The notes under the pieces were generated by a model. The model was given only the letters and a program-made list of their open reading frames with translations, made no database searches and was not told the origin of the DNA. The translations under genes were made by a program, and so were the position numbers. Source: Pseudomonadota bacterium (GTDB lineage: Bacteria; Pseudomonadota; Gammaproteobacteria; Steroidobacterales; Steroidobacteraceae). Taken from it: a stretch of DNA of 64,000 nucleotides. Below are positions 1-64,000 of this stretch, piece by piece. The DNA lies in NCBI GenBank assembly GCA_021843755.1, contig JAKBWB010000030.1, positions 1 to 64,000 on the forward strand, read 5' to 3'. Within the stretch, counting starts at the first letter, position 1. Each line of letters begins with the position of its first letter.

Positions 1-51
1 GTGCGTCGAGGCGATGTCACGCCCATAGAAGGGCCGGCGTTTCCAAGGCAT
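1..51 (-). CDS. 5' end of an unidentified gene, cut by the window edge
   Basis: An ATG at 51 on the minus strand opens a frame that stays open to the window edge and begins MPWKRRPFYGRDIASTH. A Shine-Dalgarno-like GTGGAG lies 7 bases upstream. The start is 30 bp after the stop of the SDR gene, in the same direction, so it is probably the next gene of the leftward operon. Seventeen residues are too few to assign a family. Confidence 0.45.
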   Translation of the reverse strand, partial: MPWKRRPFYGRDIASTH

Positions 52-81
52 GCCTATGCTCCACTGCGCGCGCAGGGGCGC

Positions 82-822
82 TCAGATGCTCCAGCCGCCG
101 TCGATCACGTGAATCTGCCCGGTGGTGTAGGTGGCGCCGGCGAGGTGTACCACCAGAGCGGCGATCTCCTCGGGCCGGCCGATCCGCCCGATCGGCTGGC
201 GGGCGACGAAGGCCGCGCGCGTCCGCTCGTAGTCGCCCTGGGCGCGCAGCCGGCCTTCGAGCGATGGGGTCTCGACGGTCCCGGGACAGATGGCGTTGCA
301 GCGGATGCCGTGGCTGACGTAGTCGGCGGCCACGGATTTCGTCAAGCCGATCACGGCCGCCTTGGTCGTTGCATAGACGCAGCGCACCGGCACACCTTTG
401 ACGCTGCTCGCCACCGACGACATGTTGATGATGCACCCGTCACGACGCGCAAGCATGCCGGGCAGCACCGCGCGAATCGTGCGGACCATCGCCTTGACGT
501 TCAGGTCGTAGGCGAGATCGAGCTCCGCGTCCGTGCACTCCAGGACCGTTCCGTGGTGCACGCAACCGGCGCAGTTGAACAGAATGTCCACGTCCCCGGC
601 ACGGGCCACACCGGCTGCAACGCTCTTGGCATCGCGCACATCCATGCGGCAGGTCTCGATGCCCTGTCCGCTCAAAGACGCCAGATTGGCTTCGTCAATA
701 TCGGTGGCCACGACGCGTGCGCCCGCGGCCGCAAGCGCCAGCGCGCTGGCGCGCCCGATGCCCTGCGCCGCGGCGGTCACCAGCGCGGTCTTGCCTTGCA
801 CGGAAGAGTCGCCAGGATGCAT
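82..822 (-). CDS. SDR-family NAD(P)-dependent oxidoreductase
   Basis: Short-chain dehydrogenase/reductase of 246 aa, the usual length for a classical SDR. It has an N-terminal Rossmann fold, the NAG-type motif (FNCAG), the catalytic Ser (NMSS) and YxxxK (YATTK), and the C-terminal VIDGG. The cofactor motif reads TAAAQGIG, so the first glycine of TGxxxGxG is Ala. The start at MHPGD was chosen because the SDR fold begins about 10 residues later; the open frame extends upstream to 1062 but that part overlaps the preceding gene and is not SDR-like. It lies 20 bp after the Gfo/Idh/MocA gene. By context it probably oxidises a hydroxyl of the imported sugar or sugar acid. The substrate cannot be read from the sequence. 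Confidence 0.85.
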   Translation of the reverse strand: MHPGDSSVQGKTALVTAAAQGIGRASALALAAAGARVVATDIDEANLASLSGQGIETCRMDVRDAKSVAAGVARAGDVDILFNCAGCVHHGTVLECTDAELDLAYDLNVKAMVRTIRAVLPGMLARRDGCIINMSSVASSVKGVPVRCVYATTKAAVIGLTKSVAADYVSHGIRCNAICPGTVETPSLEGRLRAQGDYERTRAAFVARQPIGRIGRPEEIAALVVHLAGATYTTGQIHVIDGGWSI

Positions 823-842
823 GTCTGTTCTCGGGGAGCTCG

Positions 843-1913
843 TCAGGGTTGGGGAATGGCGGTTCCGGGGGAATCGTTCGAACGGTAACAGGCTTCGACC
901 AGCGCCATGGTACGCCAGGCATCGTCCACCGAGGTGTGCAGCACCTCGTCTTCGCCGCTCGCGAATCGCTGCAGGTTGGACATCGTGCCGATGAACGCAT
1001 CGGGAAACCACCCGCCGTGCACAGGCACGCTCCGCCAGGGGCCGCCCCGCGGAGCGATCCATAACTCGTCGGGCTCGCCGCGGGGATAATCGAGCAGCAG
1101 CCCGAGCTTCACGAGCGCGGCGGCGCGCTCGCCCTCGATACGGATCGTCGCGTCCTGAAACCGCCGGCCGAAGTCATGGTGATGATTGATCGAGAGTGTC
1201 ACGCGCCGCTCCGTGCCGTAATCGAGAATCGCGGAGGTACGAGTCTGCGTGAGTGGACTGCCCGGATAATGATAGGTCCGGGCGAGCACGCCCCGCGGCT
1301 CGCCGGCCAGGGCGCGGATCGTGTCGAGATAATGGATCGAGTGCGATACGATCTCGACGCGCGGATTGGGAATGAGATGCGGAAACTGCTCCCAGGGTGT
1401 CACCAGGCTCAGATGCACTTCCAGATCGAGCAGCGGACCGAGCAGGCCGCGGGCCAGCGCGTCGGCGGCCGCGTACATCATGGGAGCGAAGCGCAATTGA
1501 AAGTTGACCGCCGCCGTCAGCCGCCGCTGCCGGCACAGCGCGCGGATCGCGGTGGCCTGCGCCAGATCGAGTCCAAGCGGCTTTTGAACCAGGACCACCG
1601 CCCCGGGGGCAAGCGCAGCGAGAATGCCGCGATGGGCCACGGGCGGCGCCGCGACGTCGAACACGCAGCCCTCGACGGCGGCGGCTTCCTCGAGCGAGCC
1701 GTAGACGCGCCCGATTCCCCAGCGCTCGGCGGTCGCGCGGGCTTTGTCGGCGTCGACATCGAACAACCCCGACACGGCGAAGCCCGCTTTGCGGTACGCT
1801 GGCAGATGTGCGTCGTTGACGATGCCGCCGGTGCCGATGATGACGATGGGACGGGGCGCCGAGGGCAATGGATGGCATTGGCGCAACTCGGGCAACTCCC
1901 AGGCGGCGCTCAT
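843..1913 (-). CDS. Gfo/Idh/MocA-family oxidoreductase
   Basis: Cytoplasmic NAD(P)-dependent oxidoreductase of 356 aa. The N-terminal Rossmann motif is GTGGI near residue 25. The usual EKP nicotinamide-site motif reads QKP (VLVQKPLGL), and a C-terminal alpha/beta domain follows. Family members oxidise or reduce hydroxyls of sugars, inositols and sugar acids. In the apiose/apionate pathways, enzymes of this family perform dehydrogenase steps, so a role feeding the RuBisCO-like protein and kinase across the divergent promoter is plausible but inferred. The ATG at 1913 overlaps the previous stop by 4 bases (ATGA), which argues for translational coupling. The Glu-to-Gln change in EKP is worth noting, although the Lys is kept. 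Confidence 0.85.
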   Translation of the reverse strand: MSAAWELPELRQCHPLPSAPRPIVIIGTGGIVNDAHLPAYRKAGFAVSGLFDVDADKARATAERWGIGRVYGSLEEAAAVEGCVFDVAAPPVAHRGILAALAPGAVVLVQKPLGLDLAQATAIRALCRQRRLTAAVNFQLRFAPMMYAAADALARGLLGPLLDLEVHLSLVTPWEQFPHLIPNPRVEIVSHSIHYLDTIRALAGEPRGVLARTYHYPGSPLTQTRTSAILDYGTERRVTLSINHHHDFGRRFQDATIRIEGERAAALVKLGLLLDYPRGEPDELWIAPRGGPWRSVPVHGGWFPDAFIGTMSNLQRFASGEDEVLHTSVDDAWRTMALVEACYRSNDSPGTAIPQP

Positions 1914-3100
1914 CCGACGATCGCCTCGATGCTGCGCTGGGCCACGCTCAACAGCGCCCGGCTCGGCTCGTCGGTGTCGAGCGCCCGGGCAAGCAGCGCA
2001 TCGATCACGTGCGCGATTTCGGTCAGCCGCGGATGCGGCGGCAGCTCGCGCGCGTGCGCGTGCAGGGTGTCGAGCTCGTGGTAGAACGGAACCAACCGGT
2101 TCACCTCGGCGTCCGCCCAGGTCGAGCGGCGCACGCCGATCGCGCCTTCCAGGGTGGTGATCCTGTCCATGGGTGCCGTGGCCAGATGCCGCAGGAATGA
2201 CCATGCCCAGTCTTTCACGCGCGAGCCGGCGGCGAGCGCGATCACCCAGAAGACGTTGAGTGACACACTGCGCCCCTCCGGACCCCGGGGCAGCGGCGCC
2301 ACCGCAACCCGTCCCCTGACGCGACTGTCGGCCCAGGATTCCCCGAGCGCGGCGAACCCGAACCAGTTGGCCATCAGGGCCACCTTGCCCGCACAGAACA
2401 GCAATCCCGCCTTGACGCTGTCCAACTCACGTGCCTCGGGCGCGAGCGCCGCATCGTCGCGCGCCAGCCGCCGGAGAAAGTCGAGCGCCGCTTCGGCCTG
2501 GGACGAGCACAGCTGCGGACCTCCGCGCGCGTCGAACGGCTCTGCGCCGCGTGACCACACCTGGATGCAGAAGTCGTAGAAGCCATTGTGACCGTCGGGG
2601 AACAGCGCAAGCGCCGTGCCGTTGAGGCCCTGATCCGGCGCGTGCAGCCGCCGGGCGGCCGCATGGAAGTCGTCCCAGGTGGCGGGGACCGCCAGGCCGG
2701 CCGCGTGCAGCAGATCCTTGCGGTAGATGAGGCATTCAGGACCGTCGTGATAGGGCAGACCCCAGAAGCCGCCGGCGAAATCCGCAAGCCGTACCAGCGA
2801 GGGGCTCCAGGCGTGCGGGAAATCGGCGATCGGCGCTCGGGTCATATGGGGCCGCAGGTCTTCAATGACCCCAGAGGCCTGAGCCTCCGCCAGCCAGTCC
2901 GTCGACAGGAACGCCAGATCGACCGATCCGTCCACGAGGGCCCCGTGCGCAAACAGCCGCGCATGCAGGTCGTTCAGCTCCAGCAGCTCCAACTGCAGGC
3001 GATCATCCCCCCCGGCATCCCGCGTAAACTCCGCGAACTGCCGGCGCAGGGCGTTCGCGAACGGATCAAACTTGCGAACTGCTATGCGCAGCTGCCGCAT
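1910..3100 (-). CDS. Solute-binding-protein-like protein without a signal peptide
   Basis: A 396-aa protein resembling family 1 extracellular solute-binding proteins: alternating alpha/beta lobes, a mid-protein segment FWGLPYHDGPECLIYRKD typical of sugar-binding proteins, and a Trp-rich ligand-site region. The N-terminus (MRQLRIAVRKFDPF) is charged and goes straight into the first beta strand, with no hydrophobic leader or lipobox. It overlaps the end of the IclR gene by 35 bp, so there is no room for a missed leader. The operon already contains a normal exported binding protein at 6531-7511. This one should therefore be cytoplasmic and may act as a ligand sensor, a chaperone for a metabolite, or an enzyme. 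A second leaderless protein of the same type sits at 9258-10394. Confidence 0.7.
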   Translation of the reverse strand: MRQLRIAVRKFDPFANALRRQFAEFTRDAGGDDRLQLELLELNDLHARLFAHGALVDGSVDLAFLSTDWLAEAQASGVIEDLRPHMTRAPIADFPHAWSPSLVRLADFAGGFWGLPYHDGPECLIYRKDLLHAAGLAVPATWDDFHAAARRLHAPDQGLNGTALALFPDGHNGFYDFCIQVWSRGAEPFDARGGPQLCSSQAEAALDFLRRLARDDAALAPEARELDSVKAGLLFCAGKVALMANWFGFAALGESWADSRVRGRVAVAPLPRGPEGRSVSLNVFWVIALAAGSRVKDWAWSFLRHLATAPMDRITTLEGAIGVRRSTWADAEVNRLVPFYHELDTLHAHARELPPHPRLTEIAHVIDALLARALDTDEPSRALLSVAQRSIEAIVG

Positions 3101-3905
3101 CGGAGACCTCCTCTTCCGGCTTCAGGCCCGCGTGCACCGCGATGACGTCGGCGCACGCCTTGAGTGCCGGCAGCATGGTCTCCAGGGTGGGACCCGACTT
3201 CTCCTTCAGCGTGGCAATGGTGAGCACCGCCTTGATGGACGAGGCCGGCGCGCCGATCGGCACGCCGATGTCGAGCCCGCCGATGAATCGCTCGCCTTCG
3301 GCGCGCTCGTAGCCGCGCGCGCGGATCGCCGCCAGGCGCTTCAGGAACTGCGCACGCGCGGCCGGCTTCTCGCGGCGCCACTCCAGATCGTGAGTGAGGA
3401 GTTCTTCGCAATCCGCCGGCGTCATGTTGGCCAGCAATACCCGCCCGGAGGTGGTGTGCAGGGGCGAGTGCTGGGAGCCGACCTCGACCGACAGCCGGAA
3501 GGGCTTGGGGCTTTCTTCCTGGGCCAGCACGAGCACCCGCTCGCGATGCAGCACGGACAGATGGCAGGATTCACGCAGATCCTCGGCCAGACCGCGCATC
3601 AGCGGCTGGGCCGCCTTGAGCAGCACCTCGTACGGGGAGTGTGTGCGGGAAAGCTCGAAGAGCTTCAGCGTCAAGGAGTACGCGCCCGTGGTCGGCTCGC
3701 GCCTGAGGTAGCCGCGGCTCTCCAGGCAGGCAAGCATGCGGAAGATTTCCCCGGCCTGCCGGTTGAGCGCCCGCGCGATCTGCGCCTGAGAGAGCGGGAC
3801 GGCTTGATCGGAAAGGTATTCCAGTACGTCCAGACCCTTCTCCAGCGCCGGCACGGAATACTTCGTGCGGCGTTCCTCCAGGGTCAGCAGGCTATCGTGC
3901 GTCAT
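3066..3905 (-). CDS. IclR-family transcriptional regulator
   Basis: A 279-aa regulator with an N-terminal winged helix-turn-helix at about residues 18-70 (ALEKGLDVLEYL, then LSQAQIARALN) and the C-terminal IclR effector domain (TTSGRVLLA, GGLDIGVPI). It overlaps the permease stop by 4 bases and the downstream binding-protein-like gene by 35 bp, so it sits inside the operon it most likely controls. Its effector should be a small sugar acid or pathway intermediate. The palindrome GTTCGTTACCGAAT in the divergent promoter (9201-9214) resembles operators reported for IclR-type regulators and is the natural candidate site. Whether it represses or activates cannot be told from sequence. Confidence 0.9.
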   Translation of the reverse strand: MTHDSLLTLEERRTKYSVPALEKGLDVLEYLSDQAVPLSQAQIARALNRQAGEIFRMLACLESRGYLRREPTTGAYSLTLKLFELSRTHSPYEVLLKAAQPLMRGLAEDLRESCHLSVLHRERVLVLAQEESPKPFRLSVEVGSQHSPLHTTSGRVLLANMTPADCEELLTHDLEWRREKPAARAQFLKRLAAIRARGYERAEGERFIGGLDIGVPIGAPASSIKAVLTIATLKEKSGPTLETMLPALKACADVIAVHAGLKPEEEVSDAAAAHSSSQV

Positions 3906-5005
3906 ACGATCTCCTTTGCGGCTGAGCGTGCGGCGGCCTGGGATTTTGCCTCATGGGTGCCCGTCTCGTCCCCCGCCGCGCCGCTCCCGGCGGCCAGCTC
4001 GGCCACGATGCGGCGCGGGGCGCGCCGCCGGCCGCCGACGGTGTAAATCGCCGCGGCGGCAATCAGCACCGTGCCCTCGATCAAGCCCTGGTAGTTGGCG
4101 CCGAGGTTCAGGATGTTGAAGCCGTTGGTCAGAGTGTAAAGCACCAGTGCGCCCGCCACCGTATTCAGGACGCTGCCGGCGCCGCCGAACAATGATGTCC
4201 CGCCGAGGATGGCCGCCGCAATCACGGTCAGTTCCTCCCCCGAGAGGGCGGTGGGATTCATGGCGCCGAAACGGGAAGCGTACAGCACGCCGGCAAAACC
4301 CGCCGCGAGACTGCAGAGCACGAACGCGCCGAGCTTGTAGGCGCGCACGTTGATGCCGGCCAGCCGGGCCGCCTCGGGGTTGCCGCCGACGGCGTATACG
4401 CGGCGGCCCGCGGCGGTCAGGTGCAGCGTCAGCCCGACTCCCACGGTAAAGGCCACCAGGTACAGGATCGGCAGCGGAAAGGGACCGGCACGTCCGCTCT
4501 CGAAGTGGGTCATCGCGCGCAGCGCCCCGGGAGTGCTCACCATCAGCGAGCGGCCGCCGGTCACCACCAGCACCAGGCCGCGAATCGCGGTCAGTGTACC
4601 GAGCGTGACGATGAATGCGTTGATGCCGACCAGCTCCACCATGACGCCGTTCAATATGCCGGCGACGGCGGCAACGCCGAGCGAGGCGGCCATGGCAAGC
4701 CAGAATCCGCCGTGACCGATGACGATGATATCCACCGCGGCGGCGAGGGCCGCGACCGAGGCCACCGACAGATCGAAGTTGCCGGTGATCAACACCACGG
4801 TCATCGCCACGCCCATGATGGCGACCGGCGCGGTCTGGTACAGAATGTTGATCAGGTTGACCGGGCTGAGATAGCTCGGCCGACCCAGCATGGCGGTGGC
4901 CGCCGTGAGGATCGTCACGAGCAACAGCAGCGCGTAATACACGCCTGCCTCGCGCAGCCCGAATTTCCGCCGCAGCGTCCCCCCGGCGCGGCTCACTGGG
5001 CACAC
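3902..5005 (-). CDS. Ribose-type sugar ABC transporter permease (RbsC-like)
   Basis: Inner-membrane permease of 367 aa with about 8-10 hydrophobic segments and hallmarks of the RbsC/XylH family: the segment ITGNFDLSVASVAAL, NAFIVTLGTL, GGNPEAARLAGI and the EAA-like loop before AAILGGTSLFGG. It should form the membrane channel with the double ATPase encoded upstream (13-bp gene overlap) and receive ligand from the binding protein at 6531-7511. The C-terminal 40 residues are a polar, Ala-rich extension beyond the usual family end. A single permease gene is normal for this transporter class because it works as a homodimer. Confidence 0.92.
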   Translation of the reverse strand: MCPVSRAGGTLRRKFGLREAGVYYALLLLVTILTAATAMLGRPSYLSPVNLINILYQTAPVAIMGVAMTVVLITGNFDLSVASVAALAAAVDIIVIGHGGFWLAMAASLGVAAVAGILNGVMVELVGINAFIVTLGTLTAIRGLVLVVTGGRSLMVSTPGALRAMTHFESGRAGPFPLPILYLVAFTVGVGLTLHLTAAGRRVYAVGGNPEAARLAGINVRAYKLGAFVLCSLAAGFAGVLYASRFGAMNPTALSGEELTVIAAAILGGTSLFGGAGSVLNTVAGALVLYTLTNGFNILNLGANYQGLIEGTVLIAAAAIYTVGGRRRAPRRIVAELAAGSGAAGDETGTHEAKSQAAARSAAKEIV

Positions 5006-6522
5006 CTGCGCGACGGCTCGTCCCGCGCACCGGGCGCCGTTGCGGCCGCCAGTCTGATCAGCTCCGGCTCATCGGTCTTGCCCGCGGCGCGCTCGGCGAC
5101 GACCGCCCCTGCACGCATCACCAGGATTCGATCGGCTTCGGCGAGCAGCACTTTCAGCTCCGAGTCGACCAGGATGACGGCCGCGCCGGTGTCGGCGAGT
5201 GCGTGGATCTCCTCGAAGATCTCGGCCTTCGCGCCGATGTCGATGCCGGCCGTCGGCTCATCCAACAGCAACAGGCGCGTCGGCCCGCACAACCAGCGCG
5301 CCAGGCTTACCTTCTGGGCGTTGCCTCCGGAGAGCTCTCCCACCGACATTTGCAGATCGTGGGCCTTGATCGCCAGACGCCGCACGGCATCCGCGGCCGC
5401 GGCGCGCTCCTGGCGTGCCCGTGGAAACAGTCCCCACCGCGAGAAGCGCCGCAGATGCACCAGGGTCATGTTCTGCCACAGAGGCAGCGCGGGCAGCAGG
5501 GCTTGCGCGGCGCGATCCTCCGGCACGAGCGCGACGCCCGCGCGGACCGCGCCGGCCGGGGTACGCGGCACGCGCCGGCCGAGGACACGTACTTCGCCGC
5601 GCGCGTCCGGGTCCGCGCCGAAAATGGCGTGCAGCAGCTCGCTGCGGCCGGAGCCGAGAAAGCCGGCGATCCCGAGCACCTCGCCGGCGCGCACCGTAAA
5701 CGAGCAGGGCGCAAGACGGCCCGGGGAGCGTAATGCCTCGATCTGCACCACGGTGTCGGCTCGGGCGGAGCGAATCGGGCGGGCGGCCCGCTGAATCGCG
5801 CGCCCGGCGATCGCCGTGGCGAGCGCCGCTTCGTCGGTCTGCGCGGTCACGGCGCGCAGCACCACAGCGCCGTCGCGCAGCACGGTCAGCTCGTCGGTCA
5901 ACGCGAGGGCCTCGTCGAGAAAGTGGGTCACCAGCAACACGGTGCGGCCCTCGTCCGCGAGCCGGCGGATGACGGCGTGCACGATGCGCCGCTCTGCCCC
6001 GGCCAGCGATGCAGTCGGCTCGTCCATCACGATCAGGCGCGCGTCGGCCGCGAGGGCCTGGAGAATACCCACCATCTGGCGCTCGCCGATCGCAAGCGCC
6101 GAGACAGGCTGGTCGGGCTGCAGTCGATAGTCGATCGCATCCATCAACAGCCCGAGTCGCCGGCGCGGCGCGGCACCGCGGCGCAGCAGGGCGCGCTGCC
6201 CCAAAAAAACATTCTCCAGCACCGACAGTGCCGGCACCAGCGGAATCTGCTGGTGAAGCGTCGCGATCCCGGCGGTCCGGGCCTGCGCGGGTCGCTGCCA
6301 GTGCACCGGCTCGCCGTGCCAGAGAATCCTGCCGGAGGTAGCCTGCGCCGCCGCGCACAGGATGCGGATGAGCGTCGATTTGCCGGCGCCATTGGCACCG
6401 AGCAATCCATGCACGGTACCGGGCCGGACGGCGAGATCGACGCCGCGCAGGCCCACGGTCCCGCCCGGATACACCTTCGCGAGTCGCTCCAGCGCGAGCA
6501 GCGGCGGCGAGGTTTCGCGCAT
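4993..6522 (-). CDS. Ribose-type sugar ABC transporter, double ATPase (RbsA/XylG-like)
   Basis: A 509-aa protein with two fused ABC domains. The first has Walker A GANGAGKST, a degenerate signature (LAIGERQ) and Walker B LIVMDEPTASL. The second has a degenerate Walker A (GFLGSGRSE), a good signature LSGGNAQKVSLARWL and LLLLDEPTAGID. This split of intact and degenerate motifs is typical of RbsA/MglA/XylG ATPases. It energises uptake of a monosaccharide or sugar acid. The start at 6522 is chosen because a GGTGAGGG ribosome-binding site precedes it and the fold begins soon after; an ATG at 6537 would add five residues. It lies 8 bp after the binding-protein gene. Confidence 0.92.
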   Translation of the reverse strand: MRETSPPLLALERLAKVYPGGTVGLRGVDLAVRPGTVHGLLGANGAGKSTLIRILCAAAQATSGRILWHGEPVHWQRPAQARTAGIATLHQQIPLVPALSVLENVFLGQRALLRRGAAPRRRLGLLMDAIDYRLQPDQPVSALAIGERQMVGILQALAADARLIVMDEPTASLAGAERRIVHAVIRRLADEGRTVLLVTHFLDEALALTDELTVLRDGAVVLRAVTAQTDEAALATAIAGRAIQRAARPIRSARADTVVQIEALRSPGRLAPCSFTVRAGEVLGIAGFLGSGRSELLHAIFGADPDARGEVRVLGRRVPRTPAGAVRAGVALVPEDRAAQALLPALPLWQNMTLVHLRRFSRWGLFPRARQERAAAADAVRRLAIKAHDLQMSVGELSGGNAQKVSLARWLCGPTRLLLLDEPTAGIDIGAKAEIFEEIHALADTGAAVILVDSELKVLLAEADRILVMRAGAVVAERAAGKTDEPELIRLAAATAPGARDEPSRRCAQ

Positions 6523-6530
6523 TGCGACCC

Positions 6531-7511
6531 TCACCATTCGCCGCGGCACTCGCCCACGTTGGCGCGGGTGATGCCCGGAGTCCTGTAGGTAATGAACGCG
6601 GCGTGCAGAGGCTTGCGCCCCGTCACCTCGCCGTACAGTGCATCGAAGGCGAGCCGGCCGAGCTCGAGCGGCTTGTAGCACACGGTCCCGTCGATGCGGC
6701 CGGCCTCGAGCGAGAGAATCGCCAGACGCGAGCCGCCGATCCCGATCAGTTTGGCCGTGGATCCCGCCGAGCTGACTGCGCGGGCGCAGCCGACCGCCAT
6801 GTTGTCGGCCTCGTTGAAGAACAGATCGACGTTCGGGTGTGCCTCGAGGATATTCTGACAGACGATGTCGGCTTCCTGGGTGCGCCAATCGGCCGGCTGG
6901 CTGGCGACGATACGGTAGCGGACATGCGCGGCGGCGAGCCCTTGCTCGAAGCCCTGCTCACGCTGCAGCACCTCCGGGAAGCCCGGCGCACCCTGAATGA
7001 TCGCTATGCGGGCGAGTCGCCCCGAGGGCAGCAGCGTGGCCGCGAGCCGCCCGGCCTCGCGGCCCGCCGCCGTCTCGTCCTGGGTGACGAGCGCGACCAG
7101 CTTCGGATACACCTCACGCAGCGGCCGGGTGCGCGGGTCGCCCACTTCGGAGCCGACCGCAACCACCGGTATGCCGGCGCGCGCGGCGTCGTTCACCCAA
7201 CTCTGCGCGATGACGGAATCGAGTGGCATCAGCACGATGCCGTTGACGTGCTCGGCGATGAGGTCCTGCAGGTCGTTGGCCTGCCTCTGCACGCGGTTCT
7301 GAGCATCGAGCACGATCGCCTGGACACCGGCGCGCGCCGCCGCGCGGCGAAATCCGCGCGCGATGGCGGCGGCGAACGGATAGCTCAAGCCGGCGCTGGC
7401 GAGCGCCAAACGCAAGGGGGCCGCGCTGGCGGGCAGGCTCGACAGCACGGCCAGAGCGGCGGCGACGGCCGTGGCCCGCAGGCGCGACCCGGCTCGCCGC
7501 CCGAGGCTCAC
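6531..7511 (-). CDS. Periplasmic sugar-binding protein of the ABC importer
   Basis: A 326-aa type I periplasmic binding protein (RbsB/LacI fold). A Sec signal peptide covers about residues 1-30 (Arg-rich start, hydrophobic core, cleavage near ASA-APL). The mature protein has the family pattern: a first strand [28 protein letters not shown], and [14 protein letters not shown] near the hinge. It captures the ligand for the permease and double ATPase encoded immediately downstream. It overlaps the MaoC-type gene by 4 bases. Ribose-type binding proteins take monosaccharides, polyols or sugar acids; the ligand here is unknown, though context suggests a branched or unusual sugar acid. Confidence 0.9.
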
Positions 7512-7960
7512 GCCAGCGCCTCGCGCCGCTCGACCAGATACAGGTGCTCACACGCCAGAACGGTCTGCCCGTTCTGGTTGGCGATCTGCACGGCCTCCAC
7601 CACGATTCCGTGCGTCTTGCGCTTGGGGTGATCACGGCGCTCGCTGATGCGCGCGGTCACTGTCAGCGTATCGCCGATGTACACCGGCCTGATGAATCGG
7701 ACGCGATCATAGCCGTAGGACATGGCTCTGGGATTGATGGCATCGGCTGTCATGCCGATGCCCATGGCCAGCACGAGCGTGCCGTGGGCGATTCGCTGTT
7801 TGAACGGCTGCTGCGCGCACCATTGGGCGTCCATATGATGCGGGAAGAAATCGCCGGTCTGGCCGGCGTGCGTCACGATGTCCGCTTCGGTGAGCGTGCG
7901 GCCGAACGTGCGCCGTTCGCTGCCGACCGCGTAGTCTTCGAAATACTGCTCGGCAATCAC
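7508..7960 (-). CDS. MaoC-like hot-dog dehydratase (enoyl-CoA hydratase type)
   Basis: A 150-aa single hot-dog domain protein. The region [12 protein letters not shown] (about residues 36-47) matches the MaoC hydratase catalytic Asp/His motif. [18 protein letters not shown] and the later [18 protein letters not shown] are typical of this family. It would hydrate or dehydrate a CoA thioester. The start is a GTG at 7960 that overlaps the CoA-transferase stop by 4 bases (GTGA); the open frame upstream is non-coding shadow. Pairing with a CoA-transferase suggests that an organic acid is activated and then hydrated or dehydrated. That is unexpected beside a ribose-type importer and glycosidase. 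Confidence 0.85.
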
Positions 7961-9165
7961 GCGCGCTCCTCCTCGGTGTCGAGCTGGAATCGGTGCGCGA
8001 TCTCGTCCGTGTCGCGGCCGAGCGTCGGGGCACCGCGGGGCGAGGTCAGCACGGCCCCGTCGATCCGGATGGGACAGCGCGTGGTGCGCAGTGTGCCGTG
8101 ATCGGCGTCGTGGATGGTCTGGGTCAGCCGCAGCGCGGCAAATCCGTTGTGCTCGAGCATTTGCGGCCAGGTGTAGACCTCGGCGCACCAGATGTCGGCG
8201 GGCTCGAGTATCGCCAGCCAGTGCTCGCTCTCCCGCGTGGCCAGATGCGCGGCCAGGATGGACTTGATGCGGGCCCGCTCGGTAAACCAGCCGGACGGAT
8301 CGGTGTAGGCGCGCAGCGCCTCGCAGCCGATGAGCTCGCCGAGGCGATCGATCGGCGCCATCGCCACGGCGAGGTAGCCGTCGGCGGTCTGATAGATGCC
8401 GTACGGCGCGCCGATATAGACACTGGCGTTGTTAACCGCATCACGCGGGGGCTGTTGGCCGTCCCCGTTCAGGAACGCGGTGAACTGCTCGAACTGCATG
8501 TCGATCGCCGACTCGAACAGACTGACCTCGACCCGCCCACCGAGGCCGGTACGTGCGCGCCGCACGAGCAGGGCGAGCACGCCCTGGCACAGATGCGCGC
8601 CGGACATCAGGTCGGCGATCGAGACGCCCATCGGCACCGGGCCCTGGGTGGCGTCCCCGGAAAGCCATGCGAGCCCGGACATGGCTTGTACGAGCAGGTC
8701 CTGTCCGGGCTTGGTACGCCAGGGACCCTCGGAGCCGTAACCGGTGATCGCGGCGTAGATGATGCGCGGGTTGAGGTCCGCAACCGTGGCGTAGTCCAGG
8801 CCGAGCCGCTCCATCACTCCCGGTCGGAAGTTGTGCACCATGACATCCGCGCGCCCGATCAGCGCCTTGGCCCGCTGCAAGTCCAGCGGATTTTTCAGGT
8901 CCGCCGCGAAGCTCTGCTTGTTGCGGTTGATGGTATGAAAGAGCGCGCTGTCCCCGCCGAACGACTGATCGGCAAGATACAGGCGGCGGGACAGATCCCC
9001 CCCCTGTGGACGCTCCACCTTGATGACCTCGGCGCCGAGATCGGCCAGCCGCAGGCAACAGGAGGGCCCGGCCAGAAACTGGCTGAAATCCAGCACCAGC
9101 ATCCCCTCCAACGGCCGCTCAGCGGTGGTCGTGGGCGCGCCGCGGTCCGCGTGCGCTGTCTTCAA
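7957..9165 (-). CDS. CaiB/BaiF (class III) CoA-transferase
   Basis: A 402-aa class III CoA-transferase. Family features include [16 protein letters not shown] at the N-terminus, [43 protein letters not shown] and Asp185 in SIADLMSG, the position of the catalytic aspartate that forms the acyl anhydride. It moves CoA between carboxylic acids without ATP. The start is probably the TTG at 9165: a GAGGAG ribosome-binding site sits 5 bases upstream and the protein then begins just before the conserved fold. Another TTG at 9258 would add 31 residues unlike the family. First gene of the leftward operon, divergent from the gene at 9258. Confidence 0.88.
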
Positions 9166-9200
9166 CCGGTCTCCTCGCGTAGTTTGCAGATAAATGCTAT

Positions 9201-9214
9201 GTTCGTTACCGAAT
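9201..9214. promoter_or_regulatory. Palindrome in the divergent promoter, candidate IclR operator
   Basis: The sequence GTTCGTTACCGAAT is a near-perfect inverted repeat (GTTCG, 4-base spacer, CGAAT). It sits in the middle of the 92-bp gap (9166-9257) between the divergent CoA-transferase and binding-protein-like genes. Operators of IclR-family regulators such as PcaU and PobR have GTTCG/CGAAC half-sites. The IclR gene at 3066-3905 is in the leftward operon, so it is the likely ligand. The function is inferred. Confidence 0.5.
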
Positions 9215-9257
9215 GAAGTCAACTGGACCTGCGGTGTCCGGGTGAGGGGGATGGGCA

Positions 9258-10394
9258 ATGCCGGATGACCGACCGATCGTCTTGCGCGGGATGACCTGGG
9301 ATCATCCCCGGGGCTACGAGCCGCTCGCGGCCTGCTCGGCGGCGTGGTTTGCCCGCAGCGGGGTGCGCATCACGTGGGAACGGCGCTCATTGCAGGATTT
9401 CGAGTCCTTTCCGGTCAGCGAGCTTGCGGCCCGCTATGACCTCATCGTGATCGATCATCCGCACGTCGGGCAGGTCACGCGCGCCGGATGTCTCGCGCCA
9501 CTCGGCGATGCCGCCGACCGTGAGCGGCTGGCCGGCGGCGCGGTCGGCGCCTCTGTACAGAGCTATTTCTGGGCGCAGCGGCTCTGGGCTCTCCCGATCG
9601 ACGCCGCGGCACAGGTTCAGGCTTGGCGTCCCGACCGGCTGTCCGCTCCTCTGGCGGATTGGGTATCGGTCCTGGCCCTCGCCGCCGAAGGCTCGGTGCT
9701 CTGTCCATTGCGGCCGCCGCACAACCTCATGGCTCTGTTCACCTTGTGTGGATTGGCCGGATGTCCAGGTCGAGTGCAGGCCGGCGACCTGCTGGAGCCG
9801 CGCACCGGGCAGGAGGCGTACGCGCACTTGAGCGAGCTTTTTGCCCGGCTCGATCCGGCCTGTCTGGCAATGGATCCCATCGCCGTCCTGGAGCGCATGG
9901 CCGCAGCGGACTCGCCAGCCGCCTGCGCACCCCTGATCTACGGGTATGTGAGCTACTCCCGATCCGGCACGCACGGCGCACCGATCGCATTCGGCGATCC
10001 GGCCCCGCTGGCGCGCGGCGGGCCGCGCTCCGGATCGGTTCTGGGCGGCACGGGCATCGCCGTCTCGGCCCATTCGCCCGAGCGCGAAGCGGCGATGGCA
10101 TTTGCACGCTGGGTGGCGGATGCAGAAGCGCAAAACGGACCGTACCTCGCCGCCGGCGGCCAACCCGCGCACCGCGCCGCGTGGGAAGACCCGCTCGCCA
10201 ACCGTGATTCGCTCGACTTCTTCCGCAACACGCGGGCAACACTCGAGGGCGCGTGGGTCCGCCCGCGCCATGCCGGATACATGACATTCCAGGTTGCGGC
10301 CGCGCAGCGCCTCAACGAGGCGTTGGCGACGCGCGAGCCGGCTGCCGCGCTCATCGCGGCGATCAACCGTCTGCATCGCGAGGTATCATCATGA
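9258..10394 (+). CDS. Second solute-binding-protein-like protein without a signal peptide
   Basis: A 378-aa protein that looks like a family 1 solute-binding protein: LRGMTWDHPRGYEPL at the start, DLIVIDHPHVGQV, a WALPIDAAAQVQAWRPD ligand-lobe segment, and VLGGTGIAVSAHSPEREAAMAFARWV, a conserved C-lobe motif of sugar-binding proteins. No hydrophobic leader, Tat motif or lipobox precedes it. The ATG at 9258 has a strong AGGGGG ribosome-binding site 7 bases upstream, so the leaderless start looks real. It is the first gene of the rightward operon and overlaps the GH127 gene by 4 bases (ATGA). The pair at 1910-3100 and 9258-10394 flanks the whole CoA/transport operon. Its role is unknown. Confidence 0.7.
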   Translation: MPDDRPIVLRGMTWDHPRGYEPLAACSAAWFARSGVRITWERRSLQDFESFPVSELAARYDLIVIDHPHVGQVTRAGCLAPLGDAADRERLAGGAVGASVQSYFWAQRLWALPIDAAAQVQAWRPDRLSAPLADWVSVLALAAEGSVLCPLRPPHNLMALFTLCGLAGCPGRVQAGDLLEPRTGQEAYAHLSELFARLDPACLAMDPIAVLERMAAADSPAACAPLIYGYVSYSRSGTHGAPIAFGDPAPLARGGPRSGSVLGGTGIAVSAHSPEREAAMAFARWVADAEAQNGPYLAAGGQPAHRAAWEDPLANRDSLDFFRNTRATLEGAWVRPRHAGYMTFQVAAAQRLNEALATREPAAALIAAINRLHREVSS

Positions 10395-12214
10395 GTTCAA
10401 CCACCACCCGCCGGACCTTCCTCAAATCAGCAACGGCGGCCGGCGCCGGCCTCGCCGCGCGGCGCACCCTGTGGCCGCGCCGCACCAGGGCCGCGACTCC
10501 CAACACCACGGCCGTCGAGCAGCTGCGCGAATTCGACTATGCGGACGTGGCGCTGACCGGCGGTCCACTCAAGACCCAGTACGACTTCATCCACGCGCAT
10601 TACCTGGCGCTGGATAACGATCGGCTGCTGCAGGTGTACCGGCAGCACGCCGGACTGCACGCACCGGGCGTCGACATGGGCGGTTGGTACGGCAAAGGAG
10701 GCTTCATACCCGGTCATGCGTTCGGTCAGTACGTTTCCGGCATCGCGCGCTTCGGACGCTGCACCGGTGACGATGCGTGCCGGCACAAAGTGCACGAGCT
10801 GATACACGGCTTTGCCGAGGCGCTCGACGCAAATCCGGTGCCCTATGCCGGCGAAGGCGCATGGCAGGTGTGGCCGGCCTACGTGCTCGACAAGCACATG
10901 ATCGGCTTGATCGACGCGTATTACCTGAGCGGCGTGCGCTCCGCTCGCCAGTTGATTCCGCGGGTGATCCGCGGAGCGCTGCCGTTCATCTCGCCGGTCA
11001 GCCGCAATCGCATCGGCGTGAAAAACCCGCCCTATGACGAAACCTATATCGTCTCGGAGAACCTGTTCACTGCGGCGCATCTGACCGGCGAGCGGCGCAT
11101 CCGCGACCTAGCCGTGAAGTATCTTCTCGACGGACCGTACTTCGACCCGCTGGCGAGCGGCGAGAACGTGCTGGCGGGACAGCAGGCATACAGCCACGTC
11201 ATGGCGTTCAGCTCCGCAGCCATGGCCTACATCCAGCTCGGCGAACCGCGCTACCGGGACGCCGTCATCAATGGCTGGAGGTTTCTCGAGGAACAGAGCT
11301 ACGCTACCGGCGGCTGGGGACCGAACGAGCTGCTGCTCACCCCGGGAACCGGCGCGCTCGCCTCGAGCCTGACCACGACGGCAAATCATTACGAGACGCC
11401 GTGCGGCACTTTCGCGACGATGAAGGCCGCACGTTACCTCATGCGCTTCACGGGCGATGCGCGCTACGGCGACGGGCTCGAGCGGATCATGTGGAACGGG
11501 CTGATGACGGTGAAGCCGCCGGACTCCAACGGCAATTCGCCGTATTACTCGAGCTATCACCCGGACGGGAAGAAGGTCTTCTATCCGGAAAAGTGGCCAT
11601 GCTGCTCCGGCACCCTGGCGCAGGGCGTGGCGGACTACGTGCGAAACGCCTATTTCCACGCGCCCGGCGCCCTCTATGTCAATCTGTTCACGCCCTCACG
11701 GGTGCGCTGGCGCAGCGGCGGCCGGGCCATCACGCTTACACAGCACACCGACTATCCAGCCGGCGAGACGGTGGAACTGCGCATCGAAACCGCCGCGCCG
11801 GCGGATTTCGCGCTCAGAATCCGCATGCCGGGCTGGCTCGAGGCCGATCCGCAGATCCAGGTCAACGGCCGGCGCCAGAGCCTGGCGGCCGATCCGGGCA
11901 CGTTCGCCGAAATCAGGCGCACGTGGCGCGACGGCGACCGGGTGCAGCTGCGCCTGCCGCAGTCATTTCGCACCCAGGCGATCGACCGGTCGCATCCCGA
12001 TACGGTGGCGCTGCTGCGCGGACCGCTCGTATACAGCGCACTGAACTTCGCCGGGCCCGGCGCGCCCGTACCGCGCTTGCGGCCGTCGGCACTGCACGCG
12101 GTGAGCGGCGCACGCCAAACCTACCGGCAGATGGATGACGGACAGCAGATTCTGTTCATACCGTTCTATGCCGTACAGAACGAATCCTACAATGTCTACT
12201 TCGAGCGGACCTGA
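10391..12214 (+). CDS. Tat-exported GH127-type glycosidase (DUF1680)
   Basis: A 607-aa glycosidase of the GH127 type (beta-L-arabinofuranosidase and relatives). A Tat signal (TTRRTFLKSATAAGAGLAA) indicates folded export to the periplasm. The (alpha/alpha)6 barrel follows, with GGWGPNE (Glu313, the likely acid/base position), YETPCGTF (Glu335, Cys338) and WPCCSG (Cys404, Cys405), then a C-terminal beta-sandwich. In the characterised enzyme HypBA1 a Glu and three Cys bind zinc and one Cys is the nucleophile. Here one residue is inserted between the Glu and first Cys (E-T-P-C rather than E-x-C). Another GH127 enzyme releases aceric acid, a branched sugar acid of rhamnogalacturonan II, which is notable beside an apionate-type kinase/decarboxylase pair. 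Confidence 0.82.
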   Translation: MSSTTTRRTFLKSATAAGAGLAARRTLWPRRTRAATPNTTAVEQLREFDYADVALTGGPLKTQYDFIHAHYLALDNDRLLQVYRQHAGLHAPGVDMGGWYGKGGFIPGHAFGQYVSGIARFGRCTGDDACRHKVHELIHGFAEALDANPVPYAGEGAWQVWPAYVLDKHMIGLIDAYYLSGVRSARQLIPRVIRGALPFISPVSRNRIGVKNPPYDETYIVSENLFTAAHLTGERRIRDLAVKYLLDGPYFDPLASGENVLAGQQAYSHVMAFSSAAMAYIQLGEPRYRDAVINGWRFLEEQSYATGGWGPNELLLTPGTGALASSLTTTANHYETPCGTFATMKAARYLMRFTGDARYGDGLERIMWNGLMTVKPPDSNGNSPYYSSYHPDGKKVFYPEKWPCCSGTLAQGVADYVRNAYFHAPGALYVNLFTPSRVRWRSGGRAITLTQHTDYPAGETVELRIETAAPADFALRIRMPGWLEADPQIQVNGRRQSLAADPGTFAEIRRTWRDGDRVQLRLPQSFRTQAIDRSHPDTVALLRGPLVYSALNFAGPGAPVPRLRPSALHAVSGARQTYRQMDDGQQILFIPFYAVQNESYNVYFERT

Positions 12215-13478
12215 GCAACCGCGCGTTCTCGCGCGCTATTGGATCGAGACCGCGCGACCGCTCGCGGAGGCGGCGGCGGTCATGGCCGGGGAGCAGTCGA
12301 CCGGCACGTTCGTGCGCGTGGCCGGGGAGACCGACGAGTTGCGCGCGCGTTTCGGCGCGCGGATCGAGTCACTGACCGAGACCGGAGAGTCGCCGGCGCC
12401 GTCCCTGCCCGGCGCCTGGGCGCCGGCGGCAGGCCGGGCACGCTGGCGAACCGCGGAGGTGACGCTGTCCTGGCCGCTGCACAACTTCGGTCCCTCGCTG
12501 CCGAACCTGCTCGCCACCATCGCCGGCAATCTGTGGGAACTGAAGCCGTTCTCGGGGATGCGACTGCTCGACGTCACGCTACCGCCGCAATTCCTGTCGG
12601 CCTACCCCGGTCCGCAATTCGGTGCGGCGGGCACGCGCGACATGATCGGCGTGCGCGGCCGGCCGCTCATCGGCACGATCATCAAGCCGAGTATCGGACT
12701 GTCTCCGGCGGACACCGCGCAGCGCGTGGCCGAACTCGCCGCGGCCGGCATCGATTTCATCAAGGACGACGAGCTGCAGGCCGACGGCCCGCTCTGCCCC
12801 TTCGAGGAGCGATTCAGCGCGGTCATGCGCGTGTTGCGCCGGCACGGCGATCGCACCGGCCAGCGGGTACTCTATGCCGCGAACATCACCGGCGAGATCG
12901 ACCAGATGCTGCGCCGGCACGAGCACGTGGTGGCCGAGGGCGGCAACTGCGTGATGGTGAGCTTGAACAGTATCGGGCTGCCGGCGCTGACGGCGCTGCG
13001 CGCGCGCTGCCAGGTGCCGATTCACGGCCACCGCAACGGCTGGGGTCTGCTCGGCCGCTCGAGCGCGATCGGCATGAGCTTCGTCGCGTGGCAGAAGCTG
13101 TGGCGGCTCGCCGGCATCGACCACGTGCACGTCAACGGGCTCGACAACAAGTTCTGCGAGAGCAACGCGTCGGTGATCGCCTCGGCGCGCGAGTGTCTCA
13201 CGCCGATGTTCGCGCCCCCGGCGCGCGGCTGCGAGATCATGCCCGTGTTTTCCTCGGGCCAAACGGCGCTGCAGGTTCCGGACACGTGGCGGGCGCTCGG
13301 CTCGGTCGAGCTGATTCACGCCTGCGGCGGCGGCATCATCGGACACCCGGGCGGCGCGGCCGCCGGCGTGCGCAGCCTGCGCCAGGCGTGGCTGGCGGCG
13401 GTCGCCGGCATTGCGCTCGAAGAGTACGCCCGCGAGCATCGTGAGCTGGCGGAGGCGCTGGCGGCGTTCCGGCGCTGA
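12192..13478 (+). CDS. RuBisCO-like protein, probable acid-sugar phosphate decarboxylase (OiaX-like)
   Basis: A 428-aa RuBisCO large-subunit homologue. It keeps the carbamylated-Lys metal motif KDDE (Lys191 to Glu194), the active-site Lys165 in GTIIKPSIGL, the His-x-His-Arg region HGHRNGW (278-284), the PVFSSGQ phosphate-loop segment and CGGGIIGHPGG. The second Lys of the KPK motif is Ser167 and no loop-6 GKLEG motif is seen, so it is not a CO2-fixing RuBisCO. With the adjacent DUF1537 kinase it matches the known pair in which OiaK phosphorylates 3-oxo-isoapionate and OiaX decarboxylates the 4-phosphate to erythrulose 1-phosphate. That assignment is by family and context. It overlaps the GH127 gene by 23 bp. 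Confidence 0.82.
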   Translation: MSTSSGPEQPRVLARYWIETARPLAEAAAVMAGEQSTGTFVRVAGETDELRARFGARIESLTETGESPAPSLPGAWAPAAGRARWRTAEVTLSWPLHNFGPSLPNLLATIAGNLWELKPFSGMRLLDVTLPPQFLSAYPGPQFGAAGTRDMIGVRGRPLIGTIIKPSIGLSPADTAQRVAELAAAGIDFIKDDELQADGPLCPFEERFSAVMRVLRRHGDRTGQRVLYAANITGEIDQMLRRHEHVVAEGGNCVMVSLNSIGLPALTALRARCQVPIHGHRNGWGLLGRSSAIGMSFVAWQKLWRLAGIDHVHVNGLDNKFCESNASVIASARECLTPMFAPPARGCEIMPVFSSGQTALQVPDTWRALGSVELIHACGGGIIGHPGGAAAGVRSLRQAWLAAVAGIALEEYAREHRELAEALAAFRR

Positions 13479-13553
13479 CGGCCGCGCGGGGGTCGCTCAT
13501 GAGATGCCTTGTGGCCTCGAATACCGGGACCGGTGCCGCGCACGGCATGAATC

Positions 13554-14864
13554 ATGGCTAGTCCGCTCTACGCTTACTACGGCGATGACTTCACGGGCTC
13601 GACCGATGTGCTCGAGGCGCTGGCCCGCGCCGGCGTGCGCAGCGTGCTGTTCGTCGGGCCGCCGAGCAGTTCGGAGCTCGAGCGCTTCGCCGGATGTCAG
13701 GCGTTCGGAATCGCCGGCGACAGCCGCAGCCGCACCCGCGAGTGGATGAGCGAGCATCTGCCGGCGGTGTTCCGCGACCTTGGGACGCTCGGCGCGCCGG
13801 TCGTGCACTACAAGACCTGTTCGACGTTCGACAGTTCGCCTGCGATCGGCTCGATCGGCCGCGCGCTCGAGATCGGCCGCAGTGTCTTGCCGGGGCCGTT
13901 CGTGCCACTGGTGGTGGCCGCGCCCCATCTCGGTCGCTACCTCGTGTTCGGGAATCTGTTCGCCGCGGCCGGCGGCGTGGTGCACCGGATCGACCGCCAT
14001 CCGACCATGCGGTCCCATCCGGTGACACCGATGTACGAGGCGGATCTGCGCCGGCATCTGGCGGCGCAGACCGCGCTGCGCATCGGGTCGGTGGAGCTGC
14101 CGGCCCTGGCGCGGGACAGGGCCGGCGAAGCGCTCGCCGCGTGCCTTGCCGCCGGCGATCAGGCGGTGCTCTTCGACGGGGTGAGCGAGGCGGATCTGGC
14201 GCAGACAGGCCGGCTGCTGTGGCGGCAGGCTCAGGCCCACAGGCTCTTCTGCGCCGGCAGCTCCGGACTCACCTACGCGCTGCTGGCAGCCTGGCGGCGG
14301 GCCGGCGTGATTCCCGCCGATGCGGCGCCGCCGGCCTCGATCCGGCCGGCCGATACCCTGTTGGTCATGAGCGGCAGCTGCTCACCGGTCACCGCACGGC
14401 AGATCCAGTTTGCGCTGCGCAACGGGTATCACGGCATCGCGCTCGAGCCGGCGGCGCATCCCGGCGGCGGCGCGCAGACCGACGACCGCGTGGTGCGTGC
14501 GGCGGTGAACAGCCTGCGCCGCGGGCGCAGCACCGTCCTCTACAGCGCAGTGGGCCCGCTTCCCGCCGGCGCACGCCCATCGGGCGAGGGTCTCGGCCGG
14601 CGGATGGGCGAGCTGCTGGCGCGCATCCTGGCGGGCGTGCCGCAGCACCGGCGCGTGCTGCTCGCGGGGGGCGACACTTCGAGCCACGCGGTCGCGCAGC
14701 TTGGCCTGTCGGCGCTCACTTGGGCCGGACACCTCGAACCTGGCGCGCCCTTGTGCCGCGCCCATGCCGACGGACACTCCCGTCACGACGGGCTGGAGTT
14801 GGTTCTCAAGGGCGGACAAGTGGGGAGCGAGGAATTCTTCGAGCGCGTCAGGCTGGGCAGGTAG
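13554..14864 (+). CDS. DUF1537-family four-carbon acid sugar kinase (OiaK-like)
   Basis: A 436-aa two-domain kinase. The N-terminal substrate domain has the hallmark YYGDDFTGSTDVLEAL, HYKTCSTFDSSP and HRIDRHPTMRSHPVTPM. The C-terminal nucleotide domain has MSGSCSPVTARQ, a VLLAGGDTSSHA motif and the conserved C-terminal LKGGQVG. The family phosphorylates 3-keto- or 2-keto-aldonates and related C4-C5 acids. Immediate linkage to a RuBisCO-like gene is the signature of the 3-oxo-isoapionate pathway, so a 3-oxo-acid is the likely substrate. It is last in the rightward operon, 75 bp after the RuBisCO-like gene, with a weak ribosome-binding site at the ATG used. Confidence 0.85.
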   Translation: MASPLYAYYGDDFTGSTDVLEALARAGVRSVLFVGPPSSSELERFAGCQAFGIAGDSRSRTREWMSEHLPAVFRDLGTLGAPVVHYKTCSTFDSSPAIGSIGRALEIGRSVLPGPFVPLVVAAPHLGRYLVFGNLFAAAGGVVHRIDRHPTMRSHPVTPMYEADLRRHLAAQTALRIGSVELPALARDRAGEALAACLAAGDQAVLFDGVSEADLAQTGRLLWRQAQAHRLFCAGSSGLTYALLAAWRRAGVIPADAAPPASIRPADTLLVMSGSCSPVTARQIQFALRNGYHGIALEPAAHPGGGAQTDDRVVRAAVNSLRRGRSTVLYSAVGPLPAGARPSGEGLGRRMGELLARILAGVPQHRRVLLAGGDTSSHAVAQLGLSALTWAGHLEPGAPLCRAHADGHSRHDGLELVLKGGQVGSEEFFERVRLGR

Positions 14865-15061
14865 GTCTCCTGTGTCATAGCAAAGAACATCGCACTCGCG
14901 GCCCTTGTGGCCGGCCCGCGGCCAGCACCGATCTGAGGTTCCTTGCATTGGTCGACTCACGGCGATCCGAGCCCCGGGGAACCGTTGGTGCCGGAAATAT
15001 CGTTGGCCCGCGTGCCGCGGGAGTACCGCAGAATTTCCCGTTCACACCAGGCTCGCATTCG

Positions 15062-17140
15062 CTACTCCAGGGCCGGGGTTCCCGAAAGCCACCCGCCCGT
15101 GAAACCAGCGCGCTGCAGGCCCCTGCGGATGACGCCGTTGCGGCGCATCACGCTCCATACCAGACCGCTGCGGTAGTTCTCCAACATCATCAGGATCGGA
15201 CCCTGATCGATACCCAGATACCGGTTGTCAAACCAGCCGACACCGGGCACGACGCTGCCGGATGCCGGGGTAACATCGGTGTACTGGAAGCTCGGGTTCA
15301 GAGCATCGTGAAAGCCGTACTGGCCGAGGGCGTAGTTGCCGTAATCCGCTTGCATCGCCTCTACGGTCGAAATCACGATACCGGGCGCAAAGACAATCGA
15401 GCTCAGCGCTGCCGTGGGTGCGACCGTGCCATCGTCATAGGCGCCCCGCAGGCCTGCCCCGCGCATCGAGTAAGCCTCGAAACTGCGTACCTGCCCACCG
15501 GGATCCGTGAAACTGAATGCGCCCGGACCGTCACAGGCGGTAAGACCCCACAGATCGGCGCCATACCCGGTCCATCCGTGCGGATTGGCCTCGGCATAAG
15601 CCTGCTGTGATTCCGTAGCGCGGCGGCTGTTGATGAAGTAGTCGATGCCTTTGCTCCGCATGTAGGCATCCTGGATGCCGCGAAAGTCGATCCAGGCCTC
15701 GGAATACTGCGAGCCAAAGAGCGGCCCGAAACTGAGCTGTTCGCGGCCGTAATAGGTACCCCAGAATTGGGGATAGGTTGCGGTCCACCCGGCCCAGGCG
15801 CTCGCCGGCAATGCGTACGTTGGTGATCCGAGCGCCTCGATGTAGAGAATCATCGCTTCGTTGTAGCCCTGCCAATTGTAGGACGAGAATCCTGATTCCG
15901 GTGTCCAGTCGAGATTGATCAGCGGATAGTTGCTCTGCGCCATCCATTGCCAGTTGACGCGCCGAAACAGTTCGTCAGCCACGGCCTGGATCTGGTTATC
16001 GGTGGTACTGCCGTCATCAAAATAGCCTGCATCAAACAGAACGCCGGCCATCAGCAGCGCATTGTCGACCGACGAGAGACCCGTGGTGGTGCCATAGCGT
16101 GCGCCGGTATTCAGGTTGAGGAAATGATAGAAGAGCCCCTGATAGCCGCTGTAACCACTGGCGCCGGTCCCCTGCGGCGCGTCGTATAGAAAACTCAACG
16201 TGGTCAGCACGCGTTGTGCGGCTTGCGCACGGGTGACCCAGCCGTTCTGTACGCCGATCGGATATGCGCTGAGCGCGAAGCCGGTCGCGGCAATGCTGGC
16301 ATAGGGCGAAGGTCCGCCGGCCGTGGAATAGTGATCGGGCGCCAAGCCGTTGCTGGAATTCGTGGTGTCCCAGAAATAGTTGAATGTGTCCTGCTCGATC
16401 CGCACGAACGAGGCCGGCAAGGCCGGCCGCACCTGAACCGTCAGCGGCGTATTTGCGGTCTGGCCGTCACTGTATCCCTGGAGTTCGAGCGTGTAGGTGT
16501 TCAGCGTCACCGTGGTTGTCGTGCTGAGCGTCACACGCTGCGTTCCCGAAGCCGCGACCGAGCCGGCGTTGGTGCTCACCTGCATGCCGGCGGGCGCATT
16601 GGTCAAGCTCAGCGTGACTGGCGCGGATGCCGCTGGATTGACGTTCACGGTAAATGTGGTCGAACCACCCGCCGGCTGTGACAGCACGGCGGGCGTGGCA
16701 CTGATTTGCAGTGCACCCCCCGCAGCGGCCTGCACCTGCACGGTAAGATCGACCGTACCGGTCAGCCCTCTCTGGCTGCCACTGAGCGCCACCGTATAGG
16801 TGCCCGGCGCCGTCGAGGCGGCGGCGGTCAGAATTTCCGTCTGCGTCCCAGATCCCGCACCAGAGTCGGCTGCGGTCGCGACTTGCAGTCCCGCGGGCGC
16901 GTTGATCAGGACCACCGTTACCGGACTGTAGGCGGCGGGAGCCGTGCCCAGCGTGAATGTCGCCGACGCTCCGGAGGTGACACTTACGCTGGCAGGCTCA
17001 GCGATGAGCGTAAGATTGAGCACACTCGGCCCCACGCTCGGCCCGGACGTTGCGCTGCCACCGCAACCGGCCAGCGTGACTCCCAGCAACAGGATCACCA
17101 CGCTGCCCGCAACGCGCATCGATGTGGCGAGGAGGCGCAT
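15062..17140 (-). CDS. Lipoprotein beta-glucanase of the GH144/glycoamylase-like type
   Basis: About 692 aa. A lipoprotein signal (hydrophobic core ending LAGC) anchors it to a membrane. Two Ig-like repeats of about 90 residues follow, both with the pattern T-F-T-[LV]...APAG[LM]QV[AS]T. The catalytic domain (glycoamylase-like, PF10091) begins near FVRIEQDTFNYFWD and contains SIAATGFALSAYPIGV, GLFYHFLN, GLSSVDNALLMAGVL, LDWTPESGFSSYNWQGYNEAM and FGPLFGSQYSEAWIDFRGIQD. Characterised members hydrolyse beta-1,2-glucans. The gene lies about 260 bp downstream of a maltose-type ABC operon, consistent with supplying it with oligosaccharides. The start is uncertain: ATGs at 17152, 17140 and 17119 are all possible and none has a clear ribosome-binding site. 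Confidence 0.8.
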   Translation of the reverse strand: MRLLATSMRVAGSVVILLLGVTLAGCGGSATSGPSVGPSVLNLTLIAEPASVSVTSGASATFTLGTAPAAYSPVTVVLINAPAGLQVATAADSGAGSGTQTEILTAAASTAPGTYTVALSGSQRGLTGTVDLTVQVQAAAGGALQISATPAVLSQPAGGSTTFTVNVNPAASAPVTLSLTNAPAGMQVSTNAGSVAASGTQRVTLSTTTTVTLNTYTLELQGYSDGQTANTPLTVQVRPALPASFVRIEQDTFNYFWDTTNSSNGLAPDHYSTAGGPSPYASIAATGFALSAYPIGVQNGWVTRAQAAQRVLTTLSFLYDAPQGTGASGYSGYQGLFYHFLNLNTGARYGTTTGLSSVDNALLMAGVLFDAGYFDDGSTTDNQIQAVADELFRRVNWQWMAQSNYPLINLDWTPESGFSSYNWQGYNEAMILYIEALGSPTYALPASAWAGWTATYPQFWGTYYGREQLSFGPLFGSQYSEAWIDFRGIQDAYMRSKGIDYFINSRRATESQQAYAEANPHGWTGYGADLWGLTACDGPGAFSFTDPGGQVRSFEAYSMRGAGLRGAYDDGTVAPTAALSSIVFAPGIVISTVEAMQADYGNYALGQYGFHDALNPSFQYTDVTPASGSVVPGVGWFDNRYLGIDQGPILMMLENYRSGLVWSVMRRNGVIRRGLQRAGFTGGWLSGTPALE

Positions 17141-17401
17141 CGCTATTGGCATCGGGCGCACCACGGGAACTGCGGCACAGCATGAGGCCGCCCGGCCGCA
17201 CCTGCGCCTGAACAAACGCATTCACCACGAGGCCGGTCACTCGCCGCGCGACCCGGCAGCACGATGTCCATGAGTTCGCGAGTGCCGGACGCGTTCCCGA
17301 ATGCATGGGCGACTGTCCACGCCGCAGCCGACGCCACCGCTGGCCGGCGACCGGGGCGCGTTACCGAAGAGCCATCACCGATATTGCTGCGCGGCTGCGC
17401 A

Positions 17402-18430
17402 TCAGCCTTGCAGACGTCTTCCGGTTGCACGGTCAAACGCATACAAGTCTTCTCTACGGAACCACAAACGCAGCTCGTTATCCCGCCGGAGCTCCGGATT
17501 CGGTGCAACCCGTGCGATGACGCGCGATCCGTTCCGACTTATCTCCACCTGCCATTCTCCCCCGAAGGATTCGATCCGCTCGAGCCTCCCGGCAATGAAC
17601 GCATCGGCGCTCGAGCTGGGTTGCAGCAGCAATCGCTCCGGACGAATACCGTAATCAATGCAATGCGCATCCAACCCGGAATTCTCCAACCAATCGCCGT
17701 CGAGGAAATTCATCGGGGGCCAGCCCACGAAACCGGCCACGAAGCGATTACTGGGTTCCTTGTAGATGCCATCCGGCGTGTCGATCTGCTGAATCTGCCC
17801 GTCCGCCAGCACGACCACGCGCTGACCGAGCGACAGGGCTTCCGATTGATCGTGCGTCACGTAAACCATCGTCGTACCGAGCGCCGTGTGCAGCGCCGAC
17901 AGCTCACGGCGCATCTCGGCCCGCAACGGAATATCGAGGCTCGAGAGCGGCTCATCGAGCAGGAACACACCCGGTTCGCGCAGCATGGCGCGCCCGAGCG
18001 CGGTCCGCTGCCGCTGCCCCCCCGACAGTTCCCGCGGGTAGCGTCCCAGCAACGCCTCGAGACCCAGCCGGACGGCGGTCCGCCGCACGCGGGCATCGAC
18101 GATCGCTCTGGCGACGCGCCGCACCCGTAGTCCGAATGCGAGATTCTGGTACACCGTCATGTGCGGGTAGAGCGCGTGATTCTGAAACACCATGGCGACG
18201 TTCCGTTGCTGCGGCGGCAGGTCATTGACCCGTTGCCCCCCGATCCGTATGTCGCCACTGGTGATCTTGTCGAGCCCCGCAACGCACCGCAACAGGGTCG
18301 ATTTTCCGCACCCTGAAGGGCCCACCACCGAGATCAGTTCGCCGTCGTTCACCGTGCAATCGATATCCTGCAAAACGACCTGACGGTTCGCAAGGAGTTT
18401 CGACACCCTCTGCAGTTCGAGGCGCGCCAT
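17402..18430 (-). CDS. Sugar ABC transporter ATPase (MalK/UgpC family)
   Basis: A 342-aa ATPase with Walker A GPSGCGKST, Q-loop FQNHALYPHMTV, signature LSGGQRQRTALGRA, Walker B FLLDEPLSSLD and the H-loop THDQSEAL. A C-terminal TOBE/regulatory domain of about 110 residues follows, slightly short for MalK. It powers uptake of oligosaccharides or polyols through the two permeases encoded just upstream. The start codon is 1 bp from the stop of the previous permease gene. MalK-type ATPases are sometimes shared between importers; having its own gene here suggests a dedicated system. Confidence 0.92.
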   Translation of the reverse strand: MARLELQRVSKLLANRQVVLQDIDCTVNDGELISVVGPSGCGKSTLLRCVAGLDKITSGDIRIGGQRVNDLPPQQRNVAMVFQNHALYPHMTVYQNLAFGLRVRRVARAIVDARVRRTAVRLGLEALLGRYPRELSGGQRQRTALGRAMLREPGVFLLDEPLSSLDIPLRAEMRRELSALHTALGTTMVYVTHDQSEALSLGQRVVVLADGQIQQIDTPDGIYKEPSNRFVAGFVGWPPMNFLDGDWLENSGLDAHCIDYGIRPERLLLQPSSSADAFIAGRLERIESFGGEWQVEISRNGSRVIARVAPNPELRRDNELRLWFRREDLYAFDRATGRRLQG

Positions 18431-18431
18431 G

Positions 18432-19259
18432 TCAGTCCGTCAGGCTGCCGGCAGAAACAGCCCGAAGATAGTAGCGCTGCGACGCAAGGAAAACAAACAT
18501 CATGGGCAGGATCGCAACCGTCGCGCCGGCAGCCATCAACCCGATATTCTGATAATGCTCCCGATCGATCGACGCCAATGCGACCGGCAATGTCTGCATG
18601 TCCACCTTCTGCATCGCGATCATCGGCCACATGAAGTCGTTCCAGCTCACCACGAACGTCAGTACCGCAACCGCCGCAAGCATCGGCGCCATCAGCGGCA
18701 CCACCACCGAGAAGAATGTCCGCCACTCGCTCGCACCGTCGATCCGCGCGGCATCGAGAACGTCCGCCGGAATCCCGCGTGCATAGGCCTGAATGAGCAC
18801 TATGCTGACCGCATTGGCCGCCGCGGGCAGGATCAGCGCCGCATAGTGATTGATCAGGTGCACCGCACTGAACATCTCGAACAGGGGCAGAACCAGTGCC
18901 TGATTGGGAACCAGGACGGCGAACATCACGATCCATGACACCAGTCGGTGCGCGCGGAATTTGGCCTGGGCGAGCGCGTATCCGGCCAGGCCCGCAACCA
19001 ATACCGACAAGGGGGTGGTGGCCGCCGCGACGATCAGGGAATTGAGGAAATAGTAGCCGATCCTCTGCTGGTGGACGATGTTCACCATGTTCACGAGCGT
19101 CGGATGATCGGGCCACAGCGGCGGCGTTCCGGCAAATCGCTCCGGCGCCCGCATGAAGGCAATCGAGGTTACCCATAACAGCGGGAACAATGTGGCCAAC
19201 GCCATCACGATCAGCGCCGCGTAGGTCGACACCCGGACCAGCACGCCCTTCGCGCTCAC
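18432..19259 (-). CDS. Sugar ABC transporter permease (MalG/UgpE-like)
   Basis: Inner-membrane permease of 275 aa with about six transmembrane segments. The EAA motif is near DVLDAARIDGASEWRTFFSVVVPLMAP, a strong match to the MalG-side binding-protein-dependent permease consensus. It should pair with the permease encoded at 19261-20136. Translation starts at a GTG at 19259, 1 bp after the stop of the partner gene. It ends just before the ATPase gene, so the three genes form one tight operon segment. Confidence 0.92.
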   Translation of the reverse strand: MSAKGVLVRVSTYAALIVMALATLFPLLWVTSIAFMRAPERFAGTPPLWPDHPTLVNMVNIVHQQRIGYYFLNSLIVAAATTPLSVLVAGLAGYALAQAKFRAHRLVSWIVMFAVLVPNQALVLPLFEMFSAVHLINHYAALILPAAANAVSIVLIQAYARGIPADVLDAARIDGASEWRTFFSVVVPLMAPMLAAVAVLTFVVSWNDFMWPMIAMQKVDMQTLPVALASIDREHYQNIGLMAAGATVAILPMMFVFLASQRYYLRAVSAGSLTD

Positions 19260-19260
19260 G

Positions 19261-20136
19261 TCAATCCCCCCGCCATACCGCCCGCGTATGGCGCTGCAGC
19301 CATGCGAACAGCCACATGATAACCGTCAAAACCATCGCCAAGGCGCTCGCCACCCCCCAACGCCACCAGCGAAAGCCCCGATCGTACATCAGCAGCAGCA
19401 GGCTCATCGTACTGCCCATCGGCCCGCCCTGGGTCAGAACATAAGGCTCGGCGAACAACTGCCAATAGCCCGCTGCGTCCAGAAGCGCGAGCAGACCGAG
19501 CGTCGGAGCCAGCATAGGCACCGTAATGCGCAGCAACTGCTGCATCATCCCTGCGCCCTCGATGCGCGCGATATCATAAAGTTCGTCCGGAATCTCGCGG
19601 CGCGCCGCTGCGACGATGATCATTCCGTATCCGAATCCTTTCCAGACGACGACTACGGTGATCGCAAGCAACGCCAGGCTCGGCGTACCCAGCCAGTTTG
19701 GCGTGGGCAGATGGGCCGCGGCGAGCAATCTGTTTACAAGTCCGTAGCGCGTATTGAGCATGTAGCGCCAGCTGATCGCGACCGCCACAGTCGAGCACAC
19801 GACGGGTAGAAAGAAGGCTGTTCGAAACAGACCGCGCCACCGCGCCGAGATCGACTCGATCATGAGCGCACAGATCAGCGACAGCGCCAGGGTTGCCGGA
19901 ACACCGACGAGGACGACGGTCATCGTGGTCTCAACGCCCTGCCAGGCGGCACGGTCGTGGAGCAGGTGAATGAAGTTGGCGACTCCTATGAAATGCAGAT
20001 CAGCGCCATTGGCGAGCGAATAGATGTTGAAGTCCGTCATGCTGAGTCCGAGCACGCCGATGAGCGGAACAAAGACGAAGAGCACGATCAGCAATAGGGC
20101 CGGTAGGATGAAAAACAGCGCGGTCAGCGACTTCAT
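19261..20136 (-). CDS. Sugar ABC transporter permease (MalF/UgpA-like)
   Basis: Inner-membrane permease of 291 aa, about six transmembrane segments. The EAA-loop region reads IPDELYDIARIEGAGMMQQLLRITVPMLAP. A periplasmic loop after the first transmembrane segment (MTDFNIYSLANGADLHFIG) is typical of UgpA-type proteins. Its ATG overlaps the stop of the binding lipoprotein gene by 4 bases. It forms the heterodimeric channel with the MalG-like protein encoded downstream. Confidence 0.92.
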   Translation of the reverse strand: MKSLTALFFILPALLLIVLFVFVPLIGVLGLSMTDFNIYSLANGADLHFIGVANFIHLLHDRAAWQGVETTMTVVLVGVPATLALSLICALMIESISARWRGLFRTAFFLPVVCSTVAVAISWRYMLNTRYGLVNRLLAAAHLPTPNWLGTPSLALLAITVVVVWKGFGYGMIIVAAARREIPDELYDIARIEGAGMMQQLLRITVPMLAPTLGLLALLDAAGYWQLFAEPYVLTQGGPMGSTMSLLLLMYDRGFRWWRWGVASALAMVLTVIMWLFAWLQRHTRAVWRGD

Positions 20137-21428
20137 GGCTGTTTTCCCACGACTCGCCTGCGACCTTTCCCGGGTTCCCGACTCAGGAGCGCCCGACGCT
20201 CGGCCAGCCAGTAGTTGACCCGACGGTCAAGCTGATCAGTGGCGGCGCGGATCGATACGCCTCCGATCACGACCTGCTCGGCCATGCGGCGCATGCCGTG
20301 CATGATTTCACCCCACTCGGGAATCTTCGGAAACGGCTGAACTCGGCCGAGTTGTACACGGAAGGCGTTCAGTTTGCGGTCGGTCGCCAGCGGCGCGAAG
20401 GTCCAGGGTCCGCGTCGCGCCGGCAAGTCGCCGGTAAGTGCGAACAGGCGCACCTGCTGGCGGTTCTGCAGCATATAGCGGACGAACGCGCGCGCGAGCG
20501 GCTGACGGCGCGAGCGCCTGAAGATCACCAGGTCCGAGCCGTCGATCAGCGAGGTGCCCGCGCCGCGCGGTCCGGGCATCGGGGCCGTCATCCACAAGTG
20601 TTGGTCCTGTGGCTGCAGGAAGCGGCGGAACTCGCCGATATTCCACGGTCCCGAGACATAAAAGACGAAATCGCCGCGCGCCATCTGCCACCACAGGTTG
20701 ATCAGCTGGCGGTCGGTGATGCGCGGCGCGAGCCGTTGTGCGAATAAGTTCTTGTAGAACCGCAATGCGGCACGGAAGGACGGGCTGGCGAAATTTCCAT
20801 AGCGATCCCCGTCGCGAAGCACGGACGCGGGCTCCTGCAGCGCCAGGACCTCGAGGAATTCGTATTCATTGATCGGCGCAAGCAACGGATATTGACCCGG
20901 CTTGAGGATTCGGCGCACGGCTTGCAGCTGCTTCAGCCATCCGCTCCAGGTGCGCGCGGGCCGACGGTAGCCGGCACGATGCAGAACGGCCGGCAGGTAG
21001 AACAGCACCCGTGTGTCGACGTACCACGGCGTGCCGTAATAGCGGCCGTTGAAACGTGTGACATCGAGGGCCTCTTGGAAAAAATCCCCGGCAACCGGTC
21101 GTTGAGGAACGATCGCGTGCAACGTCACCAGGGTCGACAGATCGGTATCTCCGACCTGGGCGACATCCGGAGGATCGCCCGCTGCGACTGCGGAGAGAAG
21201 GCGTGCCTGGGCGGAGCTCCAGGCGAGATTTTCCACGCAAACATGCGTTCCCGGATGTTCTCGCTCGAAGCCTGGAACCATGCGTTGCAAGGCAGTGGCT
21301 TCGACACCGACCGCCCAGACGTTAAGACCACATGGCGAACGGGCGCAGCCTGCGCACGCAAGCGCTGCCGAGGCCAACGCAGGAGCCATTGCGTTTCGCA
21401 GCAGCTGCACTGTCCTCGGGAGTTTCAC
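20133..21428 (-). CDS. Sugar-binding lipoprotein of a maltose-type ABC importer
   Basis: A 431-aa family 1 solute-binding protein. Arg-containing signal, hydrophobic stretch and LACAGC lipobox near residues 22-28 indicate a lipoprotein. The mature part shows LNVWAVG, ENLAWSSAQARLLSAVAAGDPPDVAQVGD, GTPWYVDTRVLFY and the C-lobe FVFYVSGPWNIGEF, all standard for sugar-binding proteins. It delivers ligand to the permeases encoded next. The start is taken as GTG at 21428, giving an n-region MKLPRTVQLLRN; an internal ATG 13 codons later is possible. The region upstream holds a 17-bp palindrome. Confidence 0.88.
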   Translation of the reverse strand: MKLPRTVQLLRNAMAPALASAALACAGCARSPCGLNVWAVGVEATALQRMVPGFEREHPGTHVCVENLAWSSAQARLLSAVAAGDPPDVAQVGDTDLSTLVTLHAIVPQRPVAGDFFQEALDVTRFNGRYYGTPWYVDTRVLFYLPAVLHRAGYRRPARTWSGWLKQLQAVRRILKPGQYPLLAPINEYEFLEVLALQEPASVLRDGDRYGNFASPSFRAALRFYKNLFAQRLAPRITDRQLINLWWQMARGDFVFYVSGPWNIGEFRRFLQPQDQHLWMTAPMPGPRGAGTSLIDGSDLVIFRRSRRQPLARAFVRYMLQNRQQVRLFALTGDLPARRGPWTFAPLATDRKLNAFRVQLGRVQPFPKIPEWGEIMHGMRRMAEQVVIGGVSIRAATDQLDRRVNYWLAERRALLSREPGKGRRRVVGKQP

Positions 21429-21805
21429 GACCTGCCCATTGGAATCGACGCCGGCGCCGTGGCGCGGAGCACCACCGCCGCGACGGCGTATGCAGGCAGT
21501 CCCGCGCCCAATCCGCGCCCAATCGGTTCGGCGCTATGCGCCGGCGCTGACGACTCGTCGCTCGCGAAACGAGATGAGGGATGATACATGTGGATCCGGT
21601 CCCGATGGGTTCGACCGCCGCCGCGCACGATCTGCCGCGACGTGAGCGGCGCGCACGGGAAACTTGCGCTGGAGAGCAGGGTGGCGTGCGGAGCCGAGCC
21701 CGACCGGCAATGTGGCATATGACTGAAGGCAAACGACCATCGCATCGCCGGGTTCATCGCCAGTCCGACAGCATCGGTTTGGTTCGAAGCTCGAACCTTT
21801 GGATG
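21429..21805. other. 377-bp gap between lacI and the ABC operon
   Basis: No credible gene is seen; the open frames here lack family features and ribosome-binding sites. The one clear element is a perfect 17-bp inverted repeat at 21781-21797, listed separately. Since lacI and the binding lipoprotein gene point the same way, the gap probably holds a separate promoter for the ABC operon. Confidence 0.5.
21781..21797. promoter_or_regulatory. Perfect 17-bp inverted repeat, candidate operator
   Basis: GGTTCGAAGCTCGAACC has two 7-base arms (GGTTCGA/TCGAACC) around AGC. It lies 9 bp past the lacI stop and about 350 bp before the ABC operon. Read on the minus strand it is followed by AAACC rather than a T-run, so it is not a standard terminator for lacI. 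Its GTTCG/CGAAC half-sites resemble IclR-type operators and the palindrome at 9201. Confidence 0.45.
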
Positions 21806-22867
21806 TTACACTCGACCCTGCCGGGTCCGGGATGCCTCAGCGCGCACAGTCGGCAGTATCGCCGCCGGGTCCGTCGAGCGCCGCACAATCAGGGTCGTCG
21901 GCAGCGGCTGTGTGCCGGGGCTCGGAGGCAGGCGGGCGCGGCCCTTACGATTGATTGCCGCGACAAGCCATTCGAACGCTTCCAGTCCCTGCTGCGCTAC
22001 CGGCGGTCGCACTGTCGTAAGGGGCGGGGTGGTGAAACGCGCGGTCGGAATATCGTCAAACCCCGCGACAGCGATCTCATCGGGCACGGCTACGCCTGCC
22101 GAAGCCAGTGCCTCGAGGCAACCCACGGCCATGTTGTCGTTGGCCGCAAAAACCGCTCGCGGCTTGCGTACCCGTGTTGCCAGGTACGCGCCCGCCTCGC
22201 GTCCGGCCTCTTCGGAGTAGTTGCCCCTGATGTCACGCTGCACGCGCATGCCGAGGCTGCGCGCGGCGGCGTGGAAGCCCCGGGCTCGCTCGGCTGCATC
22301 GAAATTGTCCGCGGGGCCCGCGATATGCACGACGTCCTTGTAGCCCAGCAGCGCGAAGTGCTGTGCAACTTGCGACGCGCCGCCGGCATTGTCGACGGTG
22401 ATGGCCGGCGCGTCACCCACCGGGCCCGGCGCATTGAGCAGCACCGTCGGCACCGTGAACGGCAATTCGGCAAGACGGCGATCGGCGTCTACGAACGGTG
22501 CCATGAGGATCACCCCATCGACTTGTCCGTGAATGAGCGCGAACACCTTCGGCGCCTCCGCGAGACGCCCATGCAGGCTTGCGACCAGCAGGCTTTGTCC
22601 ATGTGCATGGGCGCATTGGTCCAGCTCCCGGATCAATTCGGAGAAGAACGCGCCATGCATGTCCGGCAACAGAACCGCGATGGTGCGCGTGCGGCCGGTA
22701 CTGAGCGCTCGCGCGGCAGCGTGCGGGACGTAGTTCAGCTCGCGCGCCGCGTGCAGCACCGCCTCGCGAGCCGATCGCGTGACCCCGTCGGCCCCATTCA
22801 TGACCCTCGACACGGTCGCCGTGGAGACTCCGGCCAGCTTCGCCACATCCCGAATACTTATGGTCAA
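21806..22867 (-). CDS. LacI-family transcriptional regulator
   Basis: A 353-aa repressor-type regulator. The helix-turn-helix is at residues 3-24 (ISIRDVAKLAGVSTATVSRVMNG split across the two helices), followed by the hinge helix region HAAARALSTGRTRTIAVLLPD. The C-terminal periplasmic-binding-protein-like domain has DGVILMAPF, AVFAANDNMAVGCLEAL, VAGFDDIPTARFTTPPLTTVRPP and other conserved positions. It should respond to a sugar or oligosaccharide from the surrounding GH39/GH144/ABC/TonB locus. LacI-type operator sequences occur 22 bp upstream of its own start (22889-22902) and as a pair before the TonB receptor gene, so it probably controls itself and that operon. Confidence 0.92.
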   Translation of the reverse strand: MTISIRDVAKLAGVSTATVSRVMNGADGVTRSAREAVLHAARELNYVPHAAARALSTGRTRTIAVLLPDMHGAFFSELIRELDQCAHAHGQSLLVASLHGRLAEAPKVFALIHGQVDGVILMAPFVDADRRLAELPFTVPTVLLNAPGPVGDAPAITVDNAGGASQVAQHFALLGYKDVVHIAGPADNFDAAERARGFHAAARSLGMRVQRDIRGNYSEEAGREAGAYLATRVRKPRAVFAANDNMAVGCLEALASAGVAVPDEIAVAGFDDIPTARFTTPPLTTVRPPVAQQGLEAFEWLVAAINRKGRARLPPSPGTQPLPTTLIVRRSTDPAAILPTVRAEASRTRQGRV

Positions 22868-22888
22868 CTTTGTCTCCTTCGGCGCTCG

Positions 22889-22902
22889 CGAAAGCGTTTA
22901 CG
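22889..22902. promoter_or_regulatory. LacI-type operator upstream of lacI
   Basis: CGAAAGCGTTTACG matches the general LacI/CcpA operator pattern TGNAANCGNTTNCA at the core (AAAGCGTTTAC). It lies 22-35 bp upstream of the lacI ATG, a good position for autoregulation. Function is inferred from position and motif. Confidence 0.55.
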
Positions 22903-23472
22903 GCTGGGGACGCGGTGCAGTTCCCGAAAAGCTCCCGGTGAGCGGGACGACACCCCGGTACGATCGCAAGACCGATGCGGCCGCCCCATGCCGAGGCATT
23001 GCTGCCCGAGCTCGTCGATCTGTCCATCTCGTCAATTCGCCAGACACACCCCCCACGTGTCCGGCAATTGTCGCCATCCTCTGTAGGGAACCGTCAATGC
23101 CACGGCCGCCTCCGCTCGGGCGAGGCGTTTGACGATCCCGCGATATCGACTCTCTGCAGCCCCGACACTGCCTGCGGCGCAGGTCTCGTGCCCACCCGAT
23201 CACCCGCTCCGCAAGCCGACGCGCGCCACCGCCGCTTGGCCGCAAACCCGCCGCCAGCGGCCCGTTCCGCCCGCGCCGCCCCGATCCGCTCGGACATGCG
23301 CATTTTACAAGTTTCGACGCATCCCCGTCGCCGCAACGCCGGTTCACCCCCGGCGTCCCCCCGCACCGAGCTTTCTGCCACCCCGCTCGTGCCCGCATTG
23401 GGCTCGGCGATCTCACAGCCACGAATTCCACGGCCGGTCCGGACCTCCCGGCTGCCGAATCGCGCCGATCGC
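22903..23472. other. 570-bp gap without a recognised gene
   Basis: Between the lacI operator and the end of the first GH39 gene. Very GC-rich. Open frames on both strands here are continuations of frames antisense to neighbouring genes and show no family features. I see no clear promoter, tRNA or terminator with a T-run. Confidence 0.4.
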
Positions 23473-25104
23473 TCAGCGCCGGTTCAACAGCAGCAGCGCG
23501 AGCCCATGCTGCGGTACCACGATCGTGATGCGCCCGTCGTTCAGCTGCACGGGCCTTGCAGGCGCGAGCCGCCCGGCGGCCTGGAGCACGGCAATCTGCT
23601 GCCGCGTCGGCCACCGGGGCCGGCCCATGGCATTGAAGGCGCGGATTACATCGCCGTGGTGATCGTCGACCCGCCACAGATACCCGCGCGCGCGCGGCGG
23701 GAACGCGTGCACGGAAATCCTGAAAACACGCGAGGACCGGTGCGCCGGCGGCGGCGTGTACTTCGGTCCCCTGCCGTCCGGCGGCGAGTAGTCCCACAGC
23801 GCCAATACCAGCGAGCCGTCGCGCCGGCGGGTGATCAGCGCCGATCTGGCCGCCGGCAGCAAGCGCACATGCCCCAGACGATGCAGCAGCGCAAACGCGT
23901 TGAACGCCGGCTTGGGGATATTGTCCTCGGCAATCAACCCGAATCCGCCATAGAACGGTTTTCGGACGACACCCTGTTCCTCGAACACGTCCGAGAATGT
24001 CCAGTAACTCATCATGTGCACGAGGCCGTCGCACTGGCGGATCGTGCTCGCGATCCACGGTCCCATGTAAGGCGTGTCGGTCACATCCGGTTCATTGCTG
24101 TAGCTGGCGTTGTATTCGGAGAGGATCAGCGGCAGATGCGGATAAGGCGAGCGCGCGATCTCCTCGTGTACCTTGCGCACCGCGCGGCACACCATCGTGC
24201 GCCGGGAGATCTTCTCGTTCTTGCCGAAGACATTCTTCGCCGTATCGTTGCCGTAGACGTGCGTGCTGACGAAATCGACCGGCACGTGCGCCTGGGCGGC
24301 ATGGCGCAGAAAGGCGCTCACCCACGCGGCCTGGGCGGTCGCCGGACCGCCGACGCGCAGGCGCTTGCTGACGTCCTGCAGGGCCCTGGCGGTGTGATCG
24401 TACAGCGTAAAGTAGGTGCTCTGTTTCGGCACGCCGCCCCAGAAACTCAGGTTTGGTTCGTTCCAGACCTCGAAATACCACTTGGCTACTTCATTGATGC
24501 CGTATTGCTCGATGAAGTTGCGCGCCAGCGCCTTGATCATATCGTCCCATTGCGCGTAGCTGCGCGGCGGCGAGACGACCGGATGATACCAGAACGACTG
24601 CACCATTTTCGGATCGCGCGCCAGCGCCGGCGGCATGAAATCGAGCTCGACGTAGGGACGCACCCCGTGCGCAAGCAGTGCGTCCATGATCTGGTCAACA
24701 TACGAAAAATTGTACGCGGGATCCGCCGCATCGCCATGCGCGCCGGCGGCATGCCGGTTGTAGAACGCCGCGGTGTGTCTGCCCGTCAATCCCACGCCCC
24801 GGTCCAATAATCCATGGAACCGCACAAACCGGATCCCGGTCGCCGCCTTCATCATGGCCAGATCGTGTTGATAATTGGCGCGCAACACGAGCACGGCTCG
24901 CCCGGATCCGAACATGTGGTCCCAGAAGTGCGGGAACCGTCGCCCCGCTGCGCGCGCATCGATCACGAGGCGCTCCACCGGCATTCTCGTGCCGGGTCCC
25001 CTCGCAACGGCGGCATTCGCGGGTCCGTGGCACCCTAGTACCACAAGCAGCGCGGACGCCAGTCCGAAGATCCTGTGGAACGTTGTGCGACGCCTGTGCA
25101 TCAT
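23473..25104 (-). CDS. GH39-family glycosidase, exported
   Basis: About 543 aa with an export signal (hydrophobic core ending VLGCHGPANA; a Sec or lipoprotein site is possible). The TIM barrel has FVRFHGLLDRGVG, VRPYVELDFMPP, the acid/base Glu216 in EVWNEPN and the nucleophile Glu330 in ILSEYNAS, as expected for clan GH-A family 39 (beta-xylosidases, alpha-L-iduronidases and relatives). A C-terminal beta-sandwich follows. The start at 25104 is preferred because GAGGG lies 7 bases before it; an ATG at 25128 would add eight residues. It is followed by lacI and preceded by a second GH39 gene with the same architecture, so the two are tandem paralogues with probably different linkage preference. 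Confidence 0.85.
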   Translation of the reverse strand: MMHRRRTTFHRIFGLASALLVVLGCHGPANAAVARGPGTRMPVERLVIDARAAGRRFPHFWDHMFGSGRAVLVLRANYQHDLAMMKAATGIRFVRFHGLLDRGVGLTGRHTAAFYNRHAAGAHGDAADPAYNFSYVDQIMDALLAHGVRPYVELDFMPPALARDPKMVQSFWYHPVVSPPRSYAQWDDMIKALARNFIEQYGINEVAKWYFEVWNEPNLSFWGGVPKQSTYFTLYDHTARALQDVSKRLRVGGPATAQAAWVSAFLRHAAQAHVPVDFVSTHVYGNDTAKNVFGKNEKISRRTMVCRAVRKVHEEIARSPYPHLPLILSEYNASYSNEPDVTDTPYMGPWIASTIRQCDGLVHMMSYWTFSDVFEEQGVVRKPFYGGFGLIAEDNIPKPAFNAFALLHRLGHVRLLPAARSALITRRRDGSLVLALWDYSPPDGRGPKYTPPPAHRSSRVFRISVHAFPPRARGYLWRVDDHHGDVIRAFNAMGRPRWPTRQQIAVLQAAGRLAPARPVQLNDGRITIVVPQHGLALLLLNRR

Positions 25105-25403
25105 GGACATACCCTCATTGCCTTCCATTCAATGCCGAACCAGCAGTTGACGGCACCGCGGGCGGCCGCGCACGATACAGCTCGCGGACCGTCGCTGCGT
25201 ATCATTCGACGCCGCAGTCTCTTCTGCCCGTACCGCCGGCGAGTCCAGGTCGTGCACGCGGCCTTGCTCGTTTGCCGGATGCTCCATGCAACTCGAGACG
25301 CCCGGCGGCGCAACCGGAATCGCGCATCCGTACCCGATGAGGGCCGGCCGGAACGCTGTGCCCGGGTCGCCACATGACCTGTCTCGCGAAGATCCGCGCT
25401 GTC

Positions 25404-26963
25404 TCATCGTCCCGCCATGGCGGACGTTCTAACTCGAACGGCGCCGATCCGCAACAGAAACAGCGCGTTTGGCTGCAACGTCAGGGCCAGCGCTCCTGCG
25501 CGCAAGTGCACGAGCTCGGGTGCGGGCAGAGCCGTTGCCGCATTCATTTCGGCGACCTGCTTTGGCGTCGGGTAACGGGGACTGCCCATTGCCCGATATA
25601 TGGGCAACACGTTGCCGTGATTGTGATCGACGCGCTGAATGGCCACCGGTGCATCGGCCGGCACTCCACTCACCTCCAGGCGGATTGTCTTCGGCCGACC
25701 CTGCAGACCAGGGTCGACCAGATTCCACAGCGCGATCACCAGCGCACCCGCGCGAGTACGGGTCACGATGGCGCTGTGCGAGGGGTTCGCCAGGCGTTCG
25801 TGCCCCAACTCATGCAGCAGTTCGAAGGCATAGTAGCTCGGCTTGTTGATGCCACCGTAGGCACGCAGGCCGAAGCCTCCCGTGAACGGGCCGGGATTCG
25901 GCCCAGCTTCCTCGAAGACGTCCGAGAACGTCCAGAACGACATCATTTGCACGCTGCCGTCGCACTCGCGAATGGTGTCGGCCACGGCGGGACCCACGTA
26001 GGTCGTGTCGCGCGCGTTGTCTCTGCCCATCACGCTCCACTCGGTCAGATAAAGCGGCAGATTCGGCAGTGCAGAGTGATCGATCTCCCCGCGTACCCGC
26101 TTGACGGCCAGGCAAACCCTGTCGTCATAGGGAACCGGCCGGCGGGTGCCGAAGAGCGACCGGGTGGTGTCGTCTGCATAGGCGTGCGTCGAGATGAAAT
26201 CGATGGGGACGTGCTTCGCGACAACGTGGCGCAGAAACGCCCGTATCCACGCGGCATGCGCCGTCGCCGGTCCGCCGACCTTGAGGCGCGGACTGACCGC
26301 CTTCAGCGCCCGTGCGGCGGTATCATAGAGACGAAAATACGTCTTTTGCCGCCAGGGTCCCCCCCAGAAGTTTTCGTTCGGCTCGTTCCAGACTTCGAAG
26401 TACCATTTCGAGACTTCAGCGATGCCGTAACGTTGGATCAGATGCCGGGCGAAGGTACGAATGACGGCCGCCCATTTCGAGAAAGTCTGCGGCGGCGAGA
26501 CGTTCGGCCTGTACCAGAAGTCGTAACGAGCGTCGGGATTGGCGGCGATCGCAGGGGGCATGAAACTGAGCTCGACGAAGGGCCGCACCCCGTTTCTCAG
26601 CAGCCCGTCGTAGATCGTATCGACGTTGGAGAAGTTGTAAACGAGATTGCCTCGAGAATTCCTCGTGTACATACCGACGCCGCGATCGAAAATCCCATGG
26701 AAACGGACATAGCGGAAACCGGTGATTCGCTTGACCGCCCGCAAATCCCGCAGGTAGTCCGCGCGCATTGCCAGGCTCGCGTGGCCCGAGCCGAACATTT
26801 CTTCCCAGAAATGCGGCAGGGGCGTGCCCTGCGCCGTAGCGTCGATGCGCACCACTTGCGCGGCGAGGGTTCTCGCTGCGAACAGCGGCAGCACCGAGAG
26901 GGCGACGGCTGCGAGTACTGCCCGCCATGGTCGGTTGGCGTGACCTCGATTGCACGGTCGCAT
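25404..26963 (-). CDS. GH39-family glycosidase, exported (paralogue)
   Basis: About 519 aa with a Sec signal peptide (RPWRAVLAAVALSVLP, cleavage near LAA-QVV). The GH-A barrel has YVRFHGIFDRGVG, VRPFVELSFMPP, acid/base Glu194 in EVWNEPN and nucleophile Glu308 in LTEWSVM. It shares long conserved blocks with the GH39 protein at 23473-25104 (for example GGPATA.AAW and WTFSDVFEE). The start at 26963 is chosen over an upstream TTG because it follows the halogenase stop by 20 bp and an AAGG element precedes it. The 299 bp between the two GH39 genes contain no other recognisable element. Confidence 0.86.
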   Translation of the reverse strand: MRPCNRGHANRPWRAVLAAVALSVLPLFAARTLAAQVVRIDATAQGTPLPHFWEEMFGSGHASLAMRADYLRDLRAVKRITGFRYVRFHGIFDRGVGMYTRNSRGNLVYNFSNVDTIYDGLLRNGVRPFVELSFMPPAIAANPDARYDFWYRPNVSPPQTFSKWAAVIRTFARHLIQRYGIAEVSKWYFEVWNEPNENFWGGPWRQKTYFRLYDTAARALKAVSPRLKVGGPATAHAAWIRAFLRHVVAKHVPIDFISTHAYADDTTRSLFGTRRPVPYDDRVCLAVKRVRGEIDHSALPNLPLYLTEWSVMGRDNARDTTYVGPAVADTIRECDGSVQMMSFWTFSDVFEEAGPNPGPFTGGFGLRAYGGINKPSYYAFELLHELGHERLANPSHSAIVTRTRAGALVIALWNLVDPGLQGRPKTIRLEVSGVPADAPVAIQRVDHNHGNVLPIYRAMGSPRYPTPKQVAEMNAATALPAPELVHLRAGALALTLQPNALFLLRIGAVRVRTSAMAGR

Positions 26964-26983
26964 AGGGGCCTTGCTTCCGATTC

Positions 26984-28498
26984 TTATGGCGGCGGTGCCT
27001 TGCAATGCCGCGCGATGAAGGCCTCCTGCGCCGGCACGACCGCGACACAGCTGCGAATGACCTCCTCCACATGACGGATGAACTTCTGGAGTTCGGCATC
27101 CGTCAGCCGGTCGATCACGGGCGGATACCGGCGGGACTCGAGGCGCTGCCCGATCATCACCTGCGCCCAGCTTACCGTCTTGAACAACTCGTCGGTGCGG
27201 GGGAGGATGCGGGCGCTGTCACGAAACAGCGCGATAACCTCCCGGAGCGACTCCGGTATTTCCATGCTTCGGCAGTGATTCCAGAAGGCGGTGTCGTCGC
27301 GCTCGGTCGCGTGGTAGTGCAGAATGAGGAAGTCACGCACCCAGGTGAATTCCTCATCGATCTGCGAGTTGTAGCGGCTCTGTAACGCCTCACTACAGTC
27401 CCGCTCGGGAAACAGCAGCGCCAGTTTCGCGATCGCGGTCTGCACCAGATGAATGGCCGTCGACTCCAGGGGCTCGAGGAACCCTCCCGACAACCCGATG
27501 GCGACGACGTTGCGTATCCAGGCGCGTCGACGCTTGCCGCCGTGAAAGGGGATGAGCTTCGGCTCGGCGAGCGGTCGCCCTTCGAGGTTCGCGAGCAGCA
27601 TCGCGGCGGCCTCGTCCTCGCTCATGTGGCGGCTCGAAAACACGTGTCCATTGCCCACGCGATGCTGCAACGGAATGCGCCATTGCCATCCCGCGGGTCG
27701 CGCCGTCGCGCGCGTGTACGGTACCGGGGACGTGACGTTCTCGCACGGCACCGCCCAGGCACGATCGCAGGGCAGCCAATTCGACCAGTCCTCGTAGCCG
27801 GCGTGCAGACACTGCTCGATCAGCAAGCCGCGGAAGCCCGAGCAGTCGACGAAGAACTCTCCGGAAACCGTCCGCCCGTCCTGCAGCACCAGTGTATCGA
27901 CGAAGCCCGTGTCCGGATGCAGGCGTACATCGACGATCCGGCCTTCGGTGCGCCGGACGCCTTCGGCCTCCGCGAACCGACGCAGATAGCGCGCGTAGAG
28001 CGCCGCGTCGAAGTGGTACGCATAGACGATGTCCTCGAGCGGCGTGTTCTTCGGTGCATCTACGGGGGTCGGCATGAATCGGCCCTGCAGTGCGGCCTGG
28101 ACATTGAAGGAATAAAGACCGAGATCCTTGGCCTCGCCCATGCGCAGCGCCCGCGTCCAGTATTGGTGAAAAGGCTGTCCATCCAGATCCAGTCCGAGCG
28201 GGCCGAAACCGTGCATGTACGAATCGCCTGGCCGAGCCCAGTCGCGGAATTCGATGCCGAGCTTGAACGTCGCCTGGGTTGCGCGCACGAATTCCCGCTC
28301 GTCTATCCCGAGCAGCGCATTGTGCCTGCGGAACGGCGGGATCGTCGCCTCACCGACGCCGATGATGCCGATCTCCTCGGACTCGACCACCTCGATCGAG
28401 AGTTCCGGATAGAGCAACCGTCGCAGCGCCGTCGCCGTCATCCAGCCGGCCGTTCCGCCACCGACGATTACCAGACGGCGAATGCTGTTCTGATTCAT
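26984..28498 (-). CDS. Flavin-dependent (tryptophan) halogenase-like protein
   Basis: A 504-aa FAD protein of the tryptophan-halogenase family. The N-terminal dinucleotide motif GGGTAGW, the EIGIIGVGEATIPP segment and the halogenase WxWxIP motif (WQWRIP) are present. Other typical blocks are FKLGIEFRDW and GGFLEPLESTAIHLVQ. Proteins of this group are often encoded next to TonB receptors in polysaccharide loci of Xanthomonadales and Caulobacterales, where their substrate is unknown; a true tryptophan substrate is not implied. GGAG lies 6 bases before the ATG at 28498; another ATG at 28510 is possible. It sits between the TonB receptor and the GH39 genes in one leftward operon. Confidence 0.85.
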   Translation of the reverse strand: MNQNSIRRLVIVGGGTAGWMTATALRRLLYPELSIEVVESEEIGIIGVGEATIPPFRRHNALLGIDEREFVRATQATFKLGIEFRDWARPGDSYMHGFGPLGLDLDGQPFHQYWTRALRMGEAKDLGLYSFNVQAALQGRFMPTPVDAPKNTPLEDIVYAYHFDAALYARYLRRFAEAEGVRRTEGRIVDVRLHPDTGFVDTLVLQDGRTVSGEFFVDCSGFRGLLIEQCLHAGYEDWSNWLPCDRAWAVPCENVTSPVPYTRATARPAGWQWRIPLQHRVGNGHVFSSRHMSEDEAAAMLLANLEGRPLAEPKLIPFHGGKRRRAWIRNVVAIGLSGGFLEPLESTAIHLVQTAIAKLALLFPERDCSEALQSRYNSQIDEEFTWVRDFLILHYHATERDDTAFWNHCRSMEIPESLREVIALFRDSARILPRTDELFKTVSWAQVMIGQRLESRRYPPVIDRLTDAELQKFIRHVEEVIRSCVAVVPAQEAFIARHCKAPPP

Positions 28499-28559
28499 TG
28501 TACGCTCCATCGACCCCCGATCCGGCCGCCGGAGAGTGCTCCGGCGGCCCGACGGACGC

Positions 28560-31500
28560 CTACCAATTGATTCCCACCGTGAACTTCAAAGTCAGCGGAA
28601 CGCCGTAAATCGGCCCGTTGGTCACATACTGCGGCGGCAGCGACGGGCCCACCTTCGGGGTGAAATTCGCAGCGGCGTATTGCGGTGTATTGAAGACGTT
28701 GAAGACGTCCACGCGCACGTATCCCCGGCTCCCGTACAAGTGCAGGTTGAAATACTTCGTCGCCTGCAGATCGAGATTGCGCTCGCCCCACGTGGCGGTC
28801 GGGAACCCTGTTGTCGGGAAATCCCAGTAGCCGTGGCACTGCTGGAGCGTGGTGGGACACGGCGCCGCACCGCCAAATCCGACCGGCGTCGCCAGGGTCA
28901 ACTTGGCACCATAGATTATGCCCCACGGACCGTCGACCGAACCGGTGATGACCAGGCGATTCTTGGGGATCACGCTGCTTGGCACCATCGGATACATCGA
29001 GACTTTGGGCAAATCGAACAGGTAGGCGTTATTGGTGAAATACGAGTAATAATCGTTCTGGTATGCGTCGGAATAGGTATATGCGATGGTGGCACTCCAC
29101 CCCGACCGGCGCGTGTACGGCTTCTCCAGGAACACCAGTACCTGCTTGTCCGTGTCCCGTCCGCCGTTATTCCACAGCACCAGATTGCCGGTCGTGCCCG
29201 GAATACCGCCCCATGCCGGGTTGACCCCCGCCGCACCCCAGCTGCTCGGCACGAAATAGGAACCGGTGGCGGTGCGGTTGCCCAGTTGACCGACGACGCG
29301 ATTATAGCTGTCGATTTCAGACAGCGTAATGCTCGCGTTCCATTCCCCGAGCTCCGTGCGGAAACCCAGACTGAACTGGTTGGAATATGGCGTCTTGAGA
29401 TTATTATTGACCATGTCAATCTCGCCGTACGGCGTCGTCGTGAGCGCCTGCAGGTTGGCGAGATTCGTGTACGCCGGATTCCACGCAATGCACGTCGGAC
29501 TGGCATTGGCTGCAGTCAGGCAGTTGTTGACGGTGTATCCGCCGCCGTAGAAGTCCAGGGTCGGTTCCGCGAGCGCCGCCTTGGTGGTTTCGAGGGACAT
29601 GATGTCGAAATTGTTATAAGCATAGGCTTTGGCATAGCCGCCGAAAATGACGTAGCGTCCGTTCCCCTCGATGTCATAGGAAAAGCCGAGTCGCGGCTGG
29701 ATCTCGTTGCTCTGCGGCGAGCGATTGTGCCCATTGCTGATGTAATTGCTGATATTGATGCCACCGAGCGCAAGTGCCTGAGCATACGTCTCGGTCGACC
29801 CTGGCGAATACGGTCCGTAGATGTCGTTGACGATCGCCGGCGGCGTCACGAAGTTCTGCCAGAGCGGGACGGTTTCGTAGTCGTAGCGCGCGCCGAGATC
29901 GAACGTCAGATGCTTGTTGACCGCCCAGTCGTCCTGCAGGTATATCCCGAACAGATTGTCGTTGGAATTCGCCTGGACCTGTTTGCCGCCGCGGTACAAG
30001 TCGGTATAGCTGACCTGATAGGGCGTGGGATACGTGCCCGTACTGTCCACCGCATAGTAAAGCTCCTCTCCCTGGCCGGCGTCCTGATAAGAGAGCTTCG
30101 TCCCCTGGTAACTGAAGCCGAATTTGAGCGTGTGCGTTCCAAAAAAATGGAGATTCGGCAGCGTGAAGTTATCGTAGACGGACAGAACCCGTTGCTGGTT
30201 CTTGAACTGCGCGTACACGTTCTGGCCGTTGACATTGATGAGCGTGGCATTCAGGCCTGTACCAAACCACTGATAGGTGAGCTGCGGCCGGGTGGACGAC
30301 GGCACGGGCACGCGATCTGATGTTTCGTAATAAACACGCGCATCGTTGGTCCACCGTTCCGAAGCGTGCAGCCAGGAAATACCCACCTGGTTGAAGCGGC
30401 TTTGCATCGCATTGGCGGCCGACGCAGCGGTCTGTCCGAAGGCACCATTGATTTGATTCTCGGTACGATACAGATCGGTCAGCGTCAGGCGGTCGTTGTC
30501 GTCGGGCTCATAGTCGATCTTGCCGAACAGCAGATTCTCGTGAAACGGATTCTCGGTCGGACCGAATTGCGACCAGACGTTGGCCGGCAGCAGTGACTTG
30601 AGCTGGGACACCGTCGGAATTCCGTTCCCGGTCGACGGATATACCGTGTTCGGCAGGGTGAGATATTTGTGCTCGTAGGCGATGAAGAAATGCGCCTTGT
30701 TCTTCACGATGGGGCCGCCCAGGGACACTCCGTAGTCCAGATCCTGCGCACCCGCAGCCTTGGGGTCGCCCGGGGTCGTCGAGTATTGCTCGGCGGGCGT
30801 CTCGGCTCGAAGATTCTGGTTGGTGAAACTTACGTACGAGCTGCCGTGAAAGTGATTGGTTCCCGATTTCGTCTGGGCGACGATGATCGCACTGGATGCC
30901 TGTGCGTACTGTGCGCTGTAGTTGGAATTGATGACTCGGTACGAGGCGATAGCCGACTGTGGGAATGGATTGCCGGGATCGCCGACGTTGGGGTTTTTAC
31001 CCGCTCCGCCTTGGCCGACGATGCCGCCTTGGATGAAATTGGTCATCGGTATGCCACCGATGTAAATATTGTCGTTCTCGGATTCCTGCGCGCCCCCGCG
31101 GAACGAGATGTTGCCATTGTTGTCCGTGGTGGTTACGCCGGGAAGAATGTCGGCAAATCCGAGGAAATTGCGCGTGATTTCCGGAACGGTTTCGATCATG
31201 CGATGCGTCACAATGCCACCGACCGCCGGCGTTCTGACATCGACGAGTCGACGGCCGGTGATCGTGATCTGCTGCAGTTCCGCGGCCCGCAGCTTCGTCT
31301 TGGTGAAGTCGAACACCAGGGTCGAGGCGACACTGAGCGTCAGTTCCTGCACTTGCGTTCCCGCCCTGACGCGGTAACGGCCCGGCGGAAGGCCGATCAA
31401 GACGTAATTGCCGCTCCTGGTCGCGGTTGTCACGCGACGCTCTCCAGTCGCGATATCCGTGGCAATGATCTTCGTGCCCGGCGGTGCCGTTCCCTCGAGC

Positions 31501-31619
31501 GTTGCACTGGCCATTTGCGCATGGGCCGCATGTGGAACGAGCGCTCCGATGCTGGCCGCGAGCGTCGCTGCGACGAAATTCGCGATTAGTTTGCGTTGCT
31601 GATTCGGTGACTGAGTCAT
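28560..31619 (-). CDS. TonB-dependent outer-membrane receptor (carboxypeptidase-regulatory-like N-terminus)
   Basis: A 1019-aa receptor. Signal peptide residues 1-35 (cleavage AHA-QM), then a carboxypeptidase-regulatory-like beta-sandwich (SGNYVLIGLPPGRYRVRAG), a plug domain with NISFRGGAQESENDNIYIGGIPM, and a long beta-barrel ending in the expected aromatic residue (GINW). It should import oligosaccharides across the outer membrane using TonB energy. A strong GGGGGG ribosome-binding site precedes the ATG. Its promoter region carries a TTGACA -35 box and two LacI-type operators. It is the first gene of an operon with the halogenase-like and GH39 genes. Confidence 0.92.
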   Translation of the reverse strand: MTQSPNQQRKLIANFVAATLAASIGALVPHAAHAQMASATLEGTAPPGTKIIATDIATGERRVTTATRSGNYVLIGLPPGRYRVRAGTQVQELTLSVASTLVFDFTKTKLRAAELQQITITGRRLVDVRTPAVGGIVTHRMIETVPEITRNFLGFADILPGVTTTDNNGNISFRGGAQESENDNIYIGGIPMTNFIQGGIVGQGGAGKNPNVGDPGNPFPQSAIASYRVINSNYSAQYAQASSAIIVAQTKSGTNHFHGSSYVSFTNQNLRAETPAEQYSTTPGDPKAAGAQDLDYGVSLGGPIVKNKAHFFIAYEHKYLTLPNTVYPSTGNGIPTVSQLKSLLPANVWSQFGPTENPFHENLLFGKIDYEPDDNDRLTLTDLYRTENQINGAFGQTAASAANAMQSRFNQVGISWLHASERWTNDARVYYETSDRVPVPSSTRPQLTYQWFGTGLNATLINVNGQNVYAQFKNQQRVLSVYDNFTLPNLHFFGTHTLKFGFSYQGTKLSYQDAGQGEELYYAVDSTGTYPTPYQVSYTDLYRGGKQVQANSNDNLFGIYLQDDWAVNKHLTFDLGARYDYETVPLWQNFVTPPAIVNDIYGPYSPGSTETYAQALALGGINISNYISNGHNRSPQSNEIQPRLGFSYDIEGNGRYVIFGGYAKAYAYNNFDIMSLETTKAALAEPTLDFYGGGYTVNNCLTAANASPTCIAWNPAYTNLANLQALTTTPYGEIDMVNNNLKTPYSNQFSLGFRTELGEWNASITLSEIDSYNRVVGQLGNRTATGSYFVPSSWGAAGVNPAWGGIPGTTGNLVLWNNGGRDTDKQVLVFLEKPYTRRSGWSATIAYTYSDAYQNDYYSYFTNNAYLFDLPKVSMYPMVPSSVIPKNRLVITGSVDGPWGIIYGAKLTLATPVGFGGAAPCPTTLQQCHGYWDFPTTGFPTATWGERNLDLQATKYFNLHLYGSRGYVRVDVFNVFNTPQYAAANFTPKVGPSLPPQYVTNGPIYGVPLTLKFTVGINW

Positions 31620-31808
31620 CGTAACCCCCCCTCATGGAATCGACTCTGTTGCGATAGTGAAGATCGAACTGTAACGGTCAAGGCAGCGTCGTTGACGGCG
31701 GCATTGGCTCCCGATTGGACGGCAGGCCGGCGCACCGCCGTCCCCGCCGGCGAAGCCAGGAGTCCGGTAGCCCACGGATACATGGTGAACGTCCCCCTCG
31801 TGTGACGA

Positions 31809-31822
31809 TGTAATCGCTTTCT
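31809..31822. promoter_or_regulatory. Distal LacI-type operator of the TonB receptor promoter
   Basis: TGTAATCGCTTTCT matches the LacI-family pattern TGNAANCGNTTNCA except at the last base. It starts exactly 21 bp from the neighbouring operator at 31830, so both face the same side of the helix. Confidence 0.5.
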
Positions 31823-31829
31823 GCCGCTG

Positions 31830-31843
31830 TGCAAACGTTTACA
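31830..31843. promoter_or_regulatory. Main LacI-type operator of the TonB receptor promoter
   Basis: TGCAAACGTTTACA is a textbook LacI-family palindrome centred on CG. It lies just downstream of the predicted -10 box (31853-31858), covering the expected transcription start, which suits repression by blocking RNA polymerase. The LacI regulator at 21806-22867 is the likely partner. Confidence 0.7.
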
Positions 31844-31852
31844 TTTTGGCGG

Positions 31853-31881
31853 AGGCTAGATCAGGTTTTGACGTTTGTCAA
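31853..31881 (-). promoter_or_regulatory. Sigma-70-like promoter for the TonB receptor operon
   Basis: On the minus strand TTGACA (31881-31876) is followed after 17 bases by TAGCCT (31858-31853), an exact -35 box with a weak -10 box. The -35 box lies within a TTGAC-GTTT-GTCAA palindrome (31868-31881), which could be another regulator site. Confidence 0.5.
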
Positions 31882-32019
31882 CAGTTCCGTAACCGTTGGG
31901 GCGCGGCCACGATCCATGCGGGAGGCGCGCCGACGACGTTCGGGGTGTCTCGCCAAATTCCGCAAAGGCATTTCATGGTGCAACCAGCTAATTTCCTTTG
32001 GCTTTATGCGAGGGCCGGC

Positions 32020-32670
32020 CCACGCCCAGACAAGCCGGCTTTACGGACAAGCCGATGGACCGAGGCCGCGCGCTGGTGAAGTCCGACCGCGCCCTTGGTT
32101 TCTTGCGAACCTGATGATGCGGCCACGAGCGCCGAGATCGTTCGGGTACATCGCGGTCCGCCATTCGGCCCGAGGTTCCCGTCCGCTCGCGGGGCACAGA
32201 TCCGACCGTCGATCCCATTCACCTCCACGGACTGCGCTTGACGATTGAGCGCAGTTTCAAGCACGCGGTGCGTCTGATCGACTCATTCGCCTACCGCTTG
32301 GATGGCCAACATGAAAGCGCTGCGCCACCGCGACCGCAACCAGCATTTTCACCGCGAGCCGATCGAGTACCGTGATGCCGTCAAACGCGACGTCCATGCC
32401 TGTCACGTCTTCATCCTGGCCGGCATCAGCGTCCAGGGGCTGCCGCAGTACCTCGCCGTCGTCGCCCTACCGCGGTCTGGAACGCTTGCGGCTTCTGGCT
32501 GTGGAATCCGTTCCGGGATCCCTCCCTCAGACCTCCTCGGTGCCAACGTGCTGCGTCAGAACCTGCCGGAATTTCGGCTCCTCGAGTTTTCCAGCACCGA
32601 TTCCGTGGCAAGAGTCATCCTTGAGCGGCTGGCTCGCGAGAGGATGTGGCTCCCCCGGCTCGTCTCATGA
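32020..32670 (+). pseudogene. Degraded transposase remnant with frameshifts
   Basis: Three frames each carry part of one DDE-type transposase. Frame 1 has IAVRHSARGSRPLAG near 32150-32200. Frame 2 (about 32187-32290) has DPIHLHGLRLTIERSFKHAV, the conserved region around the catalytic Glu. Frame 3 (32302-32670) has RDAVKRDVHACHVFILAG, GLPQYLAVV and GIPPSDLLGANVLRQNLPEF. From memory this order matches the C-terminal half of a transposase family with RLYGxRFKIExSFKQA and YHVFxxAGLxAQGLxQYL motifs. At least two frameshifts separate the parts and no intact N-terminus is found, so it is an inactive fragment. Boundaries are approximate and no inverted repeats were found. Confidence 0.65.
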
Positions 32671-32884
32671 CCTCATGTCAAACGCAAAACTCACGACTCT
32701 CGCGAACAGAGTTGCGCGGATTCAAAGCGGACTGTTCAAACCCTTGCGAGACATCAAGAGCATTGCCGGCACCGCATGGGGTGCCGGGCGGCGCGACCGA
32801 TCGCCGCGTCGCGTCGCGCGCCGAGCACCTGCGGGGTTCTCGTTTTCGTGCGTTTGTGTCAATGTCCCGGTGCAATGATGCCCC

Positions 32885-33748
32885 ATGACGATGCCTGACG
32901 AAATGGTCGTATTCTTGCGGCGACAATCTCCGGATTGGGCGGCTCTCGCGCAGGACTATCGCGCGGGACGCCCCATCGACCCGGCCCGATTCGTTCCCGA
33001 TCATGCGGTGCCGGGATTTCCGCAGCGCGTGGATCGGCTCGTCGCCGCGTGGAACGAGCGGTTCCGGACGGATTTCTTCACCGTGCGCGCGATCATGGCG
33101 CAGCTGGGCGCGGCAAGTCTCGCCGGAATCGCCAACGCACGCGCGTATTCGTTTGAGTCCGTCAACGAAGTCGCGGCGCACGCTCGCACGAAAGTGTTCT
33201 TTGCGTATCCACACGACGATGACGACTTCTTCGCACCGTACATCGGCGATGTCCTCGCGCACGTGCCGTCGGAGGCCGATGCAGTAGTCACGCCGCTTTA
33301 TCGCATCGGCGCGAGCAATCGGACGTTCGCTCGGGGCGGATGCAAGCCGGACTACGTGCTCGATCACCTTCGCGCGCACGATTACAGGTTTCAGACGAAC
33401 AATTATGCGATCCACAGCAGACGTCTCGGCACCGTCAAGAACATTCTGGCGCTGACGGACCATATCGAGGCTTCCGCTTACGCGGATGCACATGGATTCA
33501 CCGACTACATGGCCTCGACGGTGATCAGCGCCACGGTCAAGACGCCAGCGTCCGCATCTGTCCTGGAATCGGCCTTCAAGAGCCGCCTCGCCCTGAGGCG
33601 CGCCTTCAAACGCACGATCGACGGGCTCCATGCGGTGGAGCTTCCGGAGAAGTTTGGCTGGCTCACCCGGCCCAGCACTCAAATCGCCAGGCTCCTCGAG
33701 GCCGTCTATCGGGGCAAGACGATCGTGTCCGCCTCCGAGCTGTCCTGA
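32885..33748 (+). CDS. Unidentified protein with Asp-rich motif, possibly glycosyltransferase-like
   Basis: A 287-aa cytoplasmic protein with no signal peptide or transmembrane segment. I do not recognise the family with confidence. The one notable motif is YPHDDDDFFAPYIGDVL near residues 108-124, with four consecutive Asp, similar to the Asp-rich metal/nucleotide-sugar motif of putative rhamnosyltransferases (PF11316). The segment FQTNNYAIHSRRLG is also compatible with that fold. It stands alone between a transposase remnant and the end of the MFS gene, with no convincing ribosome-binding site. It could be a recent arrival with the mobile element. An ATG at 32891 is an alternative start. Confidence 0.6.
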   Translation: MTMPDEMVVFLRRQSPDWAALAQDYRAGRPIDPARFVPDHAVPGFPQRVDRLVAAWNERFRTDFFTVRAIMAQLGAASLAGIANARAYSFESVNEVAAHARTKVFFAYPHDDDDFFAPYIGDVLAHVPSEADAVVTPLYRIGASNRTFARGGCKPDYVLDHLRAHDYRFQTNNYAIHSRRLGTVKNILALTDHIEASAYADAHGFTDYMASTVISATVKTPASASVLESAFKSRLALRRAFKRTIDGLHAVELPEKFGWLTRPSTQIARLLEAVYRGKTIVSASELS

Positions 33749-33804
33749 GGCGAGCGATTCACGGCCCGGAGGTCGCGCGTGCGGCCCGTGGCCATCTCCG
33801 CGCC

Positions 33805-35076
33805 CTAGCCCGGCACAGGCGCCTCGAGAGCGTTCGGCTCGGCGGGCAATCCCGCAGTGCAGTCGACGCGTGAAAAGACGATCGCCGCGATCAGCACCAT
33901 CAACGCGATGGCCCGCACCGGCAGCTCGTAGTTGCCGGTGGCTTCGGCGATGTAGCCGAACGCAAGCGTGCACAGCACACCGCCCGCCTGACCGGCGGTG
34001 TTCATCACCCCGGTGGCCGCGCCGCCGTGACTGCCCCCGATGCTCATGCACATCGCCCAGGAAGCCGGCAACATGAAATCCATGGTCGCGAACCCCGCGG
34101 TCGCCAGAACCACGATCGCGGTCTGGTTGGTGACGAGGCTCATGGCACACAGCAGCGCCGCCCCCCCGATGAGACAGCCGGTGGTCATGATTCGCGTGGC
34201 GCTGCGGATCCCGATGGCCAGCCCCAGCCGGTCGCACACGGCGCCGCCGACGAGGTTGCTGCCGATGCCGAGCAGAAACGGAAAGGCGGCAAACACGCCC
34301 ATTTGCGCCATCGTGAAGTGACCGGCGTGAACCATCCAGGTCGGGAACCAGTTGAAATAGAACCAGCTGCCGCAGCCATAGCAACCGTAGGCGAGCACGA
34401 TGAGCCACAGCTGGCGCAGCTTGAGCAACCGGCGCAACGCGCCGCGTCCGCCGTGCGCGCCTTCGTGTCCGGAGCCGATCTCGAGCAGCTCTTCGGCGCG
34501 GATGCCGGGCTGCTCGGCCGGCCGGTCGTGATACCACAACCACCAGGTGAGCGCCCAGGCCGCGCCGATGACCGCGAGGACCCAGAACACCGGGCGCCAG
34601 CCCACCCAGGCCGCCAGCGGCACCAGCAGCAGCGGCGCAAGCGCGCCGCCGAGGCGGCTCGCGGCCCATACGGCCCCCTGACCACGTGCCCGCTCACGCG
34701 CCGGCAACCAGCGCCACAGCACGCCGGAGGCGTTCGGGTAGGCACCCGCCGATCCGATGCCGAAGCAGAATCGCACGATGGCGAGCGGCACGAAGCTCGT
34801 GCACGCGCCGGTCAGCGCCGTGAAGGCGGACCACCATGCCGCGATGCGTGACAGTTCTCGCCGCTGGCCGTGCCGGTCACCGAGCGCCCCTGAAGGTATC
34901 TCGAACAGGCCATAGGCGATGACGTAGGCGCTGAGCACCCAGCCCCATTCCTCCGGCGTCAGACCCAGGTCATGCTGGATCCGCGGACCCAACACGGCGA
35001 TGGCCATTCGATCGAGGAAGGTGATGACCGAAACGACACTCAACAGACCGACGACGGCATAGCGCTTCTTCGGCAT
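33805..35076 (-). CDS. MFS transporter (hexuronate/sugar-acid type, ACS family)
   Basis: Inner-membrane carrier of 423 aa, twelve predicted transmembrane helices. The start TFLDRMAIAVLGPRIQHDLGLTPEEWGWVLSAY and the loop SGALGDRHGQRRE are typical of the anion:cation symporter family (ExuT, GudP). Such carriers import uronates, aldonates or similar monocarboxylates with protons. It is the last gene of the leftward rhamnose operon; its start directly abuts the racemase-like stop. It could export or import an acid intermediate, or bring in a related sugar acid. The C-terminus ends in a short polar tail. Confidence 0.88.
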   Translation of the reverse strand: MPKKRYAVVGLLSVVSVITFLDRMAIAVLGPRIQHDLGLTPEEWGWVLSAYVIAYGLFEIPSGALGDRHGQRRELSRIAAWWSAFTALTGACTSFVPLAIVRFCFGIGSAGAYPNASGVLWRWLPARERARGQGAVWAASRLGGALAPLLLVPLAAWVGWRPVFWVLAVIGAAWALTWWLWYHDRPAEQPGIRAEELLEIGSGHEGAHGGRGALRRLLKLRQLWLIVLAYGCYGCGSWFYFNWFPTWMVHAGHFTMAQMGVFAAFPFLLGIGSNLVGGAVCDRLGLAIGIRSATRIMTTGCLIGGAALLCAMSLVTNQTAIVVLATAGFATMDFMLPASWAMCMSIGGSHGGAATGVMNTAGQAGGVLCTLAFGYIAEATGNYELPVRAIALMVLIAAIVFSRVDCTAGLPAEPNALEAPVPG

Positions 35077-35751
35077 TCAGCCGGTCCCGAGGCCGAATAT
35101 TTCACGCACCTGGCGGACACCCGATTCGGGGCTCGAGAGCACCGGTGTCTTGAGGGCATCCGCGGGGAGCGCCGCCACCACTCTCGCCATGGAAGCCTGC
35201 GCCAGCACGATCGTGTCGAGGTCCCGCATCCTCTCGGTCAGCGCCTCGCCGACCAGGCGATCATGTCTCGCCGTGTCGCCGCAGAGCACCGCCTCGAATG
35301 CGCCTTCGCACAGGCACTCGACGATCTCGATGGCACGGTGCGCTGCGCGCGCCTGAGCGCGCACCAGCGCCGAGGTCGGCTCGAGCGTGGTGCGCAGGGT
35401 GGCCAGAACGCCGATCCGGCGACCCCGCCAGACGGCATCGCGTGCCATCGGCTCGTCGACGCGCAGCACAGGCCGATCGTACAGCTGACGCGCCACCTCG
35501 ACACCCGGCCCGATCGAGGAGCACGTCACCAGCACGGCGTCCGCGCCCGCATCGAAGGCGGACCCGACCAACGCGGCGAGCCGCCGGACCGTCACCTTCT
35601 GCAGGTGTCCCGCCTGAATCGTATTCTTGATGAGGCTTTCGTCGACGACGTGAAAGATCCGTGTCTCGGGCAGCCACCGATCACAGAGCGAAGCGAACAG
35701 CGGCATAAGCACCGGCGAGGTGTGCAACAAAGCGAGTGTGTGATTCGGCAT
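35077..35751 (-). CDS. Asp/Glu racemase-superfamily protein lacking the second Cys
   Basis: A 224-aa protein of the Asp/Glu/hydantoin racemase superfamily. Cys77 in VLVTCSSIG is the first catalytic cysteine. The second half, where the partner cysteine normally sits, reads IVLAQASMA with Ala186. Loss of one Cys is known to turn a racemase fold to other chemistry: arylmalonate decarboxylase keeps only one Cys, although the second one. A true two-base racemase is therefore unlikely. Its position between an SGNH esterase and an acid transporter suggests it isomerises, decarboxylates or hydrolyses a small carboxylic acid. It lies 97 bp downstream of the SGNH gene and abuts the MFS gene. Confidence 0.8.
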   Translation of the reverse strand: MPNHTLALLHTSPVLMPLFASLCDRWLPETRIFHVVDESLIKNTIQAGHLQKVTVRRLAALVGSAFDAGADAVLVTCSSIGPGVEVARQLYDRPVLRVDEPMARDAVWRGRRIGVLATLRTTLEPTSALVRAQARAAHRAIEIVECLCEGAFEAVLCGDTARHDRLVGEALTERMRDLDTIVLAQASMARVVAALPADALKTPVLSSPESGVRQVREIFGLGTG

Positions 35752-35848
35752 GTCAGTCTCTCATCGACCCCCAAGGTGCCCGTGCCCGGCAAACCGCCGC
35801 GCGCCGCGCCCCGGCGGCTGCGGCGAGCGCTCCTGCCTTCGGCGCGGC

Positions 35849-37102
35849 TCAGCCGCGTGAATTCGCCGTTGCCGCGCGCGCCAGCGGCTTGCCGGGCGCG
35901 AACAGCTCGTTGTAGACGGTCTGCGCCATGATGCGATATCCGATGTCGTTGGGGTGCAGATCGTCACCGCACTGGTCGGCGCCGATGTAATGGTGCGGAT
36001 GGCGCGGATCGCGCAACGCCCCGTCGAAGTGGATTACACCGTTGAAGCCCCGGCCCTTGCGGATCCAGGCGTTGACCTGCTGACGCACCTGCTCGCCCGC
36101 CGGTCGCTCGTAGGTGGAGCCGAGATAGGGCGTCAGCGTACCGAGGTAGATCCTGATGCCGCGGGCGTGCGCACGGCGGATGAGGTCGCGATACGCGCCG
36201 ATGATGGCCGAGGCGGGTATCGGGCCGGTATCGCCGTCCGGATCGTACGCCCAGCCGATATCGTTGATGCCCTCGAGAAGCACGATGGCCCGCACACCGG
36301 GAATATCCAACGCATCACGACTGAAACGCGCGAGCGCCTTGGGTCCCGCTCCGTCGTGCAGCAGGCGGTTGCCGCTGATCCCGGAATTGATGATTACCCA
36401 GCGTCGATCGGCGGCATGCGCCGCCAGCAGCCGCGCCAGCTGCTCCGGATAACCGAGGTGCATGCCGGGCGTGGAGCAGAAGCCCTTCGTGATCGAATCG
36501 CCGAACGCGACCAACACCGGGCGCGGCCTGGCGGTGGAGACTTCGACACCGTTCGCCAGTTCCGGCGCCTGCGGGCGGCTGCCCTGCGGCCAGACCCGCT
36601 GGGTCACGTGATTGCCGGGCGGCGAGACCCAGACGTGCTTCAGCTGGCCCGCCGGCGTGGCGCCCGAGGGGTAATACACCGAGATCGCGAGATTCTCGAA
36701 CCGGTGCACGTTCATGTCGATCGGGTCGCTCACCCACGCCTTGCCGATCGGGATGACGCCACCGCGCTCGCCGTGGAAGGTAACGACATGAACGGTACCC
36801 GCCAGCAGCACGCCCGTCGGCGAGGATGCCGCGACCGTCACTTCGGCGAACCGGACCGGTGAGACCCCGAGCTCGTTGGTCAGGCGTATGCGCACACGGT
36901 TGCCGCCGACTTCGAGCTGCACGGTCTGGCGTACCGACTGGTGAGTGAAGGTGCGCTGCTGATTGCAACCCCATACCGCCGTGGTCGGAAACGGTGGCGC
37001 GTACCAGGCCTCGGTCCAGTGCGTGGCGCCCGCGGCCCACGCGGCCGGGATGGCGAAGGCGGCGAGCGCGGCGATCCATCCAACCCGTCGGGCGGCGCTC
37101 AT
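35849..37102 (-). CDS. Exported SGNH/GDSL-family esterase
   Basis: A 417-aa exported hydrolase. Signal peptide residues 1-24 (cleavage AWA-AG). An N-terminal beta-sandwich of about 150 residues precedes the SGNH domain, which has block I VAFGDSITKG (Ser203), block II NSGISGNRLL, block III GINDIG and block V DDLHPND with the catalytic Asp and His. Such two-domain enzymes deacetylate sugars or rhamnogalacturonan. In a rhamnose operon next to RhaT it could remove acetyl groups from pectic substrates. The ATG at 37102 overlaps the rhaT stop by 4 bases, which fixes the start; the longer frame to 37360 lies inside rhaT. Confidence 0.87.
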   Translation of the reverse strand: MSAARRVGWIAALAAFAIPAAWAAGATHWTEAWYAPPFPTTAVWGCNQQRTFTHQSVRQTVQLEVGGNRVRIRLTNELGVSPVRFAEVTVAASSPTGVLLAGTVHVVTFHGERGGVIPIGKAWVSDPIDMNVHRFENLAISVYYPSGATPAGQLKHVWVSPPGNHVTQRVWPQGSRPQAPELANGVEVSTARPRPVLVAFGDSITKGFCSTPGMHLGYPEQLARLLAAHAADRRWVIINSGISGNRLLHDGAGPKALARFSRDALDIPGVRAIVLLEGINDIGWAYDPDGDTGPIPASAIIGAYRDLIRRAHARGIRIYLGTLTPYLGSTYERPAGEQVRQQVNAWIRKGRGFNGVIHFDGALRDPRHPHHYIGADQCGDDLHPNDIGYRIMAQTVYNELFAPGKPLARAATANSRG

Positions 37103-38181
37103 CCGCGCACCACGAGGTAGTTGCCCAGCCCGATCACCACCGTCGCGCCCACCAGGGTCACCAGGCCAGCGGTCATGACGGCGAGACTGCGCCGGCTCGC
37201 GCCCCGCCATTCCTTCAGCGCCAGTCCCCACAGGGTAGCGAAGATGATGATGCTGGACATGTGCAGCGTCCAGCTGGAGAAGCCGTATCGGCCCATCTGA
37301 CTTTCCCCCATGGTGTAGAAGAAGAACTGCAGATACCAAGCGGTGCCGCCGAGCGCGCACAGCAGATAGTTGCGTCGCAGGGAGACCTTCACGCCCGTCT
37401 CGTCCAACCCGCCCTTCAGGTCACGCGCACTGGCGTTCTTGATGATCAGGTACAGACACCAGATGGCGTTGGTGGTGAAGCCGCCGAGCAACACGATTAC
37501 CAGCACCGGCAATCCCTCCCAGAGCGTGCCCGTGCCCTGCGCGAGCGTCAGGTGACGGATCGGGGCGCCCGCATCGAGTCCGTAGGCAAAACAGGCGCTC
37601 ATGATGCCGGAGAAGATTGCCACCGCGATGCCCTTGCGGAAGTCGGTCTCGCGCGGCAGTGTTCGGTCCTGGTCCAGCAGATGGCGCGCGGCCTGCTCGC
37701 GCTCTTTGTTGTGACCAGCCTTGCCGACGATCGCGATGCCCGCGAGCGCCACGGCGATGCCGAGCAGCACGACCTGCCCCCCGATCGTGTGGATGAGGCT
37801 GCCGAAGAGCTGGCCGCTGACCAGCGGCGGAATGAGGGTGCCGAAGGCGGCCGTGAGCCCGAGCGCGACCGCTGTGCCGAGTGCGATACCGAGGTAGCGC
37901 ATGGTCAGCCCGTAGGTCAGCCCGCCGAACCCCCACAGAATGCCGAAGAAATAACACAGGGCGAGGGTGCGCGGCGGAGTCGACTCCAGCACCGCCAGCA
38001 GGTGGTGGGTAGCGAATCCGGCGAACAGCCACGGCGCGAGGATCCAGCTGAAGATCCCGCCGACCAGCCAGAACACCTCCCACGACCAGCCGCGCACGGA
38101 CCGGTAGGGCACGTAGAAGCTCGCCGCGGCGAATCCGCCGAGCCAATGAAAAAAGACACCGAGCAGGGGATTTGGCGTCAT
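37099..38181 (-). CDS. rhaT: L-rhamnose/proton symporter
   Basis: Inner-membrane protein of 360 aa with about ten hydrophobic helices, the RhaT length. Characteristic segments are GVFFHWLGGFAAASFYVPY, WEVFWLVGGIFSWILAPW, LWGFGGLTYGLTMRYLGIALG, and FFFYTMGESQMGRYGFSSW with LHMSSIIIFATLWG, all close to enterobacterial RhaT. It imports L-rhamnose with protons. The operon supplies lactonase, dehydratase, dehydrogenase and hydrolase for the sugar, so the identification is consistent with context. It begins 1 bp after the lactonase stop. Confidence 0.92.
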   Translation of the reverse strand: MTPNPLLGVFFHWLGGFAAASFYVPYRSVRGWSWEVFWLVGGIFSWILAPWLFAGFATHHLLAVLESTPPRTLALCYFFGILWGFGGLTYGLTMRYLGIALGTAVALGLTAAFGTLIPPLVSGQLFGSLIHTIGGQVVLLGIAVALAGIAIVGKAGHNKEREQAARHLLDQDRTLPRETDFRKGIAVAIFSGIMSACFAYGLDAGAPIRHLTLAQGTGTLWEGLPVLVIVLLGGFTTNAIWCLYLIIKNASARDLKGGLDETGVKVSLRRNYLLCALGGTAWYLQFFFYTMGESQMGRYGFSSWTLHMSSIIIFATLWGLALKEWRGASRRSLAVMTAGLVTLVGATVVIGLGNYLVVRG

Positions 38182-38182
38182 G

Positions 38183-39085
38183 TCATATCCGATAAATCCG
38201 CTCGGCGGTGCCCGAGTAGAGGTTGGCGCGCTCCGCGGCGCTCGCGCCCGCGAGGATGCGCGTGTAGGCCGCGCAGAACTGGCCGAACGTCCCGAACAGG
38301 CGGTCGACGGGAAAGTTGCTCGCGATCATGGTCCGCTCCGCGCCGAAGAGCTCCAGGGTTTCGAGCACGAACGGGCGCAGGCTCGCATCGCTCCAGTGCC
38401 AATCGAGCATCGCGAGTCCTGAGATCTTGACCGCGACGTTCGGCTGCGCCGCGAGCACCCGCATGCCGCTGCGCCAGGCGTCGATGCCCGCGGCGTCCTT
38501 CTCCACGGGCATGCCGGTGTGATTGAGGATCAGGGGTGTGTCCGGGTGACGGCTCGCCAGCCGCGCCGCAGCGGGCATTTGTCCCGGGTAGATCTGCAGA
38601 TCGAACGACAGTCCGTGGCGTTTCAGGCGCGCGAACCCCGCCCACCAGGCCTCATCGGCCAGCAGGTCGCGCGGCGTATACGTCTTGGCCGGGTCCGGGT
38701 GCCAATTGAGGATCTGGCGTATCCCGCGTACGTTGCGGTGCGCGGCATGCCGCTCGAGCAGCTCGGCGGCCCCGGAGCGCTGCAGCTCGGCATGGGCCAC
38801 GATGGCCTGCGGATAGCCGCGCGCATCGGCGAGACTCTGCAGCCACCGCGTTTCGGCGAGAGCGTCGGCCGGATCAGCGCCCGCTTCGATGTGGACGATT
38901 TTGCGCACGTGCGCGCCGCCGCCGGCCGCATCGCCCAGATAGTCGTCGAGCAGGTAGTCCCGGGCGATCGGGCTGACGTCGCCGGTGATGCCGGCCGGCA
39001 GCGGCGGGGTGAGCCACGGATACCGGATGCGTTTCAGGTCCCACAGATGCATGTGGGCATCGACCATGGTGAGGTCGGGTGTCAT
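38183..39085 (-). CDS. Amidohydrolase-family sugar lactonase, probable L-rhamnono-gamma-lactonase
   Basis: A 300-aa COG3618-type amidohydrolase. Metal-site motif VDAHMHLW at residues 8-15, HIEAG, ILNHTGMP and the C-terminal Asp region ASNFPVD define the family, which includes L-fuconolactonase and the LRA2 L-rhamnono-lactonase. It should open L-rhamnono-1,4-lactone to L-rhamnonate, the step between rhamnose 1-dehydrogenase and rhamnonate dehydratase. A second ATG seven codons in is possible as start. It lies 19 bp downstream of the SDR gene and 1 bp before rhaT. Confidence 0.85.
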   Translation of the reverse strand: MTPDLTMVDAHMHLWDLKRIRYPWLTPPLPAGITGDVSPIARDYLLDDYLGDAAGGGAHVRKIVHIEAGADPADALAETRWLQSLADARGYPQAIVAHAELQRSGAAELLERHAAHRNVRGIRQILNWHPDPAKTYTPRDLLADEAWWAGFARLKRHGLSFDLQIYPGQMPAAARLASRHPDTPLILNHTGMPVEKDAAGIDAWRSGMRVLAAQPNVAVKISGLAMLDWHWSDASLRPFVLETLELFGAERTMIASNFPVDRLFGTFGQFCAAYTRILAGASAAERANLYSGTAERIYRI

Positions 39086-39104
39086 GGCGAACGGCAGCCT
39101 CGGT

Positions 39105-39854
39105 TCAGTAGGTCGTGCGGCCGCCGGAGATGTCGAAGGTGGCGGCAGTGGAGAAGGAGCATTCCTCGCTCGCCAGCCAGCACACCAGCGCCGCCACTTC
39201 CTCGACCTCGCCGAGCCGTCCCATGGGAATCTTCGAGCGCATGTACTCGATCTGGCTCTGCGGCAGTTGGGCGAGGATCGGGCTCCTGAAGGTCGCCGGT
39301 GTCACGGCGTTGACTCGTATTCCGCTTTGCGCCAGCTCCTTGCCGAGCGATTTCGTCAGGCCGATCACCGCCGCCTTGGCGGCCGAATAGGCCGACGCAT
39401 TCGGGTTGCCTTCCTTGCCGGCGACGGACGAGATGTTGACGATCCGGCCGTAGTCGTTCTTGAGCATGTATGGGACGATCGACCGGCAGGTGTTGAATAT
39501 GCCGTGCAAATCGACGTCGATGACCCGGCGCCACTCCTGCGGCGGGTATTCCCAGAGCGTCGCGGTGGGGCCGGTGATCCCGGCGCTGGCGATCAGGATA
39601 TCGATACGGCCGAGGGCGCCAAAGGCGCCCTCGGCGGCTTGCGCCACCTGGTCCGCATCCGCCACGTCGACCTTGGCGATCTGGGCGCCCGGGATCGCCT
39701 GTGCGGCCGCGCTCAGGGCTTTCTCGTCCCAGTCCCACAGGCATACCCGGCCGCCCTCGAGGGCGATGCGTGCCGCGGCTTCGCGGCCGACACCCGAAGC
39801 GCCGCCGGTCACGACCGCAACGCGCCGCGTGAAACGTCCTGAATACAGCGTCAT
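39105..39854 (-). CDS. SDR dehydrogenase, probable 2-keto-3-deoxy-L-rhamnonate 4-dehydrogenase
   Basis: A 249-aa classical SDR. Cofactor motif TGGASGVG, NAG-equivalent ASAG, catalytic Ser in NISSVAG, YSAAK as YxxxK, and the terminal FDISGG. It lies between the FAH-type hydrolase and the lactonase. In the non-phosphorylative pathway (LRA1-2-3-5-6) the dehydrogenase beside the hydrolase oxidises 2-keto-3-deoxy-L-rhamnonate to the 2,4-diketo acid, and the separate gene at 55843 looks like the rhamnose 1-dehydrogenase. That leaves this protein for the LRA5 step. The assignment is by context; SDR sequence alone does not give the substrate. Confidence 0.82.
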   Translation of the reverse strand: MTLYSGRFTRRVAVVTGGASGVGREAAARIALEGGRVCLWDWDEKALSAAAQAIPGAQIAKVDVADADQVAQAAEGAFGALGRIDILIASAGITGPTATLWEYPPQEWRRVIDVDLHGIFNTCRSIVPYMLKNDYGRIVNISSVAGKEGNPNASAYSAAKAAVIGLTKSLGKELAQSGIRVNAVTPATFRSPILAQLPQSQIEYMRSKIPMGRLGEVEEVAALVCWLASEECSFSTAATFDISGGRTTY

Positions 39855-39866
39855 GTACCGCCCTCC

Positions 39867-40718
39867 TCAGCGCCGCCAGGCGTACACGGTCTGGGCCTGC
39901 TCGCCGAGCTTCTCGATGCCGAGCCGCATGCGGTCCCCGGGCTTGAGGTAGATGGGCTCGGGTTTCTGACCCATGCCCACACCGGGGGGCGTGCCGGTGG
40001 TGATGATGTCGCCGGGCTCGAGCGTCATGAAGCGGCTGACGTAGCTGAGCAGTGTGGCCACGCCGAAGATCATCGTGCGGGTATTGCCGTCCTGCATGCG
40101 CGTGCCGTTGACCTCGAGCCACATGCCGAGACTCTGCACGTCTCCCACCTCATCCCGCGTCACGAGCCACGGACCTACCGGACCGAAGGTGTCGCAACCC
40201 TTGCCCTTGTCCCAGGTCCCGCCGCGCTCGATCTGGTACTCGCGCTCGGACAGATCGTTGACCACGACGTATCCAGCAACGTGCTCGAGGGCGTCGCGCT
40301 CTTCCACGTAACGGGCGGTGGTACCGATGACCACGCCGAGCTCCACCTCCCAGTCGGTCTTCTTGGAGTCCTTCGGCAGCATGACGTCGTCGTTCGGACC
40401 TTGCAGGCAACTGACGGCCTTGCTGAAGACGACCGGCTCGGTGGGAATCGGCAGGTTGGATTCCGCCGCATGATCGGCGTAGTTGAGGCCGATCGCGATG
40501 AACTTGCGCGTACCGGCGAACGGCACGCCGAGCCGCGGCTTGCCGGAAACGGCCGGCAGCGTCGCCGGGTCGATGGCCGCCAGGCGGGCAAGGCTCTGCG
40601 GCGAGAGATGGGCGGCGTCGACATCCGGGATGGTTCCGCAGAGGGCGCGCAGCGTACCGTGGGCATCGAGAAGTCCGGGCAATTCGTGGCCGGCGGGGCC
40701 GTAGCGCAGAAGTTTCAT
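39867..40718 (-). CDS. FAH-family hydrolase, probable 2,4-diketo-3-deoxy-L-rhamnonate hydrolase
   Basis: A 283-aa fumarylacetoacetate-hydrolase-fold protein. KFIAIGLNYADHAAE, FSKAVSCLQGPNDDV, and the metal-binding DWEVELGVVIG with later GYVVVNDLSERE are typical, as is ITTGTPPGVGMG. Members of this subgroup cleave 2,4-diketo-3-deoxy-fuconate or -rhamnonate to pyruvate and lactate. Placement directly after the rhamnonate dehydratase gene makes it the terminal enzyme (LRA6-like) of the pathway. It is encoded 55 bp downstream of the dehydratase and 12 bp before the SDR. Confidence 0.87.
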   Translation of the reverse strand: MKLLRYGPAGHELPGLLDAHGTLRALCGTIPDVDAAHLSPQSLARLAAIDPATLPAVSGKPRLGVPFAGTRKFIAIGLNYADHAAESNLPIPTEPVVFSKAVSCLQGPNDDVMLPKDSKKTDWEVELGVVIGTTARYVEERDALEHVAGYVVVNDLSEREYQIERGGTWDKGKGCDTFGPVGPWLVTRDEVGDVQSLGMWLEVNGTRMQDGNTRTMIFGVATLLSYVSRFMTLEPGDIITTGTPPGVGMGQKPEPIYLKPGDRMRLGIEKLGEQAQTVYAWRR

Positions 40719-40773
40719 GGCGTGTATCGGGGTCTCTTGTAGTCTTGAAGCAAAAGCGGAAGGATTCGTATCC

Positions 40774-41952
40774 TCAGCGCGGGTAAGGACGGTGCAGGGG
40801 CAGCGTGCGATTGAGTTCGACGCCGAACCCCGGCCTGTCCGGCAATTTCAACCGCCCGTTGAGGGGAACGGGCTCGCCGATGAGCTGGGGATGGAACATC
40901 GGCACGACGCGGTCTGCCTCGGGCGCCATCATGAGGAATTCGGCGAACGGACTGTTGTGGCGGGTGATGACGAAATGGTAGCTGTAGACACTAGAGCCGT
41001 GCGGAATGACCAGGATGCCGCGGCTGTCGGCCAGGGCGGAGATTTTCAGCAGTTCCGTCAGGCCGCCGCACCAGCCGACATCCGGCTGAATGATGTCGCA
41101 GCACTCCATCTCGAGCAGCATGCGGAAACCCCACCGCGTCGCCTCGTGTTCGCCCGTAGTGACCAACATGCCGGGCGGGACGCTGCGCTTCAGCTGCGCG
41201 TAACCCCAGTAATCATCGGGCGAGAGCGCTTCCTCGATCCATTTCAGGGCGTGCTCGCGCGCCCCGTGCGCCAGTCTGATCGCATAGGGCAGATCGAGGC
41301 TCATCCAGCAATCGAGCATGAGCCAGAAGTCCTCGCCGACACGGCCGCGCATCTGGCCGAGCGCCTCGAGATTGAGTCTCAATCCCGCCTCGCCCTCCGC
41401 CGGTCCATGATGCAGCGGCAGTTTCCCGCCGATGAAACCCATGGACTTGGCCAGATCCGGGCGCGAGCCGGTGGCGTAGAAGATCAGTTCGTCGCGCACC
41501 GCACCGCCGAGCATCTGATAGACCGGCTCGCCGCGCAGCCGGCCGAGCAGGTCCCACAGCGCCAGGTCGACCCCGGATATGGCGTTCACGACCAGGCCTT
41601 TGCGTCCGTAGTATTGGGTGGCGAAGTACATCTGATCCCAGATCGTCTCGATCGAGGTCGGATCACGGCCCTCCAGAAACCGGGCCAGGTGGTGCTCGAC
41701 GATGTAGGCGGCCGGCTCCCCGCCCGTGGTGACCGCGAACCCGATCGTGCCGTCGGCCGCTTCGATCTCGACGACCAGCGTGCCCAGCACATTGATCCCG
41801 AAGCTGCGGCGGCTCTGACGGTACTGCGGATAGCGGCTCATCGGCGTGGCGATGTGATCGTCGATCCAGTGCCCGCCCGTCTGGTCGTGGTAGTCGGCGC
41901 CACCGCCACGGATGACGAAGGCGCGCACTTGTCTGATCTGCGGAAAACTCAT
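40774..41952 (-). CDS. rhmD: L-rhamnonate dehydratase (enolase superfamily)
   Basis: A 392-aa mandelate-racemase-type enolase-superfamily enzyme. [22 protein letters not shown], the metal-ligand regions [20 protein letters not shown] and [12 protein letters not shown], and the catalytic His region [12 protein letters not shown] match L-rhamnonate dehydratase closely. It converts L-rhamnonate to 2-keto-3-deoxy-L-rhamnonate. The ATG at 41952 gives the family start ([16 protein letters not shown]). The frame continues upstream to 43011 but that part is antisense to the IclR gene. First gene of the leftward operon, divergent from an IclR regulator. Confidence 0.92.
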
Positions 41953-42051
41953 GTGCGGGGTGCGATTGGCGAATCGGTCAATGTGATGGAAACGGCGCGC
42001 AGTGGTTGCGGCCGGGCCTTTTGTCCCACATACTAATACGGGCACCACATA
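41953..42051. promoter_or_regulatory. Divergent promoter region between rhmD and an IclR gene
   Basis: A 99-bp gap holding both promoters. It contains GTCCCACATA and TACGGGCAC as imperfect inverted arms around ACTA (about 42019-42041), a possible operator for the IclR protein encoded to the right. No perfect palindrome is seen, so the site is tentative. Confidence 0.4.
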
Positions 42052-42915
42052 ATGAGAAGCACTCGTCCATCCGGAAGGTTCGAGCATCCCGCCGAGGGGG
42101 ATGAGGATGCGGGCCGCGCGCGCCTCGGCAGCCAGACGTTGCTGCGCGGGCTCGACGTGATCGACGTCGTCGCCGAGGGCCCGATCAAGCTCGGAGAGCT
42201 GGCCGAGCGGCTCGGCCTCACGCGCAGCACCACTCACCGGCTGGCCTCGGCGCTCACCGCGCGGCGGTACCTGTCGTTCGTGCCGCACAGCGGCTACAGC
42301 CTCGGGCCCAAACTGCTCGAGCTCGGGTTCCGGGTGCGCGACGAACTCGATCTGCCGCGCGTCGCCGCGCCGCATCTGGAGCGCCTCGCGCTGCTCACCG
42401 AGGATACCGTGCACCTCGGGGTGCTCGACCACGGCCATGTACTCTATCTGGACAAGGTCCCGGGCAGGCGCCGCATCAATATCCGCTCCAGGATCGGCGA
42501 GCTGCAGCCGGTGACCTCCACGGGTCTCGGCAAGGCGCTGATTCTCGATCTCGACGCGGACGCCTGGGTCGAGCTGTTCCGCGCCGAGCGCGCCGTGCGG
42601 CGCGGCGAGGTGAGCCTGCAGGATTGGCTCGAGCGCATGCGCCACTACGTGCGTGTCGGCTTTGCCTTCGACCTCGAGGAGAACGAGGACCAGATCCGCT
42701 GCGTCGCCGCACCGATCCGCGATGTGGCCGGACGGACCATCGCGGCAATCAGCGTCTCGAGCGCCGCGCAGTACATGAGCGATCATCGCATGCAGACTTT
42801 GAGCAAGGACGTGGTCGGCACCGCGCGACGCATCAGCGAGGACCTCGGTTGGACGGGTCGCCATCCGGCCGCAGCGGCTCAGCCCGCCAAGAGCGACAAG
42901 CCCCATACGCGTTAG
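42052..42915 (+). CDS. IclR-family regulator of the rhamnose operon
   Basis: A 287-aa regulator. Winged helix-turn-helix about residues 28-85 ([33 protein letters not shown]), then the IclR effector domain ([49 protein letters not shown]). It is transcribed away from rhmD across 99 bp, the standard arrangement for a pathway regulator, so the L-rhamnonate operon is its likely target and a rhamnonate-type acid its likely effector. An extended polar C-terminal tail of about 20 residues is unusual. Confidence 0.9.
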
Positions 42916-43290
42916 CCTACGATCCGGTCTTTCAGGGATTCGCGAAGAGTGAGCGATCGGGTTACGCGTTTGCGCCGCGCGGGATCGAGAGTTTTGCCTC
43001 GCTTGCGGCACGGTGAATGCGGTGCGGCGGTTGGAAAGGCGCCGGGCGCGCCGCGCCCGGCGCCGCCGAAAGGGCGGAAGTGGTCTGCGGGGCAGATGCG
43101 GTACAATGACCAGCCGTCGTGCTGCTTCGGCGTCATCCCGCGTCGAACCGCAAACCGGCTCTGAAGCCCGCAGAGCCGAGACACGACGAGTGCCGTCAGG
43201 AACGGCGCGAAGACGTGTCAGGGCAGGATTCTACATAGCCGGATGTGTACCGGTCCTCGAGAGATTGTGCGCAGCCCCTAGGTGCCGACC
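42916..43290. other. 375-bp gap with a strong hairpin
   Basis: No gene recognised. Contains an 11-bp perfect-stem hairpin at 43038-43064 listed separately. The gap should hold the promoter of the downstream universal stress protein gene. Confidence 0.5.
43038..43064. terminator. GC-only hairpin downstream of the IclR gene
   Basis: GGCGCCGGGCG and CGCCCGGCGCC form an 11-bp perfect stem around CGCCG, about 120 bp after the IclR stop. No T-run follows on either strand, so termination would have to be factor-assisted; it may instead be a protein-binding or RNA structure element. Confidence 0.35.
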
Positions 43291-44097
43291 ATGGAATCGA
43301 AATTCATCCTCGTGATTCTTGCGTCCACGACCGGCGCGACGCAGTGCGTGCGCATCGCTTCGGTGATGAGCGAGCGTCTCGGCCAGAAGCTGCGGTTCGC
43401 GCATGTCGAGGCCGGCCCGCACTCGATTGTGTTCACTTCCCAAGACCAGCTTTCGGAACACGAGGTCAAGCAGCTGGCCGATCGCGAGCAGGCGGAAACC
43501 GAGAGGCTGCGGGCCATCGTTGCCGATTGGACGCACTCGAGTGGCATGTCCGTCGAATTCGATCTGTACAAGGGCGACGAATGGCGGGTGATGCGGCACT
43601 ATCGCAAATCGGCGAGCATGGTCGTGGTCGCGGCGCCATATACTCAGCCGCCCGGGCATCGCGAGGCGCTGCGCGCGGCGCTGCAGCAGACCCGCCATCC
43701 CGTGGTGATGGTGCCGCCCGACTGGGAGGGCAGCTTCGGCCGGCGGCTGCTGGTAGGGTGGTGGGATGTGCCGCCGCTGCGCCGCGCCCTCGTCGCTTTC
43801 CAGCCGTTTCTCGCCGCGGCCGAGCAGGTGGAGGTGGTGACGGTCGGCCAGGACGAGAGCGCTCTCGAGGGCGCACGCGCCGCGATTGCACCGATCGCCA
43901 CCGAGGCCAGCTACCGGGTGGTTGCCTCCAACGGGCGGCGGACGGCGGACGTGCTGCTCGATGCGGCGGCCGCTCACCGGGCCGACGGGCTGGTCATGGG
44001 CGCTTTCCGCCGTGGCGAGATCTTGAACTGGCTGGCGCGAGGCACGTCGACCCAGTTGGTACAGTCGAGTGCCTTGCCGTTGCTGATGCATCCCTGA
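43291..44097 (+). CDS. Tandem universal stress protein (UspA-like)
   Basis: A 268-aa cytoplasmic protein with two UspA-like domains. The first (residues 1-130) starts FILVILAST and the second has GRRLLVGWWDVPP and ADGLVMGAFRRGE followed by a C-terminal SALPLLMHP, close to the family pattern SxxPVLxV. ATP-binding Gly residues are only partly kept. Role in stress physiology is assumed from the family. The ATG at 43291 is preferred because AGGTG lies 6 bases upstream; a GTG at 43282 is an alternative. Confidence 0.8.
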   Translation: MESKFILVILASTTGATQCVRIASVMSERLGQKLRFAHVEAGPHSIVFTSQDQLSEHEVKQLADREQAETERLRAIVADWTHSSGMSVEFDLYKGDEWRVMRHYRKSASMVVVAAPYTQPPGHREALRAALQQTRHPVVMVPPDWEGSFGRRLLVGWWDVPPLRRALVAFQPFLAAAEQVEVVTVGQDESALEGARAAIAPIATEASYRVVASNGRRTADVLLDAAAAHRADGLVMGAFRRGEILNWLARGTSTQLVQSSALPLLMHP

Positions 44098-44124
44098 GGC
44101 GCCTCTGCAGGAGGCCGCGCCTCA
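44095..44124. terminator. Nested inverted repeat between convergent genes
   Basis: TGAGGC-GCCTC-TGCAG-GAGGC-CGC-GCCTCA forms an inner 5-bp and an outer 6-bp stem, starting at the stop codon of the universal stress gene and 17 bp before the end of the TauE gene. It is well placed as a two-way terminator, although T-runs are absent. Confidence 0.5.
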
Positions 44125-44140
44125 CCGCCAAGTCCGTACG

Positions 44141-45415
44141 CTACATCCAGCCCAGGCCGCGGGCCAGCATGCTGAGCGCCACCAGGAAGATCATCGGCAC
44201 GAATACTTTCTTCAGGCGCACGTTGGACATGCGGCTGAGAGTCTTCGCGCCGAGCATGGAGCCGCCCAGCACGCCGATCGCCACCGGAGCGGCAATCATC
44301 GGGTCCATATCCCCACGTTGAAAGAAGATTCCGGCGGAAGCCGCCGCCGTCACGCCGATCATGAAATTGCTGGTGGTGGTGGAGACCTTCATCGGCAGCC
44401 GCATCGCGGTGTCCATCGCGAGCACCTTGAAGGTGCCGCTGCCGATGCCAAGAAGGCCGGAAATCAATCCCGCCACATACATCATGCCAAAGCCGATGCG
44501 TACGTGCGCCACATGATAGGGCACGTCCTGGTGCATACGGCGATCGGGGTAGGTGCCGGGCAACTTCAGCCACCCGGCCCATTTGTCGTTTTTCACGCCC
44601 CGGGGAAATTCCTCGCCGATGCGCATGATCAGCGGTATGGCCGAGAGCAGCAGAACCACACCGAACACGATGAACAGCACCGTATCGTCGAGCATGGATG
44701 ACACCAGAGCGCCGCAGACCGCTCCTGCCGTCGTGGCGATCTCGAGAAACATCCCGACCCTGAGATTGGTCATACGGTCGCGCACATAGACTGCCGCCGC
44801 ACCGGACGAGGTGGCGATCACCGAGACGATGGAGGCGCCGATCGCCGTGGCGAACGGCACGTGAAAGACGAGCGTCAGGATCGGCACGATGAACACGCCG
44901 CCGCCGAGACCCGCGAGCGCGCCGACGAAGCCCGCAAACACACTGCTCAACGCGATGAAGACCAGAACGCCGAACGAGTTGTCCGGCATGCTTGTCAGCC
45001 CCGGCCGGCCAAGATAGGTGCCGATTCCGAAGATGCTGAAGAGCAGAATCGCCAGAACGATCGAGGTGATGATGACGTAGGTACGGTCTTTCTCGATCGC
45101 GAACGCGGCGATCGACACCACGACCCGGAGCACCGGCGTCGCGAGCAGGACGAGCAGGCCCGCGGTTATGACCGCCATCGGCTCGGCGGCCTTCAGACCC
45201 GCATAAACCTCCGCCAAGTTATCCGGAAAAGTTGCGGAAGGCACTCGGCCGAGCAGCCGCAGCGCGTAGTAATAGCAGACGCCAGCGAGTATCACCGTGA
45301 CGCTCAGAAGCACGCCGCCGCGCAGTACGCCGCTGATGACGAGCTCGGTCTTGCGAATGAGACCATCGTCGGACCCGAGGCGGGGCGTCTTGTCGTTGAT
45401 CGTGACGTTCGGCAT
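44141..45415 (-). CDS. DUF1634-TauE/SafE fusion membrane protein
   Basis: About 424 aa, inner membrane. The N-terminal part (residues 15-130: LVISGVLRGGVLLSVTVILAGV, MAVITAGLLVLLATPVLRV) resembles DUF1634, and the rest is a TauE/SafE permease with two repeats (AGFVGALAGLGGGVFIVPIL and ISGLLGIGSGTFKVLAM). The two families are usually encoded by adjacent genes, so this is a fusion. TauE/SafE proteins export sulfite or other organosulfonate-derived anions. The start is uncertain: ATG at 45415 gives the shortest N-terminus, and ATG 45484 or GTG 45514 would add 23 or 33 residues. Confidence 0.82.
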   Translation of the reverse strand: MPNVTINDKTPRLGSDDGLIRKTELVISGVLRGGVLLSVTVILAGVCYYYALRLLGRVPSATFPDNLAEVYAGLKAAEPMAVITAGLLVLLATPVLRVVVSIAAFAIEKDRTYVIITSIVLAILLFSIFGIGTYLGRPGLTSMPDNSFGVLVFIALSSVFAGFVGALAGLGGGVFIVPILTLVFHVPFATAIGASIVSVIATSSGAAAVYVRDRMTNLRVGMFLEIATTAGAVCGALVSSMLDDTVLFIVFGVVLLLSAIPLIMRIGEEFPRGVKNDKWAGWLKLPGTYPDRRMHQDVPYHVAHVRIGFGMMYVAGLISGLLGIGSGTFKVLAMDTAMRLPMKVSTTTSNFMIGVTAAASAGIFFQRGDMDPMIAAPVAIGVLGGSMLGAKTLSRMSNVRLKKVFVPMIFLVALSMLARGLGWM

Positions 45416-45636
45416 CCTGGTGCTGAGGTCTGTGTGAACTTCTGCGCTTTGAGCGAGGGAAAACCGACTTACCACAAAACCCATCGTTACGAGGGCGACC
45501 GACAGAGCGAGCACAGTCTACTATTGCGGCGAACGTATTGCCGCCCGCGTTGTCCCTTCCGTCGCGCGTTGCTAGACTGGGATGCTGCTCGTTCCGCGCG
45601 TGGAACGCGCGAATGCCGGCATGCCGGAGGTTGCGG

Positions 45637-46824
45637 ATGATTTCCGTCGGGATCCTGATCGCCTCGGCTTTCCTGCTTGCGGCATTCGCGGTGGAGCGCC
45701 TCGAGCGGCGCTCCGGAGTGCCGTCGGTGATCATGATGATGGCCATCGGCCTGCTGGCCCAGCCGCTGCTGCGTTCGATGAGCGGTGTGACCACGGAATT
45801 GAAGAGCATGGTGCCGGTCGCCGGAGCCATCGGTCTGGTGCTGATCGTGCTCGAGGGGGCACTTGACATCGAGCTGCGCCGCGAACGCATCAAACTGGCG
45901 GCAAAGGCAGCCACAGTAGCAGTCGCGGCGTTCATCCTTTGTGCTGCCGCATTGGTCCTCATCGGGGTGCGCGTGCTGCATTTGGGATATGAGCAGGCGG
46001 CCATCCTCGCAACTCCCTTCGCGGTGATCAGCAGCGCAGTCGCGATTCCAGGGAGCCACTCCCTCGAGCGGCACGCCCGGGAGTTCGTCGTCTACGAGAG
46101 TTCCGTGTCCGATATCTTCGGAGTCCTGATTTTTATCGCGCTCGTGAATTCCGGCGGCACCCTGGGTGGATTCCTGACCGAGCTCGCGGGCGGCGGCATT
46201 CTCTCGCTGATCCTGGCATTCGTGTGCTCCGTGGCGCTGGTTCTCGTGTCGACACGCGCTGACGCCCACGTGCGCTACATCCCGCTGCTCGCCGGCCTGT
46301 TCGCGCTCTACGCCTCCGGCGAGCTGCTGCATCTGTCGCCGCTGCTCATGGTCCTGCTGTTCGGGTTGATGCTCAATAACAAAGTGGCGCTCGAGCATCT
46401 ACCTGGGCTGCACCATATCGCGGACAGGATTTCGCCGACCACGGTCGGAGAATTCAAAGTGCTCGTGCAGGAGCTGACTTTTGCCGTTCGCGTCTTCTTT
46501 TTCTTCTTGCTCGGCTATTCCACCAACTTATGGGATTTCACCGTGCTGCACTCGTGGGCCGCGTGCGCAGTGATCTTGCTCATCGCGTATGGTGTGCGCT
46601 ACGTTCTGCTGCGCGCGATCGAGCCGCACTCGACCGCATCGCTCGTCTGGATTGCGCCGCGTGGACTGGTCACGGTGCTGCTGTACCTCGAGGCCGCACG
46701 GAAGGTGGCTCTGCCAATTTATCTCAACGGCACGGTGCGCCTCGTGGTGATTCTCTCGGTCATTTTTCTGGCGCTATCGAGCCGTGCCGCGAACAGAAAA
46801 GTCGCAGGTTCTCCTGTTTCCTGA
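45637..46824 (+). CDS. Cation:proton antiporter (CPA family)
   Basis: A 395-aa membrane protein with about 11-12 hydrophobic segments and the Na+/H+ exchanger pattern: GLVLIVLEGALDIEL in the first half and the unwound-helix region AILATPFAVISSAVAIPG with YESSVSDIFGVLIFIAL in the second. It exchanges monovalent cations for protons. GGAGG lies 6 bases before the ATG at 45637. It is divergent from the DUF1634-TauE gene across about 220 bp. No RCK/TrkA-N domain is attached, unlike KefB/KefC. Confidence 0.85.
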   Translation: MISVGILIASAFLLAAFAVERLERRSGVPSVIMMMAIGLLAQPLLRSMSGVTTELKSMVPVAGAIGLVLIVLEGALDIELRRERIKLAAKAATVAVAAFILCAAALVLIGVRVLHLGYEQAAILATPFAVISSAVAIPGSHSLERHAREFVVYESSVSDIFGVLIFIALVNSGGTLGGFLTELAGGGILSLILAFVCSVALVLVSTRADAHVRYIPLLAGLFALYASGELLHLSPLLMVLLFGLMLNNKVALEHLPGLHHIADRISPTTVGEFKVLVQELTFAVRVFFFFLLGYSTNLWDFTVLHSWAACAVILLIAYGVRYVLLRAIEPHSTASLVWIAPRGLVTVLLYLEAARKVALPIYLNGTVRLVVILSVIFLALSSRAANRKVAGSPVS

Positions 46825-46890
46825 GCACGCCGGGGGGGGGTGCGAAAGCCGGCGCGGGGACCATGATCAGACGTTCCGGACGATGAACCG

Positions 46891-49662
46891 CTAACGACTG
46901 GTCACGACGAACTTGCCCGGCCCGCTCACCCCCACCACGGCGCGTTTACCGCCATCGGTGATTTCACGGGTCATCGGCCTGCCGTTCACGAATACCTTCG
47001 CACCCGGACCCGACACGGGCACCGACACTCTCGCCTCGATCTGCGGCGGCAGATGGATCGTGGTGATGTAGCCCTTGTCGTCGCGGATCGCCACGCGCAG
47101 CAAGCCGTGCGGGGTGGGCTCGGCACCCTTGGCCCACTTCAGTCCGATGAGGTCGGGGCGGATGTCGACTTTCGCGAAGCCGCCCGCGGTGGGTCGGATG
47201 CCGAGTATCTGGGTCATCAGCCAGGGCGTGACCCCGCTCGACCAGCCGTGCGCCAGGCTGACGAAAAAGCCCGACACCCCGTCGGCCTGGAGCGATGCCT
47301 GATACATGAATCCCTTGAACCAGGTGGGGTTATAGGCCTCCCAGAAGCTGGTCGCGCCTTCCTGCACCATGCCGCCCCAGTACTGGCGGATCCACTTCAG
47401 CGCCGCGCGCCTGTGGCCCATCTTGGCCATCGCGCTCACCACATAGAAGTTGTAATAAGGCGTGATGACGTACGAGCGATACTTCGGCTTGCCGACGTGC
47501 GACAGCACACGGCGCCAGATCGCGGCATATTGCTCCTTGTTTGCGACCCCGGACAGTACCGCATAGGCGTTCGGCTGCCACCGCTCGCCGAACGTTCCAT
47601 GTGCATTCAACATGTACTTCTGCGCGGCCGCCTTGAGCGCCGCCGCCTCCGCGGCCATCCGCCCGGCATTCTTGTCGTCGTGCAGAACGCGCAGCAGATA
47701 GGCCCCGTCCTTGAACGCCTGGTAATACTCGAACTGGGTCGCCATACGGGTTTGCGGCGTGTCGCCGCTCATCTCCGGCGCCCAATCCACGAACGTCCAG
47801 GCGTGAGTCAGGTCGGAAAATACCGCGTGGCGGTTGAGATCCTTCTCCATGTAGTCGAGCAGTTCGACCAGGCGCGGATGGACGCTTTGCAGCTGTTTCA
47901 GCGCAGCGGTATGCAGATAATACTCGGTCTCCGCGTTGATCCAGAGCGCCGAGTAGCCCGGGATCCCGTTGACGGCCGTGTGGATCGGTGCCGGACCGAT
48001 GAGGCGGTTGAGCGTGGTCTGCATCAGGAAGTGAGTACCGAATACGTCGTCGATGGTGCGGCCGCTGACGTCGAGATCCCCCGCCCAGCGATTCCGATCG
48101 CGCTTGGGCGCATCCCAGATGCCGTCCTGCATGCACAGGTGCGCCGTGTAGGCGCCGATGGTCCACATCTTGTTGAGTAACGGACTGGACGATTCGAAAG
48201 AGCCCCGATACTTGACCGGATAGGCGATGCCGTCCAGGCGGATCGTGCGGAAGGGGGTCGAGCGCCCGCCGGTGAAGCGGATGAGGGCATAGCGGAACGC
48301 GCTCTTTGGTCCGTACGCCGTTCCGTGGGGCGGAATGTAGATGGGGTCGACACCCAGATACGGCTGCAGCAGCGCTTCGGCGGCCGACTCGCCATATTGC
48401 ACCGTTACCTCGGCGGGTGCATTCGAGTCGGACTGCAGCTCGATTCGGCCATTGACTTCACGCCCGAAATCCAGCATCACCTGCGGCGCATTGGTCCGCC
48501 CGACGCGCCTGGCGGGCAGGGTGACCGTGAACGGCCCGCCGTGCGTGTCTCCGGTCAGCGCCTGGACGTTTTTGAGCGTGCCGAGTCCGGCGTAGACGCG
48601 TCGAACCTCCAGCGCCTTCAGCGGGTACTGGGCGAGAAACGGCGAAATGCCGTCGTAACCCGGCCAGGCATACATGCCCGCATCGGCATTCGCCTGGAAC
48701 AGGCCAATTGCGCTCTCGATGCCGCCGAGGTCATCGACTTTCCGCCAGGCGGAATCATTGAAGTCGGTCTGTTGCCAGCCCGCCGGCGCCCGCCGCACGG
48801 TCGCTCGCCAGTTGGCGTCGCTCATCAGCAGGGGCGGCGCCTGGATCCCGCGCGTCGCGGGGACGATCATCGCCGCCAGAACTTTCCCGGCGCGCAGGTG
48901 CCGGCTCACCGGAGCCCGCGCTTCGTTGCCGGCCATAGGGCCGCGTATCGCCTCGATGGCGAGCACGTTCTCGCCGCGGCGCAACCAGCGGCCCACATCA
49001 TGCTGGTACACCCGAATGCCCATGGGAAAGCTCAGGTTCAGCTGGTAGTGCCCCACCTCCTTGCCGTTGAGATAGATCGTCGCTTGCCGTGGGCCGGCCA
49101 GATAGAGCGTGGCGTGCGCCGGAACTACCGTGATCTCAAACGAGCTGCGGAAATAGTGCGGGTGCAGACCGTAGTTGCGTGCCGTGTGCGGCTGTGTCCA
49201 GATGTACTGTTCGGGCAGCGGCCGGTGCAGTACGGCTTGCAGCTGGGAGGGCTCGAGGTGCCGCGCGGGATCGAGCTGGGAGTCCGGGATGTGCGTGGGT
49301 CCATTTGGGGGCTGCGACAGCTCGGCGGCGACCGATGTCGCCGGGATTTTCGCCAGCGCCGCATTGATCCTGGCCAGCACCGCGTTCGTCAGACGTGACG
49401 AATCAAAGAGCTGCACTTCCTTCAGCGTCTCGTCCCGTCCTTTGACGGCGATGCGCGCGGCACTGAATCCTTGCAGGTATTCGTCCAGGATGGCGCGAGT
49501 CCTGGGGTTGGCCAGCAGCGCCCCGATGGTGAATCGATCGACACTGTAATGCGGCGTCGGCGCGCCGGCCGCGCGCGCCGGCGCGGGGGGCCGCAGCAGC
49601 CAGGCGAGCGCCAGGCTGGCGGCGATGACCGGCGTCACTCGCGTCAATACCGATTTTTTCAT
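46891..49662 (-). CDS. GH78-type alpha-L-rhamnosidase, exported
   Basis: A 923-aa exported glycosidase. Signal peptide residues 1-32 (cleavage ARA-AG). About residues 150-300 form a carbohydrate-binding-like beta-sandwich (FRSSFEITVVP, LNGKEVGHYQLNL). The (alpha/alpha)6 domain has DGIWDAPKRDRNRWAGDL (513-530), with the Asp/Arg cluster of GH78 that holds the general acid region, and later EGATSFWEAYNPT with a candidate base Glu. The motif is divergent from the classical CPQRDE form, so GH78 is likely but subfamily and substrate are open. GAGGG lies 6 bases before the ATG. Divergent from the GH42 genes and consistent with pectin or rhamnogalactan use. Confidence 0.82.
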   Translation of the reverse strand: MKKSVLTRVTPVIAASLALAWLLRPPAPARAAGAPTPHYSVDRFTIGALLANPRTRAILDEYLQGFSAARIAVKGRDETLKEVQLFDSSRLTNAVLARINAALAKIPATSVAAELSQPPNGPTHIPDSQLDPARHLEPSQLQAVLHRPLPEQYIWTQPHTARNYGLHPHYFRSSFEITVVPAHATLYLAGPRQATIYLNGKEVGHYQLNLSFPMGIRVYQHDVGRWLRRGENVLAIEAIRGPMAGNEARAPVSRHLRAGKVLAAMIVPATRGIQAPPLLMSDANWRATVRRAPAGWQQTDFNDSAWRKVDDLGGIESAIGLFQANADAGMYAWPGYDGISPFLAQYPLKALEVRRVYAGLGTLKNVQALTGDTHGGPFTVTLPARRVGRTNAPQVMLDFGREVNGRIELQSDSNAPAEVTVQYGESAAEALLQPYLGVDPIYIPPHGTAYGPKSAFRYALIRFTGGRSTPFRTIRLDGIAYPVKYRGSFESSSPLLNKMWTIGAYTAHLCMQDGIWDAPKRDRNRWAGDLDVSGRTIDDVFGTHFLMQTTLNRLIGPAPIHTAVNGIPGYSALWINAETEYYLHTAALKQLQSVHPRLVELLDYMEKDLNRHAVFSDLTHAWTFVDWAPEMSGDTPQTRMATQFEYYQAFKDGAYLLRVLHDDKNAGRMAAEAAALKAAAQKYMLNAHGTFGERWQPNAYAVLSGVANKEQYAAIWRRVLSHVGKPKYRSYVITPYYNFYVVSAMAKMGHRRAALKWIRQYWGGMVQEGATSFWEAYNPTWFKGFMYQASLQADGVSGFFVSLAHGWSSGVTPWLMTQILGIRPTAGGFAKVDIRPDLIGLKWAKGAEPTPHGLLRVAIRDDKGYITTIHLPPQIEARVSVPVSGPGAKVFVNGRPMTREITDGGKRAVVGVSGPGKFVVTSR

Positions 49663-49889
49663 GATAGGCCCTCAATCCAGCAAACCGGGTATTGCAGCCC
49701 GACGCCGGTGCGCGGCAGGCCGAGCAATGGGATGGCGACGCTGCGGGCCGCTCGCTGTGCTCATCAATCATCGATGGCTTCCCAAAGCCCCCCACGAGTC
49801 TCATATTGTGGGCTATTATTTCAGGAAATGACACTCTCTCTTGCTTACGCCGCCGGCCGACGCTAACGGTGGCGCATCCGGAGCAGCTC

Positions 49890-51995
49890 ATGCAAGCGAA
49901 TCCACAGTCCCCTCGCTTGAGCCCGGCAGCACAGGCTGCGTGGTGGCGCATGCGCAATGTGCTGCTGGGCCTGTGCCTGGCCGGCGCGTTCGGTGTGGTG
50001 CCGGCGGTCGCGGCGCCTCGCCCCCCGCTGCTGCTCGGCACGGCCTGGTATCCGGAGCAGTGGCCCGAGTCGCGCTGGCCGAAGGATCTGGCGCTGATGC
50101 AGGCGGCGCATATCGATGTCGTGCGGGTCGGGGAGTTTGCCTGGAGCACGCTCGAGCCGCGCCAGGGTGTCTATCACTTCGGCTGGCTCGAGCGCGCCAT
50201 TGCCGAGGCGGCGCGCCATCATATCTACGTCGTGATCGGCACGCCCACCGCCGCGCCGCCGGCGTGGCTGACCAGCCGCTATCCCCAGACATTGCGCGTG
50301 CATGCGGACGGCCGGCGCGCTCAGCACGGCAACCGGCAGCAGTTCTCCTTCTCGAGCCCGCTGTACCGCAAGTTCTGCCGGGGAATCGCCGCGCGCCTGG
50401 CACGGCACTTCGGCCACAATCCCGACGTCATCGGCTGGCAGATCGACAATGAGATCGGTCCGGCCTCGTTCGGGGCCCAAACCCGCCGGCAGTTCCACGC
50501 GTGGCTGCGCCGCAAGTACCACACCATCGCTGCCCTGAATCGGCATTGGGCGACGACGTATTGGAGTCAGACGTACGATCACTTCCGTCAGGTACCGATG
50601 CGCGCCGAGAACGAGAATCCCGGGCTGCTGCTGGATTTCAGACGCTTCGTGACCGCGACCTGGGCGAGCTACGTGCAAAACCAGGTTCAGGCCATCCGCC
50701 GTTATGCTTCGCCCCGCCAGTTCATCACGACCAATACCACCCACTGGGGTGATCAGTTCAACGAGTACGTGGTCAATCATGAGTTGACCCTCGCGTCCTG
50801 GGACGATTACGTGCCGAACGGCCGTTATCGGTGGCTCGACAACGCGGTCGAGGACGATCTGGTGCGCGGCTACGAGCGGCGGGACTTCTGGGTGATGGAG
50901 ACGCAGCCGGCCTTCGTCGACTGGGGACGGATCAATGCCGCGCTACCGCCGTACGCGATGCGCGACCTGGCCTGGCAGGACGTCGGACACGGCGCCAATG
51001 CCGTGCTGTACTGGCAATGGCGCAGCGCGCTCAACGGCCAGGAGCAGTACAACGGCACGCTGGTCGGTCCCGGCGGCGAGCCCGTGCCCGCCTACTGGGT
51101 GGTGAAGAAGATTGCCGCGCAGTTCGCGCTCGCCGGGCCGGCCCTCGCGGACACCGCCCCGCGCAGCCGCGTCGCGCTGCTGCAATCGTACTCGAGCCGC
51201 TGGGCCATCGGTTTCCAGCGCCAGACGATTCTTTTCCACGTGGTCCGCGAATTCACGGCCTTCTACAAACCGCTCGAGCGCTTTGCGCAGGCGGTGGACG
51301 TGGTCTCGCCGCGGGCGCCCCTCGGGCGCTACCGGCTCGTCGTGGCCCCGGCGCTCAACGTGCTCTCACGCGCCGAGGCCCGCCATCTGGCCGCCTACGT
51401 ACGCGCCGGCGGACATCTGATCCTCGGGCCGCGCAGCGGCATGAAGAACTCCTACGACGCGCTGTGGACCGAGCGCCAACCCGGTCCGCTCGTGCCCCTG
51501 CTTGGCGGCCACGTCGGGCAGTATTACTCGCTGCTGAAGCCCGTGCCGCTCGCCGGCAAGCTCGGCTCCGGACACGCCTCGGTCTGGGCCGAGACACTCG
51601 TGGCTTCTGCCCCCAACACGCGTGTTCTGCTGCGCTACGGCACGGGCAACGGCTGGCTCGAGGGCAAGCCGGCCATCATTACGCGTCACGTCGGCAAGGG
51701 CACCATCACCTATATCGGGGCCTGGCTCGATCCGGCGCTGATGCAGACCGTGCTCGAGAAGCTGGCGCGCGCGGCAGGCGTCCACCCGCTCATCCCCGGC
51801 GTGGCACGCAACGTGGAAGTCTGCCAGCGCATCGGCGCCGGCAAGCGGGTATGGATTCTCATCAACCATGGTCGCCGGCCGCATACCGTACATCTGCCGT
51901 CGCCGGCGAGCCCGGTGCTCACCGGTGGACCTGCGCGCCGTACCGTGGCACTGGCGCCGCACCAGGTCAGCGTGCTGTGGGCATCGCGCGCATGA
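49890..51995 (+). CDS. GH42-family beta-galactosidase, exported
   Basis: A 701-aa GH42 enzyme. Signal peptide residues 20-42 (MRNVLLGLCLAGAFG, cleavage AVA-AP). The barrel starts LLLGTAWYPEQWPESRW; acid/base Glu188 lies in GWQIDNE and nucleophile Glu337 in VMETQP. The trimerisation (beta-galactosidase A4-like) domain and a C-terminal beta domain follow. It removes terminal beta-D-galactose, such as from arabinogalactan or rhamnogalacturonan side chains. The start at 49890 has GGAG 7 bases upstream; the frame upstream to 49692 is not coding. It overlaps the next GH42 gene by 4 bases. Confidence 0.9.
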   Translation: MQANPQSPRLSPAAQAAWWRMRNVLLGLCLAGAFGVVPAVAAPRPPLLLGTAWYPEQWPESRWPKDLALMQAAHIDVVRVGEFAWSTLEPRQGVYHFGWLERAIAEAARHHIYVVIGTPTAAPPAWLTSRYPQTLRVHADGRRAQHGNRQQFSFSSPLYRKFCRGIAARLARHFGHNPDVIGWQIDNEIGPASFGAQTRRQFHAWLRRKYHTIAALNRHWATTYWSQTYDHFRQVPMRAENENPGLLLDFRRFVTATWASYVQNQVQAIRRYASPRQFITTNTTHWGDQFNEYVVNHELTLASWDDYVPNGRYRWLDNAVEDDLVRGYERRDFWVMETQPAFVDWGRINAALPPYAMRDLAWQDVGHGANAVLYWQWRSALNGQEQYNGTLVGPGGEPVPAYWVVKKIAAQFALAGPALADTAPRSRVALLQSYSSRWAIGFQRQTILFHVVREFTAFYKPLERFAQAVDVVSPRAPLGRYRLVVAPALNVLSRAEARHLAAYVRAGGHLILGPRSGMKNSYDALWTERQPGPLVPLLGGHVGQYYSLLKPVPLAGKLGSGHASVWAETLVASAPNTRVLLRYGTGNGWLEGKPAIITRHVGKGTITYIGAWLDPALMQTVLEKLARAAGVHPLIPGVARNVEVCQRIGAGKRVWILINHGRRPHTVHLPSPASPVLTGGPARRTVALAPHQVSVLWASRA

Positions 51996-54136
51996 TGCGC
52001 CGCAGGCAGTCCCGGCTCGCGTGCGCCGCCCTCGCAGCGCTTGCGCTGACGTGTGCCGCGGGAGTGCGGCCCGCGGCCGCATCGGCCCCGAACCCCGCAC
52101 CGGCGCTGCGTACCGCGCTCGGACGCCTGTGGCTCGGCGCGGCCTGGTATCCGGAGCAATGGCCCGAAACACGCTGGCCGAAGGACTTGGCCTTGATGCA
52201 AGCCGCCGGCATCAACGTCGTGCGAGTCGACGAGTTCGCCTGGAGCACGCTCGAGCCGCATCCGGGTGACTATCACTTCGGATGGCTCGAACGCGCCATC
52301 GCGGAGGCGGCCCGTCACCATATTCATGTCGTGATCGGGACGCCGACGGACGCCCCACCGGTGTGGCTGACGAGCCGCTACCCGCAAGTACTGCGGATCC
52401 ATGCCGACGGGCGGCCGGCCCAGCACGGCAATCGCCGCCAGTTCTCGTACGCGAGCCCCCTGTATCGCAGGTTCTGCCGCGATATCGTGACACGCCTGGC
52501 AGAGCGCTTCGGGCACGACCCCGACGTCATCGGCTGGCAGATCGACAACGAGTACACCAACGAGTCGTTCGGGGCCGCGGCGCGCCGGCAGTTCCACCAG
52601 TGGCTCGAGCGGCGCTTCGGATCCCTGGCGGCGCTCAATCGGGATTGGACCACGGCGTACTGGAGCCAGACGTACAGCGCCTGGAATCAGATCCCGCTCA
52701 ATGACCGGCCGGGCAACCCGGGCCTGATGCTGGCGCACCGCCAGTTCGTCACCGCCACGTGGCTCGGTTATCAGCGCAACCAGCTCCAGGCCTTGCGCGC
52801 GCACATCGCACCGTGGCAGTTCGTCACCACCAACATCGGCGGCCTCGGCTGGAGTGCCCACTGGAATCACTACACGATCACGCGGCCGCTCGATATCGCC
52901 GCGTGGGACGATTATGTCGGCGAAGGTCAGCTCGACTTCTACCGCAATGGCGCCATGAGCGATTTCATACGCGGCCTGAAGCGGCAGGACTACTGGGTCA
53001 TGGAAACGCAGCCGGGTTTCGTCGATTGGGCGCCGATCAGCAACTCGCTCGTCAAAGGCGGGGTGCGCGCCATGACCTGGGAGTCGATCGGCCATGGGGC
53101 CGACGCGGTGCTGTTCTGGCAGTGGCGCAGCGCCCTCGGCGGCCAGGAGCAGTACCACGGCACGCTGGTGGGGCCGGACGGGAAACCCGAACCGCTGTAC
53201 GCCGAGGTCGAGCGGATCGGCCGGGAATTCAAGCGCGCCTCGCAGGTCATCGCCGGTACCACGCCACGCTCGCAGGTGGCGCTGCTGCTGTCCTACGCCA
53301 GCCGGTGGGCGATCGACTTCCAGCGCCAGACGGTTCGTTACCGCCAGCTGCGCGTGCTGCTCGATTACTACCGGCCGCTGGAGAACCTGACCCACTCGGT
53401 CGACATCATCTCGGCGCGTGCGCCGTTGAAGCGCTACAAGGTCGTGTTCGCGCCCAGCCTGAATGTCATCTCCAAGAGACTCGCCCGGCACCTGCGCCAC
53501 TACGTGCTCGGCGGCGGGGTGCTCGTGCTCGGGCCGCGCAGCGGCATGAAGGATCGGTACAACCGTCTCAACGTGCAGCGCCAGCCGGGCCCGCTGGCGC
53601 CGCTGCTCGGCGGCCGGGTCCAACAATATTACGCGCTCGCTGCGCCAGTCGCCGTCTCCGGGGCCGTCGGTCACGGTACCGGCCGCATCTGGGCCGAAGC
53701 GCTGACGCCGCACTCGAGCGCGACGCGCGTGCTGCTGCGCTACGGCGCGGGCAACGCCTGGCTCACCGGCAGGCCCGCCGCCCTCGAGCACCGCTACGGG
53801 CGCGGCGCAATCGTCTATCTCGGCACGATCCTCGATCGGCGCTTGATGCACGCGTTCGTCGCGCACCGGCTCGCCGCGGCCGGCGTGCACTCGCCCTTCG
53901 GTCTCCTGCCGCGCCGCGTCGAGCTGATGCGCCGCGTGGGAGACGGCCGCGAGGTCGTCATCATCATCAATCACGGCAAGCGGCTCCGTGCGGTCCGCCT
54001 GCCCTATGCGATGCACGATGTCCTGCACCCGGGCCGGATTCTGCGCACGGTCCGGTTGCGTCCGCAGGGCGTCGCCGTGCTGGAACGCCCGCTCCAGCCG
54101 CGAGTTCCACATCCGCCACATCACTCGAGAGGCTGA
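51992..54136 (+). CDS. GH42-family beta-galactosidase, exported (tandem paralogue)
   Basis: A 714-aa GH42 enzyme closely similar along its length to the preceding protein (shared blocks such as AWYPEQWPE, RWPKDLALMQAA, RHH and ASPLYR). Signal peptide covers residues 1-31 (cleavage AAA-SA). Glu187 in GWQIDNE and Glu339 in VMETQP are the catalytic pair. It differs in the loop after the acid/base (IDNEYTN versus IDNEIGP) and in the region before the nucleophile, which could change linkage choice. Its ATG overlaps the previous stop by 4 bases. The frame open upstream to 50831 is antisense-like shadow inside the first GH42 gene. Confidence 0.9.
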   Translation: MMRRRQSRLACAALAALALTCAAGVRPAAASAPNPAPALRTALGRLWLGAAWYPEQWPETRWPKDLALMQAAGINVVRVDEFAWSTLEPHPGDYHFGWLERAIAEAARHHIHVVIGTPTDAPPVWLTSRYPQVLRIHADGRPAQHGNRRQFSYASPLYRRFCRDIVTRLAERFGHDPDVIGWQIDNEYTNESFGAAARRQFHQWLERRFGSLAALNRDWTTAYWSQTYSAWNQIPLNDRPGNPGLMLAHRQFVTATWLGYQRNQLQALRAHIAPWQFVTTNIGGLGWSAHWNHYTITRPLDIAAWDDYVGEGQLDFYRNGAMSDFIRGLKRQDYWVMETQPGFVDWAPISNSLVKGGVRAMTWESIGHGADAVLFWQWRSALGGQEQYHGTLVGPDGKPEPLYAEVERIGREFKRASQVIAGTTPRSQVALLLSYASRWAIDFQRQTVRYRQLRVLLDYYRPLENLTHSVDIISARAPLKRYKVVFAPSLNVISKRLARHLRHYVLGGGVLVLGPRSGMKDRYNRLNVQRQPGPLAPLLGGRVQQYYALAAPVAVSGAVGHGTGRIWAEALTPHSSATRVLLRYGAGNAWLTGRPAALEHRYGRGAIVYLGTILDRRLMHAFVAHRLAAAGVHSPFGLLPRRVELMRRVGDGREVVIIINHGKRLRAVRLPYAMHDVLHPGRILRTVRLRPQGVAVLERPLQPRVPHPPHHSRG

Positions 54137-54137
54137 C

Positions 54138-55832
54138 ATGCCCGATTGCCCGACCTCCCCCGAGCGCCGTACGCGCCGTCGTGCCCTGAGTCCCTCCTGC
54201 CTGGCGGCGCTGTGGCTCGGCTGCGGCTGGCCGTTCGCCTGCGCCGCAGCGCTCCCCGCCGCCGCGCATCAGGTCTACAGCGTCCACACGTTCCCGCCCC
54301 TGTGGAACGAGCCGAAAAATTACGAGCAGCTGCTGCACGAGCAGATGCACAAGGTGGCCGCCGGCGTGCGCCGCGGACCGTTCAAGGCGTCCTGGCGCTC
54401 GCTCGAGGCCTATCACGCGCCGCGTTGGTTTCGCAACGCCAAGTTCGGCATTTTCATCCACTGGGGCGTGTTCTCGGTGCCGGCGTTTCAGAACGAGTGG
54501 TACTCGCGGAACATGTACGTCAAGGGTTCGCTCGCCTACGACTACGAGCGCGCGGTGTATGGACCGCAATCGAAGTTCGGCTACAAGAACTTCATTGCGA
54601 AGTTCACCATGGCGAAGTTCAATCCGAAAGCCTGGGCGGCGCTGTTCAAGCGCGCCGGCGCCCGCTATGTCGTGCCGGTCGCGGAACATTGCGACGGCTT
54701 CGCGCAGTACGACTCCAAATTCACGCTGTGGGACGCGGCGCGTATGGGGCCGAAGCAGGACCTGGTCGGGGAGCTCGAGAAGGCCGTGCATGCCGACGGC
54801 ATGCGCTTTGGCGTCTCCTCGCACAGAGCCGAGCACTGGTGGTGGTATCACCCCGGGACGAAGTACGACTCCGATGTCGACAATCCGCGCTACGCGGGCC
54901 TGTACGGTCCGGCCGAGCCGATGAACTTGCCCGGAGTGCATGGCCGCGGGGAGCCCAACCCGAGCCAGCTGCAGGACTGGCTGCCACCCTCCAAGGCATT
55001 CCTGCGGGACTGGCTGGCGCGCAGCACGGAGCTCGTCGATGAGTATCACCCGGACCTGATCTATTTCGACTGGTGGATCAATCAGCCCGCGTTCGCGCCG
55101 TATTTGAAGAGAATGGCGGCGTACTATTACAATTCGGCCGCCGCGCGCCATCAGGGTGTGGTCCTGACATACAAGATGCACGCCTTCCCGCGGGGCGCGG
55201 CAGTGCAGGATATCGAGCGCGGCAAGCGCAATTACCTCAGCCTGCGGCCCTGGCAGACCGACACCTCGGTGAGCCTGGATTCCTGGGGCTACGTGCGTCA
55301 CGATCACTATCGCACCGCCCGCTCGCTGCTCACCGACCTGATCGACATCGTGAGCAAGAACGGCAACATGCTGCTGAACATTGGACCGCGCGCCAACGGT
55401 ACGATACCGGCCAAGGTCCGCCGAATTCTGCTACGGATGGGCGCATGGCTGCAGGTGAATGGCCAGGCCATCTACGCCACGCGCCCGTGGGTACTGTACG
55501 GGGAAGGTCCGACCGTCGGGCCGTCAGGCTCGCTGACGGACTACGGACAGCGCTATACCCCGAGAGACATTCGTTTCACCCGCAAGCACGGCGTACTCTA
55601 TGCGCTCGGGCTGGTCCGGCCGGGCAACGGGAACGTGTTGATCCGGGTCCTGTATGCGGCGACGCCCTATCTTCACGGACCGATCACGCAAGTGAGCCTG
55701 CTCGGGGACGCGGCGCCGATTCGCTGGCGGCAGACCCCCGATGGACTGGCCGTGCAGCTGCCGCCCTCCAAGAGCAAGATGCCGTATGCGCTGAAGATCC
55801 TCAGCCGCGGCGCGCCACGGCAACGACACTAG
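54138..55832 (+). CDS. GH29-family alpha-L-fucosidase, exported
   Basis: A 564-aa fucosidase with a signal peptide (residues 14-44, cleavage AAA-HQ). Typical GH29 blocks are RWFRNAKFGIFIHWGVFSVPAF, ARYVVPVAEHCDGFAQYDS, and Asp311 in LIYFDWW, the nucleophile position, followed by SLLTDLIDIVSKNGNMLLNIGPRANG. It cleaves terminal alpha-L-fucose, found on xyloglucan, arabinogalactan and rhamnogalacturonan II. The ATG at 54138 has GAGAGG upstream, 1 bp after the GH42 stop, so it belongs to the same operon. Confidence 0.9.
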   Translation: MPDCPTSPERRTRRRALSPSCLAALWLGCGWPFACAAALPAAAHQVYSVHTFPPLWNEPKNYEQLLHEQMHKVAAGVRRGPFKASWRSLEAYHAPRWFRNAKFGIFIHWGVFSVPAFQNEWYSRNMYVKGSLAYDYERAVYGPQSKFGYKNFIAKFTMAKFNPKAWAALFKRAGARYVVPVAEHCDGFAQYDSKFTLWDAARMGPKQDLVGELEKAVHADGMRFGVSSHRAEHWWWYHPGTKYDSDVDNPRYAGLYGPAEPMNLPGVHGRGEPNPSQLQDWLPPSKAFLRDWLARSTELVDEYHPDLIYFDWWINQPAFAPYLKRMAAYYYNSAAARHQGVVLTYKMHAFPRGAAVQDIERGKRNYLSLRPWQTDTSVSLDSWGYVRHDHYRTARSLLTDLIDIVSKNGNMLLNIGPRANGTIPAKVRRILLRMGAWLQVNGQAIYATRPWVLYGEGPTVGPSGSLTDYGQRYTPRDIRFTRKHGVLYALGLVRPGNGNVLIRVLYAATPYLHGPITQVSLLGDAAPIRWRQTPDGLAVQLPPSKSKMPYALKILSRGAPRQRH

Positions 55833-55842
55833 GGGCCAAGCC

Positions 55843-56604
55843 ATGCTGCTCGAAGGCAAGACGGTCCTGATCACCGGCGCGTCGCGCGGCATCGGTCGCG
55901 CGACCGCCATCGAGTGCGCCCGCCAGGGCGCCGATGTCGGCCTGAACTGGTTCAGGGACCGGGAGGGGATCGATGAGACCCTGGCCGAGATCGCCCGGCT
56001 GGGACGGCGGGCCATCGAGGTGGAAGGTGATGTGGCGCGCCCGGAATCGGCCGAGCGCTTCGTCACGGCGGCGGGCGCGGCCCTGGGCGGGGTCGACGTG
56101 TTCGTGAGCAACGCCGGAATCTGTCCGTTTCACGCCTTCCTCGACACGCCCCTCGAGGTGTTCGAGCGCACCATGGCCGTCAATCTGCACGGCGCCTATC
56201 ACATGACGCAGGCCGCGGCACGCCGGATGAAGCATCAGGGCACCGGCGGCGCGCTGATTGCCATCAGCTCGATCAGTGCCCTGGTCGGCGGCGGGATGCA
56301 GGCGCATTACACGCCGACGAAGGCCGGCGTACATTCCCTGATGCAGTCGTGCGCGATCGCGCTCGGGCCGTACGGCATCCGCTGCAATTCCGTCATGCCC
56401 GGCGCCATCGCGACCGACATCAACAGAGAGGACCTGGCCGACCCGGCCAAGCGGGCCTACATGGAAAAGCGCATTCCGCTCGGCCGGCTGGGTGAGCCCG
56501 AGGATGTGGCGGGCTGCGTCGTCTTTCTGGCGTCCGATCTCGCGCGGTATGTGACAGGTGCTTCGGTGCTCGTCGACGGCGGACTATTTGTCAACCTGCA
56601 GTAG
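55843..56604 (+). CDS. SDR-family L-rhamnose 1-dehydrogenase
   Basis: A 253-aa SDR with TGASRGIG, SNAG, catalytic Ser in AISSISALVGGGMQAHYTPTK (YTPTK as YxxxK) and LVDGGLFVNLQ at the end. The run AHYTPTKAGVHSLMQSCAIA with ALGPYGIRCNSVMPG and LGRLGEPEDVAGCVVFLASD is very like characterised bacterial L-rhamnose 1-dehydrogenases as I recall them. It oxidises L-rhamnose to the lactone that the amidohydrolase at 38183 would open. It follows the fucosidase gene by 10 bp, so the first enzyme of rhamnose breakdown is co-expressed with the glycosidases rather than with the other pathway genes. A fucose-dehydrogenase role is the alternative. Confidence 0.87.
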   Translation: MLLEGKTVLITGASRGIGRATAIECARQGADVGLNWFRDREGIDETLAEIARLGRRAIEVEGDVARPESAERFVTAAGAALGGVDVFVSNAGICPFHAFLDTPLEVFERTMAVNLHGAYHMTQAAARRMKHQGTGGALIAISSISALVGGGMQAHYTPTKAGVHSLMQSCAIALGPYGIRCNSVMPGAIATDINREDLADPAKRAYMEKRIPLGRLGEPEDVAGCVVFLASDLARYVTGASVLVDGGLFVNLQ

Positions 56605-56668
56605 CGCTTTACGGAGAAAACGCGGCACCGACCGTCCTGGCACCGCGCCGCGCTGAGGGGGACCTTCG

Positions 56669-57832
56669 TCAGAGGCCGGAAGGGCTCGGGCCGGCGGAGG
56701 GGGTCGGCGCCCCGTCCTCTTGCGCGGCTTTGGGCCAGGGCCTGGAGCGCGCCACGCTGATCGCGCGATCGTCATGGGGCCACTTGCCGCTCACGCAGCA
56801 GTAGAACTGGTAGAGGGTGCCGTTCGCGTAGATGATCGACGGCTTGTGCGCGAAGTCCGCGTCGATGGATCCCGGCGGCCCCACGTTCAGCATGATCTCC
56901 GGGACCTTGGTCAAATGATACGGATCGAACCCCAGCGCGAGCAGATCGCGCGCGTGACCGTCGTTGGCGAAGCCGTAGTAATACACGCCCCACCATGGTC
57001 CCCAGCGGACCACGCACGGATCACTGGCGAAGCGCGCGTCCCATGACTTCGGGCCGCCGTGGCGAATCACCGGGTTGCCCGGGTAGCGGGTCCAGGTCTT
57101 CAGGTCGGGCGAGGTCGCAATGCCGATCTGCTCGTGCCAGTCCGTGGGGTGATCGGTCTTGGCGTTGTAGAAGATATAGTAGAGGTCGTCGTTCCTGATC
57201 AGGTAGGCCTTGTACAGGCCGCCGGCCTCCCAGGGAAATGCCGGATCCGGCCGGAGAATCGGCTCGGTGACCTCCCAATGATAGAGGTCCTCGCTGAATG
57301 CGAGGCCGATCACGCCCGGCCCCTGCTCGTACCCCGGATGCGGACAGGCGAACCAGGTGGCCACGTAGCGGCCATCGACCTTGATGAGCGAGCCGCTGGA
57401 ATGCAGCCCGTCCTCACGCAGGATCGACATCATGGCGATGTTGTAGCGGATGACCGGATTCTTGGGGTCGCGCCGGAGGATGAGTCCGGCCCGCCGCCAA
57501 TGCTCCAGATCGTCGGATTCGGCGAGTCCGGTCTGATAGCCGATGCCGTCGAAGCCGACGTACGTCAGGTAATAGCGGCCACAGGACTCGAAGACGAACG
57601 GACAATCCACCTTCAGCCGGTCGAAGCTGCCGGACACGCCGGAGCGGGTGAGGATGCGGCGCTGCAGCTTGTAGGGCGTGCGAAAGGGCGCGATGCTCGG
57701 CAGCGCCGGCCCGTTGGGCGAGGCGCCGCCGGCCCGGGCGCGCGGCACGGCGGCCGCGCGCTCGAGCGCGAGCCCGGTGCCGGCCGCGGCCGCCAGCCCG
57801 GTCAGAATCGCCCGTCTGTCCAGATCCACCAT
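56669..57832 (-). CDS. Exported five-bladed beta-propeller glycosidase (GH43/GH32-like)
   Basis: A 387-aa protein with a Tat-like signal (DRRAILTGLAAAAGTGLA) and a beta-propeller fold. VDCPFVFESCGRYYLTYVGFDGIG has the first-blade Asp76, and GLAESDDLEHW, GLAFSEDLYHWEV and IGIATSPDLKTWTRY repeat the blade pattern seen in GH43/GH32/GH130-type enzymes. PGNPVIRHGG is a repeat common in this clan. The exact family and linkage are not certain; arabinan or related side-chain hydrolysis fits the locus. It converges with the SDR gene and lies just downstream of the TonB receptor in the same direction. Confidence 0.72.
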   Translation of the reverse strand: MVDLDRRAILTGLAAAAGTGLALERAAAVPRARAGGASPNGPALPSIAPFRTPYKLQRRILTRSGVSGSFDRLKVDCPFVFESCGRYYLTYVGFDGIGYQTGLAESDDLEHWRRAGLILRRDPKNPVIRYNIAMMSILREDGLHSSGSLIKVDGRYVATWFACPHPGYEQGPGVIGLAFSEDLYHWEVTEPILRPDPAFPWEAGGLYKAYLIRNDDLYYIFYNAKTDHPTDWHEQIGIATSPDLKTWTRYPGNPVIRHGGPKSWDARFASDPCVVRWGPWWGVYYYGFANDGHARDLLALGFDPYHLTKVPEIMLNVGPPGSIDADFAHKPSIIYANGTLYQFYCCVSGKWPHDDRAISVARSRPWPKAAQEDGAPTPSAGPSPSGL

Positions 57833-57853
57833 GGCTTTCCCCGTGCAGGTTCC

Positions 57854-60559
57854 TCAGAACTTCACGTTCGCCCCGACCATCACGATCCGATCGTCGATGG
57901 TCGCGCCCTGGGGCAGCGTCGGCACACCGTAGTAGAAGGTCTGCTTCGTACCGAGGATGTTCGAGCCGTCGATGTACACCTGAACGTGGTGGTTGACGTT
58001 GTATTGCAGCGAAGCGTCCAGCCAACCGTAGCTCGCGGTGTAGATCGGGTTCGCGGCCAGCTGCGCGTTCGAACCCGTGTACAGCGAGGTGTAGAACGAG
58101 CTGCGCCAGTTGTATGCCACGCGGAACGAGATCGGGCCCTTCTCGTAGATGCCGATCAGGTTGTAGCTGTCCTTGGAGAGTCCCGGGAGCGTCGTGGTCT
58201 GACCCAGCACCGCCGTGGGCGCGGCCGCCGCGATGTAGGTGTAATTGGCATCGAAACCGAGGCCGCTCAACCAGCCCGGCAGCTGGCGAAAGAACTGCTG
58301 GTAGTTGAATTCCGCACCCTTGATGGTTGCGGCGCCGCCGTCGATCGGACCGGTGAGGTTGTACTTGATCCCATCGATCGCGAAAGCGTCCTGCTTGGTC
58401 TCGGAGAGCCAGAAGTTGCTCAGCTTCTTGTAGAAGATGTCGCCGCTGACGACCGCGCCCGGCGCGAAGTAGTAGGCCAGCGACGCGTCGAACTGGTTCG
58501 CCTTCATGGGCTTCAGATACGGGTTGCCGCCGCTGGCGGCGCCCTGCGCCGGCAGCAGTGCGATCGACGGGCGCATCTGGCTGAAGTCCGGATAGGCGAT
58601 CGCCTGCGAAGCGGCCAGGCGCAGCTCGAGATCGTGCGTCAGCTTGAACAGCAGGTTCAGACTCGGCAGCGGATTGGATTCCCCGGTGGCGAAGGTATGC
58701 GGTATCAATACCCCGCCGCTGCTCAGCTCGCCATTGAGGAAATCCTCGTGCCGCACGAAGCGGACACCAACGTTGCCGGACATCGGGATGCCGGCGATTC
58801 GGTGCGCGAAGTTCAACTGCACGAACCCGGCGTAGTCGCGCTCATCGACGTGATAATCCTGGGCTCCCGTGTCGAGCGGCAACGGCGCACCAAAGGCCTG
58901 GTATACCGAGTCGGGCTCATAGTGCAGGAGATTCGGGTTATATACGACGTACGGCGGCTCGATGGACGTCGAGGTGTAGGCCGAGAAGAACGGACTCAGC
59001 GGGACGTGGTTGAACCACGGCGCATTGGTCTGGATCTGCGCCGAATCGATGCCGGTGAACGTGGACCATTGGTGGAAGGCATCCTTGCGGTCGGCGAGGC
59101 GGATGCCGGTTTCCACGGAGGTCAGGAAGCCGTGCGCGAACGCATAGGTCGCATTGAGGCTCGCCGCGATCTCCCCGCCGCGGAAATGCTGCTCGGTATC
59201 GTACAGGTAGCTGTGGTAGTTGCTCGCCGTGCTGTCGTTGAAATTGGCGATATTGGTCAGATTGAACCCCGGGACCAGCGACTGTGTGACTCCGGACTCG
59301 GAGTTGATCTGGGTCAGCGCGGGCACGGTGGTGCCGATGTCCACGGCCGGGTTGTTCAACCGCTCGGTCGCCTTGGTGTAGCTCAGGTCGCCCGCCACGG
59401 TCCACGCGCCCGGTGTCCACACGGCATGCAGGTTGAACTGGCGATTGACGTCCTCGACCGTGCGCCACGCGCCGACGCTGCTGACCAGCGCATTCTGGAT
59501 GGTGAGGGAGCGGACGTCGTTCGTGCCCGGGAACAGGGTGACGGAGCCGGGCGCGATGGTGCCGGCGCCCTGCTGCGTGTAGAAGCTGTATTGATTCTGC
59601 GCCCAGACGAAGTCCTCGCTCGTGGCCTCGGCGTACATCTGGAAGTCCCGCGTGGGCTGCCATTGCAGGACGGCATCGACGCCGATGCGGCGGCGATTGC
59701 CGATGAACATGGTGTTGTACACGCCGTTGGTGTAGTCGATGGTCTTGCCCGGCACGGCCGTGCTGTTGGTGGCGATGGAACTGTTGGTGATTCCGTCTTC
59801 GCGGTAGGCCCGGTCGTGGTAGGAAAAGTCGAGCATCGCACCGACCTTGCCGATTCCCGTGTGCCAGATGTTGCTGCCCAGCACGTTGAAGTTCGGCCTC
59901 GCCGTGCCGATCATGCTGCCGTAGGTCTCTCCGGCGTTGACGTCGAGTTCCGGGCCGTGGAAGTCGAACGGTTTGTGGGTGATCAGATTGACCGTGCCGG
60001 CAAGACCGCCGGCAAGCAAGCTCGCGGTGGGATCCTTGTAGACCTCGATGCCCGCCAGCAGCGACGATGGAATATCCTGCAGGTTCAGGACGCGATCTCC
60101 CTGCGCGCTGAAGACCGCGCGGCCGTTCAGGGTCGTCTCCGCGTAGGGCAGGCCACGGATCTCGTAGCCGCTCATGATGACCGAGCCGCCGATGTTGACC
60201 GTACCGCCACCCTCGCCGAGCTGCCGGCTGATCTGAATGCCCGGAATGCGCTGCAGGGCGTCGATGGCCGTGACGTCGGGGAGCTTGCCGATCTGGGAGG
60301 CGACGATCGCATCGACGATGGTGTTCGAGAAGCGCTGGATGTTCAGCGCGCTCTCCATACTGGCACGAATGCCGCTCACGACCACTTCCTGCAGGACCGC
60401 GGGCGAATGAGCGTTCTTGGGATCCTTCTGGGCTGCCGCGGCCGCGTTGGTGGATGATGCGGCTTGGGCACCGGGTGCGGCCGTTTTGGCCCAAGCGGGA
60501 ATGGCGCCCGCCATAGCCAGAGCGACGGCTCCGGACACGAGCCTTGACGTAAGCTTCAT
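57854..60559 (-). CDS. TonB-dependent outer-membrane receptor (Xanthomonas/Caulobacter type)
   Basis: A 901-aa receptor. Signal peptide residues 1-24 (cleavage AWA-KT). A TonB-box-like segment VLQEVVVSGIRASMESALNIQR leads into the plug (IVDAIVASQIGKLPDVTAIDALQRIPG), typical of TIGR01782 receptors of Caulobacterales and Xanthomonadales. The barrel ends GANVKF. It should import glycan fragments released by the GH78, GH42 and GH29 enzymes nearby. It is divergent from a GH78 gene across 218 bp. The pattern of several Asn/Ser-rich loops is normal for this family. Confidence 0.92.
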   Translation of the reverse strand: MKLTSRLVSGAVALAMAGAIPAWAKTAAPGAQAASSTNAAAAAQKDPKNAHSPAVLQEVVVSGIRASMESALNIQRFSNTIVDAIVASQIGKLPDVTAIDALQRIPGIQISRQLGEGGGTVNIGGSVIMSGYEIRGLPYAETTLNGRAVFSAQGDRVLNLQDIPSSLLAGIEVYKDPTASLLAGGLAGTVNLITHKPFDFHGPELDVNAGETYGSMIGTARPNFNVLGSNIWHTGIGKVGAMLDFSYHDRAYREDGITNSSIATNSTAVPGKTIDYTNGVYNTMFIGNRRRIGVDAVLQWQPTRDFQMYAEATSEDFVWAQNQYSFYTQQGAGTIAPGSVTLFPGTNDVRSLTIQNALVSSVGAWRTVEDVNRQFNLHAVWTPGAWTVAGDLSYTKATERLNNPAVDIGTTVPALTQINSESGVTQSLVPGFNLTNIANFNDSTASNYHSYLYDTEQHFRGGEIAASLNATYAFAHGFLTSVETGIRLADRKDAFHQWSTFTGIDSAQIQTNAPWFNHVPLSPFFSAYTSTSIEPPYVVYNPNLLHYEPDSVYQAFGAPLPLDTGAQDYHVDERDYAGFVQLNFAHRIAGIPMSGNVGVRFVRHEDFLNGELSSGGVLIPHTFATGESNPLPSLNLLFKLTHDLELRLAASQAIAYPDFSQMRPSIALLPAQGAASGGNPYLKPMKANQFDASLAYYFAPGAVVSGDIFYKKLSNFWLSETKQDAFAIDGIKYNLTGPIDGGAATIKGAEFNYQQFFRQLPGWLSGLGFDANYTYIAAAAPTAVLGQTTTLPGLSKDSYNLIGIYEKGPISFRVAYNWRSSFYTSLYTGSNAQLAANPIYTASYGWLDASLQYNVNHHVQVYIDGSNILGTKQTFYYGVPTLPQGATIDDRIVMVGANVKF

Positions 60560-60777
60560 GGTCAGTCCCCCTCAGTCGGTTGTTGCGAATCAGTTGCGCG
60601 AATGTCGAACGCCACGTGCGCCGTGGCGCCGCCCCCTGCTTTTTGGTTTACAGGCGGACGTAAGCTTCGTATATAAATATAAATACCATTGCCGGGCGGC
60701 CCAGCGCAAGGGAAATCTCATAATATGAAACAAGTGACCACATTTCCGAACCTCCGAATCTGTTGGACGGACGCGAC
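60560..60777. promoter_or_regulatory. Divergent promoter region with an AT-rich core
   Basis: This 218-bp gap separates the TonB receptor gene from a GH78 gene. It contains an AT-rich stretch near 60670-60690 (TATATAAATATAAATA) and CATAATATG near 60719, unusual in so GC-rich a window. Both could serve as -10 regions, but no matching -35 boxes with standard spacing were found. Confidence 0.45.
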
Positions 60778-63627
60778 ATGAGCTCGCGCCGCGAGCTGCT
60801 TCGGATACTGGCGCTGGGGGTCCCGGCCGCCGCGATCGAGGCGGGCCGGGGGGATTCCAGGGTGCCGGCCGGGCCGTGCGACGTCGCGCCGGGGGATCTT
60901 TGCGTCGAGTGGCGCGCCGCCGCTTCGGGAATTGATGTGCCGCGGCCGCGGTTTTCCTGGACGTTGACCGCACGTGATCCGGATCGGCGAGTGCTGGGCC
61001 AAAGCGCCTGCCAGGTGATCGTGGATCGCGCCCGCTCAGCGGTCCGCGCCGGGCGCGGTGCCATCTGGGACAGCGGTGTGCAGGCCGGGAGCGAGCTGCG
61101 TATCGCGCCCAGGCAGGACCTGCCGCTGAGCTCGCAGTCCGTCTACTGGTGGGCGGTACGGGTCTGGGATCAGCGCGGTCGCCCCGGACCCTTCAGCGCG
61201 GCGGCCCGCTTCGGCACGGGCATCCTGGACCAGGGCGCATGGCGCGCCCAATGGATCTCGAACGGCCCGGATTGGCCGCCGAATCCCCTACCCCCGCCGG
61301 CGATTTACCGCGGCCCCCCCGGCCAGCCGCACGCGATGCCGCTGTTTCGGCGCGCGTTCACGATCGACAGGCCTTTGGCGCGCGCGATCGTGTCGGTCTG
61401 CGGCCTGGGCCAGTACGCGCTCTCGGTCAACGGCCGGCCGCCGACGCACAGCGTGCTCAATCCGGGCTGGACGGATTATCGCAAGACGATTCTGTACGAC
61501 ACCTTCGAGGTGACCTCGCTCTTGACCGAAGGCGAGAACGTGCTCGGGATGATGCTGGGCAACGGCTTCTTCAACGTGCAGAAATACCCGGGACGGTACA
61601 CCAAATTCGTCGGCAGCTTTGGCCGCCCCAAGTTGATCCTGCAATTGCGCCTGCTGTTCCGGGACGGCACCGAAGAGCACCTCGTGAGCGACGAGCACTG
61701 GGAAACGCATCCGGGACCGATCGTGTTGTCCTCGGTGTACGGCGGCGAGGACTTCGACGCCCGCCTGGAGCAGACGGGCTGGAACCGCCCAGGCTTCACC
61801 TCGTACGGCTGGAATAGTGCGACGAAGGTCGACGGACCCGGCGGGCGGCTGCGCGCCCAGAACGTGCCATCGGTGGAGGTGGCGCACACCTACCGGCCGG
61901 TGGCGATCACGCAGCCCAAGCCGGGCGTGTTCGTCTATGACCTCGGCATGAACTTCGCGGGCTGGCCGGTGATCGCCGTGCGCGGAGCGGCGGGGCGGAC
62001 CGTGCGATTGCTCCCGGGCGAGCTGCTCGATGCTCGGGGCTGCGTGACTCAACGCAGCGCCGCGGCGGGACCGGGCGATGCGGTCTGGTTCACCTACACA
62101 CTGGCCGGCAAGGGTGTGCAGCACTGGCGGCCGCGGTTCAGCTATTACGGCTTCCGTTACGTGCAGGTCGAAGGGGCCGCGCCGCTCGGCGCCGCCGCCG
62201 CCGACGTGCCGGAGCTGCTCAGCCTGGAAGGCGAGTTCCTGCACGCCGCACTGCCGCGGATCGGCAAGCTCGAGATCGGCGAGCCGCTGCTGCAGCGCAT
62301 CCATCATCTGATTCTGCAGGCGCTGCTCAGCAACACGTTCAGCGTGCTCACGGATTGCCCGCAGCGCGAGAAGCTCGGCTGGCTGGAGCAGACTTACCTC
62401 AACGCCGATACGGTTTTCTACAACGAGCAGGCGGTGACGCTCTACGAGAAGATGCTCAACGACATGATGGACAGCCAGCTGCCCTCGGGGATGGTGCCGA
62501 GCATCGCACCGGAATACGTCGCGTTCCTCGACCCGGACGGACGCAACTCCGCGTTCCGCAACTCGCCGGAATGGGGCTCGGCGATCGTGCTCTCGCCCTG
62601 GGCGGCCCACCGCTTCACCGGCGAGCGGCGCATTCTCGAGACCGGCTATCCGGCCATGCGGCGGTATGCGGCCTATCTGGCCTCCCGTGCCCGCAATGAC
62701 CTGCTCGACTACGGCCTCGGCGACTGGTTCGACTGGGGAGCCAATCCCCCGGGGGAGTCGCAGCTGACCAGCAAGAAGCTGACCGCCACCTCGACCTACT
62801 GCCGGCTGCTGATCACCTTGTCGCGCATCGCGCGCCTGCTCGGCCACGGGGCTGATGCGCGCCACTACGCCCGCCGCGCCGTCGCCGTGCGCCGAGCACT
62901 GAACCGCAAGCTGTTCGACCCGGCCACCAATCAATACGACCGCGCCAGCCAGACAGCCAATGCCATGCCGCTGGCCATCGGGCTCGTGCCGGCGCGCCAT
63001 CGCGCGGCGGTGCTGGCGAACCTCGTCGCCAACATCCGCGCCCACGGCAATCACGTAACGGCCGGAGACATCGGCTTTCTGTACGTGGTGCTGGCGCTGA
63101 TGCGCAACGGCCGCGCCGATGTGCTGTTCGATGTCCTGATGCAGACCAGCGCACCGAGCTACGGCTGCATGCTGGCGCGCGGTGCCACGGCTCTCACCGA
63201 AACCTGGAACGCCAATCCCGAGAACTCGCAGAACCACTTCATGCTCGGTCAGGCGGAAACATGGTTCTACGCCGGACTGGGCGGCGTGCGCATCGACATG
63301 ACACGGCCGGCGACCGAGCGCATTCGCATCGTCCCGCAACCCGTCGCGGGGGTGCCCTCGGCATCGGTTCGCTACCGCGCGATCGAGGGGGAGGTCGTGT
63401 GCGCCTGGGAGAAGCCGGCCGATGAGACGAGCCTGCGCCTGCGTGTGGAGATTCCGCCCGGCGCCAAGGCGACGGTCGCCGTGCCGTGCAGCGATCCGGC
63501 GCGGGTGCGCGAGGGCGGCCGGCCGCTGCAGCGCGCGCCGGGGATCCTGCGGGTACGGCCGGCCGGCGGCCGTACGCTGGTCGTCGTCGGCTCCGGCCGC
63601 TATCAATTCGAGGCGCCCCTGGTGTAA
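60778..63627 (+). CDS. GH78-family alpha-L-rhamnosidase, exported
   Basis: A 949-aa enzyme of the common GH78 architecture. A short Tat-like signal (SSRRELLRILALGV) precedes an N-terminal beta-sandwich (VEWRAAASGIDVPRPRFSW), a GH78 accessory domain (QYALSVNGRPP, LNPGWTDYRKTILYDTFEVT) and the (alpha/alpha)6 barrel with DCPQREKLGWLEQ (about 526-538). The barrel base Glu is in GATALTETWN. In this subgroup the canonical RDE is RE-K. A C-terminal sandwich follows. The start is ATG at 60778 rather than a TTG at 60763. It releases terminal L-rhamnose. Divergent from the TonB receptor gene. Confidence 0.9.
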   Translation: MSSRRELLRILALGVPAAAIEAGRGDSRVPAGPCDVAPGDLCVEWRAAASGIDVPRPRFSWTLTARDPDRRVLGQSACQVIVDRARSAVRAGRGAIWDSGVQAGSELRIAPRQDLPLSSQSVYWWAVRVWDQRGRPGPFSAAARFGTGILDQGAWRAQWISNGPDWPPNPLPPPAIYRGPPGQPHAMPLFRRAFTIDRPLARAIVSVCGLGQYALSVNGRPPTHSVLNPGWTDYRKTILYDTFEVTSLLTEGENVLGMMLGNGFFNVQKYPGRYTKFVGSFGRPKLILQLRLLFRDGTEEHLVSDEHWETHPGPIVLSSVYGGEDFDARLEQTGWNRPGFTSYGWNSATKVDGPGGRLRAQNVPSVEVAHTYRPVAITQPKPGVFVYDLGMNFAGWPVIAVRGAAGRTVRLLPGELLDARGCVTQRSAAAGPGDAVWFTYTLAGKGVQHWRPRFSYYGFRYVQVEGAAPLGAAAADVPELLSLEGEFLHAALPRIGKLEIGEPLLQRIHHLILQALLSNTFSVLTDCPQREKLGWLEQTYLNADTVFYNEQAVTLYEKMLNDMMDSQLPSGMVPSIAPEYVAFLDPDGRNSAFRNSPEWGSAIVLSPWAAHRFTGERRILETGYPAMRRYAAYLASRARNDLLDYGLGDWFDWGANPPGESQLTSKKLTATSTYCRLLITLSRIARLLGHGADARHYARRAVAVRRALNRKLFDPATNQYDRASQTANAMPLAIGLVPARHRAAVLANLVANIRAHGNHVTAGDIGFLYVVLALMRNGRADVLFDVLMQTSAPSYGCMLARGATALTETWNANPENSQNHFMLGQAETWFYAGLGGVRIDMTRPATERIRIVPQPVAGVPSASVRYRAIEGEVVCAWEKPADETSLRLRVEIPPGAKATVAVPCSDPARVREGGRPLQRAPGILRVRPAGGRTLVVVGSGRYQFEAPLV

Positions 63628-64000
63628 GCCGCGCGCAGCGCGGCGGCTTCACCTCGATGCGGAAGGTCGGGAGTTTGACGTTCCAATGCGCTGGGCGGGT
63701 GAGACGCGGCCATTGCGAGAGAACCAGAGATGGGGTGCCTGTTGGGGGCACATCCGCAGCTCCTCGCCACTCGAGCGGGTCAATCTCTCAGCTGTGTCTG
63801 TAACGAGACGACAGCGCGGGCGCCAGGATATATCCGCCAGGTAGGTGAAATTTTGACGGTCGGTGCGACGGAGCGGATAATTCCAGCCTAGGACACCCCG
63901 TTCCGTGATTTCACAGCTCTCGCTTCGGGTGAAAGTTTGAGAAACCGGAAAGTGTTGGTTGTAACCCTCCTCCGGCAAAGCCGGGCGCTTGCACGTCACA
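63628..64000. other. 373-bp tail without a recognised gene
   Basis: Downstream of the GH78 stop. An open minus-strand frame (63649-63999) has no recognisable family. A 13-bp near-repeat, GGTGAAATTTTGA at 63844-63856 and GGTGAAAGTTTGA at 63928-63940, lies 84 bp apart. The layout suggests the edge of a repeat or mobile element, but no inverted ends or transposase are visible. Confidence 0.4.

Follow-up and report, generated by a model that had tools for sequence, protein, structure and literature searches.

Recurrent linkage of a RuBisCO-like protein and an OiaK-like kinase to clan GH-P glycosidases points to a probable L-aceric acid catabolic pathway

The stretch of Steroidobacteraceae DNA analysed here (64,000 nucleotides, hereafter the window) encodes a RuBisCO-like protein (RLP) and a DUF1537-family kinase, and raises the question of which compound this pair handles. 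An earlier note had assigned the pair to D-apiose catabolism and had remarked that its linkage to GH127 falls outside the known apiose loci. This linkage was confirmed, as the GH127 gene lies directly upstream in the same operon (Table 1), and it turned out to be a real lead, pointing to aceric acid and not to apiose. L-Aceric acid (3-C-carboxy-5-deoxy-L-xylose) is a rare plant-pectin sugar of side chain B of rhamnogalacturonan II (RG-II), a pectin conserved in the primary walls of plants. The RLP and kinase genes are both real, intact and conserved; the RLP starts with the ATG at 12192 and overlaps the stop codon of the upstream GH127 gene (12212-12214). An OiaX-like RLP is also found in other genomes of the same genus. 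The gene order is kept in the congeneric loci compared and recurs in other phyla, so the pairing of RLP and kinase is far beyond chance.

Table 1. Features of the window (positions in nucleotides)
Feature	Positions	Strand	Components or basis
Gfo/Idh/MocA oxidoreductase and SDR	82..2204	-	Oxidoreductase within 843-2204, SDR within 82-1062
Second SBP	1910-3100	-	
IclR regulator	3066-3905	-	
Ribose-type ABC transporter	within 1910..7511	-	SBP 6531-7511, ATPase within 4993-6888, permease 3902-5005
Divergent operon, conserved in genus	7508..9258	-	CaiB-type CoA-transferase 7957-9258, MaoC-type hydratase 7508-8188
Extracellular solute-binding protein (opens the GH127-RLP-kinase operon; conserved in genus)	9258..10394	+	
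Clan GH-P glycosidase (Pfam GH127), twin-arginine-like N-terminus	10391..12214	+	
RLP, 428 aa	12192..13478	+	RuBisCO_large and RuBisCO_large_N Pfam domains, catalytic residues
DUF1537-family (SBD_N/NBD_C) sugar-acid kinase, OiaK-like	13554..14864	+	Pfam, NCBIfam
18.9-kb insert between kinase and MFS/racemase-fold pair	14890..33780		
MFS transporter, sugar-acid symporter type	33805..35076	-	
Asp/Glu/hydantoin-racemase-fold protein (ASPRAC), candidate aldose-ketose isomerase	35077..35751	-	Pfam, conservation, AF2, Foldseek
GDSL esterase, RhaT, amidohydrolase, SDR, FAH hydrolase	35849..40718	-	
GH78-type rhamnosidase	46891-49662	-	
GH42	about 50013-51899	+	
GH42	52124-54088	+	
GH29	about 54312-55814	+	
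GH43-like	56669-57832	-	
GH78-type rhamnosidase	60763-63627	+	

Both the catalytic and the N-terminal domain of the RuBisCO large chain were found in the RLP (RuBisCO_large, 250 bits; RuBisCO_large_N, 43 bits), which places it in the RuBisCO-like superfamily. It keeps the equivalents of the RuBisCO residues E60, N123, K175, K201, D203, E204, H294, R295, H327 and K334. The K177 position is occupied by S167, so that the second lysine of the KPK motif is replaced and the protein does not qualify as a carboxylating RuBisCO. K165, the KDDE motif (K191-D192-D193-E194) and Ser167 are all in place, as the earlier note had read them, and are invariant in near relatives. The loop-6 lysine that had been described as missing is present: K320 stands in the alignment column of K334, and its spacing (H313+7) matches that of RuBisCO (H327+7). 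Only the wording of the loop has changed, from GKLEGE to NKFCES, with the lysine retained and invariant among all relatives checked, OiaX included.

The closest described enzymes of the RuBisCO superfamily are those acting on 3-oxo-isoapionate 4-phosphate, namely the decarboxylase OiaX and the transcarboxylase/hydrolase OiaT of Xanthobacter autotrophicus (PMC6302742). Like OiaX, the window RLP adjoins an OiaK-type kinase and keeps the carbamate-site residues and the K334 equivalent. It is, however, only about 42-44% identical to OiaX, scores 438.6 bits on the NCBIfam OiaX model NF042437 (equivalog cut-off 700), and belongs to a separate clade with support of 100/99; joining it with OiaX in a single clade was rejected (AU p 0.0007). 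At the positions of E60, N123, K177 and H327 OiaX has D, G, A and Q, whereas E60, N123 and H327 are conserved in the window RLP. The phylogenetic placement with OiaX suggested earlier therefore fails, and with the tree, the score, the residues and no ApnO found, the assignment as OiaX of an apiose pathway was rejected. What survives of the earlier reading is that the RLP is likely an enzyme for a 3-oxo acid phosphate that the neighbouring kinase produces. The kinase (SBD_N, 190 bits; NBD_C, 103 bits) has its best family match, over the full length, in the 3-oxo-isoapionate kinase OiaK, but its 466 bits on NF042436 lie below the equivalog cut-off of 700. At every position checked, KPS included, the catalytic residues of the window RLP are those of the ApnO-linked RLPs of Xanthobacteraceae (Ancylobacter), which pair with the same kinase type. 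We infer that the latter are OiaT-like because of their ApnO/ApnL linkage in Xanthobacteraceae and the lack of TIM/RpiB. These RLPs have ApnO and ApnL as partners, whereas the window RLP is accompanied by a GH127-like enzyme and a racemase-fold protein.

The RLP, kinase, GH127-like, MFS and racemase-fold genes recur together in Gammaproteobacteria, Sphingomonadales and Acidobacteriota. Cultured carriers of the gene set are found in Hephaestia, Sphingomonas, Terriglobus and Bryocella. In Chloroflexota and Verrucomicrobiota the trio of RLP, kinase and racemase-fold genes adjoins a GH127 of the aceric acid hydrolase type, with scores in Chloroflexota (996.5 and 1019.5 bits) above the curated cut-off of 950. 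Among ten Verrucomicrobiota genomes with such a GH127 (874-960 bits), which were found independently of the RLP, nine carry the RLP, eight of them within about 10 kb. Over all GH127 sampled, the RLP was present in 11/13 genomes with the hydrolase type and in 0/27 with other GH127 (Fisher p 3e-8), a count in which the split at 870/765 bits was set after the scores had been seen and the genomes are not independent. No RLP was found in two genomes, G421 and G802, with an aceric acid hydrolase above the cut-off. GH127 in general was discarded as the partner, lower-scoring GH127 genes having no RLP nearby. A single origin of all cassette RLPs was likewise rejected (AU p 2e-5); as they do not form one clade, the linkage of RLP and hydrolase recurs.

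The GH127-like enzyme of the window shares the clan GH-P fold and the E/C/CC catalytic motif (conserved E313, E335, C338, C404 and C405) with BT1003, the GH127 member characterized as an aceric acid hydrolase (PMC5698469). In contrast to BT1003, it forms its own long branch outside the aceric acid hydrolase clade, has ETPC instead of ETC, and scores 86.7 bits on the hydrolase model NF049879 (cut-off 950). Its nearest structural neighbour is the GH146 enzyme BT0349 (Z 36.7), followed by GH127. Since this enzyme lies outside the hydrolase clade and is structurally nearest to GH146 arabinofuranosidases, the substrate in the lineage of the window rests on the shared cassette. The MFS and racemase-fold genes are cut off from the RLP-kinase locus by an insert that is absent from a 96%-identical congener, and in relatives the MFS gene adjoins the kinase gene. 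The transporter scores 204 bits on TIGR00893 (D-galactonate subfamily; cut-off 395). At the sequence level the racemase-fold protein matches solved racemases weakly, and the assignment was settled by the fold search: the AF2 model (pLDDT 94.5) matched racemases in Foldseek (TM about 0.77 for aspartate and glutamate racemases). The first catalytic cysteine of this superfamily is invariant (C77), whereas the second is replaced by an invariant glutamine (Q185, in LAQASMAR), so the protein is not a standard two-cysteine racemase. We know of no racemase-fold member that acts as an aldose-ketose isomerase.

No microbial pathway for aceric acid catabolism was found described in the literature searched, which covered a minority of subscription journals. 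Because the RLP-kinase-racemase set recurs beside enzymes that release aceric acid and no breakdown route was found described, it most likely encodes this missing pathway, of which the RLP and the kinase probably catalyze two steps. We infer the substrate in the window lineage, the order of the steps, the role of each enzyme and the products as follows. The exported glycosidase would release aceric acid from side chain B, and an MFS or ABC transporter would import it. The racemase-fold protein would convert the aldose to the 2-ketose CH2OH-CO-C(OH)(COOH)-CHOH-CH3, the kinase would phosphorylate its primary hydroxyl, and the product, a 3-oxo acid phosphate that would equal 3-oxo-isoapionate 4-phosphate plus one methyl group, would be the substrate of the RLP. 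By analogy with OiaT, a transcarboxylation/hydrolysis to 3-phosphoglycerate and lactate is favoured over simple decarboxylation, as residues for carboxylation and hydration that have been lost from OiaX are retained in the RLP. The full version, a pathway with a racemase-fold isomerase and with an RLP that moves CO2 within its substrate before hydrolysis to 3-phosphoglycerate and lactate, built up repeatedly around distinct lineages of the RLP, is put forward tentatively.

Within the same pathway, the RLP might only decarboxylate the ketose 1-phosphate to a 5-deoxypentulose 1-phosphate, to be cleaved by an aldolase to dihydroxyacetone phosphate and acetaldehyde. The decarboxylase activity of OiaX and the position of the Verrucomicrobiota cassette RLPs as sister group of OiaX speak for this version, but it appears rather doubtful given the retained E60, N123 and H327, and no aldolase or classical sugar isomerase conserved across all cassettes was seen when these were looked for. 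In Verrucomicrobiota the Fucose_iso_C isomerase is encoded together with a kinase and a transketolase; most other loci lack it. Several Verrucomicrobiota loci hold an isomerase, an FGGY kinase and a split transketolase, which looks like a separate apiose route and argues against D-apiose as substrate of the RLP-kinase pair, whether through OiaK with OiaX or through OiaT. Apiose, the earlier proposal, is suggested by the best NCBIfam matches of both proteins and by the nearest RLPs outside the window clade, whose loci contain ApnO and in part ApnL. It is nevertheless improbable: besides the position of the RLP outside the OiaX clade, ApnO was present in 0/30 group A and Chloroflexota loci versus 22/24 apiose-type loci. 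The window's own genome (G000, 96.8% complete) gave no match to ApnO, which the D-apiose (apionate) pathway would require, nor to ApnL, the model of which matched in no control genome either.

The long branch and GH146-like structure of the window glycosidase would also fit a cassette that in this lineage serves a different branched sugar acid, released by a GH146-like enzyme. This is unlikely, as RLP, kinase and racemase-fold protein belong to the same three families as those beside true aceric acid hydrolases, and to our knowledge no other plant sugar acid would yield a suitable 3-oxo acid in a single isomerisation. Very improbable, finally, is an oxygenase role in a pathway like that of D-hamamelose, for which an RLP oxygenase has been reported (Kim 2018, according to the citing passage in PMC10176493). 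The cassette tracks the aceric acid hydrolase, which counts against this role. Nor do we know of any link of the D-hamamelose pathway to GH127 or to a racemase-fold gene.

The Gfo/Idh/MocA oxidoreductase and SDR genes form the end of the ABC transporter/IclR operon and are conserved there. The GDSL-to-FAH gene group, common to the window and group A loci, looks like L-rhamnose/L-fucose uptake and oxidation, and the glycosidase region (46891..63627) is partly shared with a Croceibacterium plasmid locus. As RG-II side chain B contains Gal, MeFuc, Rha, O-acetyl groups and AceA (PMC8218411), the neighbouring GH42, GH29, GH78 and GDSL genes are compatible with its breakdown. GH29, however, is reported to be active on fucose and not on 2-O-methyl-fucose (PMC12282258), which counts against this.

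Enzymatic release of aceric acid is already known from BT1003. If the proposed pathway, which the cultured carriers make testable now, is correct, it would be a first catabolic route for this sugar. It would extend the RuBisCO superfamily by one substrate, and possibly by one reaction, predict a chemistry new to the racemase fold, and explain a family of RLP-kinase pairs whose present annotation is limited to RuBisCO large subunit and four-carbon acid sugar kinase.

The pairing of a RuBisCO-like protein (RLP) with a DUF1537 kinase, proposed in the earlier note, is real, both proteins being recognised by Pfam, and so is its linkage to a GH127-like gene, whose stop is overlapped by the RLP start and whose order with the pair is kept in congeners. 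Among NCBIfam models, the RLP matched OiaX best, at 438.6 bits, and the kinase OiaK, at 466 bits; as both models have a cut-off of 700, neither protein qualifies as an equivalog. OiaX-like RLPs of the same kind (340-453 bits) were found in many other genomes of the genus, and regions fetched from congeners retained the surroundings as far as the contigs reach: Gfo/Idh/MocA, SBP, IclR, ribose-type ABC, MaoC and CaiB genes on one strand and SBP, GH127, RLP and kinase genes on the opposite strand. The CaiB-type CoA-transferase and MaoC-type hydratase genes opposite the GH127-RLP operon are conserved throughout the genus; we know of no obvious use for them in a sugar pathway. The genes of an MFS transporter and of a protein of the Asp/Glu/hydantoin-racemase family (racemase-fold protein) adjoin the kinase gene in a 96%-identical congener but are remote from it in the window because a stretch of 18.9 kb is inserted. 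This insert is absent from the congener, its junction shows an overlap of 12 bp, and its GC content is 0.63 versus 0.69 and 0.66 in its flanks.

Features of the RLP locus in the window
Feature	Position	Strand	Remarks
CaiB-type CoA-transferase and MaoC-type hydratase	7508-9258		
GH127-like enzyme	10391-12214	+	
RLP	12192-13478	+	ATG start
DUF1537 kinase	13554-14864	+	
Insert	14890-33780		PF10091 glycoamylase, maltose-type ABC genes, LacI, GH39, tryptophan halogenase, TonB-type receptor
MFS transporter	33805-35076	-	
Racemase-fold protein	35077-35751	-	

Alignment of the window RLP with a RuBisCO of the same genus revealed equivalents of E60, N123, T173, K175, K201, D203, E204, H294, R295, H327 and K334, and a serine at the K177 position. 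This agrees with the claim that the KDDE motif and Lys165 are kept while the second Lys of KPK is replaced by Ser167. The loop-6 lysine, said to be missing, is present as the invariant K320, seven residues after H313. In true OiaX the positions of E60, N123, K177 and H327 are occupied by D, G, A and Q, and in the window RLP by E, N, S and H. The phylogeny that the earlier note had suggested as a check placed the window RLP outside the OiaX clade: the RLPs of the window type form one clade (support 100/99) and OiaX another, and forcing both into a single clade was rejected (AU p 0.0007). Identity to the NCBI-named OiaX proteins is only about 42-44%. Moreover, triose-phosphate isomerase and RpiB genes adjoin the RLP in the R. 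etli OiaX locus, whereas neither was found in the window-type or ApnO-linked loci searched. The OiaX reading of the pair is thus not supported. A further RLP type with KPN and HVHG motifs, resembling those of PDB 3nwr, occurs in Xanthobacteraceae (L138-L143, L153-L156, L159), paired with a DUF1537 kinase and without ApnO or GH127.

In 80 loci from named genomes, RLPs closest to that of the window mostly adjoin GH127 without ApnO. More distant ones adjoin ApnO and resemble the apiose pathway in their neighbours, some of them having ApnL and a dehydrogenase of the Gfo/Idh/MocA type as well. When neighbour genes were clustered, ApnO occurred in none of the 30 window-type and Chloroflexota loci versus 22 of 24 apiose-type loci. 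Two more core genes emerged, that of the MFS transporter in 26 of the 30 and the racemase-fold gene in 25/30 versus 3/24. ApnO had no match in the genome of the window, nor did the ApnL model, which was silent in every control genome as well. In genome G253 (locus L103) ApnO and the cassette lie on different contigs, and G252 (locus L112) lacks ApnO; within one genome, the function in apiose use and that of the cassette thus seem to be separable. In Terriglobus albidus the GH127-like gene (L067:8069-9979) is split over two reading frames by a frameshift or an assembly error.

In two Chloroflexota loci, one with a LacZ-type beta-galactosidase upstream, a distant GH127 adjoins the RLP, kinase and racemase-fold genes (the trio). 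At 996.5 and 1019.5 bits, both GH127 proteins exceed the cut-off of 950 of NF049879, a curated model for aceric acid hydrolase, so that such hydrolase genes would be expected near the trio elsewhere. A search of 400 Chloroflexota and 289 Verrucomicrobiota genomes with this model returned ten Verrucomicrobiota with matches of 874-960 bits. Nine of these carry the RLP. In seven of them the whole trio falls within about 10 kb, in one the RLP lies at the border of the stretch read, and in one it is about 20 kb away. G802 alone passed the strict cut-off, and it has no RLP. The remaining nine score 874-916 bits; those of them included in the tree fall into one clade with the passing sequences. The cassette-type RLP is also absent from the Chloroflexota genome G421, whose GH127 passes; G421 and G802 may use another aceric acid route, or none. 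Overall, the RLP was present in 11 of 13 genomes with high-scoring GH127 and in 0 of 27 with lower-scoring GH127 (≤765 bits; Fisher p 3e-8, descriptive, as the split was set after the score gap was seen and the genomes are related). A single clade of the cassette RLPs from three groups was rejected (AU p 2e-5), so the linkage arose or was lost repeatedly and in either case is not a single frozen accident. Several Verrucomicrobiota loci (L232, L233, L236, L238, L239, L240) combine the aceric-acid-hydrolase-type GH127 and the trio with a GH78 rhamnosidase related to that of window-type loci and with a Fucose_iso_C isomerase, an FGGY kinase and a split transketolase. The latter set resembles the transketolase route for apiose reportedly described by Carter et al. 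in 2018 and looks like a separate apiose route, in which case apiose would be handled by other genes in these bacteria.

Instead of the OiaX reading, aceric acid catabolism is the best explanation of the RLP-kinase pair, and a probable one. The linkage of cassette and hydrolase is observed, and each biochemical step is a proposal. Aceric acid is 3-C-carboxy-5-deoxy-L-xylose (PMC8218411). Isomerisation of the aldose would give the ketose CH2OH-CO-C(OH)(COOH)-CHOH-CH3, and phosphorylation of its primary hydroxyl by the OiaK-like kinase would give 3-oxo-isoapionate 4-phosphate with CH(OH)CH3 replacing CH2OH. Because of this likeness, a kinase like OiaK and an RLP like OiaX or OiaT would be enough once a single isomerisation has taken place, and ApnO would be unneeded. 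Besides these two, the cassettes share just one metabolic enzyme, the racemase-fold protein, and by exclusion we guess that it is the aldose-ketose isomerase. Its AF2 model (pLDDT 94.5) resembles Asp and Glu racemases (TM about 0.77), but only one Cys is kept (C77), the second being replaced by Gln. In the last step, an OiaT-like RLP would perform transcarboxylation and hydrolysis to 3-phosphoglycerate and lactate, whereas OiaX-like decarboxylation would give 5-deoxypentulose 1-phosphate; the product assignments of OiaX and OiaT reportedly go back to Carter in 2018. The decarboxylation is disfavoured, since its product would have to be split by an aldolase and the cassettes have no conserved one; the retained E60, N123 and H327 favour the OiaT-like step. 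As OiaT comes from Xanthobacter (PMC6302742), related Ancylobacter carries RLPs of the ApnO-linked type together with ApnO and ApnL, and OiaX-type triose-phosphate isomerase and RpiB genes are missing there, we infer that the ApnO-linked group is OiaT.

The main weakness of the aceric acid reading is that the window's own GH127-like enzyme falls outside the aceric acid hydrolase type, as indicated by its 87 bits against NF049879, its separate long branch and its ETPC motif. Its predicted model (mean pLDDT 80) is closest to GH146 (8qf8; Z 36.7, rmsd 2.8, 540 aligned), and the aceric acid hydrolase BT1003 is further away (Z 33.7, rmsd 3.3, 506 aligned). The enzyme could represent a novel aceric acid hydrolase type, or it may act in some other way on side chain B of rhamnogalacturonan II. 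This side chain contains Rha, 2-O-methyl-Fuc, Ara, Gal, AceA, Api and O-acetyl groups (PMC8218411). The GH42, GH29, GH78, GDSL esterase and rhamnose/fucose genes in the rest of the window, partly common to a Croceibacterium plasmid locus, fit this side chain.
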